Origin: Bartonella tribocorum
GTDB lineage: Bacteria > Pseudomonadota > Alphaproteobacteria > Rhizobiales > Rhizobiaceae
Direction: 5' to 3'
Assembly (NCBI RefSeq): GCF_002778015.1
Contig: NZ_NJPP01000001.1
Coordinates: 124,262-188,261 of the forward strand
Length of the DNA: 64,000 nt
Shown: positions 1 to 64,000 of the stretch, one piece after another
How positions within the stretch are numbered: position 1 is the stretch's first letter
How the letters are laid out: every line of letters starts with the position of its first letter
Made by a program: the position numbers and the translations under genes
The notes under the pieces: generated by a model
What the model was told of the DNA's origin: nothing
The model's database searches: none
The model's input: only the letters and a program-made list of their open reading frames with translations

Positions 1-437
1 AACATAACATTATCCGTATCCATTATCTTTAACGGATGAGTGTAGCTTTGTAGGTTTTATATTATAAGGTTTCTTTGCTTTAGAATTGTTGATATTAATG
101 AGTAATTGGAGAGTTATTTTCATTAAGAGAAAATAAGCCGTTTATTGACCAGCGAAAAAGGTGAATTTTAAGACAAAAATCAAAGAATAAAAATATGTAA
201 TTTCTCAAAACTTCTGAGAAATTTGTTATAGGGAATACTCTTTGTGCATATAATTTTTATGACATTGGAAATAATTAAAAATAAAAAAACAATGCAGTTA
301 ATGCTATACGTGCATGAATAAAAGTATTAAATAGACTTGTTTGTTCAGCCGGAAAAGCAAATGTAACTAACCGCTTAAGTTCTATATTCTTTCAAATCAT
401 GCAACAGATGTGTACTATTTAAAGGAAGGCTATAAAG
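1..437. other. Gene-free leader region before accD
   Basis: I see no convincing gene here. In Rhizobiales the tryptophan gene trpA commonly precedes accD, but no trpA-like coding is visible. Two small inverted repeats occur: a 6-bp stem (12-17 with 32-37) and an AT-rich perfect 9-bp stem with a 7-nt loop (199-207 with 215-223). The second could be a weak terminator or a folded leader, but lacks a T tract directly after it. The accD promoter must lie here; I could not place it with confidence. Confidence 0.5.
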
Positions 438-1358
438 ATGAACTGGATTACAAATTATGTTCGTCCTAAAATTAACTCTATATTGGGACGCCGTGAAATT
501 CCAGAAAATCTATGGATTAAAGATCCTACCAGTGGTGAAATGATCTTCCATAAAGATCTGGAAGCCAATCAATTTGTGGCTCCCAATTCTGGCTATCATA
601 TGCGTATCAGTGCCCAAAATCGTCTCATGCATTTTTTTGATGATGGTGTCTATACAGCTCTTGAAAATCCAAAAGTTGTAACAGATCCTTTAAAGTTTCG
701 CGATGAAAAACGCTATATTGACCGGTTAAAAGATTATCGTTCTAAACTTGGTGTTGATGACAATATTTTAAGTGCAGGCGGTACTATTGAAGGCTTACCA
801 ATTATTGCAATCGTTCAAGATTTTGCCTTTATGGGGGGGTCTCTCGGTATGGCTTCAGGAGAAGCTATTATCAAAGCTTTTGACACTGCCATTGCGGAAA
901 GATGCCCTTTGGTTCTTTTTGCTGCTTCTGGTGGTGCACGCATGCAAGAAGGAACACTCTCCTTGATGCAAATGCCCCGTACAACAGTAGCGATTGAAAT
1001 GTTGAAAGAAGCAAAACTTCCCTATATTGTTGTGCTGACCAATCCAACCACCGGTGGTGTTACTGCTTCTTACGCCATGCTTGGTGATATTCACATTGCA
1101 GAACCCGGTGCTATGATTGGTTTTGCTGGTCCGCGTGTGATTCAACAAACGATACGTGAAACCCTACCAGAAGGTTTTCAAAGTAGTGAATATCTGCTCG
1201 ATCATGGTATGGTTGATATGGTTGTATCGCGTTTAGAAATGAAAACAACCATTGCACGTCTTTTACGCTTGATGATGAAACGCCCTGCTGTTGTTAGCCC
1301 TTCCGATCCTTCCCCAACAAATTCTCAAACATCGCTTTCTACAACAAAAGCAGCTTAA
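438..1358 (+). CDS. accD: Acetyl-CoA carboxylase carboxyltransferase subunit beta
   Basis: Beta subunit of the carboxyltransferase that, with AccA, moves the carboxyl group from biotin-BCCP to acetyl-CoA, the first step of fatty acid synthesis in the cytoplasm. The 306-residue protein carries the crotonase-like core, with SGGARMQEG near residues 164-172 and [14 protein letters not shown] near 205-216. The ATG at 438 follows a strong ribosome site (AAGGAAGG at 422-429). Oddity: the N-terminal zinc ribbon of E. coli AccD has lost its cysteines; the first knuckle reads DPTSGEM near 29-35 and the second VAPNSGYHM near 47-55. Rhizobial AccD proteins show similar loss, so this looks lineage-typical. 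folC follows after 4 bp, so the two are probably co-transcribed. Confidence 0.96.
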
Positions 1359-1362
1359 ATTT

Positions 1363-2682
1363 ATGCCACAAAGCCAAGTACAAAAGGTCGTAGATGGTTT
1401 ACTGAAAAACTATCCGAAAAAATTTAACCTTTCTTTAGAGCGTATTGTTCACCTTTTGGAGCTTCTTGGTAACCCACATTTAAAACTTGGCCCCATTATT
1501 CACATCGCTGGAACAAATGGCAAAGGATCGGCTTCAGCAATTTGTCGTGCTCTTTTGGAAAGTGCTGGATACTGTGTTCATGTCTATAGTTCACCTCATC
1601 TCGTCAATTGGAATGAACGCTGCCGGTTAGGTCAAAAAGGAGGTGGTCAATTTGTCACAGAGAGCCAATTGGCTGAAACAATCCGTAAAATTATAAAAGT
1701 AAATCGTCAACAGCCAATTACTATTTTTGAAATTTTTACAGCCGCTGCCTTTATGCTATTTAATACACATCCAGCTGATGTTGTTATCTTAGAAGTTGGG
1801 TTGGGAGGACGTTTTGATGCTACCAATGTCATTAAAAAACCAGCTGTATCGCTTATTATGCCCATTGATTATGATCATGAGATCTTTCTTGGAAATACAA
1901 TTGCCCAAATCGCTTTTCAAAAAGGGGGGATTATAAAACCAAACGTTCCAGTGGTTATCGGAAAGCAAAATTATGAAGAAACTCTTGCTACTTTAATACC
2001 CCTCGCCGATAAAAATAAAGCACCTTATTCTTTATTTGATCAAGATTATCAAAGTTATAAAGAACATGGACATATGGTTTTTCAAAACAATCAAGGTCTC
2101 ATGGATCTTTCGCTTCCTAACCTTATTGGAGACCACCAAATTGTCAATGCTGGTGCAGCTCTTGAAGCAATCTATCAAGCAGGTTTTCAACTTTCAGAAC
2201 AAGTCATAAATGATGCTTTAAAAAATATTTATTGGCCCGCACGGATGCAACATCTCACCCAAGGACATTTGATTAATCAACTGTCTCCTAATATTGATTT
2301 ATGGCTCGATGGTGGTCATAATCCTGCTGCTGGAAAAGTTATTGCAGCAGAACTTACCCAATGGAGAAAAAAAACAGATCGTCCCATTATTATGATTGCT
2401 GGAATGCTCAATACCAAAGATGCTGTTGGTTATTTTCGTCCTTTAGCAAACCTTGTCGATAAAGTATATACAATACCGCTGATTAACAATGACGCCAGTC
2501 TCTCTCCAACAAATTTAGCTGAATCAGCTCAAAAAGCAGGAATTTTTGCAACTCCACAAACGCACTTACAAGAGGCTTTGCATAAAATTAAGGCCGAATA
2601 TAAAGAAGCAATTGTTCTTATTGGAGGTTCCCTTTATCTTGCAGGCGATATTTTGCGTGACAATAAAACACCACCGTGCTAA
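1363..2682 (+). CDS. folC: Folylpolyglutamate / dihydrofolate synthase
   Basis: Bifunctional enzyme that joins glutamate to dihydropteroate and lengthens the glutamate tail of folates (Mur ligase family). Visible motifs are the P-loop GTNGKGSA near residues 50-57, LEVGLGGRFDATN around 140-153, and a late LDGGHNPAAG typical of the Mur/FolC C-terminal domain. A longer frame opens at 1291 inside accD, but the ATG at 1363, 4 bp after the accD stop, gives a normal 439-residue protein starting MPQSQVQKVVDGLL. accD-folC is a conserved alphaproteobacterial pair, so an operon is likely. Confidence 0.95.
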   Translation: MPQSQVQKVVDGLLKNYPKKFNLSLERIVHLLELLGNPHLKLGPIIHIAGTNGKGSASAICRALLESAGYCVHVYSSPHLVNWNERCRLGQKGGGQFVTESQLAETIRKIIKVNRQQPITIFEIFTAAAFMLFNTHPADVVILEVGLGGRFDATNVIKKPAVSLIMPIDYDHEIFLGNTIAQIAFQKGGIIKPNVPVVIGKQNYEETLATLIPLADKNKAPYSLFDQDYQSYKEHGHMVFQNNQGLMDLSLPNLIGDHQIVNAGAALEAIYQAGFQLSEQVINDALKNIYWPARMQHLTQGHLINQLSPNIDLWLDGGHNPAAGKVIAAELTQWRKKTDRPIIMIAGMLNTKDAVGYFRPLANLVDKVYTIPLINNDASLSPTNLAESAQKAGIFATPQTHLQEALHKIKAEYKEAIVLIGGSLYLAGDILRDNKTPPC

Positions 2683-2724
2683 AAATCAGTTGTTTTTAAA
2701 TCTTTGAAAGATATACTTTTAATC

Positions 2725-3723
2725 ATGCAATTTGATTGTGCATTTTATCAACATCCTAAACTTATTACCGTTTTTGGCGGGTCTGGTTTTGTAGGACGGC
2801 ATGTCGTTGAAACTTTGACTAAACGGGGGTATCGCGTTCGCGTCGCTGTTCGTTGTCCGCAAAAAGCTTACTACATGCTCCAAATAGGAGAAGTGGGTCA
2901 AACCCAAATGCTTAAAACGGATATCAAGAATCGTGCATCTGTTGCACGTGCATTGCTTGGGACTGATGCGGCAGTGTTTTTGCCTGGTAGTTTAAAACAA
3001 GCACATCAATCGAATTTTAAAAGCACACAAATTGATGGCACTTACAATGTTGCTGAATTAACAGCAGAAGCTGGTATTCCACTCATCTATATGTCAACAC
3101 TTGTAGCTAACGAAAATGCTTCATGTCTTTATGCACGTGTTAAATTTATGGGTGAGCAAATCATTTATAACAAGCATTCTCAAGCAATTATTATGCGTCC
3201 ATCTGTTATCTTTGGGCCAGAGGATTGTTTCTTTAACACCTTAGCAGATTTATCACGTTTTTTACCCATTATGCCTCTTTTTGGAGGGGGACAAAGTAAA
3301 TTGCAACCCGTGTATGTTGGTGATGTTGCCGAATTTATCGCACGCGCTTTAAATGGACAGGTTGCTTGGGGGAACAATTATGATCTTGGTGGTCCGCAAA
3401 TTCTAACCTTCCAAAATGTTCTTGAAAATATACTCAAAATTATTCATCGTAAAAAAATAATCCTATCCATACCTCTTTTTACCGGTCTATTGATTGGAGG
3501 AATTTTGGGAGCAATCGGTAAATTGCCTTTTATACCAACGTTTGTAACAGCTAATCAGATACGCTTTTTGCAAATGGATAACATGGTTTCTAGAGAAGCT
3601 ATTGAAAATGGATATACTTTAGAAGGTGTGGGAATTACTCCTAGAGCAATGGCTGCATTTTTGCCAAGTTATCTCTGGAGATTTCGTCCACATGGTCAAT
3701 TTTCCCAAGACTTACTTGTCTAA
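2725..3723 (+). CDS. NAD-dependent epimerase, complex I NDUFA9-like
   Basis: Atypical short-chain dehydrogenase of the group related to the 39-kDa accessory subunit of respiratory complex I (NDUFA9-like). The nucleotide-binding motif GGSGFVG lies near residues 18-24, and a YARVK segment near residue 140 matches the YxxxK position. The last third contains a hydrophobic stretch (IPLFTGLLIGGILGAIGKLP), suggesting membrane association. Alphaproteobacterial homologues are annotated as complex I NDUFA9-family proteins; the physiological substrate is not known from sequence. A TTG at 2704 could also start it, but ATG 2725 fits the Rossmann start better. It stands 42 bp after folC. Confidence 0.85.
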   Translation: MQFDCAFYQHPKLITVFGGSGFVGRHVVETLTKRGYRVRVAVRCPQKAYYMLQIGEVGQTQMLKTDIKNRASVARALLGTDAAVFLPGSLKQAHQSNFKSTQIDGTYNVAELTAEAGIPLIYMSTLVANENASCLYARVKFMGEQIIYNKHSQAIIMRPSVIFGPEDCFFNTLADLSRFLPIMPLFGGGQSKLQPVYVGDVAEFIARALNGQVAWGNNYDLGGPQILTFQNVLENILKIIHRKKIILSIPLFTGLLIGGILGAIGKLPFIPTFVTANQIRFLQMDNMVSREAIENGYTLEGVGITPRAMAAFLPSYLWRFRPHGQFSQDLLV

Positions 3724-4435
3724 AATAAATTCTCCACCGAGTTGATTATTTGATTTATAATTCATAGCTTGTTGTTCGCTCTTTTAAAATCAGAGTGTTC
3801 AATGGATGAATGCTTTTGCATTTTAAATGCTCCATGCGGTATCATAAAAAATGTTTCATCGTACATTTAGAGTCTTTTGATAAAAATCGTTGAAAACAGA
3901 AAAAGTACCCCTTATAAATTGTCTTCATGCCAGAGCAGATGCAACATTGGAATCTAGAAAAACCGATTCTGGAGTACTTATTCATAAATATAAAGACAAC
4001 AATGTATCGTTTTGCATTACATTATTTTGCTAAAAAGCTTAATAATTGAAATTAAATAAGGTCATAATACCTTTTTAAACAACCCCATAAATGAGTAGAA
4101 TAAGAGTATACTCTTATGATTATCCCGAAAAAAGATCAACATAAAAACTGTGAAGCAATGCATCATGTTTATTATTTAAAAGGTATTCCTCTGGAGATTT
4201 TTAAAAGTTGTAAAACTACGTGAAATGGATAGAATTTTGCTTGTATAATAAGACTTATCATGAGATTTCTTGTTCTATTCGTAATATCATTTCTCAGATC
4301 CATCAATGCGTATTTGTTACACAAGTTTATGCAGATTTTAAACGGGACTTTTCGCACAAAGAAGTCTTCTTCTTGTCTTGCATTTTTTTTTAATTTCTCC
4401 TACCGTCTTGGAAAAAGATTTTAAAGGAATGAAGG
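3724..4435. other. Gene-free region with a decayed repeat
   Basis: No gene supported. The stretch holds one partial copy of the decayed repeat family (about 3885-3975, listed separately). A 61-codon minus-strand frame at 4172-4357 has no coding character or ribosome site. The ahcY promoter must lie toward the right end. I could not recognise a SAH riboswitch in it. Confidence 0.6.
3885..3975 (+). repeat. Decayed repeat family, copy 1 (partial)
   Basis: This stretch matches the 5' part of the repeats at 34725, 34985 and 53165 (the last on the opposite strand). Shared blocks are CCCCTTATAAATTGTCTTC and GCAACATTGGAA. In the best-preserved copy the same position encodes the start of a 75-residue ORF; here the ATG is replaced by ATA, so it is not translated. 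The element is a remnant, judged by eye only. Confidence 0.55.
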
Positions 4436-5833
4436 ATGACAGCTCAAGATTTTGTTGTCAAAGATATTGCACTTGCTGCTTATGGTCGTAAAGAACTTGA
4501 TATTGCTGAAACGGAAATGCCTGGCTTGATGGCTTGTCGCAAGGAGTTTTCCTCCAGTCAACCTTTGCGCGGTGCACGGATTTCTGGCTCGTTGCACATG
4601 ACAATTCAAACAGCTGTTTTAATCGAAACATTAAAAGCAATTGGCGCTGATATACGGTGGAGCTCTAGCAATATTTTTTCCACGCAAGATCATGCAGCAG
4701 CAGCTATTGCCGCAACTGGTATTCCTGTATTCGCCGTTAAGGGTGAAACATTGGAAGAATATTGGACTTATATAGATGCCATTTTTCAATGGCCTGATGG
4801 TAATCCTTCCAACATGATTTTAGATGATGGAGCTGATGCTACAAACTATATTTTAATGGGAAGTCGTGCAGAACAAAATGAAGATATCCTCTCGCATCCC
4901 AAAACAGAAGAAGAAGAATTTTTTTTCAAACAAATCCAAAAGCGTATGGATGCAACACCAGGATTTTTTACAAGACAGCGCGCAACAATTAAAGGTGTAA
5001 GCGAAGAAACCACAACAGGTGTAAACCGTCTTTATCAATTACAAAAAGAAGGGCTTCTGCCTTTTCCTGCTATTAATGTCAATGATAGCGTCACGAAATC
5101 AAAGTTTGATAATAAATACGGATGTAAAGAATCATTGGTCGATGGTATTCGACGTGGAACAGACGTGATGATTGCTGGCAAAACAGCCATTGTCTGTGGT
5201 TATGGTGATGTAGGAAAAGGTTCAGCAGCATCTCTTTCGGGTGCTGGGGCTCGTGTTAAAATAACAGAAATTGATCCCATTTGTGCTCTTCAAGCAGCTA
5301 TGGATGGCTATGAAGTTGTTAATTTAGATGATGCTGCCTCCAGTGCTGATATTATCATCACAACAACAGGCAATAAAGATGTTGTTCGTTTAGATCATAT
5401 GCAACAAGTAAAGGATATGTGTATCCTTGGAAATATTGGTCATTTTGATAACGAAATCCAAGTTGCAGCCCTTAGAAATTTGCCATGGATAAATATTAAG
5501 CCTCAAGTTGATATGATTACCTTTCCCGATGGAAAACGCATTATTTTGCTCTCTGAAGGGCGTTTGTTAAACCTTGGTAATGCAACAGGGCATCCTTCTT
5601 TTGTTATGTCAGCCTCATTTACTAATCAGGTTTTAGCGCAAATTGAACTTTTTACCCGTGCAGAACACTATACCAATGAAGTCACTGTTTTACCTAAACA
5701 CCTTGATGAAAAAGTTGCACATCTCCATCTTGATCGGTTAGGAATAAAACTAACTGTTTTATCAGAAGAACAAGCCGCTTATATTGGTGTTACACCGCAA
5801 GGACCTTATAAACCAAACCATTACCGTTACTAA
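4436..5833 (+). CDS. ahcY: Adenosylhomocysteinase (SAH hydrolase)
   Basis: Cytosolic NAD-dependent enzyme that splits S-adenosylhomocysteine to adenosine and homocysteine, removing the product inhibitor of methyltransferases. The 465-residue protein is full length for the bacterial family. The Rossmann motif [12 protein letters not shown] lies near residues 252-263, the conserved [11 protein letters not shown] segment just before it (about 221-231), and the C-terminal [10 protein letters not shown] tail, which reaches into the neighbouring subunit, is intact. ATG 4436 follows AAAGGA with good spacing. divL begins 36-81 bp downstream, the ahcY-divL-tsaE order seen in other Rhizobiales. Confidence 0.98.
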
Positions 5834-5869
5834 AATGCTTCCTTGGGTTTTAAAAAAGGGAAAGATGTC

Positions 5870-8335
5870 GTGCTCAGCTTTGGTGACCATACCCCCAAAG
5901 AAAAAGTTCAAAAAATGATCCGAATTTATACGTTTATATTTTGCATTTTTTTCTTTTTTTCTCCAACACGAACTGTTGCTCAGTCGTTGGAAGGTTATTT
6001 ACCATTTTCCTTCACTTTGCCAAATGGCCCATGGCTGTTTTTAGCTTTGTGTGGAGGAATTTCTTGTGCTTCATTTCTCACGTGCGTCGTTGTTATTATG
6101 CATGCAAAAAAAACAGCACAGAAGCCTTTGAAGATAATTCAGGCAGACTTTTCTGAAAAACTGAGATACTATGAATGGCTTTTAGAAGAAACTGAGCAAT
6201 TCCTTCTTATTTGGGAAAATCCAACAACCTTACCTCGTGTCGTGGGGACCCTTTCTACATTAAAAAAAATAGGCATTGATCAGCAAAATTTTCAGCACTT
6301 TGAACTTTGGGTTGAAGAAAATTCTCTGCGAGAACTTGATTATGCGTTGACTCAACTACGTTGTAAATGTCACTCCTTTGAACTTTCTATCACCACCACA
6401 AATAATGTGCTGCTACACGTTACAGGGATTATAGCAGGAACAGTCGCCATTGCTCGTTTTCAAGATATCTCAAAACAGCAGAGCGAAAATGCGCGTTTAC
6501 AGAAAGACATTGCCCGTCTTCTTACTGAACTGAGAATGCAGCGTAATCTTCTTGATCTTATTCAAGAACCTGTATGGATAAAAGATTGTGAAGGAAAAGT
6601 TTGTTTTATCAATCGCGCCTTTAGAGAAATGACAGACTTTCGTGAAGACAGTGATGAAGTGGGGGATCTTTTCAATGAAAATACACAACGCAAGACAGAT
6701 GAAGCAGAAACACTTTTTCAAGAACATGTTCACACCGTCATTGATGGAGAACGACGCCGTTTTCATCTCACACGTATTACAACAGCTGAAGGAATGGCAG
6801 CTTTTGCCCGTGATGACAGCGCCTATGAACATCTTGCTCATGAATTAAGACATGTTCTTCAAAGCCATTGTGAAACCCTTGACCAAATCTCAACGGCTGT
6901 AGCTATTTTTGATAAAAACCAAAAACTAAAATTCTGCAATCATGCTTTTAAAATTTTATGGCCGTTAGAGAGCTCCTTTTTAGAAAGCAAACCAAGCCAT
7001 ACATTGTTTCTTGAACGTTTACGTGAAAAAGGGCACATTGCTGAACATCCGGATTGGCGCGCGTGGAAAGAAGAGCTTTTTAAAGCCTATCGGCAAACAG
7101 AATCGAATCAACAAATTTGGAATCTTCCAGATGGGCGTACGGTGCGTGTTGTCTCGAATCCTCATCCACAAGGAGGGGTTACTTGGCTTTACGAAAACCT
7201 TACAGAAAAAATTGATCTTGAACGCCGTTATAATACACTGATTAAAATACAAGGTGAAACACTTGATAAACTTTCCGAAGGCGTGGTCGTTTTTGGTACT
7301 GATGGACGTCTTCGTTTATCGAATCCTGCCTTGTCGAAATTGTGGGAACTTCCTTATAATTTACTGGTAGAAGGGACCCATATTACTCAGTTACAAAGTC
7401 ATTGTTCAACCTTAACTGTGGGACAAGAATGGGATCAGTTTACAAAATTCATTACTGGCTTTGCTGAAAAACGTGAAACATTTTCGGGGCGTATAGATCT
7501 TAAAAATAATATGATTATTGACTATACTCTAGTCCCTCTTCCCGATGGACAGACGATGCTTACTTTTGTGAATGTTACAGACACTGTCCATGTTGCACGT
7601 GCTCTTCAAGAAAGAAATGAAGCCTTAGAAAGTGCTGATCGTTTGCGTAATGAATTTGTCCAACATGTTTCCTATGAATTGCGTACACCTCTCACCAATA
7701 TTATTGGATTTTCTGATATTTTACGCGATCAAATTTTCGGTTCTATCAATGAACGTCAACAAGAATATCTTGGGCATATTCATTCAGAATCAGGAACTCT
7801 TTTAAATATTGTTAATGATATTCTTGATCTTGCCACCCTTGATGCAGGCATTATGGAACTCGATATAAAATCAGTTAACATTGCCGATGCTATGATACAA
7901 GCAATAGCGCGTGTAGAAGATCGCCTTAACGGACGCCATATTACGCTTTTACAACAAATTTCTCCTTCTTTAAATTCTATTTCTGCTGATGAAAAACGTT
8001 TACATCAAATTTTTGTGAATGTTCTAAGTAATGCTATTAACTTTGCAACAGAGGCAAGCACGATTGAATTTTGTGTCGATGAACAAGATGATAACATCGT
8101 CTTTAGCGTTCACAATGAAGGCTCTGACATCCCAAAAGATATCCTTGATCGCATTTTTAAACGTTTTTCTTCCCATTCACACCATGGTGGACGTGCAGGA
8201 GCAGGGCTTGGTCTTTCGCTTGTGAAAAACTTCGTTGAACTACACAGTGGGCATGTTGAAATTCTTACCGGCTCTGGAAAAGGAACAACTGTTAAGTGTT
8301 TTTTTCCCCTCTCCAAAGGAGATAAGATTTTTTAA
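5870..8335 (+). CDS. divL: DivL-type sensor pseudokinase (Tyr in place of His)
   Basis: Membrane-anchored PAS/histidine-kinase-like protein matching DivL, the alphaproteobacterial cell-fate regulator acting upstream of the CckA-CtrA pathway. The N-terminus has a signal-like segment and a second hydrophobic helix; PAS-like regions fill the middle. The dimerisation helix reads HVSYELRTPL, where normal kinases have H-E-L-R-T-P, so the phospho-acceptor is tyrosine (codon 7673-7675), the hallmark of DivL. The ATPase domain has an N box (NVLSNAINFA) and G2 box (GAGLGLSLVKNF), but the G1 D-x-G is replaced by NEG. Start uncertain: GTG 5870 has the best ribosome site (AGGGAAAG), ATG 5915 gives a cleaner signal peptide, and a TTG lies at 5843. 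Confidence 0.88.
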   Translation: MLSFGDHTPKEKVQKMIRIYTFIFCIFFFFSPTRTVAQSLEGYLPFSFTLPNGPWLFLALCGGISCASFLTCVVVIMHAKKTAQKPLKIIQADFSEKLRYYEWLLEETEQFLLIWENPTTLPRVVGTLSTLKKIGIDQQNFQHFELWVEENSLRELDYALTQLRCKCHSFELSITTTNNVLLHVTGIIAGTVAIARFQDISKQQSENARLQKDIARLLTELRMQRNLLDLIQEPVWIKDCEGKVCFINRAFREMTDFREDSDEVGDLFNENTQRKTDEAETLFQEHVHTVIDGERRRFHLTRITTAEGMAAFARDDSAYEHLAHELRHVLQSHCETLDQISTAVAIFDKNQKLKFCNHAFKILWPLESSFLESKPSHTLFLERLREKGHIAEHPDWRAWKEELFKAYRQTESNQQIWNLPDGRTVRVVSNPHPQGGVTWLYENLTEKIDLERRYNTLIKIQGETLDKLSEGVVVFGTDGRLRLSNPALSKLWELPYNLLVEGTHITQLQSHCSTLTVGQEWDQFTKFITGFAEKRETFSGRIDLKNNMIIDYTLVPLPDGQTMLTFVNVTDTVHVARALQERNEALESADRLRNEFVQHVSYELRTPLTNIIGFSDILRDQIFGSINERQQEYLGHIHSESGTLLNIVNDILDLATLDAGIMELDIKSVNIADAMIQAIARVEDRLNGRHITLLQQISPSLNSISADEKRLHQIFVNVLSNAINFATEASTIEFCVDEQDDNIVFSVHNEGSDIPKDILDRIFKRFSSHSHHGGRAGAGLGLSLVKNFVELHSGHVEILTGSGKGTTVKCFFPLSKGDKIF

Positions 8336-8372
8336 CCCTTATTATATTTTCATCCATCTCATGGAAGTCTTA

Positions 8373-8840
8373 ATGAATTTTAGTTTTTTTCTTGAAAATG
8401 AAGAGGCGACAAAGCTTTTTGCAAAAAAATTAGCCCTTTCTTTAAAGCTGGGGGACCTTATAACACTGCAAGGAGATCTTGGAACTGGAAAATCAACCAT
8501 TGCACGTACAATCATCCAAACGCTTGCAAACGATGACACGATGGAGGTTCCAAGCCCTACTTTTACTCTTGTGCAAAGCTATCAACTCCCACAGTTTGAA
8601 ATTATTCATGCTGATCTTTATCGCCTTTCTATGGCAGAAGAAATTGATGAATTAGGGCTTTATGAAGCACGTGAGAAAAACATTTTACTTGTTGAATGGC
8701 CAGAAAGAAGTACAGATCTTTTAGAGATTGCCACTTTTGCACTTACCTTACAATATCAAGCACATGGGCGTCATGTGACACTGAGATCTGCACAACATTC
8801 CATTGAACGTTTGAAACAGTCTTTTACAATTCACGCATAA
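8373..8840 (+). CDS. tsaE: tRNA t6A37 biosynthesis ATPase TsaE
   Basis: P-loop ATPase that supports TsaB/TsaD in making the threonylcarbamoyl-adenosine at position 37 of ANN-decoding tRNAs. The Walker A motif GDLGTGKST is near residues 34-42, followed by the family's SPTFTLVQSY and HADLYRL segments and the late VEWPERS. The ATG at 8373 gives 155 residues, normal for the family; an in-frame ATG at 8361 is an alternative. It follows divL by 37 bp and is probably co-transcribed with it. In many Rhizobiales a sugar kinase and nucleotidyltransferase come next; neither is present here. Confidence 0.93.
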   Translation: MNFSFFLENEEATKLFAKKLALSLKLGDLITLQGDLGTGKSTIARTIIQTLANDDTMEVPSPTFTLVQSYQLPQFEIIHADLYRLSMAEEIDELGLYEAREKNILLVEWPERSTDLLEIATFALTLQYQAHGRHVTLRSAQHSIERLKQSFTIHA

Positions 8841-9564
8841 AAAATATCGACATGGTCATGGACTTCATCATTTTTTAATTTGTGATGCCTCAATACGTAC
8901 TTCTACAATTTGAGATAATGAATAATAATAAAGAAGTCCTGATGATGCACCAACCATGAAGATGAAACAAAACGCAGCCTTTTGCACAACTTGCAAAGAA
9001 CATCCGTTAATTGCTAGGAATTAATTCGTTTTTTTTAGAGAATGTTTTGTTATCTCTCATATTTTTTTGAAGATTAAAATTTTTTTGATTCTGGAGAAAC
9101 ATGTAAGGGAATTTTATATCAGAGTGGTTACCTTTTCAGAAAAGCATTAACTTAACCATAGTGAATTGCTTTCTTCTTTCACCTTAAAAATTGTAAACTT
9201 CAAAAAAGCAATTTGTAAAATTTTTGCTTAAAATCTCCTTCTGTGATTGCTAAGCACTCCAAGCAGAGACCTCTTTATTGCTAAAGTGATATTTGCTTTT
9301 TTGTGTGTTGGAACCCTTATCTCAATAGCTTCATCCAAAAAAAAATATCATTCACTTAAATATTCGTTGGCGCGCATATAAGGAAGGAATAGCCTATCTT
9401 GTTTATACAGAACAACTTTTTAATAAAAAATGATCTCTTGAATCATGCATAACAGTGTGGATTCTTAAAAGTGTTTAAATAAATGCATTTAACTTTTTGA
9501 TTTAATTGAATTGCTATTACAATATATTGCAATATTACAGAAAAGAATATTTTTAAAAAAGTCA
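8841..9564. other. Gene-free region at a likely rearrangement point
   Basis: About 720 bp between the convergent tsaE and trxA without a supportable gene on either strand. Relatives usually carry a phosphotransferase and a nucleotidyltransferase gene between tsaE and addB; I could not recognise a remnant of either. The sequence is AT-rich with short homopolymers and looks like decayed DNA. Confidence 0.55.
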
Positions 9565-9592
9565 AAAGGAGAGACTAAAATTTCTCTCCTTT
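9565..9592 (-). terminator. Intrinsic terminator of addB-addA-trxA
   Basis: A perfect 10-bp stem (9565-9574 AAAGGAGAGA with 9583-9592 TCTCTCCTTT) and 8-nt loop lies 20 bp past the trxA stop. On the minus strand it runs into a T-rich tract (TGACTTTTTT), the classic intrinsic terminator shape. It would end transcripts of the addB-addA-trxA group. Confidence 0.88.
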
Positions 9593-9612
9593 ATCGTGCC
9601 CTATGTATGGCA

Positions 9613-9936
9613 TTAACGAAGCCCATCTTTTATCCACTCAGAAAGACGTCCTTTAGAGGTAGCGCCAACCATATTTGATGAGACATTTCCATTTTTAAAC
9701 ATTAATAATGTAGGGATAGAGCGTACTCCATATTGGGTAGCTAATTCCGGATTTTCGTCAATATTTACTTTGACAATTTTAACTTGGTTTTGCATCTCTG
9801 TTGAAACTTCATCCAAAATTGGCGCTATCATTTTGCAAGGACCACACCATTCTGCCCAAAAATCAACCACAACAGGGGTGGAAGAGGTTAGAACCTCACT
9901 TTCGAAATTGTCCTTATCAACTTTTACACACGTCAT
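9613..9936 (-). CDS. trxA: Thioredoxin 1
   Basis: Small cytoplasmic disulfide reductase, recycled by TrxB and NADPH. The redox motif WCGPCK sits near residues 30-35 after VVDFWAEW, and the cis-proline loop SIPTLLMF follows near 72-79. The chosen ATG at 9936 is preceded by AAGGA and yields 107 residues, the family's usual size; a GTG seven codons upstream (9957) is weaker. trxA lies 176 bp downstream of addA on the same strand and is followed by a strong terminator. Confidence 0.97.
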
Positions 9937-10112
9937 TGATTTATCCTTTATACTCACTTTTTATAGATTGGTATGATAACAATTCATATCAAGTTATTGC
10001 AAAGATAAATTATTAAAGAGTTTTTTTGCATCAAAAATTGTGGCGTGTGTTTATTTGAGCAATTTTAAGAAAATAAAAAAAGCGTAAAGATACTTTGAAG
10101 GGAAGCAATAAC

Positions 10113-13100
10113 TTATAGGGCAATTTCATCAAGAAATGCCTCGAGTTTTTCTGGAGGAAGTTTAAAAATTTTGGCTTCTTTACTGTAGATAAGCAGAGCT
10201 TGGATATCTTTATCAGGATGAATCGCTTGCAACAATTTTCGATAAAGCGCCATTTGCAACCAATGATGAGGAGCAATAGCAGTTTCATTTTCAGGTGGAA
10301 TCCCTGTTTTAAAATCAGCAAAGATAATGCTGTTTTTCGTGATGTAGAGACGGTCAATTTGACCAGAAATTGCTTGTTCTTTTCCACGAATTTTTACAAT
10401 CCCCATTAAGGGAACTTCAGCACGTGACTGCTCAGAGAAAAGGGGTTTGAGGTAAACATGATCTAAAATTTTCCAAACATGGCGAAGAGCACGTTCTCTT
10501 TGGCTTTCATCCCAATGAGAAGCTTTGATATTGAGATAGTTTCGAGCATAATCTTGACGTTTTTGTGGGAGGCAGTCGGGGAGATATTGTAATAATCGGT
10601 GAATGAGGTGACCATATTCAATGAAAAAAGCTCTGTTGGTGTTTATTTCTCCTAAAACAGGTGAGGTGAAAAGTTGTTTTGGGCTTGAAGAAAGTTCTGT
10701 ATCAGCTTCAATGGAAAGGCTCGCAACTGAAGGTTTTAACGGTTTTGGGAGAACTGGTTCTGCTGGTACTTTATGAGAGAAAAAAGCAGGCAAAGCTGGT
10801 AAGGCTTGACTCTCAGCGCAGGGAACTTCTTGGTTTATAGAGGCAGAAGAAGATGTAATGCAATAACGCCAAGCCGCAATATCTTCTGCAGGGCCTTTTA
10901 TAGCAACCGCATGGGGTTCCAGGGCTTTTTTTACCAGTTGTAGCCATGTATGAGAGGGTGTTTTTTTACCTTTATATCCACAAACAAATAAACGATCTTC
11001 AGCGCGTGTCATTCCTACATAAAGAAGGCGCCTATACTCTTCTTCGGCACGCTCTTTTAAATGTGAAATTGCTTGCTTAGAGAGTTTTGTATCAAACTTT
11101 TCATTGGGGCGCCAAATAAAAGCTTGTTGTCCATTCCCTTGTGCATTGTTTAAAGGAACTTTAAGCAAATGAGGTGCATGCTGAGGATGCCAAATCGCAC
11201 TACCAGGATCAACCAAAAACACAATAGCAGCCTCCAGTCCTTTTGCGGCATGAACCGTCATGATGCGAATTTCTTCATTGTTTTGTTCAAATTCACGTTT
11301 AATTTCTGGTTCGCTTGCAGTTAATGTTTCTAAAAAAGCTTGTAATCCTGGTAATCCTGTTTTTTGAATAGCGAGCGTATAATCCATAAAAGCATCGAGT
11401 ACATCATTTGCTTCAGATCCTAAACGAGACAGTATTTTTTGTCTTCCTTTATCATTATTCAGAATATGGCTATAAAATTCGAAAACTGGTATTTTATCCA
11501 CTAACGTGCGATAATGGTTCAGTCTTTCAAAAGCATCTTTAAAAGATATCTGCGATGATGCGTGCGTACATAAGCTTTGCCAAAGAGAGCCGGTTCGGTG
11601 TGCGGAAAGCTGATAGAGTTTCTCTTCACTAAAAGCAAAAAGAGGGCTTTTTAATACGCAAGCAAGAGAAAGATCATCTTGTGGCTGCAAAACAAAACGT
11701 CCAAGCGCCATTAAATCACGGATACTAATATGTTTGGTGAGTTCTAGACGATCAGCTCCTGCTACAGGAATATTAAGGTGTTTAAGAGCATAAGAAAGAG
11801 CTGAAACAAATTTATCCCGTTTACGAACCAAGATCATAATATCACTTGCTCGTATTAAGCGCCCCTTTGCTGGAAGCATTTCACCTTTTTGTAACCAATC
11901 GGCAATCGTTTCAGCAATTTTTTCGGCTAAACGGACTTCAGGTGTATCTAAATGATCAACACTCAAATGCCAATCATGAGGAAATTCGCTTGTTTCTTTG
12001 GAAATGGCATCCCATATAACCACTTCACCTGGACTATGAACACGAATAGCTTCATGCACTGTCTTTGTATTTTCTGCCGAAAGCCCTTTATAGTTTTCTG
12101 GTGTTTCAAAAACATGATCAACGCTTTTAAGAACATCCACTGTAGAACGAAAAGAATAATGCAGTTGTATTTTTTCAAATTGCTGATTTGTTTGCTGCGC
12201 TTTTTTTTGAATGATTCGTCCATTTGCAGCAAAGTTTTCTGGAGCAGCGCCTTGAAAAGAATAAATAGATTGCTTTTCATCTCCAACAGCAAAAAGAGTC
12301 CGTATATTTGTTCGTTGGCTATACCCTGAGAAAAATTCTTGCGCCAACAATTGAATAATTTGCCACTGCTCAGGGTTGGTATCTTGTGCTTCATCAAGGA
12401 GAATATGATCAAGCCCACGATCCAGTTTATAGTGCACCCATTGGCTTGCACCTTTACGCTGTAACAAATGAAGCGTACGCTCAATAAGGTCGTCAAAATC
12501 TAAGAAGCCATTAGCCTTTTTTAGATTCGTATAGATTTTGAGATAAACGGCACAAAGCTGAAAAGCAGCCATATTGAGGGTGGCAATTTTTGCACATTGA
12601 TATTTTTCTAAAAGAATAGAAAGCTTGTTTTGTTTATCTTCAAGCATTTGTTGAATAAAAGGCCAAATTTCATCTGATTTTTTACGAGATAAATTTGAAA
12701 AATTACGCGGCTCACCTTTTGTTTTAAAATAAATATCAGAAATAATATTGAGAATATTTGTCTCATCACACGTCTTTTCTAATTGGGAAAATTTTTCCAC
12801 CATATTCCTAAAGCTTTGGCTTCCATTTATTTCACAATGCTTAAGAGCATAAAGGGGAAGGCGCGCAGTCTGTTGAATTTGTTCCAAAAGACTTTGATTT
12901 GTTTCATCGGGCGCTAAGTTAAAAAGCGCGCGCAATTTTTCTTCTCCATCTTCAGATAAAAGAGAAGACAAAAAATCAGAGAGTTTATGTTGCTTTTCAA
13001 CGGCTTCATAGAGAAGTTGATTAAAAGTATGTTCGCTAACAACTTGAAGTAACTGTTGCAGAGAAGGTTGTATATCACGACGTGCTAAAAGTTGGCGACA

Positions 13101-13586
13101 AGATTCTTGTTGTAATTTTTTGCGACTGACATCATCGGGAAGTTCAAAATGCCCTGCGATATTGGCTTCTAACATAAATTGATGCAAAAGAGATTCACAA
13201 AAAGCATGAATTGTTTGAATTTTCAAGCCACCAGGTGTTTCGAGGGCACGCGCGAAGAGCTGTCGTGCATAAGTTAATTTTTGCGCATTGACGGGTTTAT
13301 TTTCAAACCGTGTTAAGGTTTCTTGCAACTGTGCATCATCGAGTTCATTCCAACTGGAAAGTGTGCGAAAAATTCGTGATTGCATAACAGCAGCAGCAGC
13401 TCTTGTATAAGTAAGGCATAAAATACGTGCTGGAGGCGTACCGTTTAAAAGCAAACGAATAACACGTTCACTTAAAACGTGCGTTTTTCCAGATCCAGCA
13501 TTTGCAGAAACCCACACGTTTTTTTGAGGGTGTGTTGCCGTTGCTTGTGCATCAAGAGCAGCTTTAGGAATAGAAAAAAAAGTCAT
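10113..13586 (-). CDS. addA: Double-strand break repair helicase-nuclease AddA
   Basis: Large subunit of the AddAB helicase-nuclease, the alphaproteobacterial counterpart of RecBCD, which processes broken DNA ends for RecA. The 1157-residue protein starts with the UvrD-type Walker A SANAGSGKTHVLSERV near residues 27-42. It has the Walker B/Q region LLDEAQDTNPEQW, helicase motif VHAAKGLEA, and LLYVGMTRAEDRL. The C-terminal RecB-type nuclease domain shows FADFKTG. Only 2 bp separate it from the addB stop, so the two subunits are made from one transcript. Confidence 0.95.
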   Translation of the reverse strand: MTFFSIPKAALDAQATATHPQKNVWVSANAGSGKTHVLSERVIRLLLNGTPPARILCLTYTRAAAAVMQSRIFRTLSSWNELDDAQLQETLTRFENKPVNAQKLTYARQLFARALETPGGLKIQTIHAFCESLLHQFMLEANIAGHFELPDDVSRKKLQQESCRQLLARRDIQPSLQQLLQVVSEHTFNQLLYEAVEKQHKLSDFLSSLLSEDGEEKLRALFNLAPDETNQSLLEQIQQTARLPLYALKHCEINGSQSFRNMVEKFSQLEKTCDETNILNIISDIYFKTKGEPRNFSNLSRKKSDEIWPFIQQMLEDKQNKLSILLEKYQCAKIATLNMAAFQLCAVYLKIYTNLKKANGFLDFDDLIERTLHLLQRKGASQWVHYKLDRGLDHILLDEAQDTNPEQWQIIQLLAQEFFSGYSQRTNIRTLFAVGDEKQSIYSFQGAAPENFAANGRIIQKKAQQTNQQFEKIQLHYSFRSTVDVLKSVDHVFETPENYKGLSAENTKTVHEAIRVHSPGEVVIWDAISKETSEFPHDWHLSVDHLDTPEVRLAEKIAETIADWLQKGEMLPAKGRLIRASDIMILVRKRDKFVSALSYALKHLNIPVAGADRLELTKHISIRDLMALGRFVLQPQDDLSLACVLKSPLFAFSEEKLYQLSAHRTGSLWQSLCTHASSQISFKDAFERLNHYRTLVDKIPVFEFYSHILNNDKGRQKILSRLGSEANDVLDAFMDYTLAIQKTGLPGLQAFLETLTASEPEIKREFEQNNEEIRIMTVHAAKGLEAAIVFLVDPGSAIWHPQHAPHLLKVPLNNAQGNGQQAFIWRPNEKFDTKLSKQAISHLKERAEEEYRRLLYVGMTRAEDRLFVCGYKGKKTPSHTWLQLVKKALEPHAVAIKGPAEDIAAWRYCITSSSASINQEVPCAESQALPALPAFFSHKVPAEPVLPKPLKPSVASLSIEADTELSSSPKQLFTSPVLGEINTNRAFFIEYGHLIHRLLQYLPDCLPQKRQDYARNYLNIKASHWDESQRERALRHVWKILDHVYLKPLFSEQSRAEVPLMGIVKIRGKEQAISGQIDRLYITKNSIIFADFKTGIPPENETAIAPHHWLQMALYRKLLQAIHPDKDIQALLIYSKEAKIFKLPPEKLEAFLDEIAL

Positions 13587-13588
13587 GA

Positions 13589-16500
13589 TTATTCTTCTTT
13601 ATGAAAACCACTTGACCATTCCCACAACCGTGCCAAATGGTCGTAGTCACCCTCATATCGTTTTTCCATGGGAACAGCATGTGAAAGATAGCCTTGTTGT
13701 GGATTTTGATAATACGTTATAAGTGCAATAAGATTTTTCCATGCAATTTCACCAAGATTAACTGCACTTAAGTGGGTTTCTCCTTCTCCTTTACTTAAAA
13801 GAATTGATTGGGATTTAATTTCACCCTTTCCATTCAGGGGAATGTAAAATAGATTTGAGGGGGTAAGATCTTGAAAATCTGGAAATGCTCCTTCCATAAG
13901 CAAAGTTGTTTCTAAAGCCAATTGTGGAAATAATAATTCACGAACTTGTTTTGATGAAGGAGGTGTCCCGGTTTTAAAATCTAAAATTTCAACCGTTTTA
14001 TCTGGCAAGACATCAAGACGATCAGCACGTCCTGAAAGGGTTACTCCTGTTGTCCCTATAGGGACTTTTTGTGAGACCACTTCAGCATTTCGCTCTCGCG
14101 GACCTAAACTTTGTTCCCACTGAATAAGGTGTGGAGCAAGATTTTCAAAAATGTTCCACCAAATTGCTTCAACGTCGGGTGGAAAATTGAATTTATCAAA
14201 TTCCTTACGCCCAATAGAAAGTAGGACATCTAATGCATTTTTAGCATTTGGATTTTTTATTTGTGTACAAAAAGCTGCAAGAATAGCATGATAAAGTATT
14301 CCCCGTTCAATAGCGCTAGGGTCGTGAATAAGTGCTTTAAGTGGTTTGAGACGTAAGATTTTTTTGGCATAAATAGCATAAGGGTCATACCGCAATGTTT
14401 CTATTTCAGTGACTGAAAAATGACGTGGACGTACATCAAGGGGTGGTGCAGGGCAAGGACGTTCCACATCAGAAATCATGCTGGTATGATCAAGCATTTT
14501 TGTCCAATGGCGTATTATTTCACCTCGTGCACGGATTTGTTTCCAAGCCTGTTTTCCTACAACTGTTTCTATGCGTTGTAACCAACGTGAAGGAATAGAA
14601 GGGGTATGATTAACGCGCAATGCGCGACTCATCACCACTTTATCCATTCCCATAGCCCATTGAAAATCATGCGCGGAAAGACCAATATGCTTCTCTGGTG
14701 GTTCCAGCGTTAACATCATTTTCATCGGTCGCGATAAAAAAGCATCATTTCGAGTTGATATCGGCCATGATCCTTCATTAAGGCCTCCAATAACCACTGT
14801 ATCAACCGTTTGCAAACGTGATTCCAACGTACCCCAGATGAATAAACGCGGATGTCCTCCAGGCGAAGGTGTAACGGAACGCGTTGCGATCAATGCAGAA
14901 AACATAGCGGGCCATTCGCAAAGATAAAATGTTAATCCTGATTGATCACTGACCAATTCCCGTAAAAATTTTGATAGAGTTTGTCCCGCTTCGTGTTGAT
15001 AAAGATGTGCAAGAGAATTATCCTCATTGCGCCCAAAATTTTCAAAAACCTCAACAGTTGCTATCGCAGCTTCATTGATGGTGCATTCTTTCTCTCGTTT
15101 CATGAGAGAGGCTAAAGGTTCAACAGCCTTCTTCAAAAGATGACACAGGAGACGTGCTTCTTCAAATTTTTGCTGATCAAGGGCGTTGATTTCAGTGCGA
15201 TCATGGGAATAGGTTTCAATCCATTTTTCAACAAATTGATCACATTCGCAAAGATTGATGCGCCCCGTGTTCCCTCGAAGAACAAAAAGTTCAAAATTTT
15301 CTGCCATTTCGCGTAAGCGATGACGGTTTTGTCGGAGTGTTGTCAATGGATGTTTAAGAAGAGAAAGAAAAACAATGGGATCATCAGGTTGCAAAACATT
15401 TTCTAAGATTAATCGCAAAAGCGTTACAGGCAATGTTTGTGCAAGTGGTATTCCCCCTGAATCATTTGCCTCAATTCCAAATCGCTGTAATTCCGCAGCA
15501 ACACGGCGTGCTAAATTACGGTCATTGGTAATAAGAGCTGCGGTTTTTTGAGGTTCTTCAATAGCTCTGCGTAAGGCAACAGCAATAGCGAGAGCTTCTT
15601 CACGTTCGTTGATAGCTTCAATAAATGACCAGTCTGCACAAAGAGCCTCATAATCATCACGAACAATTTGTATCCATTTATCTGTCGTAGAAGCTGGTCG
15701 GAGTGCTTCCGATAAAAGAGCCATTCGCCTTTTCTTTGTGCTATTCTGTTGGCCAATTTCGCAAACATGATGACGTTGACACCCCATGAGAGAAAGAAGT
15801 TTTTTTAAATGATATTGAGGATGGCTAAAAATATTTTCTACATGATCAAGAAAATCACAAGCTGTCTTTTCTTTATTGCTTGTGCTGAGCGCATTCCACT
15901 GTTCTTCATCCATATGAAAATCAAGTCCAGGAAGAACAACAGCCCCTTTTGGTAAAGAGGTTATAACCTTTAAAAGATGAGAAACTGCAGGAATAGAACC
16001 GGACACACCAGCCGCAATGATCGGTTTATTAGGTTGTATATGTTGTAAAGTCTCTGCATGCATTATAAGGGCTTGATTGCGCCATTCAGCGGGATTACTC
16101 CGTTGCCTTTCTTTTAAGATTTGTGGCCAATTTTGCGTAACAATAGTCAGGAAATCGAGCGTTATTTGCCACCATTCAGCGACCATATCAGGGGCAATAT
16201 CTTTAAGTTTTGACCAGTCTGCGCCTTCTGTTTCAATTTCATCCATCAAATGTGCTAAATCTTGAGCAAGCCAAATTGCATCGGCAGTATGCGCCGGAAT
16301 AAGAACATTTTCTGTCCCAAACATAGCACGCAAATGCGCAGGCAAACTTTCACGCCATGGACGAATAAGACGCGCTAAAAGCAGTAGACGTTCACTTTCT
16401 CCAATAGGCGGATTAAGAGTGTTGGCATAATTTTCAACAAAAAGGAAACTGTCTTCATCGACATCTCCTAGGGCACGAATGGTTGGCAATAAAGTTGATT

Positions 16501-16708
16501 GTGTATCACTTCTTTCAACAAAGGCTAAACGTAAAGCCCGAGCCGCACGACGTGTTGGAACATAAATAAGGCTATCGGCAAGAACCGTTTGAATATCTCC
16601 ATTGGAAGCAAAATTATCAATAAGGGAACCACAGAGCAGCGCATCAACAAAGTGAGGCAAAAAAGCCGTTCCAGAAGATATAGAAAAAACACGTGGCTTA
16701 TAAGTCAT
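13589..16708 (-). CDS. addB: Double-strand break repair protein AddB
   Basis: Partner subunit of AddAB (1039 residues, usual for the alphaproteobacterial family). The N-terminal helicase-like part is degenerate (VPTRRAARALRLAF near residues 51-64). A central GGLNEGSWP segment and the C-terminal PD-(D/E)XK nuclease motif VEILDFKTGTPP are clear. The gene heads the addB-addA-trxA group and is preceded by a 0.9-kb gap that should contain the promoter. Confidence 0.94.
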   Translation of the reverse strand: MTYKPRVFSISSGTAFLPHFVDALLCGSLIDNFASNGDIQTVLADSLIYVPTRRAARALRLAFVERSDTQSTLLPTIRALGDVDEDSFLFVENYANTLNPPIGESERLLLLARLIRPWRESLPAHLRAMFGTENVLIPAHTADAIWLAQDLAHLMDEIETEGADWSKLKDIAPDMVAEWWQITLDFLTIVTQNWPQILKERQRSNPAEWRNQALIMHAETLQHIQPNKPIIAAGVSGSIPAVSHLLKVITSLPKGAVVLPGLDFHMDEEQWNALSTSNKEKTACDFLDHVENIFSHPQYHLKKLLSLMGCQRHHVCEIGQQNSTKKRRMALLSEALRPASTTDKWIQIVRDDYEALCADWSFIEAINEREEALAIAVALRRAIEEPQKTAALITNDRNLARRVAAELQRFGIEANDSGGIPLAQTLPVTLLRLILENVLQPDDPIVFLSLLKHPLTTLRQNRHRLREMAENFELFVLRGNTGRINLCECDQFVEKWIETYSHDRTEINALDQQKFEEARLLCHLLKKAVEPLASLMKREKECTINEAAIATVEVFENFGRNEDNSLAHLYQHEAGQTLSKFLRELVSDQSGLTFYLCEWPAMFSALIATRSVTPSPGGHPRLFIWGTLESRLQTVDTVVIGGLNEGSWPISTRNDAFLSRPMKMMLTLEPPEKHIGLSAHDFQWAMGMDKVVMSRALRVNHTPSIPSRWLQRIETVVGKQAWKQIRARGEIIRHWTKMLDHTSMISDVERPCPAPPLDVRPRHFSVTEIETLRYDPYAIYAKKILRLKPLKALIHDPSAIERGILYHAILAAFCTQIKNPNAKNALDVLLSIGRKEFDKFNFPPDVEAIWWNIFENLAPHLIQWEQSLGPRERNAEVVSQKVPIGTTGVTLSGRADRLDVLPDKTVEILDFKTGTPPSSKQVRELLFPQLALETTLLMEGAFPDFQDLTPSNLFYIPLNGKGEIKSQSILLSKGEGETHLSAVNLGEIAWKNLIALITYYQNPQQGYLSHAVPMEKRYEGDYDHLARLWEWSSGFHKEE

Positions 16709-17628
16709 ATGATCTCATATTGAGGATAACAAATTCCATTTTATTGATTATTTACATTATTTTGACTGTATACAAATTTTAATACAAGGAAAAACTGAAA
16801 AACTCTATTTATACAGGAGATTTTTAGCTTAGATTCAAAATATTGAAATATATGACCTTGTCTTAAGCCATCGTGAAAAAATATATCAAAATTTTTCTGA
16901 TATTTTTCAACGAAGAATTAGCCATATCTTGTTCTCTAACTCACAGAAGCAATATAAAAAATAAATATTAAAGTTTTAAAAAACATCACAAATACAAATA
17001 TATTATAACTTATTGAATATTATAATAAATTTGCTTCTTTCTTCATATAATGCAATCTGAAAGTGTTCTGTACAGACTTCATCGTTTTCAGAAAAAAATA
17101 TATCATGATATTATAAAATTGAAAAAGTTAGTTTCGTAAATAATATTTTTGCATCCTCATTAAGAGCTTGAAAAAATAACAACACTCTCCCATTTCACCA
17201 TAAAAATAGATTACTTTAATGGAGAGAGTTTTGCAAAAGTGTGTCGTGAAAGCATCTATCTTTATAGAGTTACACGCTTTTTTCAAAAAGATATCTTCTT
17301 ATCACACTTGAGCTTATCCCGTAATAGCACCCTGTAAATAACGCAGAGTGTACTTATATACCGTAAAGTCTTCCATGTATGAGATAAAATTTATTGCACC
17401 CTGTTATTTTTACTTCAAAAAGCTGCAAACCGCTACCATCATTTCTTCTCCTCCCCTAATATTTAAAAAGCTCTTGGCTATGGAGAAGATTTATAAAAGG
17501 CATCTGATTTTTTCCTTAAGTGTTTTTACACACACACCTATTTTTACTTACTCAAGTGCAAAAAATGACTTTAATTCTTTATACTATAAGAAGCTTTGAA
17601 ATGAAAAAACTTACAATATTCAGATTCC
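16709..17628. other. Gene-free region between addB and prfC
   Basis: About 920 bp with no supportable gene. An 83-codon plus-strand frame at 17348-17599 has no ribosome site and low-complexity composition. An imperfect inverted repeat lies at 17181-17232, with arms around ACTCTCCCATT and AATGGAGAGAGT, one bulge and a loop of about 22 nt. It may be a folded remnant or regulatory element; I cannot assign it. Confidence 0.5.
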
Positions 17629-19206
17629 TCATCCAGAGCGTACTTGATAATCTTTAACAGTAGAAAATTTTATCTTAGGGGCTCTTTCTGCTTCATAATT
17701 CAATGAAAAATGGTTCTCCGCTAAAAAAACTGGATCCCCTTCTAAATCATACGCAATAGCAGAGCGGTGATTGCTGAGAAACTTTTGCAACTCATCTTTG
17801 CTCTGCGCTGAAATCCAACGGCATAAATTAAAACGCGCAGGTTCAAAATTCACTGGCAAAGAATATTCTATTTTTAATCGTTCCTTTAAAACATCAATTT
17901 GCAAAGCACCAATAACACCAATGAGAGAAGGCGATCCATCATCTGGAATAAACAATTGTACAACCCCTTCTTCAGCCATTTGTTGCAAAGCTTCTTTGAG
18001 CTTTTTTGCTTTCATTGGATCGCCCAAACAAACACGACGTAAAATCTCTGGTGCAAAATTGGGGACTCCCTTAAAGAGGATATCTTCTCCTTCGGTCAAA
18101 GTATCGCCAATACGCAATGTTCCATGATTAGGAATTCCTACGATATCACCCGCATAAGCTTGATCAGCAATTTGGCGTGAACGCGCAAAGAAAAATTGTG
18201 GTGCCGAAAGTGTCATTGGTTTTCCTGTTCTAACCAGCTTTGTCTTCATACCGCGTTCAAGTGTTCCCGAACAGACGCGAAAAAATGCAACACGATCACG
18301 ATGATTAGGATCCATATTCGCCTGAATTTTAAAAACAAATCCCGTCATTTTAGGTTCAGTTGCTATGATATTGCGCTGATCTGCACTTTGATCACGCGGA
18401 CTTTGACCAAAATCAATCAGCGCATTGATCAAATCACGAACACCAAAATTTCGTAACGCTGAACCAAAATAAACCGGCGTCATATGACCTTCACGGAAAG
18501 CTTGAAGATCAAAATTCTTGCAAACACTTTGAGCGAGCTCTACCCCTTCAAGAAAAGTTGAACGTTGATACTCTGGAAGTAAATGGACAACCTCACTGGG
18601 ATTTGAAACGATTCGCTGTGTTATTTCATCGTCTTTTTGACGAAAGCGATTATGATGAAGATCATAGGTACCAACAAAATCTTTACCCGTTCCAATGGGC
18701 CATGTTATAGGCGCGGTATCAAGTGCAAGTTTTTCCTCAATTTCATCTAAAAGCTCTATAGGATCACGCGCCTCACGATCCATTTTATTGATAAAAGTAA
18801 CAATAGGAATATCCCGCATCCGACACACTTCAAACAATTTTAGCGTTCTAGGCTCAATCCCGCGGGCGCCATCCAATACCATGATAGCACTATCAACAGC
18901 TGTAAGCGTGCGATAGGTATCGTCTGCAAAATCTTCATGGCCTGGGGTATCTAAGAGATTAAAAATATGATTTTCATATTCAAACGTCATCACCGAAGTC
19001 ACAACGGAAATACCACGATCACGCTCAATATTCATCCAATCAGAACGGGTTTGAATACGATCTTTTTTGGCTTTTACTTCTCCTGCAAGTTGAATAGCAC
19101 CACCAAACAATAAAAGCTTTTCTGTCAACGTCGTTTTCCCAGCATCTGGGTGCGCAATAATTGCAAATGTACGGCGTCGCTTTACTTCCTGCTCTCTTCG
19201 TTCCAT
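17629..19206 (-). CDS. prfC: Peptide chain release factor 3
   Basis: Translational GTPase that recycles RF1/RF2 from the ribosome after peptide release. The 525-residue protein has G1 AHPDAGKTTLTEKLL near residues 18-32, G2/G3 RGISVVTSVM and DTPGHEDFADDTYR, and G4 NKMDR, in the order expected for RF3 rather than EF-G. Its ATG overlaps the lysK stop by one base (TAATG), implying coupled translation with lysyl-tRNA synthetase. Confidence 0.97.
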   Translation of the reverse strand: MERREQEVKRRRTFAIIAHPDAGKTTLTEKLLLFGGAIQLAGEVKAKKDRIQTRSDWMNIERDRGISVVTSVMTFEYENHIFNLLDTPGHEDFADDTYRTLTAVDSAIMVLDGARGIEPRTLKLFEVCRMRDIPIVTFINKMDREARDPIELLDEIEEKLALDTAPITWPIGTGKDFVGTYDLHHNRFRQKDDEITQRIVSNPSEVVHLLPEYQRSTFLEGVELAQSVCKNFDLQAFREGHMTPVYFGSALRNFGVRDLINALIDFGQSPRDQSADQRNIIATEPKMTGFVFKIQANMDPNHRDRVAFFRVCSGTLERGMKTKLVRTGKPMTLSAPQFFFARSRQIADQAYAGDIVGIPNHGTLRIGDTLTEGEDILFKGVPNFAPEILRRVCLGDPMKAKKLKEALQQMAEEGVVQLFIPDDGSPSLIGVIGALQIDVLKERLKIEYSLPVNFEPARFNLCRWISAQSKDELQKFLSNHRSAIAYDLEGDPVFLAENHFSLNYEAERAPKIKFSTVKDYQVRSG

Positions 19207-20867
19207 TATTCCTCCACAGGCCGTGCAAGTGCTTCAGCAATCAGTGCACGCATTTCATTAATCCCATAAAGTGCTATAAATGATCCCCATCGTGGACCTC
19301 GCTCTTGTCCTAAAAGGACCTCATATAACATTTGGAAAAAAACATTGGAGACACCAGGACCACCTTCAGGGCTTTTTTTACTATGATCTTGATAGCGTTC
19401 CGTTAGACGTGCAACATCAAGAAGCGTATTTTGCAATATGGTGCCATCAAAAATTTCAGGCAAATTGGCTAATTTTTCATCAATTTGTGCTAATGTTGTG
19501 CGTTCGCTATTATCTGGTATACGAAATTTCTTGTTTGGTTTGACAAAAACATCAAAATATTTAATAGAAAACTTCACCAATTGATCAAGTTCCGGATAAG
19601 TTTGCGCATTTGCCCCCTTAGCGTAACGAGAAATAAAACCCCAAAGAACTTCTGCATTCTCTGCATTTGAAGCGCTTACCAAATTTAAAAGCATGGCAAA
19701 GGATACCGGCAAATCAACCCGCGGTGGACAACCATTATGAATATGCCATACAGGATTATTAAGCCGCTCTTGCCAATTTTGACGACCATAGGCAGAAAGA
19801 TGCGCATAATATTCATCCACAGCTTTTGGAATAACATCAAAATAAAGCCTCTTGGCTGTTTTGGGCTTTGAAAACATATAAAGCCCTAAGCTCTCTGTTG
19901 GAGCATAAGTAAGCCATTCATCAATGGTTAAACCATTGCCCTTGGATTTGGAAATTTTTTGCCCTTTCTCATCTAAAAAGAGCTCATAGTTAAAGCCTTC
20001 TGGAGGCTTTCCACCTAGTACTTTACAAATTTTAGAAGAAAGATTTGTGGAATCGATAAGATCTTTTCCTGCCATTTCATAATCAATGCCAAGCGCTGTC
20101 CAGCGCGTTGCCCAATCGACCTTCCACTGACACTTAACTTTGCCCCCTGTAACCTCTGTTTCTATGGTTTCTCCTGTTTCAGGTTCAATATAAGTAACCG
20201 TTCCTTTTTCAACATTACGGGCAATCATTGGTACTTGTAATACTTTTCCAGAAAAGGGAGAAATCGGCAAAAAGAGAGAATAGGTTGCTTGTCGTTCTTC
20301 ACCCAAGGTTGGTAAAATAATTGCCATTACCTTGTCATAACAGGCAAGGATTTTTAAAAGTGTTTCATCAAAATGACCGGAACTGTAATAATCCGTAGCA
20401 CTTGCAAATTCATAATCAAAACCAAAATGATCAAGAAAAGCCCGTAAACGTGCATTATTTGCCGCTCCAAAAGAAGGATAATCATCTCCAAAAGGATCAG
20501 GTACACGGCTCAACGGCTGACCAAGATAATGTTCCATCTTCTCGCGATCAGGCACATTCTCAGGGACCTTGCGCAAACCATCCATATCATCAGAAAAACA
20601 AAGCAACTTTGTTTTTACTTTATTCTCTGTAAGAATATGAAATGCATGACGCACCATGGTTGTACGTGCAACTTCCCCAAATGTTCCAATATGCGGTAAG
20701 CCAGAAGGTCCATAACCTGTTTCAAATATGATACTGTCTGGATAACCCGTCTTTTCATACCGTTTGATAATCTTACGTGCTTCTTCAAATGGCCAAGTTC
20801 TCGATTGAGCAGCCGCATCCTTTAATTCAGGCGTAAGGCTAAGGGCATCACATTGATCACGTATCAT
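19206..20867 (-). CDS. lysK: Class I lysyl-tRNA synthetase
   Basis: Charges tRNA-Lys. This is the archaeal-type class I enzyme used by many alphaproteobacteria instead of class II LysS. The HIGH-type motif appears as [14 protein letters not shown] near residues 52-65 and the KMSKS-type motif as [10 protein letters not shown] near residue 300. Length (553) is normal. It is the first gene of a two-gene unit with prfC. The roughly 500-bp upstream gap separates it from the argG pseudogene. Confidence 0.96.
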
Positions 20868-21369
20868 TATTTATCCTAAAAATTATATTCTTTTAAAATA
20901 GGGTGTATGGTTCTTGAATTTTTTCGTCAATAATAGCAAGCAAAAAGATGTAAATTTCTTGATACTCTTAAGTCACAACACAAAAACCGCCCTCGCTGTA
21001 AACATATTTTGTTCTGAATGAAATAAAAAACATTGCACATTATAAAACAAAATTAGCTTGTTTTGATTATCAAAGCATTCATTTCTTTTATCATGAAGCT
21101 TGCTTATGATATTATCAGCACAAAAGCAAAGCCTCTAGCAATAAACAAAAAAACTTTAACAAAAAATACTTAAATAAAGCGTTTCATACAAAAACACTGA
21201 ACCACATGGTACTTATCAAAGTAATGTTTATTTCTTTATCTTTATCACCTTGATGACGCATGGCTAATGTATAAAAATACAGAGCCTTTAAGTTAATAAA
21301 ACCCGTTACGCATTTTTAATCATAAATCCCTTGATCATCTTTAAAAGTTACCAACTCACTCGAATAAAG
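20868..21369. other. Gene-free region between lysK and the argG remnant
   Basis: About 500 bp of AT-rich DNA. I see no gene, tRNA or strong terminator. Its left end should hold the lysK promoter. Confidence 0.5.
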
Positions 21370-22371
21370 TTATTTTTTACTTTGGCGCTCTTTAACAATA
21401 ACATTTCCTTTATAGAGTTTTAACGTAACTTCACCTTCGACACATTCTTGAAATAAATCAACCGCGTCCTGCAACATCTTACGTTCAGGAGAAAACAAAA
21501 AGCCATAATAAATGAGTTCTGCATATCGTGGCATCGGTTCATCTTTCAAATGCGTTGCAAAACGATTTAGCATTAAAGATTTTATCGCTCTGTGAGCTGT
21601 TAAAAGGATGGTTTCACTAGTGTCTTCATCAATACCCCGCGATTTCATATCTACAAAGTGATTTTCTAGCAAGTCTAACCGATCAATACCATTGCCCATA
21701 ATGATTTAATTCTGCAAGTAACGTTGCAGGAGATAAATTTTTTCCCTTGATTGAAACAGCCATCACCTTTTTTAAAGCTAAGAATGATTCTGGTTGCTTT
21801 ATCGTGAGATATTCACGTAAAAGAGTCTATATATGGACATATTTAGGAACACGTAAAGCGCTGGATCTTCTAAAATCTTTCCTTCTGATAAAGCAGATAA
21901 TAAATTTGCATCCACTAAAAAAGGTGCTTCATCTTGCTTATCCTTTTCTACAAAAACTTGATGTGTACGAGAAAACTCAAAGAGATCTGTCCAACTCTTA
22001 AAATCCCAATCACGCCATAGAGCAATAATTTTTATATTAGGATTAAGAACATAAGCAGAAAGCTTAAAGCATACCTGACCAACCCGTTTCCCATGAACAA
22101 TTGCATCTTCCCCTGTTTCCCTAGAATTTTCAGCCAAACCTTTGGAAATAACAAAATCACGAACAAATTCTTTACGCAAATCTTCAATGTAGATTTTTTA
22201 ACACCCAGCATTTCAGCTTTGCGACGAGCAAGTTCTCATTCTTCCCCCTGCCCCAAATCCGCTGTAAAGTTTACAACTTCAAGGCCTCGCATACCTTGCA
22301 ACCATTTGAGAACAATTGACGTACCCAATCCCCCCGAATAAACCAAAATAACTTTTCTAATATTTGGCACT
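21370..22371 (-). pseudogene. argG: Argininosuccinate synthase remnant
   Basis: Decayed argG, last-but-one step of arginine synthesis. Reading the minus strand from 22371, translation gives a recognisable ArgG start ([26 protein letters not shown]), then an in-frame TGA. Next come a frame change into KEFVRDFV, a missing block, and [19 protein letters not shown]. The central catalytic part is largely deleted. The C-terminal domain resumes with [14 protein letters not shown], shifts frame again, and ends with [16 protein letters not shown] and [12 protein letters not shown]. Several independent lesions make function impossible. The two longest surviving frames (21370-21699 and 21799-22179) should not be annotated as genes. 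Confidence 0.93.
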
Positions 22372-22549
22372 TTTTCATTCTAACGTTCTATACGAGTTGC
22401 TTTTTTTATTTTTTCTCAAAAATCAAAACGACACAAGAAATATTAAAATAAATTCTCTTTAAACAACATTAAAAAGACGCAAAAAGCGTAGATAAGAATG
22501 CCTCGGACTGTAAATAGTGAACGCTGCTTAAAAATGAGAGGAGATTTAC

Positions 22550-23191
22550 GTGTCGTTTCTACCGGAGTGGTCTATTCTTGTACAATTTGCTCTAGCATCG
22601 TTGATTTTAGCACTTATTCCAGGACCTGATATGATGCTTTCTGTAGGACGAACCATTACACAAAGCAAAAAAGCTGGAATTATGTGCGCTTTGGGAAGTG
22701 CAACAGGATTTGCCATTCAAGTTACCGCCGTAGCTCTTGGCTTATCAGCGCTTATTTTTGCTTCGCCACGCACTTTTGTTCTTCTGAAAATTGTCGGCGC
22801 CTTTTATCTTTTATGGTTTGCCTTTCAAGCATTACGGAAAAAACCTACACTTTCTTTTGAACCAACATCTGCTAAATCTCAAAGCTCTAAACGTAACTAT
22901 CTTGCTGGTATTGGAATTAATCTTCTCAATCCTAAAGTCATACTCTTTAACGCGACATTCTTACCACAATTTATCAATGCGAATGATCCTATGGTGACAC
23001 AAAAATTACTCTTTTTAGGACTCTCTTATATTCCTATTTCTTTGCCTATTACAATTTCAGTTGTTTTTACAGCGCATAAACTTACCAAAACCCTTAAACA
23101 AAACCCTCTTTATCTTCGCTTTCTTGACTGGCTTATTGCTGGTGTTTTTACCAGCTTTGCCCTTCATATTCTTTTCGTTATAAAAAATTGA
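22550..23191 (+). CDS. LysE/RhtB-family amino-acid exporter
   Basis: Inner-membrane protein of 213 residues with about six hydrophobic helices. The family signature is LIPGPDMMLSVGRTITQSKKAG near residues 22-43 and a later GIGINLLNPKVILF. LysE/RhtB proteins export amino acids or related small molecules; the substrate cannot be read from sequence. The GTG start at 22550 is preceded by GAGAGGAGA, a good ribosome site. It stands alone, divergent from the argG remnant. Confidence 0.88.
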   Translation: MSFLPEWSILVQFALASLILALIPGPDMMLSVGRTITQSKKAGIMCALGSATGFAIQVTAVALGLSALIFASPRTFVLLKIVGAFYLLWFAFQALRKKPTLSFEPTSAKSQSSKRNYLAGIGINLLNPKVILFNATFLPQFINANDPMVTQKLLFLGLSYIPISLPITISVVFTAHKLTKTLKQNPLYLRFLDWLIAGVFTSFALHILFVIKN

Positions 23192-23948
23192 TTTATAAAG
23201 TGTAATTGATCGTTTTTAATTTAAATAATAACTCTAGATATCTTATGAAATTCTATCCTTTTAAATCTGTGTATGTTGAATAAAACAATAGCTGTCCACT
23301 GTACACCACAAGAAAAGCTTCAATTGTTATGTAGATAAAAATTATCTAAGATAAAGAATATTTTTTATGAACTGTATCAAATAGCAAAAACTGTTACCAC
23401 ATTGAAAGCTAAAAACAAAATGCTGATAATACACACTCATTAAACCTAAATCATGCATTTTACAGAAGTTTTTGTATTATACTCTTCATAGGCATGATCC
23501 ATGAGATGGAGAGTACATTAAAAATGCTTTTTTAAAAACATATCAATGGACAAAACAGTGGTATTTATATTTTAGACACGCCACTTTGTGTGTGAAGTGT
23601 GATCTTATTAAAAAATGTAACAAACAAAAGCATAAGCAATGTATATTTCCACTTTCTAAAATAATTACCATCGATGCTTTTAAAAGTCATAAAGTCGAAG
23701 TATAAAGAGTGTGAGAGTGAAGTGGAAATAAGTGAGCAATCTTCGAGACTTTCCTCTAAATGAGGTTGACGCTTAATTTTAGAGATTACGCAAAAAAACT
23801 TTATGCAATATTTTTTTCCCTATTGACCCCATAAAAGATGAGACTGGTCATCTCGTACTTATCCATCTTAATCTCTGTTTCATACATGCTATTATATGTT
23901 GATTTATGGAAAAAAGCACAGGCTTTATATCGTTAAAAGTCGCGTTAA
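23192..23948. other. Gene-free region with decayed repeat
   Basis: No gene supported in about 750 bp. It holds a copy of the decayed repeat family (about 23345-23560) and further weak similarity (23640-23710) to the region near 35220. No clear terminator follows the exporter gene. Confidence 0.5.
23345..23560 (+). repeat. Decayed repeat family, copy 2
   Basis: The block around 23385 (TTACCACATTGAAAGCT) matches the CGCAACATTGGAAGCT block of the copy at 34725. The block at 23465-23490 (TTTTTGTATTATACTCTTCATA) matches TTTTGTATTATACTTTTCATA at 35131-35151, with continued similarity up to about 23545. It is non-coding now. Confidence 0.5.
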
Positions 23949-25175
23949 CTAATGACCAGTGGCATTTTCAAGTTTCAAACGTTCAGATTTCCGTAAGCGC
24001 TCTGAAGCAGATTTAAGTTGTCCGCATGCCGCTAAAATATCGCGTCCACGCGGGGTCCGAATAGGAGAAGCATAGCCCGCTTGATTAACCACATCAGCAA
24101 AACGCTCGATTTGCTCCCAATCAGAACATTGATAATTACTTACAGGCCACGGATTAAAAGGAATTAAATTGATCTTAGCAGGAATCCCCTTCAATAACTG
24201 AATCAATCGCTTAGCATCATCTAAACTATCATTGATATCTTTCAGCATAACATATTCAAATGTGATTCGTTTTGCATTAGACAAACCAGGATAATTACGG
24301 CAAGCATCCATTAATACACTAAGCGGATATTTTTTATTGATAGGGACAAGCATATCCCTTACTGAATCGTGTACGGCATGGAGTGAAATTGCTAACATAA
24401 CACCAATTTCTTCGCCAGTTCGGATAATTCCAGGAACAACTCCACTAGTTGAAAGCGTAATCCGACGTTTTGATAAAGAAAGCCCATCACCATCAGAAGC
24501 AATTAGTAAAGCTTTTTTTACAGCTTCAAAATTATAAAGAGGTTCTCCCATTCCCATCATAACAATATTGGTAATTTTACGCCCTTCAACAGGAACAATT
24601 GCCCCATCAGGAGTATTCTTATCAGGAAAATCTCCTAAACAATCACGCGCAATCAATAACTGTGCCAAAATTTCTTCTTCGGTCAAATTGCGAACAAGCA
24701 TCTGTGTTCCCGTATGACAAAAAGAGCAAGTTAATGTACAGCCTACTTGCGATGAAAGACATAAAGTACCCCGTCCTTCTTCAGGGATATAAACCGTTTC
24801 AATTTCAACGGGCCTTCCAGCCCCACGTGCTGGAAAACGTAAAAGCCATTTACGTGTACCATCCTTTGATATTTGTTCTCCAACAATTTCCGGACGTGCA
24901 ATGGAAAAATGACGTTTAAGTGTTTCCTGCATTGCTTTAGAAATATTTAGCATTTCATCAAAACTTGAAACGCCACGTACATAAAGCCAACGCCAAAGCT
25001 GACGTGCACGCATACGCGTTTGACGCTCTGGTACACCAACAGTCTTTAAAGCTTGCACTATTTCATCTTGCGATAATCCAATTAAAGGGAGCTTAGAACT
25101 CTCCTCCACAACCACATTATCTATTTTTCGTGCTAAACATAAACCGACAGGTCTAAGGTCATAGGAAATGGCCAT
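23949..25175 (-). CDS. rlmN: 23S rRNA A2503 / tRNA A37 C2-methyltransferase RlmN
   Basis: Radical-SAM methyltransferase that puts a C2-methyl group on adenine 2503 of 23S rRNA and on A37 of some tRNAs. The CxxxCxxC cluster site appears as [13 protein letters not shown] after SSQVG, and [21 protein letters not shown] and SLHAVHD follow in family order. The C-terminal catalytic cysteine is in ILAACGQL. The 408-residue length fits the alphaproteobacterial form. It lies 42 bp downstream of the ialB-like gene on the same strand and may share its transcript. Confidence 0.96.
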
Positions 25176-25217
25176 TGCTTTCCAATTTACATCACTATTT
25201 TAGAAATTATCAAAACC

Positions 25218-25727
25218 TTAATGGCACTTTTGAGCTGCATTTAAGGCAGCAGTAACCCCTTTTAAGGAATAAGTATAGGCGGTATGCGTTCCCCGTTTTG
25301 ATATGGCTTTTACTGTCATATTATTTCCAGCACGCATAGCAGAAACAAGCTGCTTTTCTAGCTCTGATGACGCCAACCAAGCTGAGGAATCCTTCGTGAA
25401 AAAATCAAAATCCTTATCTCCAATGGTCACTGTTACCCTCGACCCTTCTTGAAGCCTATAACCAGCCATAAACTGCGGTTCAAACGAAATAGGCGATTGA
25501 GAACGCTTGGTAACTAAGAAAAAATTATCACCATGATTAACCGTCGTTGGAAGAGCCTTCAAAGGAATAGATAACACATAACAAATCGTATTTTTGGACG
25601 ATTTATAAGAATAGGTTCCCCACGCTTCAAATTGATTTAAACGGCTTGGCGTTTGCGCGCGCGCTGCTCCAGCTGTAACAAGAACCATTACAGATGCAGC
25701 AATAACAGTCTTTTCAAATATATTCAT
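25218..25727 (-). CDS. IalB-family (invasion-associated locus B) periplasmic protein
   Basis: Secreted protein of 169 residues. A signal peptide (residues 1-24, ending AGAARAQ) is followed by the IalB-domain pattern: the FEAWGTYSY start, ICYVLSIP, VTVTIGDKDFDFFT, and AMRAGNNMTVKAISKRGTHTAYTYSLKGVTAALN near the C-terminus. Two cysteines (ICYV and the terminal KCH) could form a disulfide. Bartonella IalB itself is linked to erythrocyte invasion, but the family has several paralogues in Rhizobiales and this need not be IalB proper. Function is inferred only from family. Confidence 0.88.
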   Translation of the reverse strand: MNIFEKTVIAASVMVLVTAGAARAQTPSRLNQFEAWGTYSYKSSKNTICYVLSIPLKALPTTVNHGDNFFLVTKRSQSPISFEPQFMAGYRLQEGSRVTVTIGDKDFDFFTKDSSAWLASSELEKQLVSAMRAGNNMTVKAISKRGTHTAYTYSLKGVTAALNAAQKCH

Positions 25728-27175
25728 TTAGCTCACTTCTTTAATCTCTAATAAGATTCTCTTCATTGGATCATTGGAAAAGTTTAAACAAACACTCCTC
25801 GATATTCATCGTGTAATTATCCTAACCCCTTCAATAAGCAAAATATCTTACAGCAGTCAGAACAGATTGTTACGTTTCATTGTGACCTTTTAGTCGTTAC
25901 CAAAATATGAACTTTTTATTTAATAATCATATTAAAAAACAGCATTTTTGATTCCACACTACCCATTTCGTTTTTGCATAAAAAACGATTTCTTTAAGCA
26001 ATAGGATTTCAAAAAAAATGAAAATATACCACCACTCTATTAAGAAATAAACCATACTCCTTATATCACAACTAATCTGCTGCAAAACTTTTAAAATACG
26101 CCCTGCACTTCAAAAAAATTTCATAGCCCTGTGAATATCACTTCTAAACTTTACACATTCAATAGTTATGTCCGCAAAATACTCCACTCTTGACCTATTA
26201 TAGTGTACTCATACTGGGTATTCAATATTATCCCGATAGAGCCTTTTCATAATCTTAAAAATATTTTGCAAAAATAATCAAATATTATCAATAGATTAAT
26301 TATAAAACTAAGAGCCTTTATATTCTTCCCCAATAATGATATGCAATTTTGTTTCTTATGATTCTATTTCCCTGTATATTGCATCTCAAATTTTTAATTT
26401 TTGAAATGATTCAAAACAGTTATACAAACTTAACCATATGATTAGTGCATCAGAGAATATCTTCCTTCTTGTTACAAAAATTTCTGAAGGATTCTTTTAT
26501 ATTATTTTTAAGTAATTTATAAATAAAAATATAAAACTCTTCCATCAAACCCAAAGCTATCCTTCTCTTTCGTACCGTACAAAATTGTTTTTTAACGTGA
26601 GCCTCTATACAATTATCTCCCCCTCATACAAAGGATACACTATCTTCTTATTTCTGCTTGATCCTTAATAATATTATCCCTAAACACTCAAACTTAACTT
26701 ACGAAAAATTCAATGTACTCATAAATTTTCCTGTTGATTTCTCCCGCCTCCCTCAAAAGATGAAGATTTTTATCCCAATCTGACCTGTCAACAGTTCGTA
26801 TTTTGTTGAGCGTACTCCTTTTGTCTTCCGATTCATGGGATTCACTTAAATTAAAGGTTCTATAAGTAAGCCCTGCTTTAGCGGTATTACTAAAAGCACT
26901 TAATGTCTTAAAGAAACTTACATATCTTATCTCAACGCCTTATATGATGCTGTTTTACAGCATACAGCATAATGATTAGGTGCTTTAATATATGAGAACA
27001 ATAAAAGATAAATAGCTCGTTTTTGCTGCTTTCTCTTTTAAAAAAGGTTCACTTAGAAATGATTTTCTAAAATCGCATAACATAGTCTTTTGCTACCAGC
27101 CCTTTAAGATACAAATTATATTATTTCTATGCTCTATGGTGTATATTCCGCAATTTACACACTTAATAACCCCTT
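25728..27175. other. Long gene-poor region
   Basis: About 1.45 kb of AT-rich DNA between the ialB-like gene and ptsN. The only coding-like stretch is the start-less ORF at 26694-26939. A 7-bp hairpin with a 3-nt loop (ATGCTGT / ACAGCAT, near 26945-26961) has no T tract. The rest looks like decayed sequence; no RNA gene recognised. Confidence 0.5.
26694..26939 (-). pseudogene. Start-less 81-codon ORF, probable gene fragment
   Basis: On the minus strand the frame from 26939 to the TAA at 26694 is open for 81 codons but has no ATG, GTG or TTG before codon 61. The translation has balanced, protein-like composition, unlike the surrounding AT-rich filler: AKAGLTYRTFNL in the first half, then KIRTVDRSDWDKNLHLLREA, then a helix-like INRKIYEYIEFF. 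I do not recognise the family. It is most likely the 3' part of a lost gene; a rare start codon is less likely. Confidence 0.4.
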
Positions 27176-27640
27176 TTAAGCTGCGTTTGATTCTGAAGTT
27201 TGAATCAATAAAGCATAAAGCGCATTGGCATGATGCGTATTGCGCAATTTTTGTACAACATCAGCATGACGCAAAACACGTGCAATCTGTGATAAAGCTT
27301 TTAAGTGATCTGCACCAGCATTTTCAGGGGCTAGAAGGAGAAAAACGAGATCTATAGGTTCATCATCAAGAGCTTCAAAATCAACAGGACTTTCAAGACG
27401 TGCAAATATACCAACAATCCGATTAATATCAGGTAATTTTCCATGAGGAATCGCAATACCACCACCTAGCCCCGTTGAACCAAGTTTCTCGCGTTGCAAA
27501 ACAATATCAAAAATTACATGCTCACTAAGACCTGTCAGCTGAGACGCTTTTTCAGCTAAAATTTGCAGAACTTGTTTTTTCGAATTAGCCTTAAGAGCCG
27601 GAATAATTCCTTCCGGTGTTATTAACTCACTCAAATTCAT
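27176..27640 (-). CDS. ptsN: Nitrogen PTS enzyme IIA (PtsN)
   Basis: EIIA-Ntr, the last phospho-acceptor of the nitrogen-related PTS, which in relatives signals nitrogen or potassium state by protein contacts rather than by sugar transport. The 154-residue protein has the phospho-histidine in GIAIPHGKL near residues 61-69 and the PTS_IIA_2 segments DLVFLLLAPENAGADHLKAL. In Rhizobiales it normally closes an lptA-lptB-rpoN-hpf-ptsN run; here about 1.2 kb without rpoN or hpf separates it from lptB. Confidence 0.95.
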   Translation of the reverse strand: MNLSELITPEGIIPALKANSKKQVLQILAEKASQLTGLSEHVIFDIVLQREKLGSTGLGGGIAIPHGKLPDINRIVGIFARLESPVDFEALDDEPIDLVFLLLAPENAGADHLKALSQIARVLRHADVVQKLRNTHHANALYALLIQTSESNAA

Positions 27641-28151
27641 CCTTCAATTTTCCTCTTACACGCTCAAATGCTCACTAATACACCTATAAACGGTATCGAA
27701 CCTTAAAGTTCTTTCACTTTTCGCAATATCGCATGTGTTTTTATTTTTAAATTTATAACAAGTGATGGCTTAATACGTCTCATATCACTTTTAACAGAAC
27801 AATAAATAGTGTTTGGCTCCTCATCAACAGCATGAGAAAAGAAAAAAAGAAATGAAGTTTTTCATAAAATTAATTTCCTTAAGACACTTTAAAAAAGCAC
27901 TATTTATAAATTTATTAAACTTGTCACAAGAGTTAATGTACAATTACTCCCCATTAGATTTTTTTCTTTCTTTAAAAATGAGTTCTTCAATAGAACGAGA
28001 AATACATTGAATAGAATAAACCCTTAGTTTGAAAATCGCTTTATAGCCCAAACAAAGCCTTATAACAAGAATCTAAAGGCTATTAAAAATTTAATGATTA
28101 TTTTAAAAGATTCATGGATTCAACCTGATATCTATCGCCGTGCTCCTATTT
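27641..28151. other. Gene-free region beside ptsN
   Basis: About 510 bp without a supportable gene. This is where hpf or the end of rpoN lies in relatives; no recognisable remnant was seen. A 65-codon plus-strand frame at 27813-28010 is lysine- and phenylalanine-rich filler. Confidence 0.45.
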
Positions 28152-28298
28152 TTAAATACGCCATACAAACCAATAAATCACGACAATCCCTATTAAATAA
28201 ACACAATATATAACGGATGCTCCAATTAAAATACCCAAAACAGCACCATCGGCATGTTCTTTGATTCGATAGAGAAAAATACGATGAATATCCTTCAC
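28152..28298 (-). CDS. Possible 48-residue single-pass membrane protein
   Basis: A small frame starting at GTG 28298, immediately after an in-frame TGA, encodes 48 residues. A charged head (MKDIHRIFLYRIKEHADG) is followed by one long hydrophobic helix (about residues 19-45, GAVLGILIGASVIYCVYLIG onward) and ends WRI. The head-plus-helix layout looks protein-like, and GAAAG lies directly before the GTG, although spacing is tight. I do not recognise it; it could also be a fragment left at the lost rpoN/hpf site. Confidence 0.35.
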   Translation of the reverse strand: MKDIHRIFLYRIKEHADGAVLGILIGASVIYCVYLIGIVVIYWFVWRI

Positions 28299-28805
28299 CT
28301 TTCAATAATACACGCATTTATTTACAGCCTCATTTCTCACTCATGATCGCGTTAATCTAGTGATATCTTCTTTGTGATACAATCATAAATAAGCTAAACA
28401 ATAAACTCATCTTATAGTGATAAAGCCTCCTGCACTTCTTAATAAAAATTTTTTAGATACACTCATAAAAGAAGTTTTGGCATAAATAAGGGGATTTTCA
28501 ATAATAATGTAATGAATACAACCATCAGAGAAAATCTTATTGCGCGCCCCAATTAAAAACTTTATCCTAAAATCGTATTTTTTTTTGATTTATAGCCTTT
28601 AACAACATCATCATAGTGTTTACAATAAAGGAACAATTTCTTTTATTTCTGTAATAGAAATAATATATTGATAATATGTTTTATTAATAATTACAACGAA
28701 ACCTCATCTCCCTGCTTTAGAATGTGTTTGATTCCCTAAAATAGCGTTTATGACGACCATATTGTTTCTGTTAAACTTAAATGGAAATGCAGGAAAGCTA
28801 TAAAA
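28299..28805. other. Gene-free region after lptB
   Basis: About 500 bp of AT-rich DNA downstream of lptB on the minus strand, at the place where rpoN lies in other Rhizobiales. No RpoN motif was visible in the sequence I read, and no clear intrinsic terminator follows lptB. Confidence 0.45.
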
Positions 28806-29600
28806 TCATAGAGAAAACTGATTGCCCAAATAAATCCTGCGAACATCAACATTGTTGATAATATCATGAGGACGACCGTGAACTAATACTTTGCCAGTGT
28901 GAATAATATAAGCCCGGTCGACAAGTCCTAATGTCTCGCGTACATTATGATCTGTTATTAAAACACCAATGCCACGCCTCGTTAAATGACGAATAAGCTG
29001 TTGAATATCAAAAATAGCGATAGGATCAATTCCTGCAAATGGTTCATCAAGTAACATAAAATTAGGACGAGAAGCTAAAGCGCGCGCAATTTCAAGTCGT
29101 CGACGTTCACCTCCAGATAACGAAAGTGCAGGCATTTTACGTAAATGATCAATTTTAAACTCATGTAAAAGGCTATCTAACTCTTCACGTTGTTTAAGGC
29201 GATCTTTTTCAACAACCTCTAAAACAGCTTTAATGTTATTTTCAACTGATAGACCACGAAAAATAGAAGCCTCCTGCGGAAGATACCCAATACCTAAACG
29301 CGCACGCCGATACATCGGAAGATGCGTAATATCAAACCCATCGATTTTAATGGACCCTCCATCAGATTTTATGAGCCCCGTAACCATATAAAAACAAGTC
29401 GTTTTACCTGCCCCATTAGGCCCTAAAATGCCAACAGCTTCTCCTGTGCGGATACCAAAAGAAACACCATTAACCGTTGGTCTTCCTCGATAAACTTTAA
29501 TCAAATGACTGGCAATCAAAGTCCCTTTTAAGCGCTTTTTTGAAGCTTCACTTGCAAGATCATACCCATCAGTCTGTTTTTTTCTTTTGATTCCAAACAT
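28806..29600 (-). CDS. lptB: LPS export ABC transporter ATPase LptB
   Basis: Cytoplasmic ATPase of the LptB2FG transporter that pulls lipopolysaccharide out of the inner membrane. Walker A GPNGAGKTT is near residues 58-66, the signature LSGGERRRLEIARAL near 159-173, and Walker B FMLLDEPFAGID near 180-191, with a D-loop and switch histidine in LITDHNVRETL. The first 25-30 residues are a polar extension typical of alphaproteobacterial LptB. It starts 6 bp after lptA. Confidence 0.97.
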   Translation of the reverse strand: MFGIKRKKQTDGYDLASEASKKRLKGTLIASHLIKVYRGRPTVNGVSFGIRTGEAVGILGPNGAGKTTCFYMVTGLIKSDGGSIKIDGFDITHLPMYRRARLGIGYLPQEASIFRGLSVENNIKAVLEVVEKDRLKQREELDSLLHEFKIDHLRKMPALSLSGGERRRLEIARALASRPNFMLLDEPFAGIDPIAIFDIQQLIRHLTRRGIGVLITDHNVRETLGLVDRAYIIHTGKVLVHGRPHDIINNVDVRRIYLGNQFSL

Positions 29601-29606
29601 GAAATC

Positions 29607-30206
29607 TTAATGGCCATTCTTTTGATTTTGTTTAAAAATAATAGAAACACGGCCTTTTTTTTCAGACGTCTCACACCCTTCTAAAAAAGCCTCTCCGCTT
29701 TCCATATTTGCTGTTAATTTGCACCCCGTTGCCACATTGTCACCATCCTTTAACACAACATGCTTCCCTGTCAAACGCATCGTTTTTGATTTTCCATCAA
29801 AAACGCCTTTATCACCCGTAGCAATTTGCGTAGCAATTTTTATATAAACTTTTCCGAAAGCTTCCATTTTTTGTATGCCCGACGAACCCAAAAGAGCAAT
29901 AGATGATGCCTTTGGATCTTCCTTATTCCTATCCGTTTCTTTATAGTCTTTATCGTAATAAACAACTAGCTTTGCCGTTCGTAAAAGACGTTCACCTTGC
30001 ATGACTGAAACATCGCCCTTAAAAAGCGCTATCCCTTCTTTATCACGTATTTCTAAAGAATCTGCGTGAAGTTCTACCGGTTCTTTGTCGTTTGATAGAC
30101 TTATTCCAAAATGAGTCCCTTGACCATATCCTAAAACTGTTCCTCCTCCTAACATTCCCATGCTAAAAGCCAATACCATACTTATCCAATTTTTATATGA
30201 TCTCAT
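29607..30206 (-). CDS. lptA: LPS transport periplasmic protein LptA
   Basis: Periplasmic bridge protein carrying LPS between LptC and LptD. The protein (199 residues) has a signal-like N-terminus (residues 1-28). It also shows the OstA-type repeat pattern PVELHADSLEIRDKEGIALF, GDVSVMQGERLLRTAKLVVYY, YIKIATQIATGDKGVFDG and GKHVVLKDGDNVATGCKL. It sits between lptC (75 bp upstream) and lptB (6 bp downstream). Confidence 0.93.
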   Translation of the reverse strand: MRSYKNWISMVLAFSMGMLGGGTVLGYGQGTHFGISLSNDKEPVELHADSLEIRDKEGIALFKGDVSVMQGERLLRTAKLVVYYDKDYKETDRNKEDPKASSIALLGSSGIQKMEAFGKVYIKIATQIATGDKGVFDGKSKTMRLTGKHVVLKDGDNVATGCKLTANMESGEAFLEGCETSEKKGRVSIIFKQNQKNGH

Positions 30207-30281
30207 TATTTAAATTCTTCTGTTTGTACAGTCGCATACTTCTCTTTTAAAGATCCCTTAAAGATTCGTATTGATAGTGCG

Positions 30282-30926
30282 TCATTGCTTTTGGAGCACT
30301 AAATGCACACCATCATAGAAATACATGTTTTTTCCTTTTTCTCGAATTTTTAAGGCATTTGCGGCAAGATGAAAACCGGGGCGTTGAATATTAACACGTT
30401 GATCTGTTTTTAACTGTCCCTCGGATAAATTAATATTAGCCGACATAAATTGTGCCATCATTCCATCATTCGTCGTAATAGTGAATGGCTTATCCAACTG
30501 TAAAAAACCATTAATGTTATCGTAAACGCCCCCTTGTGCTGCAAGAAAAACCTGTCTTTGTTGGCCCATAAATACTTTCGCTGTTATGTTTTGCAACCCG
30601 ATTATTCCAGAACGCGTATGATCTTGAAATGCCTTTTCTGCTTTAAGCCAATAAGGTTCATGAGCACGCGTATACCCTTCTAATTTTGGATTGAGCATCG
30701 TCAAGTTCATCACTCCATTCTCTTCATTACGCAAAGGCAGAGGATTAGAAGTAACAGGAACTAAGAAAAACGTAAACCAGTAAAAAACCAGCGCTGAAAC
30801 GAACGCTAAGAGGGGTAAAAAAATTTTTAATAGGCTAATACGACGCGAATGCTGGGATGCTTTTTTAAAAACATCTCCAACAGATAATTGCATTGAGAAG
30901 ATTTCATGATGATTGTGTACGGACAT
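30282..30926 (-). CDS. lptC: LPS export periplasmic protein LptC
   Basis: Inner-membrane-anchored LPS carrier that receives LPS from LptB2FG and hands it to LptA. One N-terminal transmembrane helix (about residues 35-55, LPLLAFVSALVFYWFTFFLV) is followed by a periplasmic domain with MLNPKLEGYT, YDNINGFLQLDKP and a C-terminal FYDGVHLVLQ strand typical of the family. The Lpt gene order confirms the assignment. Sequence identity within LptC is low, so motif evidence is modest. Confidence 0.9.
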   Translation of the reverse strand: MSVHNHHEIFSMQLSVGDVFKKASQHSRRISLLKIFLPLLAFVSALVFYWFTFFLVPVTSNPLPLRNEENGVMNLTMLNPKLEGYTRAHEPYWLKAEKAFQDHTRSGIIGLQNITAKVFMGQQRQVFLAAQGGVYDNINGFLQLDKPFTITTNDGMMAQFMSANINLSEGQLKTDQRVNIQRPGFHLAANALKIREKGKNMYFYDGVHLVLQKQ

Positions 30927-31111
30927 ACTCTCCTAATCTCTTAAATATTCCGCATTTTTAATCTGTATAACCTTTATAAGCGGTATTTTCAAATTTTGTT
31001 TCTTGAAATTTGTCTTTTCTTTGTTTTATTTTGCTTTTATCCGTTTATATATTGTAATATGCATGGAGTGCACAATTATAAAAAAGTTTTTTGTGTGAAA
31101 GTGAGGCTATT

Positions 31112-31390
31112 GTGGTTAAATCAGAGCTTGTGCAAATTATTGCTCGTCATAACCCGCATCTTTTTCAACGGGATGTGGAAAATATTGTAAATGCTATTTT
31201 TGAGGAAATTTCAACAGCGCTTGCAAATGGTGATCGCGTTGAACTTCGTGGATTTGGAGCTTTTTCTGTAAAAAGCCGTTCTGCCCGTAATGGACGTAAT
31301 CCACGAACAGGTGAAGCCGTTGCTGTTGAAGAAAAGTGGATTCCTTTTTTTAAAACTGGCAAGGATTTACGCGACCGTCTTAATCAGTGA
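31112..31390 (+). CDS. ihfB: Integration host factor subunit beta
   Basis: DNA-bending nucleoid protein that pairs with IhfA. The GTG at 31112 follows GAGG and gives 92 residues starting [16 protein letters not shown], the usual start; an upstream in-frame ATG at 31091 lacks a good ribosome site. The beta arm motif [10 protein letters not shown] near residues 61-70 is intact. It is 7 bp upstream of a LapA-domain gene, an association common in proteobacteria. Confidence 0.95.
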
Positions 31391-31397
31391 GAAACTT

Positions 31398-31694
31398 ATG
31401 ATTATTAAACGTATTCTTCTAACAAGTATCGGTGTGATTCTCGCAGCGTTGTTGATTGCTTTTATTGTAGCTAATCGTCAAATAGTTCCGTTAACCCTTG
31501 ATCCTTTTCGAGCAAATTCTGAAAGTTTTACTTATCATGCTCCTCTCTTTATATGGCTCTTTATTTTCTTTGGTTTTGGTATTTTATTAGGAAATCTTAT
31601 CCGTTGGTTTTCCCATCACAAATGCAAAAAAGCTCTCAAAAAAAGTAAAGCTGAGATCGAGAAATTGAAAACGTCTATCACAAATTTGGTGTAA
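31398..31694 (+). CDS. LapA-domain (DUF1049) inner-membrane protein
   Basis: Protein of 98 residues with two transmembrane helices (about residues 4-26 and 45-68) and a lysine-rich coiled tail (CKKALKKSKAEIEKLKTSI). This is the LapA/DUF1049 layout; the E. coli relative LapA is tied to LPS assembly control. The ATG at 31398 is 7 bp after ihfB, the same pairing as in many proteobacteria. The specific role here is not known. Confidence 0.82.
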   Translation: MIIKRILLTSIGVILAALLIAFIVANRQIVPLTLDPFRANSESFTYHAPLFIWLFIFFGFGILLGNLIRWFSHHKCKKALKKSKAEIEKLKTSITNLV

Positions 31695-31864
31695 TGGTAT
31701 TTTAATGAAGCCTTTTTCTTTCCGTATTTTATATTCAATATAGAGTAAGCACTCTTTTTCTTTTTTCTAATGTTTTAATTGATTTTAGCTCTTTTGCACT
31801 TTTATGAAACATTTAAGAGCCTTATAATATAATCCTTTATACCTCATATACCGTGATACAAAAC

Positions 31865-32797
31865 ATGCCTGCACAATGCTTTCAATCCTCTCACAATCAT
31901 AGATATCCGCAGGAAAAACTACCTCTTATTTTAGAAACAGCTGTGAGTGAAAACTATGCTCTCATTGATTCTGGTCATGGACAAAAATTAGAGCGCTATG
32001 GGGCTTATCGAATTATTCGACCAGAAGGTCAAGCACTATGGAAACCCGCTTTATCACAAAAACAATGGGCTGATATTGATGCTATTTTTACAGGAAACCT
32101 TGATGAAGAAGGGGTTGGTCGTTGGCATTTTCCCAAAAAGCAACTTGACGAAACATGGCCACTTTCTTGGAATGGACTGTCTTTTCTTGGTCGCTTTACT
32201 TCCTTTCGCCATGTAGGCGTTTTTCCTGAACAAGATGCCCATTGGCGCTTTATGGAAGAACAAATTTTAAAAGCCGCACGTCCTATAAAATTATTGAATC
32301 TTTTTGGCTATACAGGTGTTGCCTCTTTGATTGGAGCACGAGCGGGTGCAAATGTTACCCATGTTGATGCTTCTAAAAAAGCCATTGCGTGGGCAAAAGC
32401 TAATCAGGAAAGAGCAGGATTACCAGATTATTCTATTCGCTGGATTTGCGATGATGCTGTAAAATTTGTCGAGCGAGAACTACGTCGTCAGAAAAGCTAT
32501 GATATGATTCTTCTTGATCCCCCTGCTTATGGGCGTGGACCCCATGGCGAAGTTTGGCAACTGTTTGATCATTTACCAGCGATGATCACAAATTGTCGTA
32601 AACTTCTCTCTGATAAACCGCTCTCTGTTGTCCTTACAGCTTATTCTATTCGTGCTTCCTTCTTTGCACTTCATGCTTTAATGCGCGATACATTTGTAAA
32701 TCTTGGTGGTACGGTCGAATCAGGAGAACTCATTTTGCGTGAAGAAGTTGCAGGACGCGCCCTTTCTACTTCTCTTTTTAGCCGTTGGACTGCTTAA
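31865..32797 (+). CDS. RlmI/RlmK-like SAM-dependent methyltransferase
   Basis: Class I methyltransferase of the family containing the 23S rRNA m5C enzymes RlmI/RlmK, though without a clear N-terminal PUA domain. The SAM-binding segment is LLNLFGYTGVASLIGARAGA near residues 141-160, followed by VTHVDASKKAI. The catalytic-type loop LLDPPAYGRG sits near residue 220. Target RNA is inferred from the family only. GTG 31853 is an alternative start. Two bases separate it from the TrmH-family gene, suggesting a methyltransferase-methyltransferase-lspA operon. Confidence 0.82.
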   Translation: MPAQCFQSSHNHRYPQEKLPLILETAVSENYALIDSGHGQKLERYGAYRIIRPEGQALWKPALSQKQWADIDAIFTGNLDEEGVGRWHFPKKQLDETWPLSWNGLSFLGRFTSFRHVGVFPEQDAHWRFMEEQILKAARPIKLLNLFGYTGVASLIGARAGANVTHVDASKKAIAWAKANQERAGLPDYSIRWICDDAVKFVERELRRQKSYDMILLDPPAYGRGPHGEVWQLFDHLPAMITNCRKLLSDKPLSVVLTAYSIRASFFALHALMRDTFVNLGGTVESGELILREEVAGRALSTSLFSRWTA

Positions 32798-32799
32798 AC

Positions 32800-33648
32800 A
32801 TGTGTGGACAAAAAACTGGTAGAGTGAAAGAAATTACCTCTCTTAGCAACCCCATCATAAAAGATCTTAAAGCACTTAGCCAAAAGAAAAACCGTAATCG
32901 AGAAGGTCTTTTTATGGCAGAGGGATTGAAATTGATCATTGATGCTTTCAATCTCGGCTGGACGATACAAACGCTTATTTTTTCTAAAAGCGAAATGGGT
33001 AATGCTACTATCGAAAATACTGCTGCACGCGCTGTAGCCAATGGTGGTTTTGTTATTAAAGCCTCACAAAAGGTTATGGAATCACTTACTCGACGTGATA
33101 ATCCACAAACAGTTATTGGTATTTTCAAACAAAAATGGCAACCTCTTGAAATGATAAAAGGACAGGCTAAAGATGTTTACATCGCGCTTGATCGTGTGCG
33201 TGATCCTGGAAATCTTGGAACCATTATTCGCACTGCTGATGCTGTCGGTGCTAAAGGTGTTATTTTAATTGGTGAAACAACAGACCCGTTCTCACCGGAA
33301 ACAGTTCGTGCAACCATGGGATCTATTTTCTCTATACCCCTTTATCGTTTTGATGAAAGCACCTTTTTAAACTGGTCTGCTCACTTTAAAGGTATGATCG
33401 TTGGCACGCATCTCAAAGGATCTCTGGATTATCGTAAAATTGATTTGAAAAATGGTCCTATCATCCTTTTAATGGGAAATGAAAAACAAGGGTTATCAGA
33501 TATTCTGACAAGTCGGTGTGATAAACTTGCGCGTATCCCACAAAGTGGGCGCGCTGACTCGCTTAATCTGGCTATAGCAACAGCTGTTATGCTTTATGAA
33601 ATTCGTCGCCCTTATTTAACACTGGAACCATGCGAGGAAAAAATATGA
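32800..33648 (+). CDS. TrmH-family RNA 2'-O-methyltransferase
   Basis: SPOUT-fold enzyme that methylates ribose in rRNA or tRNA. The N-terminal substrate-binding domain has NRNREGLFMAEG near residues 32-43. The knotted catalytic part shows ALDRVRDPGNLGTIIRTADA near the middle and LMGNEKQGL, then PQSGRADSLNLAIATAVMLYE near the C-terminus, the three SPOUT motifs in order. ATG 32800 is chosen; an upstream TTG (32785) would overlap the previous gene. The exact target is not decidable here. Confidence 0.87.
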   Translation: MCGQKTGRVKEITSLSNPIIKDLKALSQKKNRNREGLFMAEGLKLIIDAFNLGWTIQTLIFSKSEMGNATIENTAARAVANGGFVIKASQKVMESLTRRDNPQTVIGIFKQKWQPLEMIKGQAKDVYIALDRVRDPGNLGTIIRTADAVGAKGVILIGETTDPFSPETVRATMGSIFSIPLYRFDESTFLNWSAHFKGMIVGTHLKGSLDYRKIDLKNGPIILLMGNEKQGLSDILTSRCDKLARIPQSGRADSLNLAIATAVMLYEIRRPYLTLEPCEEKI

Positions 33649-34148
33649 TCCGTAAATCACTCCCTTTTCTTCTCTTTGGCTTAGCCCTTACAGTAGGACT
33701 TGACCAAGCTTTTAAGTACTGGGTTATGCACAATATGCCTTTAGAAACAGAAATCCAGCTTATTCCTTTCGTTTCCCTTTATCATGTGCGTAATTCTGGC
33801 ATTGCATTTTCGTTTTTGTCTTCCTTTTCTCACTGGGGAATTATTGCCATCACAATCATTGTGATTATCTTTCTTCTATGGTTATGGAAAAATGCTGAAT
33901 GTAATAAACCCTTTATGCGCTTCGGTCTTATCCTTATTATTGGGGGAGCAATCGGTAACCTTATTGATCGCATTCGCTTTCATCATGTTATTGATTATAT
34001 ATTTTTTCATATTGATGATATTTTTTATTTTGCTGTTTTCAATCTCGCAGATAGTTTTATCACGCTCGGTGTTATTGCCATCCTTATTGAAGAATTGCGC
34101 ACTTGGATAAAAGCAAAGCGTCATTCCGACCATCCATCTTCTCATTGA
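33645..34148 (+). CDS. lspA: Lipoprotein signal peptidase (signal peptidase II)
   Basis: Membrane aspartyl protease that cleaves signal peptides of diacylated prolipoproteins, such as the Omp19-like lipoprotein at 59 kb. Four hydrophobic helices are visible. The catalytic aspartates are in GNLIDRIRFHHVIDYI and FNLADSFITLG. The ATG at 33645 has an AGGA ribosome site and overlaps the preceding stop by four bases (ATGA), indicating translational coupling; an in-frame ATG at 33630 is less likely. Confidence 0.95.
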   Translation: MIRKSLPFLLFGLALTVGLDQAFKYWVMHNMPLETEIQLIPFVSLYHVRNSGIAFSFLSSFSHWGIIAITIIVIIFLLWLWKNAECNKPFMRFGLILIIGGAIGNLIDRIRFHHVIDYIFFHIDDIFYFAVFNLADSFITLGVIAILIEELRTWIKAKRHSDHPSSH

Positions 34149-34724
34149 TGTACTCATTGCTTTAAAAAACAGAGATTTTTAACCGTCATAAGTCTGATTA
34201 CAAATTGATTTTTCTTGATCCATTCTTGTAGCTAATCATTTTACATATTTTTTTATAAGCTTTTATTTTCTCTTCAATTTTACATTTCCACCATTGATCA
34301 ATACAAAAGAACTGACTTCAAATAGAAATCAATATTTTTTCTCCATATGTCGTCACCTCACATCATGAGATGAAAATATTTTACAGCATCTAAAGTTCTA
34401 TTTATTTGCTTAGAACGATTGCTTTTCATATGTTTTTTAATTTTTACAGATATCATTTCTTACAGCACTTTTCTTTAGCTTCGTTAAAAAGTCTCTTTAT
34501 TTTATTTTTATATATTGTTTAATAAAGAAGATTTTTTCAACTATTTTCAATGGTATATTTTTTAATTAATCCGTTGATTATAAATAATAATTTTCTGTTT
34601 TGCGTGTTGAATAAGCGTCCCGAATATCGTAAAATTCTTTCATTTAAAATCTGTTCATGTTGGATGCATTAAAACCATATCTCTTGCACAACACAAGCGG
34701 AGTTTATGTATAGGTAAAGTTGCA

Positions 34725-34950
34725 CAAGAAAGGACTAAAAATACTTCTTATAAATCGTCTAAAGTGCCAAGAACTGTCGCAACATTGGAAGCTGATAAAT
34801 ACAACGATGATGCGACGGCTTGCTCTTTCATAAGCATTGGAGGTGTTCAGTGGCTTTTACGCTATACCATTTACAAATGCCATCGCAAAATGAGCTTGGA
34901 AATATTGGGAATATCTCTGAAAAAAGTAAGTGTATTGGCAATTCAATAGC
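34725..34950 (+). repeat. Decayed repeat family, copy 3 (coding-like remnant)
   Basis: From 34764 a 61-codon frame survives (PRTVATLEADKYNDDATACS, then SFISIGG, ending LAIQ). It aligns with the ORF of the copy at 52935-53162 (RRTLKTGGMCDDAACFFISH, ending ELVIQ) over most of its length, on the opposite strand. The codon aligned with the start of that ORF is ATA here. This copy is therefore a broken relative of the same small gene. Confidence 0.6.
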
Positions 34951-34984
34951 TGCTTCGTTCTTTATGCGTAATGCAACGAGTGGA

Positions 34985-35195
34985 TAAATAAAAATGCCCC
35001 TTATGAAGTCTCTCACATACAAAGTGTACCGCAACATTAGAGACAAAAAAGAATACAATGGTAGCAGCTTGCATCTTTATTAAGTCAAAATGGTACGTAT
35101 ACAAGAATGATACACTTTTCAGAAAAGATTTTGTATTATACTTTTCATAATCGCTGTCGATAAATGAGACTTTGGAATACTGAAAGTGTTTATTA
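34985..35195 (+). repeat. Decayed repeat family, copy 4
   Basis: Begins AAAAATGCCCCTTATGAAG, continues with CGCAACATTAGAGAC, and then GCAGCTTGCATCTTTATTAAG, matching the first half of copies 3 and 6 in order. Its second half (35113-35175) matches copy 2 near 23460-23545. The ATG is retained but the frame soon breaks. Confidence 0.55.
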
Positions 35196-35454
35196 AATGA
35201 TTACAGTTATCTCCTAAAATGTTTGCTATCAGTGCTTTTTACAATTTCAATTTCTATCCCTCTTTTCTAAATAAAATATAAAGTTAATATGTTGATTTTT
35301 AATAAAAATACAGCTTTATATCGAACTCAAACAGTTTTCAATAGTTGTTTTTCACTGTTTCAAATCCTTTTATTTTTAAATAGAAAAAATCTTTCAAGAA
35401 TAAAGTAATAGCCCCATAGGCATATGTTTTGTTGTTTCATAGCATAAACCCCAT

Positions 35455-35690
35455 TGTGCACTACCATTTTTATGGTTACGAAAAAGCAAATTGGTATCAT
35501 TATATTATTTTCCAGCTCTCAATATTGTTATAAGCTTTTGCGCTTAAGAGAAACTCATGAGAGATACCTTTACTCCTTTTTTAAAGCTTTTTATCCACAC
35601 TCCAATCTCGCTTATGTCGTGCAAGAAAATGATCTTGACTGATTTAATATAAACAGATTTGCCATCAGGAATCTCACTATATTTTGGAGA
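35455..35690 (-). repeat. Decayed repeat family, copy 5
   Basis: Aligns in the same orientation with 53055-53290 over about 230 bp. Examples are TTTATGGTTACGAAAAAGCAA versus TTTATGGCTTATGAAAAAGCAA, and GTGCAAGAAAATGATCTTGACTG versus ATGCAAGAAGATGATTTTGATTG. Relative to the coding sense of copy 6 it reads on the minus strand. The frame is broken. Confidence 0.55.
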
Positions 35691-36147
35691 AGTGTTTAGA
35701 ATAAAAAATTAATTACTCCTAAAGATATATTAATAACAATTAATATATTGTTATGTATCAATATGTTATATACAAAAAAACAATTAAATCAGGTCTTTTC
35801 GCTGGGGAGAGCAAATACAATCTTGAAGATTAAAAATAGCGTGATTTCACACGCTATTCTCTTCATCACCATAAAGATAGATATGTTATAAGTAGGAATT
35901 ATAGGGTTCCTATGAATAACAAAAAAATTTTCAGTCTCGTCTTTTTATCTTGCAAAAATATGGCAAAAAAACGGAAATATTTTTCATGAAAATGAACCTT
36001 TTCCTTACTAATTTGTAAGGTTCTTTGCTTCGATAAATCTCTTGTAATTTTTAAATAAATCTCCATAATAAAGGGGAATATGCTGGAATTCCGTCAGTGA
36101 TTCTGAAGGGTTTTTGTATTTGCTAATTCAAGACGTATACAAAGCTC

Positions 36148-36210
36148 GTCTCTGTCATGAGAGACACACTTTTTTAAAAATCAATACTTGGCGGAACATA
36201 TGCTAAAGGA
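36148..36210 (+). ncRNA. Probable ybhL leader RNA
   Basis: The leader of the Bax-inhibitor-1/YbhL gene contains a perfect 6-bp hairpin (36148-36153 GTCTCT with 36160-36165 AGAGAC). A second short stem follows (36188-36192 TTGGC with 36202-36206 GCTAA, one G-U pair), just before the AAAGGA ribosome site. A structured 'ybhL leader' upstream of this gene family in Rhizobiales is established (Corbino and colleagues' alphaproteobacterial RNA motifs). Position and shape agree, but I have not compared it with the Rfam model. Confidence 0.5.
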
Positions 36211-36219
36211 TTTTATATT

Positions 36220-36993
36220 ATGGCTAATTTTAAAAATTTACGTTCAGCGCCTGCCTCTCATGCCGATGCATCAATTGATCAGGGATTGCGCGACTATATG
36301 TTGGGTGTCTACAATACAATGGCCATTGGTTTGCTTATTACAGCTGCTGCCGCTTATGTAATTGTATCATTAGCAACGACAACGGATATGAGCCAAGCAG
36401 CAGATCAGATCAATAGCAGTGTTTATTTAACATCATTTGGAGTAACATTTTATACATCTCCATTTTCTTATATCGTTATGTTTGCACCACTCGTTGCAGT
36501 TTTATTTCTCAGTTTTAAAATTAATACATTAAGCACAAGTGCTGCGCGTAGCCTCTTTTTTGGTTATGCTGCTCTGATCGGCCTTTCATTGTCTTCAATT
36601 GTTTTGCGTTATACGACAGAAAGTATTGTACAAACCTTTGTCATTTCCGCTGCAACTTTTGGAGCTCTTTCGCTTTATGGATACACAACAAAGCGTGATC
36701 TTACAGCAATTGGTTCATTCTTATTCATTGGACTGATTGGCTTGTTTCTTTCTATGATTGTGAACATTTTTCTTGGATCAAGTGCTTTGCAATTTGCTAT
36801 CTCCGTTGTTGGTGTTTTTATCTTTGCTGGTTTAACAGCTTACGACACCCAGAACATTAAGTTGATGTATTATGAAGGAGATGAAAGCGATACCAAAGGG
36901 CGTAAAGTTATTATGGGCGCGTTAAGTCTTTATCTTGATTTCATTAATATGTTTGTTTTCTTGCTACAATTTCTTGGCTCAAACCGTGATTGA
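36220..36993 (+). CDS. Bax inhibitor-1 / YbhL-family membrane protein
   Basis: Inner-membrane protein of 257 residues with about seven hydrophobic helices and the BI-1 signature near the C-terminus (VVGVFIFAGLTAYDTQNIKL), where the conserved aspartate lies. A second conserved acidic pair follows in YYEGDESD. Relatives are proposed ion or proton leak channels; the bacterial role is unsettled. ATG 36220 follows AAAGGA with 10-nt spacing. A probable ybhL leader precedes it and an intrinsic terminator follows. Confidence 0.93.
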   Translation: MANFKNLRSAPASHADASIDQGLRDYMLGVYNTMAIGLLITAAAAYVIVSLATTTDMSQAADQINSSVYLTSFGVTFYTSPFSYIVMFAPLVAVLFLSFKINTLSTSAARSLFFGYAALIGLSLSSIVLRYTTESIVQTFVISAATFGALSLYGYTTKRDLTAIGSFLFIGLIGLFLSMIVNIFLGSSALQFAISVVGVFIFAGLTAYDTQNIKLMYYEGDESDTKGRKVIMGALSLYLDFINMFVFLLQFLGSNRD

Positions 36994-37018
36994 TTGCGAA
37001 AATCATTCCTTAATGAAA

Positions 37019-37053
37019 GGACCTTGTTTCTTTTAGAAGCAAGGTTCTTTTGT
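37019..37053 (+). terminator. Intrinsic terminator after the Bax-inhibitor gene
   Basis: An 11-bp stem (37021-37031 ACCTTGTTTCT with 37035-37045 AGAAGCAAGGT, one G-U pair) and 3-nt loop is followed by TCTTTTGTTTTT. It lies 26 bp past the stop codon and before the nuclease gene. Confidence 0.82.
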
Positions 37054-37105
37054 TTTTAATGGAAGGTTTTATCCTTTGCCTCTTAGGGACTATTCTTTTC
37101 ACAAA

Positions 37106-37969
37106 ATGACAAAAATACCTTACAAGCAAAAACTCCCTTGGTTTACCGATTTTATCCAACAAAAACTCCACAACTCCCTTTTAAAGGCAATCCATAGCCG
37201 CTCTCACCATCAATCAAATATCCTCAACCAAAATAATCATTATGATCTAACCGTTGCTTCTTATAATGTTCATAAATGTGTAGGTGTTGATAAAATTTTT
37301 AATCCCACACGGATTGTCCGTGTTATTACTGAATTGCAAGTTGATATTCTTGCTCTTCAAGAAGCAGATAAACGTTTTGGGGAACGCATTGGCTTGATTA
37401 ATCTTCAGCTGTTAAAAGCTGAAACCGGTTTGATTCCTGTGCCTCTCAATACTATGTCACCTCATGGTCATGGTTGGCATGGGAACGCTCTTTTTGTACG
37501 AAAAGGATATATACGTGATATCTTACAAGTCTCTCTTCCTAGTATTGAACCACGCGGAGCTATCATTGTAGAGCTGGAAATGACGGCAGGCCCTCTTCGT
37601 ATTATTGCAGCTCATTTTGGCTTACTCCGTTATTCTCGTAAACAACAAACAAAAATGCTCCTTACAATTTTGCAAAAACGCTCCCTTATGCCTACACTCC
37701 TCATTGGAGATTTTAATGAGTGGCGGATGGGAAAAGGCTCATCTTTAAACCATTTTTATCCTTACTTTGATAGCACACTTGAAGTTGTACCAAGCTTTCC
37801 CTCTCTCTTTCCCTTTTTAGCCCTTGATCGCGTTTTTGCCTTTCCTCAGCAATTGGTAACAAATCTTGAAAACCACCTTTCACCACTTGCGCGTATTGCC
37901 TCAGATCATTTGCCGATCAAAGCCTATCTTAATCTTGCCAATGCACTGAATATCCTTAAAAATAAATGA
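37106..37969 (+). CDS. Endonuclease/exonuclease/phosphatase (EEP) family protein
   Basis: Metal-dependent hydrolase of the DNase I/exonuclease III superfamily (287 residues from this ATG). Family motifs appear in order: VASYNVHKCVGVD, LALQEADKR with the metal-binding glutamate, GDFNEW, and ASDHLPIKA with the catalytic Asp-His. The substrate (nucleic acid, lipid or phosphoester) cannot be inferred. A TTG at 37076 is an alternative start with a GGAAGG site 13 bp before it. The gene is convergent with polA, with only 6 bp between stops. Confidence 0.85.
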   Translation: MTKIPYKQKLPWFTDFIQQKLHNSLLKAIHSRSHHQSNILNQNNHYDLTVASYNVHKCVGVDKIFNPTRIVRVITELQVDILALQEADKRFGERIGLINLQLLKAETGLIPVPLNTMSPHGHGWHGNALFVRKGYIRDILQVSLPSIEPRGAIIVELEMTAGPLRIIAAHFGLLRYSRKQQTKMLLTILQKRSLMPTLLIGDFNEWRMGKGSSLNHFYPYFDSTLEVVPSFPSLFPFLALDRVFAFPQQLVTNLENHLSPLARIASDHLPIKAYLNLANALNILKNK

Positions 37970-37975
37970 AAAAAG

Positions 37976-40885
37976 TTAATGTGCCTCATCCCAATTTTGA
38001 GCCGTCATGACTTTTACTTCAAGGGGTACAGATAAAGATAAAACCGGCATTGTAGCATTTTCCATGACATTTTTAACAACAGCCATGGTTTTTTTACTTT
38101 CTTCTTCTGGGACTTCAAAAATCAGTTCATCATGCACTTGCAGCAACATTTTTGCTGACAGATTTTCTTCTTTTAAGGCATCTTCCATCTGTATCATAGC
38201 ACGGCGAATAATATCAGCCGCAGAACCTTGAATTGGGGCATTGATAGCTGCCCGCTCATTAAGAGAACGAATTCTTACATTCTTTGCTTTTATTTCTGGA
38301 TAATGAATACGACGTCCAAAAATTGTTTCTACATAACCATTCTCACGCGCAAAGCTTTTGGTCTTTTCCATATAATCTTTAATTCCTGGAAATCTTTCAA
38401 AATAAAGTTGAATATAACGACCTGCTTCTTGGCGTGAAATTCCTAATTGATTGGCTAAACCAAAAGCTGAAATACCATAAATAATACCAAAATTAATCGC
38501 TTTTGCACGCCGTCGTATATCTGAATGCATTCCCTCTATCGCAACGCCAAACATTTGTGATGCCGTTATAGCGTGGATATCATGTCCTTTAGCAAAAGCT
38601 TCTTTTAGGGCTTTTATATCCGCAATATGTGCAAGAATGCGTAGCTCAATCTGACTATAATCAGCAGAAAGCAACACGTGCCCTTTGGGAGCAATAAAAG
38701 CTGTTCGAATTTTACGCCCTTCAGCAGTTCGTACTGGAATATTTTGCAAATTTGGCTCTGATGATGATAATCGCCCTGTTGATGTTATTGCTAAAGAATA
38801 ATTCGTATGAACACGCCCTGTTTTTGGTAAAATATAAGAAGGCAAAGCATCGGTATAGGTAGATTTTAGCTTTGCAAGCTGGCGCCACTCAATAATTTTA
38901 CGTGGTAAAAGATGACCTTCAGCCGACAACTCTTCTAATGTCTGTGCAGAAGTTGACCATTGTCCGCCCTTGGTCTTAGCGCCTCCAGGCAATCCCATTT
39001 TACCAAAAAGGATATCCCCTAATTGCTTTGGCGAAGCAAGATTAAACTTTTCATCAGCTTGTTTGTAAATTTCCTCTTCTAAAATCAAAGCAGCTTGTGC
39101 CAATTCTCCTGAAAGACGCAATAAAATCTGACGATCAATAAGAATCCCACGTTCTTCCATTCTTGCAAGAACTTCTACAAGGGGTCGATCAAGGCGTTCA
39201 TAAATTTTTGTCATACCCCGAGCCACAAGTTGCGGTTTTAACACTTGCCAAAGACGTAGCGTTATATCGGCATCTTCCGCCGCATAAAGGGTTGCTTGTT
39301 TTAAATCTACTTGTGCAAAAGAAGTAATTTTTTTTCCGTTATGTGTTAAATCCTTATAGGCAATTGGTTTATGTCCAAGCCAACGTTCAGATAAATCATC
39401 CATATTATGGGTTAAAGTTCCAGCATCCAAAACATATGATAAAAGCATGGTGTCATCAAAAGAACGTATCGCAATATCGTATTGCTTCATCACCAACCAA
39501 TCATATTTTATATTCTGACCAATTTTTAACACGGAAGAATCTTCTAATAGCGGTTTTAAAAGTGCTAAAGCTTTTTGGGTTTCAATTTGCGAGGCAATGC
39601 GCCCGCCTCTCAAAAGGTCCTCCTCTCCTTCATCAAAATGTTCAAGAGGTATATAAGCTGCTTTTTCTGGCTGTAATGCAAGTGAAAAACCAACAAGCTT
39701 TGCTTGCATCGGATCAAGAGAGGTTGTTTCAGTATCAAAAGCAAAAAAACCCTGTTCTTGTGCTTGTGATAACCACTCTTTTAAAACTTCCTCATCAAGA
39801 ATTGTCGTATAAGCATCTCTTGTAATTTTTTGTGTCAGTGCTTGATCTCTACGTTTTTGTGCAAAAACTTGTGGAGAATTTTCAGAAAAATTATGAAGAG
39901 ATGCTTTCTCAATATTTTTGATATCAGAATCATGCCCATAATTCTGTTTTTCCCATTCAACATCTACATCAAGTGCACCAATAACAGCTGCATCGCATGT
40001 CGTCACTTCTGCAACGCGACGCGTTAATGTTGAAAATTCCATTGCTTTCAAAAAAGCAATTAAGCGTGGTCCATCTTGTGGCTCCAAAATAAAATCATCT
40101 AAATCATTGTCTATAGGAACATCTGTTTTAAGCCTAACAAGCTCACGAGAAATTTTAACCTGTTCACTATAAGCTTGTATGTTTTCACGCCGCTTTGTTT
40201 GTTTAATTTCGGTCACACGTTGCAACAAAAGATCCAGAGAACCAAATTGATTTAACAATTGAGCGGCAGTTTTTGGTCCAATGCCTGGAATACCTGGAAC
40301 GTTATCTGTCGAATCTCCAATTAACGCTTGTAAATCGATCATCTTTTCAGGGGCAACACCCCATTTTTCTATAACTTCTGAAATACCTATATGCTTATCT
40401 TTCATTCCATCATACAAGGATACATGCTTATTGACGAGTTGCATAAGATCCTTATCAGAAGAGATAATCGTTGTTTTTGCACCAACCTTTGTTGCCAATT
40501 GTGCATAGGTCGCTATTAAATCATCCGCTTCAAAGCCTTCCTTTTCAATACAAGGCAAATTAAAAGCCTTTGTTGCTTGGCGTATCAACGCGAATTGAGG
40601 AATTAAATCTTCCGGAGGCTCAATACGATTCGCTTTATATTGAGGATAAATTTGTTTCCGAAAAGTATCCGATGAATAATCAAAAATAACCGCAAAATGT
40701 GTTGGAACAATACCTTTCTCTGTGTTACGAGCGTCACAAAGTAATTTCCATAACATATTACAAAAACCAGCTACTGCTCCTACAGGAAGTCCATCCTTTT
40801 TACGTTTTAAAGACGGTAAAGCATAGTAAGCGCGAAAAATATAGCTTGATCCATCAACCAACAAAAGATGATCTGTTGCCTTCAT
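37976..40885 (-). CDS. polA: DNA polymerase I
   Basis: Repair and Okazaki-fragment polymerase of 969 residues with all three domains. The 5'-3' exonuclease starts LLVDGSSYIFRAYYAL near residues 8-23 and has DNVPGIPGIGPKTA. The 3'-5' exonuclease keeps its acidic residues in FAFDTETTSLDP (near 382-393). The polymerase has motif A LLSADYSQIELRILAH, O-helix RRRAKAINFGIIYG and motif C LQVHDELIFEVP. Proofreading is therefore predicted intact, unlike in Taq. Confidence 0.97.
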   Translation of the reverse strand: MKATDHLLLVDGSSYIFRAYYALPSLKRKKDGLPVGAVAGFCNMLWKLLCDARNTEKGIVPTHFAVIFDYSSDTFRKQIYPQYKANRIEPPEDLIPQFALIRQATKAFNLPCIEKEGFEADDLIATYAQLATKVGAKTTIISSDKDLMQLVNKHVSLYDGMKDKHIGISEVIEKWGVAPEKMIDLQALIGDSTDNVPGIPGIGPKTAAQLLNQFGSLDLLLQRVTEIKQTKRRENIQAYSEQVKISRELVRLKTDVPIDNDLDDFILEPQDGPRLIAFLKAMEFSTLTRRVAEVTTCDAAVIGALDVDVEWEKQNYGHDSDIKNIEKASLHNFSENSPQVFAQKRRDQALTQKITRDAYTTILDEEVLKEWLSQAQEQGFFAFDTETTSLDPMQAKLVGFSLALQPEKAAYIPLEHFDEGEEDLLRGGRIASQIETQKALALLKPLLEDSSVLKIGQNIKYDWLVMKQYDIAIRSFDDTMLLSYVLDAGTLTHNMDDLSERWLGHKPIAYKDLTHNGKKITSFAQVDLKQATLYAAEDADITLRLWQVLKPQLVARGMTKIYERLDRPLVEVLARMEERGILIDRQILLRLSGELAQAALILEEEIYKQADEKFNLASPKQLGDILFGKMGLPGGAKTKGGQWSTSAQTLEELSAEGHLLPRKIIEWRQLAKLKSTYTDALPSYILPKTGRVHTNYSLAITSTGRLSSSEPNLQNIPVRTAEGRKIRTAFIAPKGHVLLSADYSQIELRILAHIADIKALKEAFAKGHDIHAITASQMFGVAIEGMHSDIRRRAKAINFGIIYGISAFGLANQLGISRQEAGRYIQLYFERFPGIKDYMEKTKSFARENGYVETIFGRRIHYPEIKAKNVRIRSLNERAAINAPIQGSAADIIRRAMIQMEDALKEENLSAKMLLQVHDELIFEVPEEESKKTMAVVKNVMENATMPVLSLSVPLEVKVMTAQNWDEAH

Positions 40886-40952
40886 GACAATTTTATTTCT
40901 CCATTTCAGCTAAAAAAATACATTACCTCTATATGTTTTTTTCACTTTTATT

Positions 40953-41072
40953 TTAATTTTTTATTTTGCCTATAAAAAGACATTTTTTTTTTCTATAGGA
41001 TGTAAGGTCGTTATGCTTTAATATTACGTACTTAGAGCTTTTCTTTGCTGTTACAGGATTAATGGCTTTCAT
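40953..41072 (-). CDS. Possible 39-residue basic protein with a strong ribosome site
   Basis: In the polA-dnaQ gap, the minus strand reads AGGAGGAGCAAA directly before ATG 41072, the strongest ribosome site in the window. The frame runs 39 codons to 40953. The product is very basic (MKAINPVTAKKSSKYVILK, then HNDLTSYRKKKC) with no membrane helix. I do not recognise it. Upstream, at 41114-41146, is an 11-bp hairpin that would lie in its leader or end the dnaQ transcript. It could be a small protein, a leader peptide or a decayed gene end. Confidence 0.45.
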   Translation of the reverse strand: MKAINPVTAKKSSKYVILKHNDLTSYRKKKCLFIGKIKN

Positions 41073-41113
41073 TTTGCTCCTCCTATGATAGCTGAGGTAC
41101 GATGTAGCGACAA

Positions 41114-41153
41114 AGTCGTTGTGGTGTTCCCCTCCCCACAACGACTATTTTTT
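41114..41153 (+). terminator. Strong hairpin with T tract (plus-strand terminator-like)
   Basis: A perfect 11-bp stem (41114-41124 AGTCGTTGTGG with 41136-41146 CCACAACGACT) and 11-nt loop is followed on the plus strand by ATTTTTT. It has the form of an intrinsic terminator for a plus-strand transcript, although no plus-strand gene lies in 40888-41113. On the minus strand the tail after the stem is only TTTG, preceded by an A tract, so it may also serve dnaQ less efficiently. Confidence 0.65.
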
Positions 41154-41206
41154 GGTATTTATATATTTCATTCTTGAGTAACTTTTTTAAAGAAAAGATA
41201 AGGATG

Positions 41207-41914
41207 TTATTCATGAATTTTAAAGTTATTCCACAGAGCTTTTTCACCCATTTTATTGACGAAATCAGCGTGTAACCTTTTTTCTTGTGCACTCAATCTT
41301 GAAGGTAAAGTCTGTGGACGAAATTTAACCGTATAAGGCGTATTTTTATCATTTTGGGTATTTTTATCAACACTCCTTTTGTTATCAAAACCCAATATGC
41401 CCTGCTTTCCACCAATAAGTTCAATATAAACATCGGCCAAAATCTCTGCATCAAGCAAAGCACCATGAAGAACACGATGGCTGTTATCAATTCCAAAACG
41501 TTTGCATAAAATATCAAGAGAATTGGGGCCCATAGGAAATTTACGCCGTGCCATCGCTAATGTATCAAGAATATTATCAACACTGATAAGCGGCTTATTG
41601 ACGCGTTTTAACTCTGAATTAATAAAACCTATATCAAAACTCGCATTGTGTGCAATCATGGTCGCACCTTTGATAAACTCTAAAAATTCATCAACAATAT
41701 CACTAAAAGTTTTCTCGTTTTTTAAGCGTTCATTGGTTAATCCGTGAATTGCTACAACTTCATCAGGAATAATAACACCTTCAGGGTTTAAATAAACATG
41801 AAACTGGCGCCCAGTAAGATAACGATCAACCATTTCTACACAACCAATTTCGATTATGCGATCTTTCTCTTTATCTAAACCTGTTGTCTCCGTATCAAAA
41901 ATAATTTCCCGCAT
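41207..41914 (-). CDS. dnaQ: DNA polymerase III subunit epsilon
   Basis: Proofreading 3'-5' exonuclease of the replicative polymerase. Exo I is FDTETTGLDKEKDR near residues 6-19, Exo II the HNASFDIGFINSE segment near 96-108, and Exo III-epsilon HGALLDAEILADVY near 153-166. A C-terminal polar tail provides the link to the alpha subunit. It follows coaE by 4 bp in the ppsR-maf-aroE-coaE-dnaQ run conserved in alphaproteobacteria. Confidence 0.96.
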   Translation of the reverse strand: MREIIFDTETTGLDKEKDRIIEIGCVEMVDRYLTGRQFHVYLNPEGVIIPDEVVAIHGLTNERLKNEKTFSDIVDEFLEFIKGATMIAHNASFDIGFINSELKRVNKPLISVDNILDTLAMARRKFPMGPNSLDILCKRFGIDNSHRVLHGALLDAEILADVYIELIGGKQGILGFDNKRSVDKNTQNDKNTPYTVKFRPQTLPSRLSAQEKRLHADFVNKMGEKALWNNFKIHE

Positions 41915-41918
41915 AACT

Positions 41919-42506
41919 TCAATTCTTTAGCAAATTTTTTATTACGTCAAAAACCTGTTGACGTGTATTCTCTAAATCTTTCCCTGTATCAATAATAAAA
42001 TCAGCACGTTCTCGTTTTTTTTCATCTGGCATTTGTTGAGCATTGATAAAGGCAAATTTTTTTTCATTCATACCTTGGCGAATCATTACACGTTCTTTTT
42101 GTATTTCTGGTGGAGCAGAAACAACAATAACGCTATCTACACGGCTTTCACCATTTTTTTCAAATAAAAGTGGAATATCAAGAATAACTAACTTTTCCCC
42201 CTGGTGGCGCGCTTTATGAATAAATTCTTTTTCCTTTGCTTGTACTAGAGGGTGAATTATTTTTTCTAATGTTTGTAATTTTTCCTTATCATCAATCAAA
42301 ATTTTAGAAAGTTTAAAACGATTAACTTCACTATTTTCAACAACATCAGGAAAAATATGCTCTATGCGTGACAAAGCTGGTTCACTTTTATAAAGCTGTT
42401 GTACCACCTCATCAGCACTAAAAACAGAAATACCTGCTTGTCTGAAAAAATCAGCAACGGTTGATTTTCCCATAGCAATTGATCCCGTCAATCCTACGAT
42501 CTTCAT
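41919..42506 (-). CDS. coaE: Dephospho-CoA kinase
   Basis: Last step of coenzyme A synthesis: phosphorylates the 3'-OH of dephospho-CoA. The P-loop [12 protein letters not shown] is at residues 5-16; DEVVQQLY (near 32-39) and the LDIPLLFE segment follow. Length (195) is normal. Its ATG overlaps the aroE stop by four bases (ATGA), so translation is coupled. Confidence 0.95.
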
Positions 42507-43375
42507 TTTTTTTCTTCACTCATATCCTCTAAAACAGCTGTCCGTAACGCTTTTGTTACCTGTGGTCTTATTCCAAACCACCGTTCAAAACCTATAACAG
42601 CTTGATGTAGAAGCATACCAAACCCATCAACAGTCTTTAGACCACAAGCTTTTGCCTGTTGTAAAAAAGGGGTTATTAATGGTGTATAAACAATGTCTGT
42701 TACTAATGCTATTTTTTTTGCCTTATGAAAATCACAAAAGAAAGAATCGCTTTTTTCTTCTTCTTTTTTTATGCCAATGGAAGTTGTATTAACAATCAAA
42801 TCAGCTTGATGAAGTATTTCATGGATTTTACCCCAATCGTAGACTTTGATGTTTTTTCCAAAATGTTGTGCTAAATTATCAGCGCGTTGTTTTGTACGAT
42901 TAACTAAATAAATCTGTTCAAATCCCCTCTTTTTTAAAGCATATAGGATAGCGCGTGCAGCGCCACCTGCCCCAAAAACAAGAGCTGTTTCCCCTCCCCA
43001 ATCAGATGCAAAGTCATCAAGATTAGCACTAAAACCGTAGGCATCACTATTTGTGGCACAAAGTTTATCTCCTTCATACCAAAGTGTATTAGCAGCCCCA
43101 ATCATTGTTGCTCTCTCATCTTTATAATCTGCTAAACGAAAGGCTTCTTGTTTATGAGGCAGAGTAACATTTCCTCCACAAAATCCCATTTTTTGTAAAG
43201 AAATAATAAAATGATTGAATTTTTCAGAGGTTACTTCCTGTGCAATATATTCCCCTTGTAAATCATATTGTTTAATCCAAAAATTATGAATTCTTGGCGA
43301 TTTTGAATGATGAATAGGAAAACCAACAACAAAAGCACGAGGATAATTTGTTTTCTCTATTTTTAAGTTAACCAT
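42503..43375 (-). CDS. aroE: Shikimate 5-dehydrogenase
   Basis: NADPH-dependent reduction of 3-dehydroshikimate in the chorismate pathway. The substrate site [13 protein letters not shown] is near residues 19-31, the catalytic lysine in [10 protein letters not shown], the nucleotide loop [15 protein letters not shown], the NADP-selective NRTKQRA, and [11 protein letters not shown] at the end. ATG 43375 follows GGAG and overlaps the end of maf; a TTG at 43387 is less likely. Confidence 0.95.
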
Positions 43376-43964
43376 CAACAACTCCAAAATGACGCAATTT
43401 TACGAGTAGGGGCAGCAAAGGTAAACCAACAATGGTAAAAAAATCTCCATCAATCTTTTCAAAAAGATTGATCCCTTCCCCTTCAATTTGATATACTCCC
43501 ACACTGTTTAAAACATCTTCTCCTACGCGCGCTAAATAACGTTCAATAAATTTTTCTGAGAGTAAACGTACAGACATATGTGCACTAAAAGCTTCAACCC
43601 AAATTTTTTGACCATTTTTAAATAAAGCTACCGAACTATGAAGAGAATGCGTTTTTCCTGATAATTCACATAAACGTTGATGTGCTTCTTTCATATTTGC
43701 TGCTTTATGAAAAACCTTACCTTCCAAATCAAGTACTTGATCACAACCAATAACGAAAGAATCAGGAAAACAATCTGAAACATTCTTTGCTTTTGCACTG
43801 GCAAGAAAACAGCTGAGTTCTTTAGGTGTTTTTTCTTTTGCTTTTTTTTCTACTTCTCTTTCATCAAAAGAAGCTCCTTCAATGAAAAAATTTAAACCTG
43901 CTTTTTTCAATAATTGTGCACGATAAGAACTAAGAGATGCTAATATTAATGTCTCTGGATTCAT
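43368..43964 (-). CDS. maf: Maf-family nucleoside triphosphate pyrophosphatase
   Basis: House-cleaning pyrophosphatase that hydrolyses non-canonical or excess nucleotides. Family motifs are [17 protein letters not shown] near residues 8-24, SFDERE near 32-37, and [11 protein letters not shown] near 68-78. The C-terminal [20 protein letters not shown] is also typical. The dTTP/UTP versus m7GTP specificity cannot be decided by eye. It sits 12 bp after ppsR and overlaps aroE. Confidence 0.93.
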
Positions 43965-43976
43965 AAAAATTTTTTC

Positions 43977-44801
43977 TCATTTTCCTTCACGAAATCGTGA
44001 TAAAAGTTCAAATATTGCAGCAGCAGTTTCTTCAATAGAGCGCCTTGTAACATCAATAATAGGCCAACCAAAACGTTCACAAATGCGTTTTGCATAAATT
44101 AATTCTTCAGCTATGTTGATACAATTCGTATAATTGTCAAAAGCAAAACCTTCTCCCAAATCGCGATTTTGGCGAATATGTGAGATTCTTTCAGCTGAAG
44201 CAATTAAACCAATAATCAAAGAATTTTTTGCCTCTAAAAGGGATTCTGGCAAATCAATATTAGGAATAAGGGGGACATTGGCTGTTTTGATTCCGCGATT
44301 TGCTAAATAGATACTTGTTGGTGTTTTGGATGTCCTTGAAATTCCTACAAGAATTACATCCGCTTCAGATAAGCTATTGTAAGACTGTCCGTCGTCATGC
44401 TCTATTGTAAAATCCAATGCCTCAATACGACGAAAATAATCTGCATTAAGATCATGTTGTGCGCTCGCACGTAAATGGGTTGGTATTCCAAGGTAAGATT
44501 GAAAAGTATTTAAAACAGGTTGTAATATATCAATACAAGAAACTTTTATTTTTTCGCATCTTTTTTGAAGAAAAAGTTTAAGTTCTTCATCAATCATTGT
44601 GTAAAGAACAATACCTGGCTCTTGTTGTATCTCATCAAAAGCTTTTTGTAACTGTATTTCATTACGAATCATCGGATAGATATGTTCTGTTGCCTGATAC
44701 ATTGTATACTGTGATGCTACAGCTCTTCCAACAGAAATTAACGTTTCCCCCGTTGCATCAGAAAGCATGTGTAAATGAAAGGATTTTTTTTCTTTTGTCA
44801 C
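43977..44801 (-). CDS. ppsR: Pyruvate,phosphate dikinase / PEP synthase regulatory protein (DUF299)
   Basis: Bifunctional ADP-dependent kinase and phosphorylase that turns PpdK or PpsA off and on. The 274-residue protein has HMLSDATGETL near residues 11-21 and the P-loop-like GISRTSKTPTSIYLANRG near 153-170. The GTG at 44801 is preceded by AAGGAG at 11-nt spacing. In Caulobacter the corresponding DUF299 gene lies immediately beside the replication origin, with maf-aroE-coaE-dnaQ following in the same order. Confidence 0.92.
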   Translation of the reverse strand: MTKEKKSFHLHMLSDATGETLISVGRAVASQYTMYQATEHIYPMIRNEIQLQKAFDEIQQEPGIVLYTMIDEELKLFLQKRCEKIKVSCIDILQPVLNTFQSYLGIPTHLRASAQHDLNADYFRRIEALDFTIEHDDGQSYNSLSEADVILVGISRTSKTPTSIYLANRGIKTANVPLIPNIDLPESLLEAKNSLIIGLIASAERISHIRQNRDLGEGFAFDNYTNCINIAEELIYAKRICERFGWPIIDVTRRSIEETAAAIFELLSRFREGK

Positions 44802-45303
44802 AAAAATTTTAACTCCTTGTTAAGATATGTGTATATATCTTTAACATTTTTTATGAAACTAAAATTTAGGAAAATTTTTTCATTATTATGCACAAATCAA
44901 TTCCTTGTGATAACGTAAGGCATTTTATAAAAAGAAAGAGAGGATAATGCCTCTAAGATGGTGTTATTTTTATTCTTTTTATCCCATCTTTTGTGGATAA
45001 AATTGAGGATAAATGAAGGATAAAAAATAATTCACACTAAACACAGTTAAAAATAAAAAGAATTCCTTCTTTAAATATAAATTTATTAATAAAAAGTTTT
45101 GGAAAAAATAATTTTTAATACTATTTAAATTTTATATTATTTACATAATTACTTAATATTATATGAATAAATTTCATATAATTCGTACTTGCAGATTGAA
45201 AAAATTGAGTGTAGAGTATTATTTTTTCTAAGAATATTTCATTCCATCAAACCTCCATGAATTGTTTAGAGTAATTCTCTCCTTAATTAGAAGAGCGTAT
45301 TTC
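44802..45303. other. Candidate chromosomal replication origin (oriC)
   Basis: Very AT-rich 500-bp gap between the divergent ppsR and rho. DnaA-box-like sequences: TTATGCACA (44886-44894) and TGTGGATAA (44992-45000) both fit TTATNCACA on one or the other strand. TGAGGATAA (45004-45012) and TGTGTATAT (44828-44836) each have one mismatch. A run from 45031 to 45240 is nearly pure A/T and could unwind. It contains a perfect 10-bp hairpin at 45158-45182. Gene order on both sides matches the Caulobacter origin neighbourhood. The hemE gene expected beside it is missing. Function is inferred. Confidence 0.6.
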
Positions 45304-46569
45304 ATGCAAAAAATGAAACTACAAGAACTTAAAAGCAAAAATCCTGTTGAACTTGTTTCTTTTGCTGAAACATTAGAAGTTGAAAATGCCTCCCTTATGC
45401 GCAAACAAGAATTAATGTTTGCAATTTTGAAAAAACTTGCTCTACAAGATGTAGAAATTATAGGAGAAGGCGTTGTTGAAGTTTTACAAGATGGGTTTGG
45501 ATTTTTGCGATCTGCTGATGCTAACTATCTTCCTGGACCTGATGATATCTATCTTTCACCTTCACAAATTCAATCTTTTTCTTTAAAAACAGGTGATACT
45601 ATTGAAGGTCCTATACGGAGTCCAAAAGATGGAGAGCGTTATTTTGCTCTTCTTAAAATTAATACGATTAATTTTGAAAAACCTGAAAAGATTCGCTACA
45701 AAATTCACTTTGATAATCTTACACCTCTTTATTCAAATGAACGTTTTCAGATGGAAATACAAGATCCTACAGAAAAGGATATGTCGTCGCGTGTGATTGA
45801 TTTAATATCTCCATTGGGAAAAGGACAAAGAGGGTTAATTGTTGCACCACCTCGGACAGGAAAAACAGTTTTACTTCAAAATATTGCTCATTCTATTACC
45901 ACTAACCATCCTGAATGTTATCTTATCGTTCTTTTGATTGATGAACGACCAGAAGAAGTTACTGATATGCAGCGTTCAGTAAAAGGAGAAGTCGTTTCTT
46001 CTACTTTCGATGAACCAGCAATACGTCACGTACAAGTGGCAGAAATGGTTATTGAAAAAGCCAAACGTCTCGTTGAATATGGACGCGATGTTGTTATTCT
46101 TCTCGATTCTATTACACGTCTTGGGCGTGCATATAATACCGTTGTTCCTTCTTCAGGGAAAGTTTTGACAGGGGGGGTTGATGCAAATGCTTTGCAGCGT
46201 CCAAAGCGTTTTTTTGGGGCTGCACGTAATATTGAGGAAGGTGGCTCTTTAACTATTATTGCAACGGCTTTGATTGATACAGGTAGCCGTATGGATGAGG
46301 TTATTTTTGAAGAATTTAAAGGAACAGGTAATTCTGAAATTGTTCTTGACCGAAAAGTTGCTGATAAGCGTATCTTTCCTGCTATGGATATTTTAAAGTC
46401 AGGAACGCGTAAGGAAGAGCTTTTGGTTGCACGACAAGACTTACATAAAATTTTTGTTCTTCGTCGTATTTTAGCACCTATGAATGTAACAGATGCAATT
46501 GAGTTTTTGATTGATAAATTAAAGCAAACAAAAAACAATAGTGAATTTTTTGATTCAATGAATACGTAG
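45304..46569 (+). CDS. rho: Transcription termination factor Rho
   Basis: Hexameric RNA helicase that ends transcription of untranslated RNA. The 421-residue protein from ATG 45304 starts [14 protein letters not shown] and matches the usual alphaproteobacterial length; a TTG at 45262 would add an unlikely extension. The RNA-binding domain has GFGFLRS, the P-loop is [12 protein letters not shown] near residues 182-193, and Walker [17 protein letters not shown] and the [11 protein letters not shown]-loop follow. It leads the rho-mnmE-mnmG-rsmG-parA-parB run. Confidence 0.97.
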
Positions 46570-46600
46570 AGTCATTAAAGTTTTTATTAGGATAGAACCT

Positions 46601-47908
46601 GTGGATACAATCTTTGCTGTTTCGAGTGGATTGTTACCTTCAGGGGTTGCAGTCATTCGGCTTTCAGGTCCTCATGTTGTGCATATCGTTAAAACATTTT
46701 GTGGTTGTTTGCCTAAAGCACGCTTTATGCATTATGGAAATCTTATCGCTCGTGATGGCAGTTTTTTAGATTCTGCTTTGACTGTTTTTTTTCCTGCTCC
46801 TCATAGTTTTACGGGAGAGGATTGTGCAGAATTTCATTTACATGGTGGAAAAGCGGTTGTTAATCGTTTTCTTGATGAATTGTCGACATTTTCCGGATGC
46901 CGTATTGCAGAGGCAGGTGAATTTTCGCGTCGTGCATTTATGGAAGGAAAATTAGATCTTGTTCAAGCAGAAGGTCTTGCTGATTTAATAGAAGCAGAAA
47001 CAGAAAGTCAACGGCGTCTGGCTGTTATGGAAGCAAGTGGACATTTAACAATAATTTATCGTGATTGGCGCCAAAAGCTTATGAAGGCACGTGCTTTTAT
47101 TGAAGCAGAACTTGATTTTTCTGATGAAGCAGATATTCCCAACGCAATATCTGATAAAATTTGGAAAGATGTGGAAGATCTTTGTATTTCTCTTCGAGAA
47201 CATATTCGTGAAGGAGAGCGTGCAAGTATTTTACGGGATGGATTAAAAATTGTTATTGCGGGGGCTCCAAATTCTGGGAAATCAAGTATTATGAATCGTC
47301 TTGTAGGAAGATCTGTTTCTATTGTAACGGAAGAAGCAGGAACGACTCGTGATGCTTTAGAAATGAGACTTATTCTTGGTGGTTTACCTATTTTTTTAAC
47401 GGATACTGCTGGTTTTAGAAAAACAGAAAATAAAATAGAACAATTAGGAATAGAAGTTGCTAAACAGCATGTTAAAGAAGCTGATTTGGTTATTTTAGTT
47501 TATGATATAGGAAATCCTAAACAAGTTGATTTACCAGAAACGTCGGCTGAAATATGGCGTGTTGGTAATAAACTTGATCTTTGTGAAAAAAATGATCAAT
47601 GTTGGTTTATACAATTTTCTGCATTAACAGGTTTAAATTTTGATTATTTTATCAAACAACTTGAAGATTTTTGTCATCGTCGTGCTTCTGAAGTTGGAAA
47701 TCTTGTTCCGGCGCGTAAAAGGCAACTTCAATTATTAAAAGAAGCTGTTAAAGAGATTGAATTTTCTCTTGATTATTATTCTCTTGATCTTAGTTTACGT
47801 GCAGAACATCTCCGCCGTGCAAGTGATTTTCTTGGAAGAATTACGGGAGATATTGATGTTGAGGATTTGCTTGATATTATTTTTTCAGAATTTTGTGTTG
47901 GTAAATAA
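46601..47908 (+). CDS. mnmE: tRNA modification GTPase MnmE (TrmE)
   Basis: With MnmG it makes the cmnm5 group on U34 of tRNAs reading split codon boxes. The N-terminal folate-binding domain begins DTIFAVSSGLLPSGVAVIRL. The GTPase domain has G1 GAPNSGKSSIMNRL near 218-231, G3 DTAGFR, and G4 GNKLD, and the C-terminal CxGK reads FCVGK with the catalytic cysteine kept. Start is GTG 46601 after AGGA. A GTP-binding domain insert of normal size brings it to 435 residues. Confidence 0.96.
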   Translation: MDTIFAVSSGLLPSGVAVIRLSGPHVVHIVKTFCGCLPKARFMHYGNLIARDGSFLDSALTVFFPAPHSFTGEDCAEFHLHGGKAVVNRFLDELSTFSGCRIAEAGEFSRRAFMEGKLDLVQAEGLADLIEAETESQRRLAVMEASGHLTIIYRDWRQKLMKARAFIEAELDFSDEADIPNAISDKIWKDVEDLCISLREHIREGERASILRDGLKIVIAGAPNSGKSSIMNRLVGRSVSIVTEEAGTTRDALEMRLILGGLPIFLTDTAGFRKTENKIEQLGIEVAKQHVKEADLVILVYDIGNPKQVDLPETSAEIWRVGNKLDLCEKNDQCWFIQFSALTGLNFDYFIKQLEDFCHRRASEVGNLVPARKRQLQLLKEAVKEIEFSLDYYSLDLSLRAEHLRRASDFLGRITGDIDVEDLLDIIFSEFCVGK

Positions 47909-47924
47909 TGATTCACGTGAAACA
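47909..47924. promoter_or_regulatory. parS-like ParB site 1
   Basis: TGATTCACGTGAAACA: one mismatch (position 3) to the parS consensus TGTTTCACGTGAAACA. It lies directly after the mnmE stop. Confidence 0.65.
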
Positions 47925-47970
47925 TTGATTATTTCATAGACAGATTATAAGGATTATGTAATTTATATTC

Positions 47971-47986
47971 TGTTTCACGTGAAACT
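47971..47986. promoter_or_regulatory. parS site 2
   Basis: TGTTTCACGTGAAACT: perfect 14-bp core GTTTCACGTGAAAC, last base differs from consensus. It is in the mnmE-mnmG gap, 62 bp from site 1. Confidence 0.8.
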
Positions 47987-48014
47987 TTGGAATATTCTTT
48001 ATGGAATAAATTAA

Positions 48015-49883
48015 ATGCAATCATATGATGTTGTTATTGTTGGTGGTGGTCATGCGGGCTGTGAGGCAGCTTCAGCTTCAGCGCGTGTAGGAGCAAAAAC
48101 AGCGCTTGTGACACATAAAATAGCAGCACTTGGAACGATGTCATGTAATCCTGCTATTGGTGGTCTTGGAAAAGGTCATCTGGTTCGTGAAATAGATGCG
48201 TTAGATGGTCTTATGGGAAGAGCAGCAGATGCTGCTGGAATTCAGTTTAGACTCCTTAATCGACGTAAGGGACCAGCAGTAAGAGGTCCACGAACACAAG
48301 CGGATAGACAACTCTATAAAGAAGCTATTCAAAAACTCTTAAAAGAACAAGAAAATCTTACGCTCATTGAAGATGAAGTTATCGATTTGGTTGTTAAAGA
48401 TCATTATGTATCAGGTGTTGTTTTAAAAAAACAAGAAACAATTTTTTCTGGTGCTGTTGTTTTAACAACAGGGACATTTTTAAATGGTTTTATTCATATT
48501 GGTGATAAAACATGGGCTGCTGGCCGTATGGGAGATCCCGCAAGTGTGCAACTTGCTGGACGTTTAAAAAATTATCATGTCAAACTTGGACGACTAAAAA
48601 CTGGAACCCCTGCTCGTTTGAGTAAAAAAACAATAGATTGGGATCGTCTTTCAAAACAACAAGCAGATGAAGATCTTATTCCTTTTTCTCTTTTAACAGA
48701 TAAAATTGAACAGCCACAAATTGAATGTGCAATAACACGTACAAATGCGCAAACACATCAAATTATTCGTGATAATATTCATCGTTCTGCTTTATATTCT
48801 GGAAATATTGAAGGATTAGGACCTCGTTATTGTCCTTCAGTTGAAGATAAAATTGTAAAATTTGGAGAACGTGACGGACATCAGATTTTTCTAGAACCTG
48901 AGGGATTAAATGATGATACGGTTTATCCAAATGGTCTTTCTACGTCTCTTCCTGAAGATATACAAATTTCCCTATTAAAAACCATTGAAGGATTGGAAAA
49001 TGCGACAGTTTTACAACCTGGTTATGCAATTGAGTATGATTTTGTTAATCCACAACAATTGACAAGAAATTTAGAATTACGCTCTTTACCAGGATTGTTT
49101 TTGGCGGGACAAATTAATGGTACAACAGGATATGAAGAAGCAGCAGCACAGGGACTTTTAGCTGGACTGAATGCGGCACGTAAAGTAGGTAGATTAGATG
49201 AAATATTTATAAGTCGTTCTACGGCTTATATTGGTGTTATGGTTGATGATTTGGTTTCACGTGGGGTTTGTGAACCTTATAGAATGTTTACCTCACGTGC
49301 TGAATTTCGTTTGTCTTTACGATCTGATAATGCTGATACGCGTTTAACACCTTTGGCACAAGAATGGGGTATTGTCAGTAAAATACGTTGGGACTGTTAT
49401 CAGAAAAAACAACAACGTCTTGATCAAGCACGATCAATATGCCAGAATCTTTTTTTAACACCTAATGAAGCTTTTGCTCATGGATTACACGTTAACCATG
49501 ATGGAATTCGACGTTCGGCCTATGATTTTCTTGCTTATCCTCATATGACTTTAGAGCGTCTGTCACATTTTTGGCCGCAATTACGAACAATTGATTCTAA
49601 AACGGTAGAATCTTTAGAAATTGAAGCACAATATGCGGTTTATTTAGATAAACAAGCACAAGATATTGCTTCTCTTCAGAGAGATGAACGTTTAGAGATT
49701 CCTTCATCTCTTGATGTTCAATCAATTTCAGGTCTTTCAAATGAGCTTAAATCAAAAATTCAAGAAGTATCGCCTCGTTCAATTGCTGATGCGCAAAAAA
49801 TTGATGGCATGACACCCGCTGCATTATCGCTTATTATTACATATATTCAACGTCAACGACGTGAAAAGGCGAAAACAGCTTAA
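48015..49883 (+). CDS. mnmG: tRNA uridine 5-carboxymethylaminomethyl modification enzyme MnmG (GidA)
   Basis: FAD- and NADH-dependent partner of MnmE in U34 modification. The dinucleotide fold [21 protein letters not shown] starts near residue 6, followed by the diagnostic [23 protein letters not shown] near 43-65 and [18 protein letters not shown]-terminal helical domain ends near residue 622. It ends in TAATG, overlapping the rsmG start by one base. Confidence 0.97.
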
Positions 49884-50530
49884 TGAATTTTTCTACAGAA
49901 AAAAAATATCAACAACTATTAAATATTGTTCCTTCTGTTTCACGTGAAACGATGGAAAATTTAATGCAGTTTGAGTCTTTAATACTTCAATGGAATGCGC
50001 ATATTAATTTGATATCTGCTGCAACAATACCAGATCTATGGACACGGCATATTTTAGATTCAGCACAAATTTTTCCTTTGTATAGCCATTCTTTACAGTG
50101 GTGTGATTTAGGATCAGGGGGAGGTTTTCCCGCAATTGTGATTGCTATTTTTCTGAAAGAAAAAAAAACAGGGCATATTAACCTTGTTGAAAGTAATGGA
50201 AAAAAAGTCGCTTTTTTGCGAACAGTTATTGCTCAACTTAACCTTCCAGCAACAGTCTATCACGCTAGAATTGAAGATGTCTATCAAAAAATTTCCATAT
50301 CCGATGTTATAACGGCACGGGGATTAGCGCCGCTCAATGAACTTTTACAGCTTATTTTTCCTTTATTAACAGAAAAAACAATCGCTCTTTTGCAAAAAGG
50401 TCGGGATTACGCTACAGAAATAAAAAATGCCTCTGCCAATTGGCACTTTGATCTGTTAAAACATAAAAGTAAAGTTGATGAAAATTCTGTTATTTTAGAA
50501 ATTTCTCATATTCGATCATATAGAGGGTAA
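49883..50530 (+). CDS. rsmG: 16S rRNA G527-N7 methyltransferase RsmG (GidB)
   Basis: SAM-dependent enzyme for m7G527 of 16S rRNA. The SAM loop is WCDLGSGGGFPAIVIAIFL near residues 73-91, followed by LVESNGKKVAFLR and the ARGLAPL segment. Length 215 is normal. The early SVSRET codons contain a parS palindrome (49936-49951). The rsmG-parA gap is 6 bp. Confidence 0.95.
   Translation: MNFSTEKKYQQLLNIVPSVSRETMENLMQFESLILQWNAHINLISAATIPDLWTRHILDSAQIFPLYSHSLQWCDLGSGGGFPAIVIAIFLKEKKTGHINLVESNGKKVAFLRTVIAQLNLPATVYHARIEDVYQKISISDVITARGLAPLNELLQLIFPLLTEKTIALLQKGRDYATEIKNASANWHFDLLKHKSKVDENSVILEISHIRSYRG
49936..49951. promoter_or_regulatory. parS site 3, inside rsmG
   Basis: TGTTTCACGTGAAACG: perfect 14-bp core, last base differs from consensus. 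It is within the coding sequence and translated as part of VSRET. Confidence 0.78.
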
Positions 50531-50536
50531 AGCAAA

Positions 50537-51334
50537 ATGAGCGAAACACGAATTATCGCTATTGCAAACCAAAAGGGTGGAGTCGGAAAAACAACCACAG
50601 CAATTAATCTTGCAACAGCTTTAGCAGCCATTGGTGAGAATGTCCTTATTATGGATGTTGATCCACAAGGTAATGCAAGTACAGGCTTGGGAATTGATCG
50701 TAATAGTCGTCCTTTGTCGTCTTATGATGTTCTGGTTTCAGGCATTTCAATTACACAAGCGGCTTTAAAAACAGCAGTACCCAATCTTCATATCGTTCCT
50801 TCTACACTCGATCTTTTAGGTGTGGAAATGGAAATTTCTTCATCAAAAGATCGTATACAACGTTTACGTAAAGCTCTCTATGATGATCCGGAAATGGAAA
50901 AAAAATTCAATTATATTTTAATTGATTGTCCACCATCACTTAATCTTCTTACACTTAATGCTATGGGGGCTGCAGATTCTGTTTTGGTGCCTATGCAATG
51001 TGAATTTTTAGCACTTGAAGGTTTAAGCCAATTGCTTGAAACAGTAAAACAAGTGCGCTCTGTTCTTAATCCAACTTTAGAAATTCAAGGTATTGTTCTA
51101 ACAATGTATGATGGACGGAATAATCTTTCAAATCAAGTTGTTGAAGATGTACGCTCTTTTATGGGAGATAAAGTGTATCGTACTGTTATTCCACGAAATG
51201 TAAGAGTATCAGAAGCACCCTCTTTTGGTAAACCTGTATTGCTTTATGATCTCAAATGTGCTGGAAGCCAAGCTTATTTGCGTCTAGCATCAGAAGTGAT
51301 TCAACGTGAAAAACAAGCACGCGCTGCTGCTTAG
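50537..51334 (+). CDS. parA: Chromosome partitioning ATPase ParA
   Basis: Walker-type ATPase that moves ParB-parS complexes to segregate the new origin. The deviant Walker A KGGVGKTTTAINLA is near residues 13-26 with both lysines, switch I VDPQGNASTGLG near 42-53, and Walker B-like YILIDCPPSLNLLT near 132-145. At 265 residues it is a chromosomal (type Ib-like, no N-terminal HTH) ParA. parB follows after 40 bp. Confidence 0.96.
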   Translation: MSETRIIAIANQKGGVGKTTTAINLATALAAIGENVLIMDVDPQGNASTGLGIDRNSRPLSSYDVLVSGISITQAALKTAVPNLHIVPSTLDLLGVEMEISSSKDRIQRLRKALYDDPEMEKKFNYILIDCPPSLNLLTLNAMGAADSVLVPMQCEFLALEGLSQLLETVKQVRSVLNPTLEIQGIVLTMYDGRNNLSNQVVEDVRSFMGDKVYRTVIPRNVRVSEAPSFGKPVLLYDLKCAGSQAYLRLASEVIQREKQARAAA

Positions 51335-51374
51335 AAATATGAAAAAATAATCTAAAAATTTAAAGAGAAAAATT

Positions 51375-52271
51375 ATGAATGATGATCTCTCAAAAAAAAG
51401 ACTAGGACGTGGATTAGCAGCATTAATTGGAGATATCAATTTAAACAACAATATTGCACGTTCATCAAGCTTTGATAAATTAAATGAATCCGGTAACATT
51501 TCTGAACGTTTCGTATCCATTGAAGCTATTTCATGTAATCCTCACAATCCGCGGCGTCATTTTACTGAAACAGAGCTTGATAATTTGGCACAATCAATTC
51601 GTCAGCATGGTGTGGTTCAACCGGTTATTGTAAGGCCTTTAAGAGATCATCCTCATCGGTTTGAATTGATTGCGGGTGAACGGCGTTGGCGTGCAGCACA
51701 ACGTGCAAATTTAAATCAATTACCCGTTATTATTCGTGATGTGGACGATAAAACCGCTTTGGAATTGGCTATTATTGAAAATATTCAGCGGGCTGATCTT
51801 AATCCTATCGAAGAAGCAAAAGGATATGAGATGCTCTTGAATGAACATGATTATACACAAGTGGATTTAGCACAAGTTATTGGAAAAAGTCGTAGTCATG
51901 TTGCAAATACGCTTCGTTTATTAAAACTTCCAGAAAAAGTACAACAATTTTTAACGGATGGACAACTTTCGGCAGGTCATGCACGGTGTCTTATAACTGT
52001 TGATAATCCACAAGATTTAGCTGAAAAAATTATCCGTGAAGGACTTTCTGTTCGTCAAACAGAAATACTTGCATATGAACAGGCAAATCCTAAAACTAAA
52101 AAACGTACGACTATGAAGAAAGATGCAGAAACAAAATCTTTAGAAAAATTACTTGCAGATGTGATCGGGATGAAAGTCATTATTCGTCATGGTAAAAAAG
52201 GTGGAGATTTAAAAATACGCTATTCTTCATTAGAACAATTAGATGAAATTTGCCGGCGTTTACAAAGTTAA
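51375..52271 (+). CDS. parB: Chromosome partitioning CTPase ParB
   Basis: Centromere-binding clamp that loads at parS and spreads. The N-terminal KKRLGRGLAALIGD (residues 6-19) is the ParA-stimulating peptide. The CTP-binding region contains NPRRHF, and GERRWRAAQRA near 99-109. The helix-turn-helix TQVDLAQVIGKSRSHVANTLRLL is near 157-179, and the C-terminal dimerisation domain ends LDEICRRLQS. Four parS-like sites in the window are its likely targets. Confidence 0.96.
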   Translation: MNDDLSKKRLGRGLAALIGDINLNNNIARSSSFDKLNESGNISERFVSIEAISCNPHNPRRHFTETELDNLAQSIRQHGVVQPVIVRPLRDHPHRFELIAGERRWRAAQRANLNQLPVIIRDVDDKTALELAIIENIQRADLNPIEEAKGYEMLLNEHDYTQVDLAQVIGKSRSHVANTLRLLKLPEKVQQFLTDGQLSAGHARCLITVDNPQDLAEKIIREGLSVRQTEILAYEQANPKTKKRTTMKKDAETKSLEKLLADVIGMKVIIRHGKKGGDLKIRYSSLEQLDEICRRLQS

Positions 52272-52295
52272 CTAATTGTTATAAAAATAAATTTC

Positions 52296-52763
52296 TTAAC
52301 AATGACCTTTTAAAATTTTGATCATTCTATACATATGATTTTTAGCAAATTCTATATTTCTTGAGGATATAGCGTTTTTTACATAAGGAGAATTCTCTTC
52401 ATTTGTCAGCACAATCAATGTTGCTTGAAGTGTTAGATGAGCAACAACAAAATCTTTTGGTGTGAGATTATTCTCTCTTAAAATATTTACAAGTTCTCGC
52501 TTACTAGAAATATAAGTGATATATTCTTCAATATGATCATCATCAGTGATAGGATTGTTCTTTGTGTTTTCTTTTTGTGTTTCTGGAGGCAAATTTTTAC
52601 ATTCTTTTTCAATTTTCTCCAGCTTTACAAGAAAATCCTCTGTCAAGAGATAATTTGCAATAAGAGCTGATGTAAAAGAATGCTTATCTGTCTCTTGTTT
52701 TTGTTCTTGAGCATATGATACAAAAGAGGAAAGGAAGAGGAAGCACAATGCAAGTTTAAACAT
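52296..52763 (-). CDS. Secreted protein of unknown function
   Basis: Protein of 155 residues with a clear signal peptide (residues 1-18, ending VSYA before QEQKQ). The mature part is acidic and helical, with KLEKIEKECKNLPPETQKEN and YISSKRELVNILRENNLTPK in the middle and a single late cysteine at the terminus (KGHC). I do not recognise a named domain. A decayed second copy lies at 53458-53874. Just upstream of this gene (52764-52805) is a decayed copy of the gloB 3' end, so the gene was duplicated together with its neighbour's tail. parB converges on it, with a 24-bp gap. Confidence 0.75.
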   Translation of the reverse strand: MFKLALCFLFLSSFVSYAQEQKQETDKHSFTSALIANYLLTEDFLVKLEKIEKECKNLPPETQKENTKNNPITDDDHIEEYITYISSKRELVNILRENNLTPKDFVVAHLTLQATLIVLTNEENSPYVKNAISSRNIEFAKNHMYRMIKILKGHC

Positions 52764-53457
52764 GACTAAAAATTTTCTTTTCTTTTGTGAATTTTAATAA
52801 AAAATTTCTGTTTGTTGCTCTTTGTTTTTATAAAAATCATTTGTAGGCATAATAAGAATATAAGTTAATTATTCGGAATGGTGAAAATATGATAATTTTT
52901 TAATAGAGACATATCTCTAACGAAGAATAGAACATCATTGGATCACTAATTCACATACTTGTTTTAAAAGACATCTTTCAATACTCTGAAATCCATTTCG
53001 AGATGATGTTCGTGAAATGGTACAACTAAAGCTCCATGAATATATAAAATTACAGAGCAGAACTTCTCTATCTTTATGGCTTATGAAAAAGCAAGCCGCA
53101 TCATCACACATTCCACCAGTTTTCAATGTGCGACGAAGTTCTTGATATTTAAGATGATTCATAAAAGGTATTTTTATTGTAGAGTTTCACTCCACGCGGC
53201 TTTCCCTGCTTGTAACATGCAAGAAGATGATTTTGATTGATTCAACAGAAGAGAGATTTGTTATCAGAGAATCTTACGATATTCGTACTCACTATTCAAC
53301 ATTAAAACAGTAAATTATCATTTAAAATCAACATATTGACTAATTATAGTAATGGGATAACAACTCTCAATGTATCATAATTGATTAGTTTCTCAAAATA
53401 AGCTCTTTACAGCTCCCTGAAAGATTCGTTATTTTGTAAAAGTATTTTTTAATAAAT
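52764..53457. other. Region between the two copies of the secreted-protein gene
   Basis: Holds a decayed gloB 3' end (52764-52805) and the best copy of the repeat family (52925-53300). The remaining parts show no gene. The 75-codon frame at 52935-53162 is discussed under that repeat. Confidence 0.5.
52925..53300 (-). repeat. Decayed repeat family, copy 6 (best preserved, 75-codon ORF)
   Basis: On the minus strand an uninterrupted 75-codon frame runs from ATG 53162 to 52935. It begins MNHLKYQELRRTLKTGG, continues with DDAACFFISHKDREVLLCNF and SWSFSCTISRTSS, and ends ERCLLKQVCELVIQ. Copies at 3885, 23345, 34725, 34985 and 35455 align with parts of it. The 5' flank (53170-53290) is also shared with copy 5. 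No strong ribosome site precedes the ATG. It may be a surviving small gene or the freshest of several remnants; I do not recognise the protein. Confidence 0.55.
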
Positions 53458-53874
53458 TCAAAATTGTTTAGAGATATAATGTCCCTTATCAGGTGAAAAT
53501 TTCTTTTCGGGTGCAAATACAAAAATCATTGATATCCCTTTAAATGTTAGAGCTCCAGCAGCGAAATCTTTAGGTGTGAGATCATTTTCTTTTAAAATAT
53601 TCATGAATTTTAATTTACTAGAAATATGGACAGTGTAATTTTCAATGTTAGAGAGAATATAAGAATGATAAGTGATAGGATCATTTTTTGTTTCTGGAAG
53701 AAAATTTTTGCATTCTTTTTAAGTTTTAATTTTTCTAAACTTTAAAAGAAAAATTTATGTTAAGAAATAATTGCCGATAGCAGGTGATATAAAAAAGAAT
53801 CATCAGTGTTTTATTTTTTGAGCATATGATGCAAAAAGAAAAAAGCACAATGCAAATCTTAAAAATCTGAACAT
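53458..53874 (-). pseudogene. Decayed duplicate of the secreted-protein gene
   Basis: Starts at 53874 with MFRFLRFALCFFLFASYAQ, closely matching the signal peptide of the intact copy at 52763, but reaches a stop five codons later. Similarity resumes in frame further on: PETKNDPITYHSY, HISSKLKFMNILKENDLTPK. It then diverges near the end. Total span (417 bp) is close to the intact gene (468 bp). It lies directly downstream of gloB. Confidence 0.85.
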
Positions 53875-53876
53875 GA

Positions 53877-54638
53877 CTAAAAATTATCTTTTCTTTTTCG
53901 GATTTCAGCAAAAACTTCTTCATCTGTAGAATCTTTCATTGAAAGATTTTTTCTGATTGTTTGGTCATCCCAACGAAGAAAGGGGTTTGTTTCTTTTTCT
54001 TGCTCTAAAGTAACAGGGAGAGTTGCGGTGTTTTTTGCACGTAATAAAAAAACTTCTTCTGCTCTTCGTTGAAGTTTTTGATTATGTGGGTCAAGTGTCA
54101 ATGCAAAAAGAGCATTATTTTTTGTGTACTCGTGTCCACAATAGAGAAGTGTTTCATTGGGGAGTTCACGAAGTTTTTTTAAAGAATTCAGCATTTGTGT
54201 GGTTGTTCCTTCAAAAAGACGTCCACAACCAAGTGAAAAAAGCGTATCTCCAGCAAAGAGTAATTTTTTTTCAGGAAAATAGTAGGATAGAGCTCCCAGC
54301 GTATGGCCAGGTGTTGAAAGAGCTAAAAGCGTGTGAGAACCAAAGAAAAGTTTTTCATCAGGTTTAAGTGTTTGATAAATATGATGAATTTTTTCTTTTT
54401 CTGCTTCTGGTCCGATAACCATAGCGTTGTACACTTGTTTTAATTCTGCTACTGCTTCTACATGATCGTGATGATGGTGAGTCACAAAAACAGTGTTAAG
54501 TGTCCAATTACGATGTTTTAAAGCATTATGAATTGCTTTACTTTCAGGAGCATCTATTGCGGCTGTCATGCCGCTTTTTTCGTCATGAATGAGTACACCA
54601 AAATTATCTTCTCGACAGATAAATTGTTCAATCAGCAT
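53877..54638 (-). CDS. gloB: Hydroxyacylglutathione hydrolase (glyoxalase II)
   Basis: Metallo-beta-lactamase-fold hydrolase that converts S-lactoylglutathione to lactate and glutathione in methylglyoxal detoxification. The metal motif THHHHDHVEAV is near residues 53-63, with GHTLGALSYYF, FAGDTLFSLGCGRLFEG and YCGHEYTKNN following. Length 253 is usual. Its last codons were duplicated upstream of the secreted-protein gene at 52764-52805. Confidence 0.95.
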   Translation of the reverse strand: MLIEQFICREDNFGVLIHDEKSGMTAAIDAPESKAIHNALKHRNWTLNTVFVTHHHHDHVEAVAELKQVYNAMVIGPEAEKEKIHHIYQTLKPDEKLFFGSHTLLALSTPGHTLGALSYYFPEKKLLFAGDTLFSLGCGRLFEGTTTQMLNSLKKLRELPNETLLYCGHEYTKNNALFALTLDPHNQKLQRRAEEVFLLRAKNTATLPVTLEQEKETNPFLRWDDQTIRKNLSMKDSTDEEVFAEIRKRKDNF

Positions 54639-54707
54639 GTCTTTTTTCCATGAACAGTATGCAACGATGAAACTGAAAAGTAATTTATGATTATAGGTAC
54701 ATTTTGT

Positions 54708-55394
54708 TTAAGAATCAGATTTGTCCTCTTCTGTAAAAAGCCCTTGTGAGTGCTTTATAATGATGGGCATTTGGGTAAGCATGAAAAGGACTGTTATAGG
54801 CATCACGCCAAAAACTTTGAAATTCGTCCAAAAATTATCGCTAAAATTGCGCCAAATAATTTCATTCAAAAGGGCAAGAAAAACGAAAAAAAATGCCCAA
54901 CGATAGGTGAGTTTTTGCCAGCCTAAATCATCAAGTTTTAAGGTAGAATCAAGGGCGTAACGTAAAAGTGGCTTTTTAAAAAACATCCCACCAAACAATA
55001 TAAAAGCAAAAAAGCTGTTAATGATAGTTGGTTTCATCTTTATGAAAGTTTCATTATGAAGCCAGAGCGTTAGAAAGCCAAAAATGAGAACAAATATTCC
55101 CGAAATGAGAGGCATAATGGGAATTTGTTTTGCAAGGATCCACGATAAGCTTAGAGAAATAATAATTGCTACCATAAAAATAGCTGTTGCAGGGAAAATA
55201 GGTTTACTAAAATTTTGAAAAAATCCAATGTTTTTTATCAACCATTCTCCTTTATAATTAGCAAAAAAGAAAGCAACCAATGGTCCCATTTCTAAGAGGA
55301 ACTTAAATGTTGGTGAGAGAGGTGTTTTCTTATTATCATTCATATTTTTCTCAGAATTATTGTATGAATTAGGGTTAGATAAAGGCTGTTTCAT
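54708..55394 (-). CDS. YciB-type inner-membrane septation protein A
   Basis: Intracellular septation protein A family (YciB/IspZ-like) with several hydrophobic helices. Family motifs are LLEMGPLVAFFFANY near residues 34-48 and FWTNFKVFGVMPITVLFMLTQ near 188-208. The exact role is unsettled; loss in other bacteria affects septation and envelope. The ATG at 55394 overlaps the ftsY stop by four bases, supporting this start although the first 25 residues are a polar extension. Confidence 0.88.
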   Translation of the reverse strand: MKQPLSNPNSYNNSEKNMNDNKKTPLSPTFKFLLEMGPLVAFFFANYKGEWLIKNIGFFQNFSKPIFPATAIFMVAIIISLSLSWILAKQIPIMPLISGIFVLIFGFLTLWLHNETFIKMKPTIINSFFAFILFGGMFFKKPLLRYALDSTLKLDDLGWQKLTYRWAFFFVFLALLNEIIWRNFSDNFWTNFKVFGVMPITVLFMLTQMPIIIKHSQGLFTEEDKSDS

Positions 55395-56638
55395 GTATGT
55401 TTTCCTACTATAGTTTCGGCAAAGTCAGAAGCAGAAAATGGTTGAAGGTCTTCAATATTCTCTCCTACACCGATAAAATAAATGGGTAATTTATATTTTG
55501 CTGCGATAGCAACAAGAATTCCTCCTTGTGCAGTTCCATCTAGCTTTGTCATGACTAAACCATTAACACCAGCAATATCACGGAAAATATCCACTTGGCT
55601 GAGTGCATTTTGTCCGGTCGTTGCATCAAGCGTTTGAAGGATTGTATGGGGAGCTTGGGGGGCGTGTTTTTTTAAAACACGAATAATTTTTGCCAACTCA
55701 TCCATCAATTCAGATTTATTTTGTAAACGCCCTGCTGTATCAATAATTAATACATCACTGTTTTCTTTTTTTGCTTTCTCAAAAGCATCAAAGGCTAAGC
55801 TTGCGGAATCGGCACCCAATTTTGTTGAAATGACAGGAGAATCGGTACGTTTACCCCAAATATGTAATTGTTCAATCGCTGCGGCTCGGAAAGTGTCACC
55901 AGCAGCAAGCATAACTTTTAGTCCCCCTTCAGTTAATTTGGCGGCAAGTTTTCCAATCGTTGTAGTTTTTCCAGTGCCATTTACACCGACTAGTAAAATA
56001 ACATGAGGCTTATGATTGAGATCAAGTTCTAACGGTATTGCTACAGGTTCCAGAATTTTTTTTATCTCATCAGCAACGATCGTATGAATATCATCTGGGG
56101 AGAGATCTTTTTCATAACGACTGGAAGCTAAAGTATTCGTGATGTGTGTTGCTGTTTCTACACCGAGGTCAGCTTGAATAAGAATATCTTCGAATTCTTG
56201 TAATGTCTCTTCATCAAGTTTTCTTTTAACAAAGAGGTCGCCAATTGAACCGCTTAGACGTTGTGAAGAAAGGGCTAGACCTTTTTTAAGACGTCCAAAC
56301 CATGCTGTTTTTTTTTGTTCAACGGACGGTTCAGATAAAACTTCTTCATTCTTTTTTTCATGGATGGTATTTGTGACAATAATTTTTCCAGAAAGGGGAA
56401 TTTTGTCAGAAAGAGAGGCTTTATCAGAATGCGACTCTAAAGATTGCGACTTTTCATCACATTCTACAGATCTTAACTTTTGATTTTCTTCTTGTTCTGC
56501 ATTTGTAGAGATGTGACAGTTTTTTATCCTTTCATTTTTTTCTATTATATCGCTTTTATCAGGAATAGAAATTTGTTCCATTTCCTTCTCTTTAGATTTG
56601 TTAAAAGAGAATATTTTTTTTATAAAAGATTTCGTCAT
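55391..56638 (-). CDS. ftsY: Signal recognition particle receptor FtsY
   Basis: Receptor that docks SRP-bound ribosomes at the membrane. The first roughly 120 residues are charged and low-complexity (A domain). The NG GTPase then follows, with GVNGTGKTTTIGKLAAKL, DTFRAAAIEQL, DTAGRLQNKSELM and TKLDGTAQGG. ATG 56638 has an AGGAAAA ribosome site; a TTG six codons upstream (56656) overlaps the mtaB stop. Translationally linked to the YciB gene downstream. Confidence 0.95.
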   Translation of the reverse strand: MTKSFIKKIFSFNKSKEKEMEQISIPDKSDIIEKNERIKNCHISTNAEQEENQKLRSVECDEKSQSLESHSDKASLSDKIPLSGKIIVTNTIHEKKNEEVLSEPSVEQKKTAWFGRLKKGLALSSQRLSGSIGDLFVKRKLDEETLQEFEDILIQADLGVETATHITNTLASSRYEKDLSPDDIHTIVADEIKKILEPVAIPLELDLNHKPHVILLVGVNGTGKTTTIGKLAAKLTEGGLKVMLAAGDTFRAAAIEQLHIWGKRTDSPVISTKLGADSASLAFDAFEKAKKENSDVLIIDTAGRLQNKSELMDELAKIIRVLKKHAPQAPHTILQTLDATTGQNALSQVDIFRDIAGVNGLVMTKLDGTAQGGILVAIAAKYKLPIYFIGVGENIEDLQPFSASDFAETIVGKHT

Positions 56639-56652
56639 AAGAGTTTTCCTGC

Positions 56653-57936
56653 TCAAGCAGCGTTTAATTTTGGAAGGACAGCAATTAATTTATCGTCATC
56701 ATGGCCAATAATAAGGGCTTGAACAATTGTTCCTGCTTTTGCACCTTTAATTTGTACAAGAGTATAATCTTCTGTTCGTCCAATTTCATCTTTTTCAACG
56801 AGAATTGTTTGTTGACTGTTTTGTAAATAAGTAAGATGTTTTAGGTAAGCTTCTTCACCTGCTTTACGCAATCTCTCAGCACGCATCTTAACTATTTTAC
56901 GGTTGACTTGTGGCATTCGTGCGGCAGGTGTTCCTTCTCTTGGACTAAAGGGAAAAACATGAAGGTGGGTTAAATGACAATCTTTGATCAAAGAAAGACT
57001 GTTTTGAAACATCTCTTCTGTTTCCGTAGGAAAACCCGCAATTAAATCGGCACCGTAAACCATTGTAGGACGTTTGGCCCGCAATTCTTGGCAAAATTGA
57101 ATGGCATGTTCACGCAAATGTCGCCGTTTCATCCGTTTTAAAATCATATTATCACCTGCTTGCAAGGATAAATGTAGATGAGGCATAATTCTTTTTTCAT
57201 AGGCTAAAAGATTTATGAGTTCTTCGTCTGTTTCAATAGAGTCAATAGATGAAAGACGTAATCGAGGCAAATCAGGAACATGATGCAAAATGGCTGAGGT
57301 TAATTTTCCTAGAGTCGCTTTTCCAGGAAGATCGTGACCATAACTTGTAAGGTCAACACCTGTAAGAACCACTTCTTGAATCCCCTCGTCTGTCAATTTT
57401 CTAATTTGCTCTATAACAGCCCCCATGGGAACTGAACGAGATGGCCCACGTCCATAAGGAATAATGCAAAATGTACAACGATGATCGCATCCGTTTTGCA
57501 CTTGTACAAAAGCGCGGGTGCGTTCTTGCATTGCATTGACCATATGGGGAGCAATTTTTTTAACTTCCATGATATCATTGATGCGCACCTTTTCAGAATG
57601 GTTAACACCAAAATCAGGAAGTTGACGATAAGAATGGGAATGAAGTTTGTCTTCGTTTCCTAAAACGAGATCCACTTCTGTCATTGAGGCAAAATTTTGC
57701 GTTTCTGTTTGGGCAGCGCATCCTGTTACAATAATGCGGGCATGAGGATTTTCACGTCGCGCTTTGCGGATAGCTTGTTTTGCTTGTCGGACGGCTTCGG
57801 CAGTGACAGCGCAGGTGTTAAAGATAATCGCACCATCTTTGAGCTGGTCTAGCCCTGAAGAAGTGCTTTCTTTGCGAATGATTTCCGATTCGTAGCTATT
57901 GAGTCGACAACCGAAAGTTACAATTTCTACTGCCAT
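56653..57936 (-). CDS. mtaB: tRNA t6A37 methylthiotransferase MtaB
   Basis: Radical-SAM enzyme that adds a methylthio group to t6A37 in tRNAs. The N-terminal domain has TFGCRLNSYESEI near residues 7-19, then the radical-SAM CxxxCxxC in CDHRCTFCIIPYGRG near 150-164, and a C-terminal TRAM-like region. ATG 57936 overlaps the dapF stop by one base (TGATG); a TTG one codon earlier is possible. Functionally downstream of the TsaE pathway encoded at 8.4 kb. Confidence 0.93.
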   Translation of the reverse strand: MAVEIVTFGCRLNSYESEIIRKESTSSGLDQLKDGAIIFNTCAVTAEAVRQAKQAIRKARRENPHARIIVTGCAAQTETQNFASMTEVDLVLGNEDKLHSHSYRQLPDFGVNHSEKVRINDIMEVKKIAPHMVNAMQERTRAFVQVQNGCDHRCTFCIIPYGRGPSRSVPMGAVIEQIRKLTDEGIQEVVLTGVDLTSYGHDLPGKATLGKLTSAILHHVPDLPRLRLSSIDSIETDEELINLLAYEKRIMPHLHLSLQAGDNMILKRMKRRHLREHAIQFCQELRAKRPTMVYGADLIAGFPTETEEMFQNSLSLIKDCHLTHLHVFPFSPREGTPAARMPQVNRKIVKMRAERLRKAGEEAYLKHLTYLQNSQQTILVEKDEIGRTEDYTLVQIKGAKAGTIVQALIIGHDDDKLIAVLPKLNAA

Positions 57937-58787
57937 CAAGAGTGATCCTTTTCGTAGCAGCCTGTTAAAGGGTTTAAAAAACCACTAAATTGATATTTTA
58001 TTGGTCCCGTCATAATAATGTGATCGTCTTCTCTGTAAAAAATATTAAGTGTTCCCCCTGGTAAGTTTACATCGATATAGCGCTGTGTCAGACCACGTCG
58101 ATAAGCGGCCACTGCACTCGCACAAGCAGCGCTCCCACATGCTTGTGTTAATCCTGCTCCTCGTTCCCATGTGCGTAAATTTAGACTTTTCTTTGACGTT
58201 ATGCAAGCAATGGAAATATTGCATCGTTCTGGAAAAAGCGGATCATGTTCAAGTTTGGATCCATATTTTTCTAATGGAAAATGTTGAATATCATTTTCAA
58301 TAAAAAAGACAGCATGGAGATTGCCAATAGATATAAGGCAAGCATCTTTTAGAGGACCAGCCGTAATTTCTACGTGATTGGTATCAACTATTTCACGTGA
58401 AACAGGCATCTCTTTTGCATTGAAGTTTGGGCATCCCATATCAACAGAGATGAGGTTGCTAGTCTGCTGTTTTCCTTCAATAATTCCAGCAGGTGTTTCT
58501 AAACGAAAATTTTCACCCAAATTGTGGTCTGTGAGCCATGCAATGACACAGCGGGTACCATTGCCACAAGCTTTAGCCTTTGAACCATCAGCATTCCATA
58601 TTTCGATGCGGAAGTCCGCTTCTTTCTTCGTTGGTGTGTGGATGGCCATGATTTGATCAAAATGCATTTCTGGATCTGTCGATAAAGCGAGGATTGCTTG
58701 TGGTGTAAGAGCCTGTGTGCTTTCGCGCATATCAGCAACAATAATTTGATTTCCAAGACCGTCCATTTTGCTAAATGGCATTTTCAT
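57936..58787 (-). CDS. dapF: Diaminopimelate epimerase
   Basis: Turns LL- into meso-diaminopimelate for lysine and peptidoglycan. Both catalytic cysteines are present, in KACGNGTRCV near residues 74-83 and TQACGSAACASAV near 219-231. The start MPFSKMDGLGNQ is near the family form; the ATG at 58787 or at 58781 could be used. The codons for PVSREI contain a parS-like site. It leads dapF-mtaB-ftsY, a common rhizobial order. Confidence 0.95.
   Translation of the reverse strand: MKMPFSKMDGLGNQIIVADMRESTQALTPQAILALSTDPEMHFDQIMAIHTPTKKEADFRIEIWNADGSKAKACGNGTRCVIAWLTDHNLGENFRLETPAGIIEGKQQTSNLISVDMGCPNFNAKEMPVSREIVDTNHVEITAGPLKDACLISIGNLHAVFFIENDIQHFPLEKYGSKLEHDPLFPERCNISIACITSKKSLNLRTWERGAGLTQACGSAACASAVAAYRRGLTQRYIDVNLPGGTLNIFYREDDHIIMTGPIKYQFSGFLNPLTGCYEKDHS
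58389..58404. promoter_or_regulatory. parS-like site 4, inside dapF
   Basis: TATTTCACGTGAAACA (plus strand): one mismatch (position 2) to the consensus. It is 8.4 kb from site 3 and about 13 kb right of the candidate origin. Confidence 0.6.
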
Positions 58788-59014
58788 GAAATTTCTCTAT
58801 TCTAAAGATTACTTATAAAGGAGTATAATATATGACTAAAAATCTTATAAATTTCTAGTGTTTAATAAAATAAAACTAGGCACATAAATTATTTTGTTTA
58901 AAATAAGTGATTTTAATCCTGTTTTTTTAATTTGTTAATCTATCTTTGTAACTATAATGAATGTTCGCTTAATTTTTTTGTGGGCTTTTTATTTCCGTGG
59001 GAGAGAGTACAGAT

Positions 59015-59548
59015 ATGTCGTTTTCAAAAAATTCGTTTTTCGTTGCAATGTCAACTGTAATACTTTTAGGAGGATGTTCAACAACGCGGTTTGACAATAA
59101 TGATAATAGTAACGCATTAGAAGTTTTTTATCCATATCAACAAATGACAACATTGGAAGTGACAGATTCATCATCTACTTCTGAATCTGCAGACGCTTCG
59201 ATGTATGAGAAAGGAAATTCTCAAAGTGATGGACGAATGGCTAGTCTCGAATTGCCAAGCAATGCTACTGATTTGTTTCCTGCAAGTATTGCTGGGGTAT
59301 GGAATCTTTCTATTGGGGGTAAAGCTTGTCGGATTGCAACGCCACAAACAAAGTTTGGACAAGGGTACCGCGCTGGTCCTTTACACTGTCCTGGAATTGC
59401 TTCCCAAGTGAGATCATGGGCTGTTAAAGGAAAAAGATTATATTTTTATAATAATTCTGGACGTGTTATCGTCGCCCTTTATTCTTCAAATGTTGATCGT
59501 TTTGAGGGACGTACACTTGATGATCATCCCGTCGTTTTAAGCCGTTAG
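59015..59548 (+). CDS. omp19: Omp19-like outer-membrane lipoprotein (protease-inhibitor fold)
   Basis: Lipoprotein close to Brucella Omp19, which has an AprI/Inh-type protease-inhibitor domain. From ATG 59015 it is 177 residues, the length I recall for Brucella Omp19. The lipobox LLGGC is near residues 18-22. A low-complexity linker follows. The C-terminal domain starts SIAGVWNLSIGGKACRIATP and continues with TKFGQGYRAGPLHCPG, two cysteines that can form a disulfide, and ends VVLSR. ATG 59015 follows GGGAGAG. LspA at 33.6 kb would process it. Confidence 0.9.
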   Translation: MSFSKNSFFVAMSTVILLGGCSTTRFDNNDNSNALEVFYPYQQMTTLEVTDSSSTSESADASMYEKGNSQSDGRMASLELPSNATDLFPASIAGVWNLSIGGKACRIATPQTKFGQGYRAGPLHCPGIASQVRSWAVKGKRLYFYNNSGRVIVALYSSNVDRFEGRTLDDHPVVLSR

Positions 59549-59645
59549 ATCATTTTTGACCGCTTATGAAAAATAAGCTACATGGGCAGATTCGTGAAAA
59601 GAATTTGTATTTTTCATTGAAAACCGTTGGAAAAAGGTTGTTTGG

Positions 59646-60845
59646 ATGGTTTTTGTTTCAACGCGCTATAAGGAGCTGGTCTCTGAAGGGAAAGTCCGTT
59701 TTGATCCAGCTCAATTGGTTGTAACAGAGCACTTTGATCATTTATTAAAAAAAAATTTGGAACAGAATGTTTCTCGTTCTTTTTTTTGGATATTTTGGTC
59801 TTTTTTAAAAAGAATATTTAAAAAGAAAAGACAAAATATTGCTCGTTTTGCAAAACAGGGGGATGAAAACGGTTCTTTTCAGGGATTATATATTTATGGT
59901 GAAGTAGGACGGGGCAAAACCATGCTGATGGATTTGTTCTTTTCTTGTTTGCCGAAGAGTCATAAAAAGCGCGCCCATTTTAATGATTTTATGGCTGATG
60001 TGCATGAGCGTATTAATTTTTATCGTAAAGCATCTGGGCGTGCAAAATCTAAACAAGATAATCCTATTTTAGCTGTTGCTGAAGATCTTGCACGAGAAGC
60101 AAAGGTGCTTTGTTTCGATGAATTTAGTGTAACAGATATTGCTGATGCTATGGTGTTGGGGCGGCTTATTTCTGCTTTGTTTGAGAAGGGAATTTTCTTT
60201 ATTGCGACTTCAAATGTGGCGCCGGATAATCTTTATTATAATGGTTTAAATCGTGAACTCTTTTTACCTTTTATTCAAACTTTGAAAGGATATGTTCGCG
60301 TTGTTAATCTTGACGCAAAAACAGATTATCGTCTTGAAAAATCAAATTTACAGTCCGTGTATGTAAACCCTTTAGGGAAAAAAGCAGATGAATGCATGGA
60401 TCAAGCGTGGGAACTTGTGTTGCAAGGACATAAGGAAATGTCTGATGCGCTTTCTATAAGAGGCCGCTTTATTCCTATTCCGCGTTTTGCTGCGGGGTGT
60501 GCACGCTTTGATTATCAAGACTTGTGTGCAAAACCTTTGGCTGCGGCTGAGTATTTGGTATTAGGGGAGCGTTATCATACGATTTTTATCGATAATGTAC
60601 CGATCATGGATGATACATGTCGCAATGAAACAAAACGGTTTATTTTGCTTATTGATATTCTTTATGAGCGCCATATCCGGTTATTTATGTCGGCAGCAGC
60701 AGGGGTGGAGGATTTATATAAGGGGCATGCTCAGACTGCGGAAACATTTGAATTTAAAAGAACACAGTCACGTCTTTTTGAAATGCAAAGCCATGATTAT
60801 TTGAAACTCTGGAAAGAAAATTTTCTTTTGAAGAAGAAGCGTTGA
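59646..60845 (+). CDS. zapE: Cell division protein ZapE (AFG1-type ATPase)
   Basis: P-loop ATPase of the AFG1/ZapE family, which in E. coli acts at the Z ring. Walker A YGEVGRGKTMLMDLFF near residues 85-100, Walker B LCFDEFSVTDIADAMVLGRL near 155-174, and FIATSNVAPDNLYYNGLNR follow in family order. Length 399 is normal. It is followed by about 290 bp without a gene, then mdh. Confidence 0.92.
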   Translation: MVFVSTRYKELVSEGKVRFDPAQLVVTEHFDHLLKKNLEQNVSRSFFWIFWSFLKRIFKKKRQNIARFAKQGDENGSFQGLYIYGEVGRGKTMLMDLFFSCLPKSHKKRAHFNDFMADVHERINFYRKASGRAKSKQDNPILAVAEDLAREAKVLCFDEFSVTDIADAMVLGRLISALFEKGIFFIATSNVAPDNLYYNGLNRELFLPFIQTLKGYVRVVNLDAKTDYRLEKSNLQSVYVNPLGKKADECMDQAWELVLQGHKEMSDALSIRGRFIPIPRFAAGCARFDYQDLCAKPLAAAEYLVLGERYHTIFIDNVPIMDDTCRNETKRFILLIDILYERHIRLFMSAAAGVEDLYKGHAQTAETFEFKRTQSRLFEMQSHDYLKLWKENFLLKKKR

Positions 60846-61095
60846 TTATACTTTTACCTTTACGTAAACTGTAAAAATAATAACTCTTTGAAATTAAAGA
60901 AATGTAATAATTCTGTTGTATTTTTTTTAAATTCACTTTATCGATACATCATGGTAGTTTTCTAATAGTTGTTTCTGTGGAGGATTGTTGTTTCTGGAAG
61001 AAGAGAAATTTGTAAATTTCATTTCTTTACTCCTTTTTGTGATATTGTTTAAATGGGGTTGAAGTCAAAAATATTCAGTATATGGGCGCTGATGA

Positions 61096-62097
<1,002 letters not shown>

Positions 62098-62172
62098 TAA
62101 AATAAGATTTCGTTCATTAAAATAAAGTATTTTAGAATTAATAATAATTCCATAAAAGAAAAGGACAAATGC

Positions 62173-63369
62173 ATGAATATCCATGAGTATCAGGCCAAAC
62201 GTCTGCTTCATGAATATGGAGCACCCATTGCAAATGGTGTTGCTGTTTATTCTGTAGAGCAAGCTGAACAATGGGCAAAAAAATTGCCTGGGCCTCTCTA
62301 TGTGGTTAAAAGTCAGATATACGCTGGTGGTCGTGGTAAGGGTAAGTTTAAAGAACTTGATCCTGAGGCAAAAGGTGGTGTTCGGCTTGCACAATCTGTT
62401 GAAGAAGTTGTTGCAAATGTTCAAGAAATGCTTGGAAAAACTTTGGTAACCAAACAAACGGGTCCAGAGGGTAAACAGGTTAATCGTCTTTATATTGAAG
62501 ATGGAGCCGATATTGAGCGCGAACTTTATCTTTCACTTTTGGTTGATCGTAGCGTTGGTCGGATTGCTTTTGTTGTTTCAACAGAAGGGGGAATGGATAT
62601 TGAAACGGTTGCTGAAGAGACACCAGAGAAAATTTTCACACTACCCATTGATTCTGTAGAGGGTGTTACCTCTGCTGACTGTGCAAGACTTTGTGATGCA
62701 TTAGAATTGCACGATAGTGCGCGGGAAGATGGTGAAAAGCTTTTTCCAATTCTCTATAAGGCATTTTGTGAAAAAGATATGAGCCTTTTAGAAATCAATC
62801 CGCTTATTGTGATGAAAGATGGTCACTTGCGCGTCCTTGATGCGAAGGTTTCTTTTGATAATAATGCTTTGTTTCGTCATCCAGATATTTTAGAATTGCG
62901 TGATCTTTTAGAAGAAGATCCAAAAGAAATCGAAGCTTCAAAGCATGATCTTGCTTATGTTGCTCTTGATGGTACAATTGGTTGTATGGTCAATGGTGCG
63001 GGTCTTGCTATGGCGACCATGGATATTATCAAGCTTTATGGAGCTGAGCCGGCGAATTTTTTGGATGTTGGTGGTGGAGCATCAAAAGAAAAGGTAACAG
63101 CTGCTTTTAAGATTATTACGGCTGATCCAAATGTTAAAGGCATTTTGGTTAACATTTTTGGTGGTATTATGCGTTGTGATGTCATTGCTGAAGGTGTGGT
63201 TGCTGCTGTTCGTGAAGTTGGTTTAAAGGTTCCCTTGGTTGTGCGTCTTGAAGGTACGAATGTTGAGCAGGGTAAAGCAATTATCAATGACAGTGGTTTG
63301 AATGTTATTCCCGCTGATGATTTAGATGATGCTGCTCAAAAGATTGTTGCAGCCGTGAAGGGAGCGTAG
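62173..63369 (+). CDS. sucC: Succinate-CoA ligase subunit beta
   Basis: ADP-forming beta subunit with an ATP-grasp domain; makes succinate with substrate-level phosphorylation. It starts [18 protein letters not shown], has [10 protein letters not shown] near residues 51-60, LEINPLIV near 205-212, and the CoA-site [13 protein letters not shown] and [15 protein letters not shown]. Length 398 is normal. sucD begins 3 bp after its stop. Confidence 0.97.
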
Positions 63370-63372
63370 GTT

Positions 63373-64000
63373 ATGTCGATTCTGGTGAATAAAGAAACGA
63401 AAGTTCTCGTTCAAGGACTTACAGGAAAAACAGGAACATTTCATACAGAACAGGCGCTGGCTTATCATGGCACGCAAATGGTTGGTGGTGTTAATCCTAA
63501 AAAGGGTGGAGAAATATGGGAAGGTTCAAAAGGTGAAACTCTTCCTATCTTTGCTAGTGTTGCAGAAGCAAAAGAAAAAACAGGCGCGGATGCTTCCGTT
63601 ATTTATGTTCCTCCTGCAGGGGCTGCGGCCGCTATTATAGAAGCTATTGAAGCTGAAGTTCGTTTAATTATCTGTATTACGGAAGGTATTCCCGTTATGG
63701 ATATGGTGAAAGTAAAGGCGCGATTAGAAAATTCAAAATCTCGTCTTATTGGCCCTAATTGTCCTGGTATTCTCACGCCAGATGAATGTAAAATTGGTAT
63801 TATGCCTGGTTCTATTTTTAGAAAAGGCTCTGTTGGGGTTGTTTCACGGTCGGGAACTTTAACTTATGAAGCTGTTTTTCAAACAAGTCAGGAAGGTCTG
63901 GGACAGACAACCGCTATAGGGATTGGTGGTGATCCTGTTAAGGGGACTGAATTTATTGATGTGTTGGAAATGTTTTTAGCGGATGATGAAACCCAATCTA
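63373..64000 (+). CDS. sucD: Succinate-CoA ligase subunit alpha (partial, runs off the window)
   Basis: The N-terminal 209 codons of the alpha subunit are present. ATG 63373 gives [20 protein letters not shown], the family start, followed by the CoA-binding motif [14 protein letters not shown] and [30 protein letters not shown] and GIGGDPVKG precede the window end. The phosphohistidine lies beyond the end. sucA and sucB would be expected next. Confidence 0.95.

Follow-up and report, generated by a model that had tools for sequence, protein, structure and literature searches.

The stretch of DNA analysed here (the window) comprises 64,000 nucleotides of Bartonella tribocorum (G000:C1:124262-188261), lying on a 264-kb contig, C1, of a 2.09-Mb genome in 99 contigs. 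In a three-gene tree of 29 taxa, this genome was placed beside Bartonella elizabethae and Bartonella sp. B1099, and the ppsR protein of the window showed 94% identity to those of B. elizabethae and B. grahamii. The 502-bp gap between ppsR and rho had been proposed, in a reading of the letters without database searches (hereafter the sequence-only reading), to be the chromosomal origin of replication, oriC, or what remains of it. The divergent arrangement of the two genes was confirmed, with ppsR on the minus and rho on the plus strand, and maf, aroE, coaE and dnaQ, which that reading named beside the origin of Caulobacter and relatives, lie on one side of the gap. This flank also holds polA, and the other contains trmE, gidA, gidB, parA and parB; the parAB genes, said to lie close by, are real. 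With respect to the Caulobacter-type arrangement, the COG1806 (DUF299) neighbour is present, as recognised by PF03618, but the other neighbour is rho and not hemE. The features of the region are collected in Table 1.

Table 1 Features in and around the ppsR-rho gap, in coordinates of the window.
Feature	Position	Strand	Evidence or remark
ppsR (DUF299/COG1806, Kinase-PPPase)	43977..44801	-	PF03618, E 1.6e-89; NF003742 above cut-off
ppsR-rho divergent gap, candidate oriC region	44802..45303		78.5% A+T; densest DnaA-box cluster on the analysed part of contig C1
Conserved origin core	44802..45045		244 bp here
CtrA-type site TTAA-N7-TTAA, TTAACTCCTTGTTAA	44809..44823		exact in 31/32 gaps; N7 overlaps the ppsR Shine-Dalgarno sequence; predicted site
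Degenerate partner resembling a DnaA box (outgroups: TGTTGATA type)	44818..44826	-	lines up by eye with CTGTTGAT/CTGTGG blocks in the B. apis lineage and in loci of other Rhizobiaceae
DnaA box, one mismatch, ATATACACA	44828..44836	-	at most one mismatch in 31/32 gaps
DnaA box, exact, TTATGCACA	44886..44894	+	exact in 31/32 gaps
GGATAA block (TTATCC, half box)	44940..44947	-	GGATAA at 44942 retained in 32/32 gaps
DnaA box, exact, TTATCCACA	44992..45000	-	exact in 24/32 gaps; at most one mismatch in 30/32
DnaA box-like, one mismatch, TTATCCTCA	45004..45012	-	box scan of the gap
DnaA box-like, one mismatch, TAATTCACA	45028..45036	+	at most one mismatch in 27/32 gaps
Right-hand boundary block, TAAACACA	45036..45045		AAACACA in 32/32 gaps; aligned to the block nearest hemE in the B. 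apis lineage
AT-rich spacer	45046..45187		89.4% A+T here; sits where relatives carry hemE-hemJ
Probable rho promoter, TTGCAG-17-TAGAGT	45189..45217	+	by eye, not in the promoter-scan list
rho	45304..46569	+	Rho_RNA_bind and Rho_N
parS-like site, one mismatch	47911..47922		motif search
parS-like site, TTTCACGTGAAA	47973..47984		motif search
parS-like site, TTTCACGTGAAA	49938..49949		motif search
parA	50537..51334	+	AAA_31, E 1.5e-59
parB	51375..52271	+	ParB_N and ParB_C; TIGR00180
parS-like site, TTTCACGTGAAA	58391..58402		motif search

Both exact DnaA boxes named in the sequence-only reading (TTATGCACA and TTATCCACA) were found where it had placed them. One-mismatch boxes were also present as it had claimed, but they numbered five (44828, 45004, 45028, 45137 and 45162) and not two. 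Exact TTATNCACA sites occurred eight times in the 64-kb window against 3.7 expected, a count reached by 6 of 100 shuffles, so lone boxes mean little and it is the cluster that counts; genome-wide, there were 127 exact boxes compared with 89 matches to the reversed pattern. Within the gap, the two exact boxes were equalled by 2 of 500 Markov-type shuffles, whereas none of the 500 reached the observed seven boxes with at most one mismatch (mean 0.83). When exact boxes were scored as 3 and one-mismatch boxes as 1, the gap ranked first among 2529 segments of 500 bp on the analysed part of contig C1. The extreme AT-richness ascribed to the gap was equally borne out: it contains the 120 bp with the highest A+T content in the window (90.8%) and also the 60 bp of lowest stability, which begin at 45104. 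The long A/T-only run was present as well (26 nt, 45070-45095, the longest of the window), but its place is an unconserved spacer beyond the core. Judged from the letters alone, the gap combines two features of a DnaA-dependent bacterial oriC, namely a box cluster beyond chance and a thermodynamically weak AT-rich stretch beside the boxes. Structured RNA in the gap was rejected, since no Rfam family matched 44500-45600 at E values up to 1.

The gap was aligned with those of 31 of the 35 loci L032-L066, which are taken here to be mammal-infecting Bartonella, giving 32 Bartonella gaps in all. The four loci left out were L041 and L058, where the contig ends and rho is missing, L047, where the rho match is incomplete, and L060, where the region is duplicated. 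In all 32 gaps the length from ppsR to the AAACACA block was nearly constant (228-244 bp), and this segment constitutes the conserved core. Homologues of its two end blocks were recognised in loci of other Rhizobiaceae and of the B. apis lineage (L067-L070, L072, L086 and L088, five of them uncultured MAGs), the latter presumably bee-gut bacteria, and also in a genome lacking ppsR, G167. Among the 494 9-mers of the gap, TTATGCACA at 44886, with its middle base left free, ranked first for retention; the remaining boxes ranked 5, 10 and 19. In the excluded locus of Bartonella melophagi K-2C (L060:8741-10519), 890 bp comprising the origin and 170-odd initial codons of ppsR are repeated perfectly in tandem; this duplication gives two sets of exact boxes and is either real or a draft-assembly artefact.

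The spacer that follows the core measured 129-316 bp across the aligned gaps, with 80-89% A+T. Its mean identity to the window was 0.66 (45064-45182) compared with 0.77 for 44802-45063, and on this ground its A/T runs were rejected as a conserved origin element. The spacer may still be the melting site, because the stability of the window is lowest there, and 45046-45187 is thus a possible candidate for the unwinding region in spite of its unconserved sequence. Near the rho end, CTTGCR was found in all 32 gaps and TTGCAG in 27 of them; the promoter scan was uninformative here, with seven other promoter-like sites against 5.1 expected. This conserved rho promoter-like element, together with the ppsR ribosome-binding site inside the gap, would suit a different explanation, in which the gap is merely a long divergent promoter region of ppsR and rho, the boxes and the AT-richness are incidental, and the true origin lies a few kilobases off. 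However, the best-retained 9-mer is a DnaA box and not a promoter element, and there is no better box cluster on the analysed part of contig C1 to take the place of the one in the gap.

The place of the gap on the chromosome was examined by GC skew. The sequence-only reading had named a whole-chromosome skew minimum at about 45 kb as one check on its proposal, and the cumulative G-C minimum of contig C1, computed over all but ~6 kb of the contig, fell at 44162 of the window, 640 bp from the gap. The curve is nearly flat between 44.2 and 46 kb and places the turn to ~1.5 kb only, a resolution that leaves the promoter explanation some room. Since the division of the genome into 99 contigs precludes a full curve, relatives were sampled along near-complete contigs. 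Genome G143, a single contig of 2,186,791 bp whose ppsR (94% identical) lies at 391,579, showed ten negative and ten positive 20-kb stretches, each set forming one arc, and the sign changed between 350 and 440 kb. For B. koehlerae (G102) the change came at 282-349 kb, ppsR being at ~313 kb, and the four 5-kb bins around ppsR gave skews of -0.072, -0.157, +0.115 and +0.125; the skew of both relatives thus turns at ppsR. B. apihabitans followed the same trend with more noise, 2 of 20 stretches being off. Near-zero or positive skew was seen within the otherwise negative arm at positions 1-17000 of the window and at G000:C1:40001-50000, a pattern that recent insertions or inversions might produce.

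The opposite pole of the chromosome was located through dif, whose sequence has been published for B. quintana (PMC2731167). A search with 25 of the 28 B. quintana bases, allowing up to three mismatches, returned one match in each of four genomes. The dif site of G143 (1,469,396) lies 0.493 of the circle from ppsR, and the separation was 0.477 in G102 and ~0.48 in G170, for which the genome size was rounded; in the window genome, dif is located on another contig, C20. The dnaA gene lies 161 kb from the gap on contig C1, and an origin at dnaA was rejected, as dnaA in G143 sits inside the positive arm where there is no skew turn. In 6 of the 14 single-contig genomes of the genus, ppsR lies no more than 414 bases from base 1, which suggests that depositors already number from here.

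The four parS-like sites of the window are situated 2.6-13 kb from the gap, a number that none of 100 shuffles reached. Among the matches listed, five of the six exact parS-like sites of B. koehlerae lie within 59 kb of ppsR, and the three of Bartonella sp. B1099 lie within 14 kb; the five of B. apihabitans, also among the matches listed, are scattered over ~290 kb. Over the whole genome of the window, sites with at most one mismatch numbered 18, barely above the 15 of the reversed-pattern control.

The core also contains a site of the form TTAA-N7-TTAA, taken here as the CtrA motif, which the sequence-only reading had missed. In 31 of the 32 gaps the two TTAA halves were retained seven bases apart, with N7 in four forms, and CtrA is encoded in the window genome (NF045991, 414 bits against a cut-off of 350). 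Against a CtrA site, the motif shows no excess over chance, occurring four times in the window against 7.9 expected, and at this position the outgroups have the DnaA-box-like TGTTGATA or TGTGG instead. As the site overlaps the ppsR ribosome-binding site, its conservation alone is ambiguous, and its meaning in the putative origin is uncertain. An exact CtrA-type site is found at the hemE end of the core in all six B. apis-lineage loci with hemE and also in G167. A single exact match to the motif taken here for IHF lies at 44895; it is kept in only 2 of 32 gaps and is thus not conserved. GANTC (CcrM) sites numbered zero in 44802-45303, and at least one was present in 18 of the 32 aligned gaps. 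In the alignment, the B. apis-lineage and Pseudochrobactrum loci were seen by eye to carry several GANTC sites where the core faces hemE.

The gene order in other Rhizobiaceae and in the B. apis lineage is ppsR, origin, hemE (PF01208), a UPF0093 gene (PF03653) taken here to be hemJ, and rho. Each of the two intervening genes was found in 44 of the 45 other loci (L067-L111), the exception, L072, starting at ppsR, and in none of the 35 loci L032-L066, of which L041 and L058 end before that side. The URO-D (hemE) family was detected in 14 of 71 genomes of the genus and not found in the window genome or 56 others, which fits the statement that bartonellae are auxotrophic for heme (PMC3365110). In the 29-taxon tree the mammal-infecting clade received a support of 1.0 on its stem, and the distribution of the genes is consistent with a single loss of hemE-hemJ on this stem, through which rho would have come to adjoin the origin. 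The sequence-only reading had overlooked this loss. Remnants of hemE or hemJ searched for in the gaps yielded nothing convincing, the one match covering 14 residues (E 0.44), so descent of the spacer from that DNA would be argued from position only. A rewiring of the origin by the loss is a tentative idea with rather low odds: the CtrA-type site would have disappeared from the hemE end, where the B. apis lineage and G167 retain it, and another would have appeared at the ppsR end over the ppsR ribosome-binding site, perhaps coupling cell-cycle control of initiation to ppsR expression.

The reverse loss was encountered in G167, the one genome among the 71 of the genus without a ppsR match, in which hemE, hemJ and rho are kept. 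Its hemE-maf gap of ~1.05 kb (L219:9480-10534) holds six exact DnaA boxes and both end blocks of the core; a ppsR remnant was searched for in this gap and none was convincing (best E 0.011 over 72 residues). G167 joined the mammal-infecting clade with a weak support of 0.586 in the 29-taxon tree. To judge by these alignments, the core outlasts the loss of either neighbour, hemE-hemJ in one clade and ppsR in G167, and this is the best sequence argument for an origin over a ppsR/rho promoter region. Where ppsR is missing and hemE, not rho, is the neighbour, a promoter shared by ppsR and rho would not be expected to leave a core with six exact boxes, and the promoter explanation is accordingly considered very improbable.

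Several other loci depart from the usual arrangement. In G149 (L220), hemE-hemJ stands beside ppsR, with hemE and rho each matching in two pieces (pseudogenes or sequencing errors), and in G166, hemE-hemJ-rho stands beside an incomplete ppsR. Of 101 family genomes searched, 23 gave no ppsR match; loss of the DUF299 neighbour of the origin may have happened more than once in the family, or ppsR may have diverged or been missed by the search. A record titled Bacillus subtilis SK6B4 (L074, JAHREI010000001.1) carries a hemE with 98% identity to the one in a Pseudochrobactrum locus; its gene order matches too, and the record is probably mislabelled or contaminated.

The Caulobacter crescentus origin, Cori, was identified experimentally between hemE and COG1806 (PMC1914354), and the synteny with it that the sequence-only reading had invoked for the DUF299 gene holds. 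Like Cori as described in that source, the Bartonella gap adjoins COG1806, is AT-rich, and contains DnaA boxes and a putative CtrA-type site; unlike Cori, it has rho in place of the missing hemE, one exact CtrA-type site instead of five, and no conserved IHF site (PMC1914354). The B. apis-lineage and other Rhizobiaceae loci (L067-L111) resemble the gap in that the core could be aligned at its two end blocks in the eight loci compared, and the order of ppsR, maf, rho, trmE and gidA is shared as far as each locus extends. These loci differ in keeping hemE, and the six B. apis-lineage loci with hemE have their exact CtrA-type site at the hemE end, not at the ppsR end. Loss of one of the two classical neighbours is shared with the hemE/COG1253 origins of Wolbachia, Ehrlichia and Anaplasma; there, according to the same source, rearrangement displaced COG1806 and hemE was kept, the reverse of the situation in this Bartonella (PMC1914354). 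Within the genus, an Ori-Finder oriC has been reported at the skew switch of B. quintana (PMC11091102). For an ant-associated relative, one report describes an origin placed by skew close to gidAB-parAB and to parS palindromes, in which no DnaA boxes were found (PMC5156944). Among the matches listed from the open literature there was no published anatomy of a Bartonella origin, which is weak evidence of absence, nor did the loss of hemE-hemJ beside the origin, the core boundaries or the case of G167 appear in print there. The origin is therefore known in kind and is better described here.

Bartonella has a second place of replication start, the phage-derived run-off replication (ROR) origin, marked by a peak of read depth (PMC2697382, PMC3610622, PMC6899734). 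It is located beside phage helicase and exonuclease genes and amplifies a few hundred kilobases (PMC3610622, PMC2697382). Such genes were absent among the 12 proteins scanned at 38-52 kb of the window, all of which were housekeeping or partition proteins. The sequence-only reading would have taken a read-depth peak elsewhere as refutation; given the ROR peak, one is to be expected in Bartonella and would not by itself count against an origin in the gap. That the gap is a relic, initiation having moved, for instance to dnaA or to this phage-derived origin (PMC2697382, PMC3610622), is the least probable explanation of all, because the skew still turns at the gap in its own contig and in two relatives, dif lies antipodal to it, the boxes are conserved across 32 gaps, and dnaA in G143 lies within a skew arm of a single sign.

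Taken together, the skew minimum, the antipodal dif of relatives, the parS-like cluster, the conserved box core and the synteny with Caulobacter support the proposal that 44802-45303 is an origin, and on this sequence evidence it is almost certainly the functional chromosomal oriC of this Bartonella. The alternative wording of the sequence-only reading, that the gap might be what remains of an origin, found no support; the origin looks intact and bears no sign of a relic. By the established biology of bacterial origins, DnaA would bind the exact and weaker boxes (44828-45036) and melt AT-rich DNA in or beside this array, for which 45046-45187 is the best candidate; the replisome would then load and two forks would depart. 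As in Caulobacter, CtrA would hold initiation back by binding at 44809-44823, and ParB at the parS-like sites 2.6-13 kb off would move the newly made origins apart. The spacer and the neighbourhood of rho would be the outcome of the hemE-hemJ deletion on the mammal-infecting stem.

The analysis narrows the origin of this Bartonella genome to a predicted core of 244 bp, a clean target for footprinting, and tells the normal origin apart from the run-off origin that the genus derives from a phage. Neighbouring genes were lost twice independently, which shows that the core, and not its neighbours, is what has been kept.
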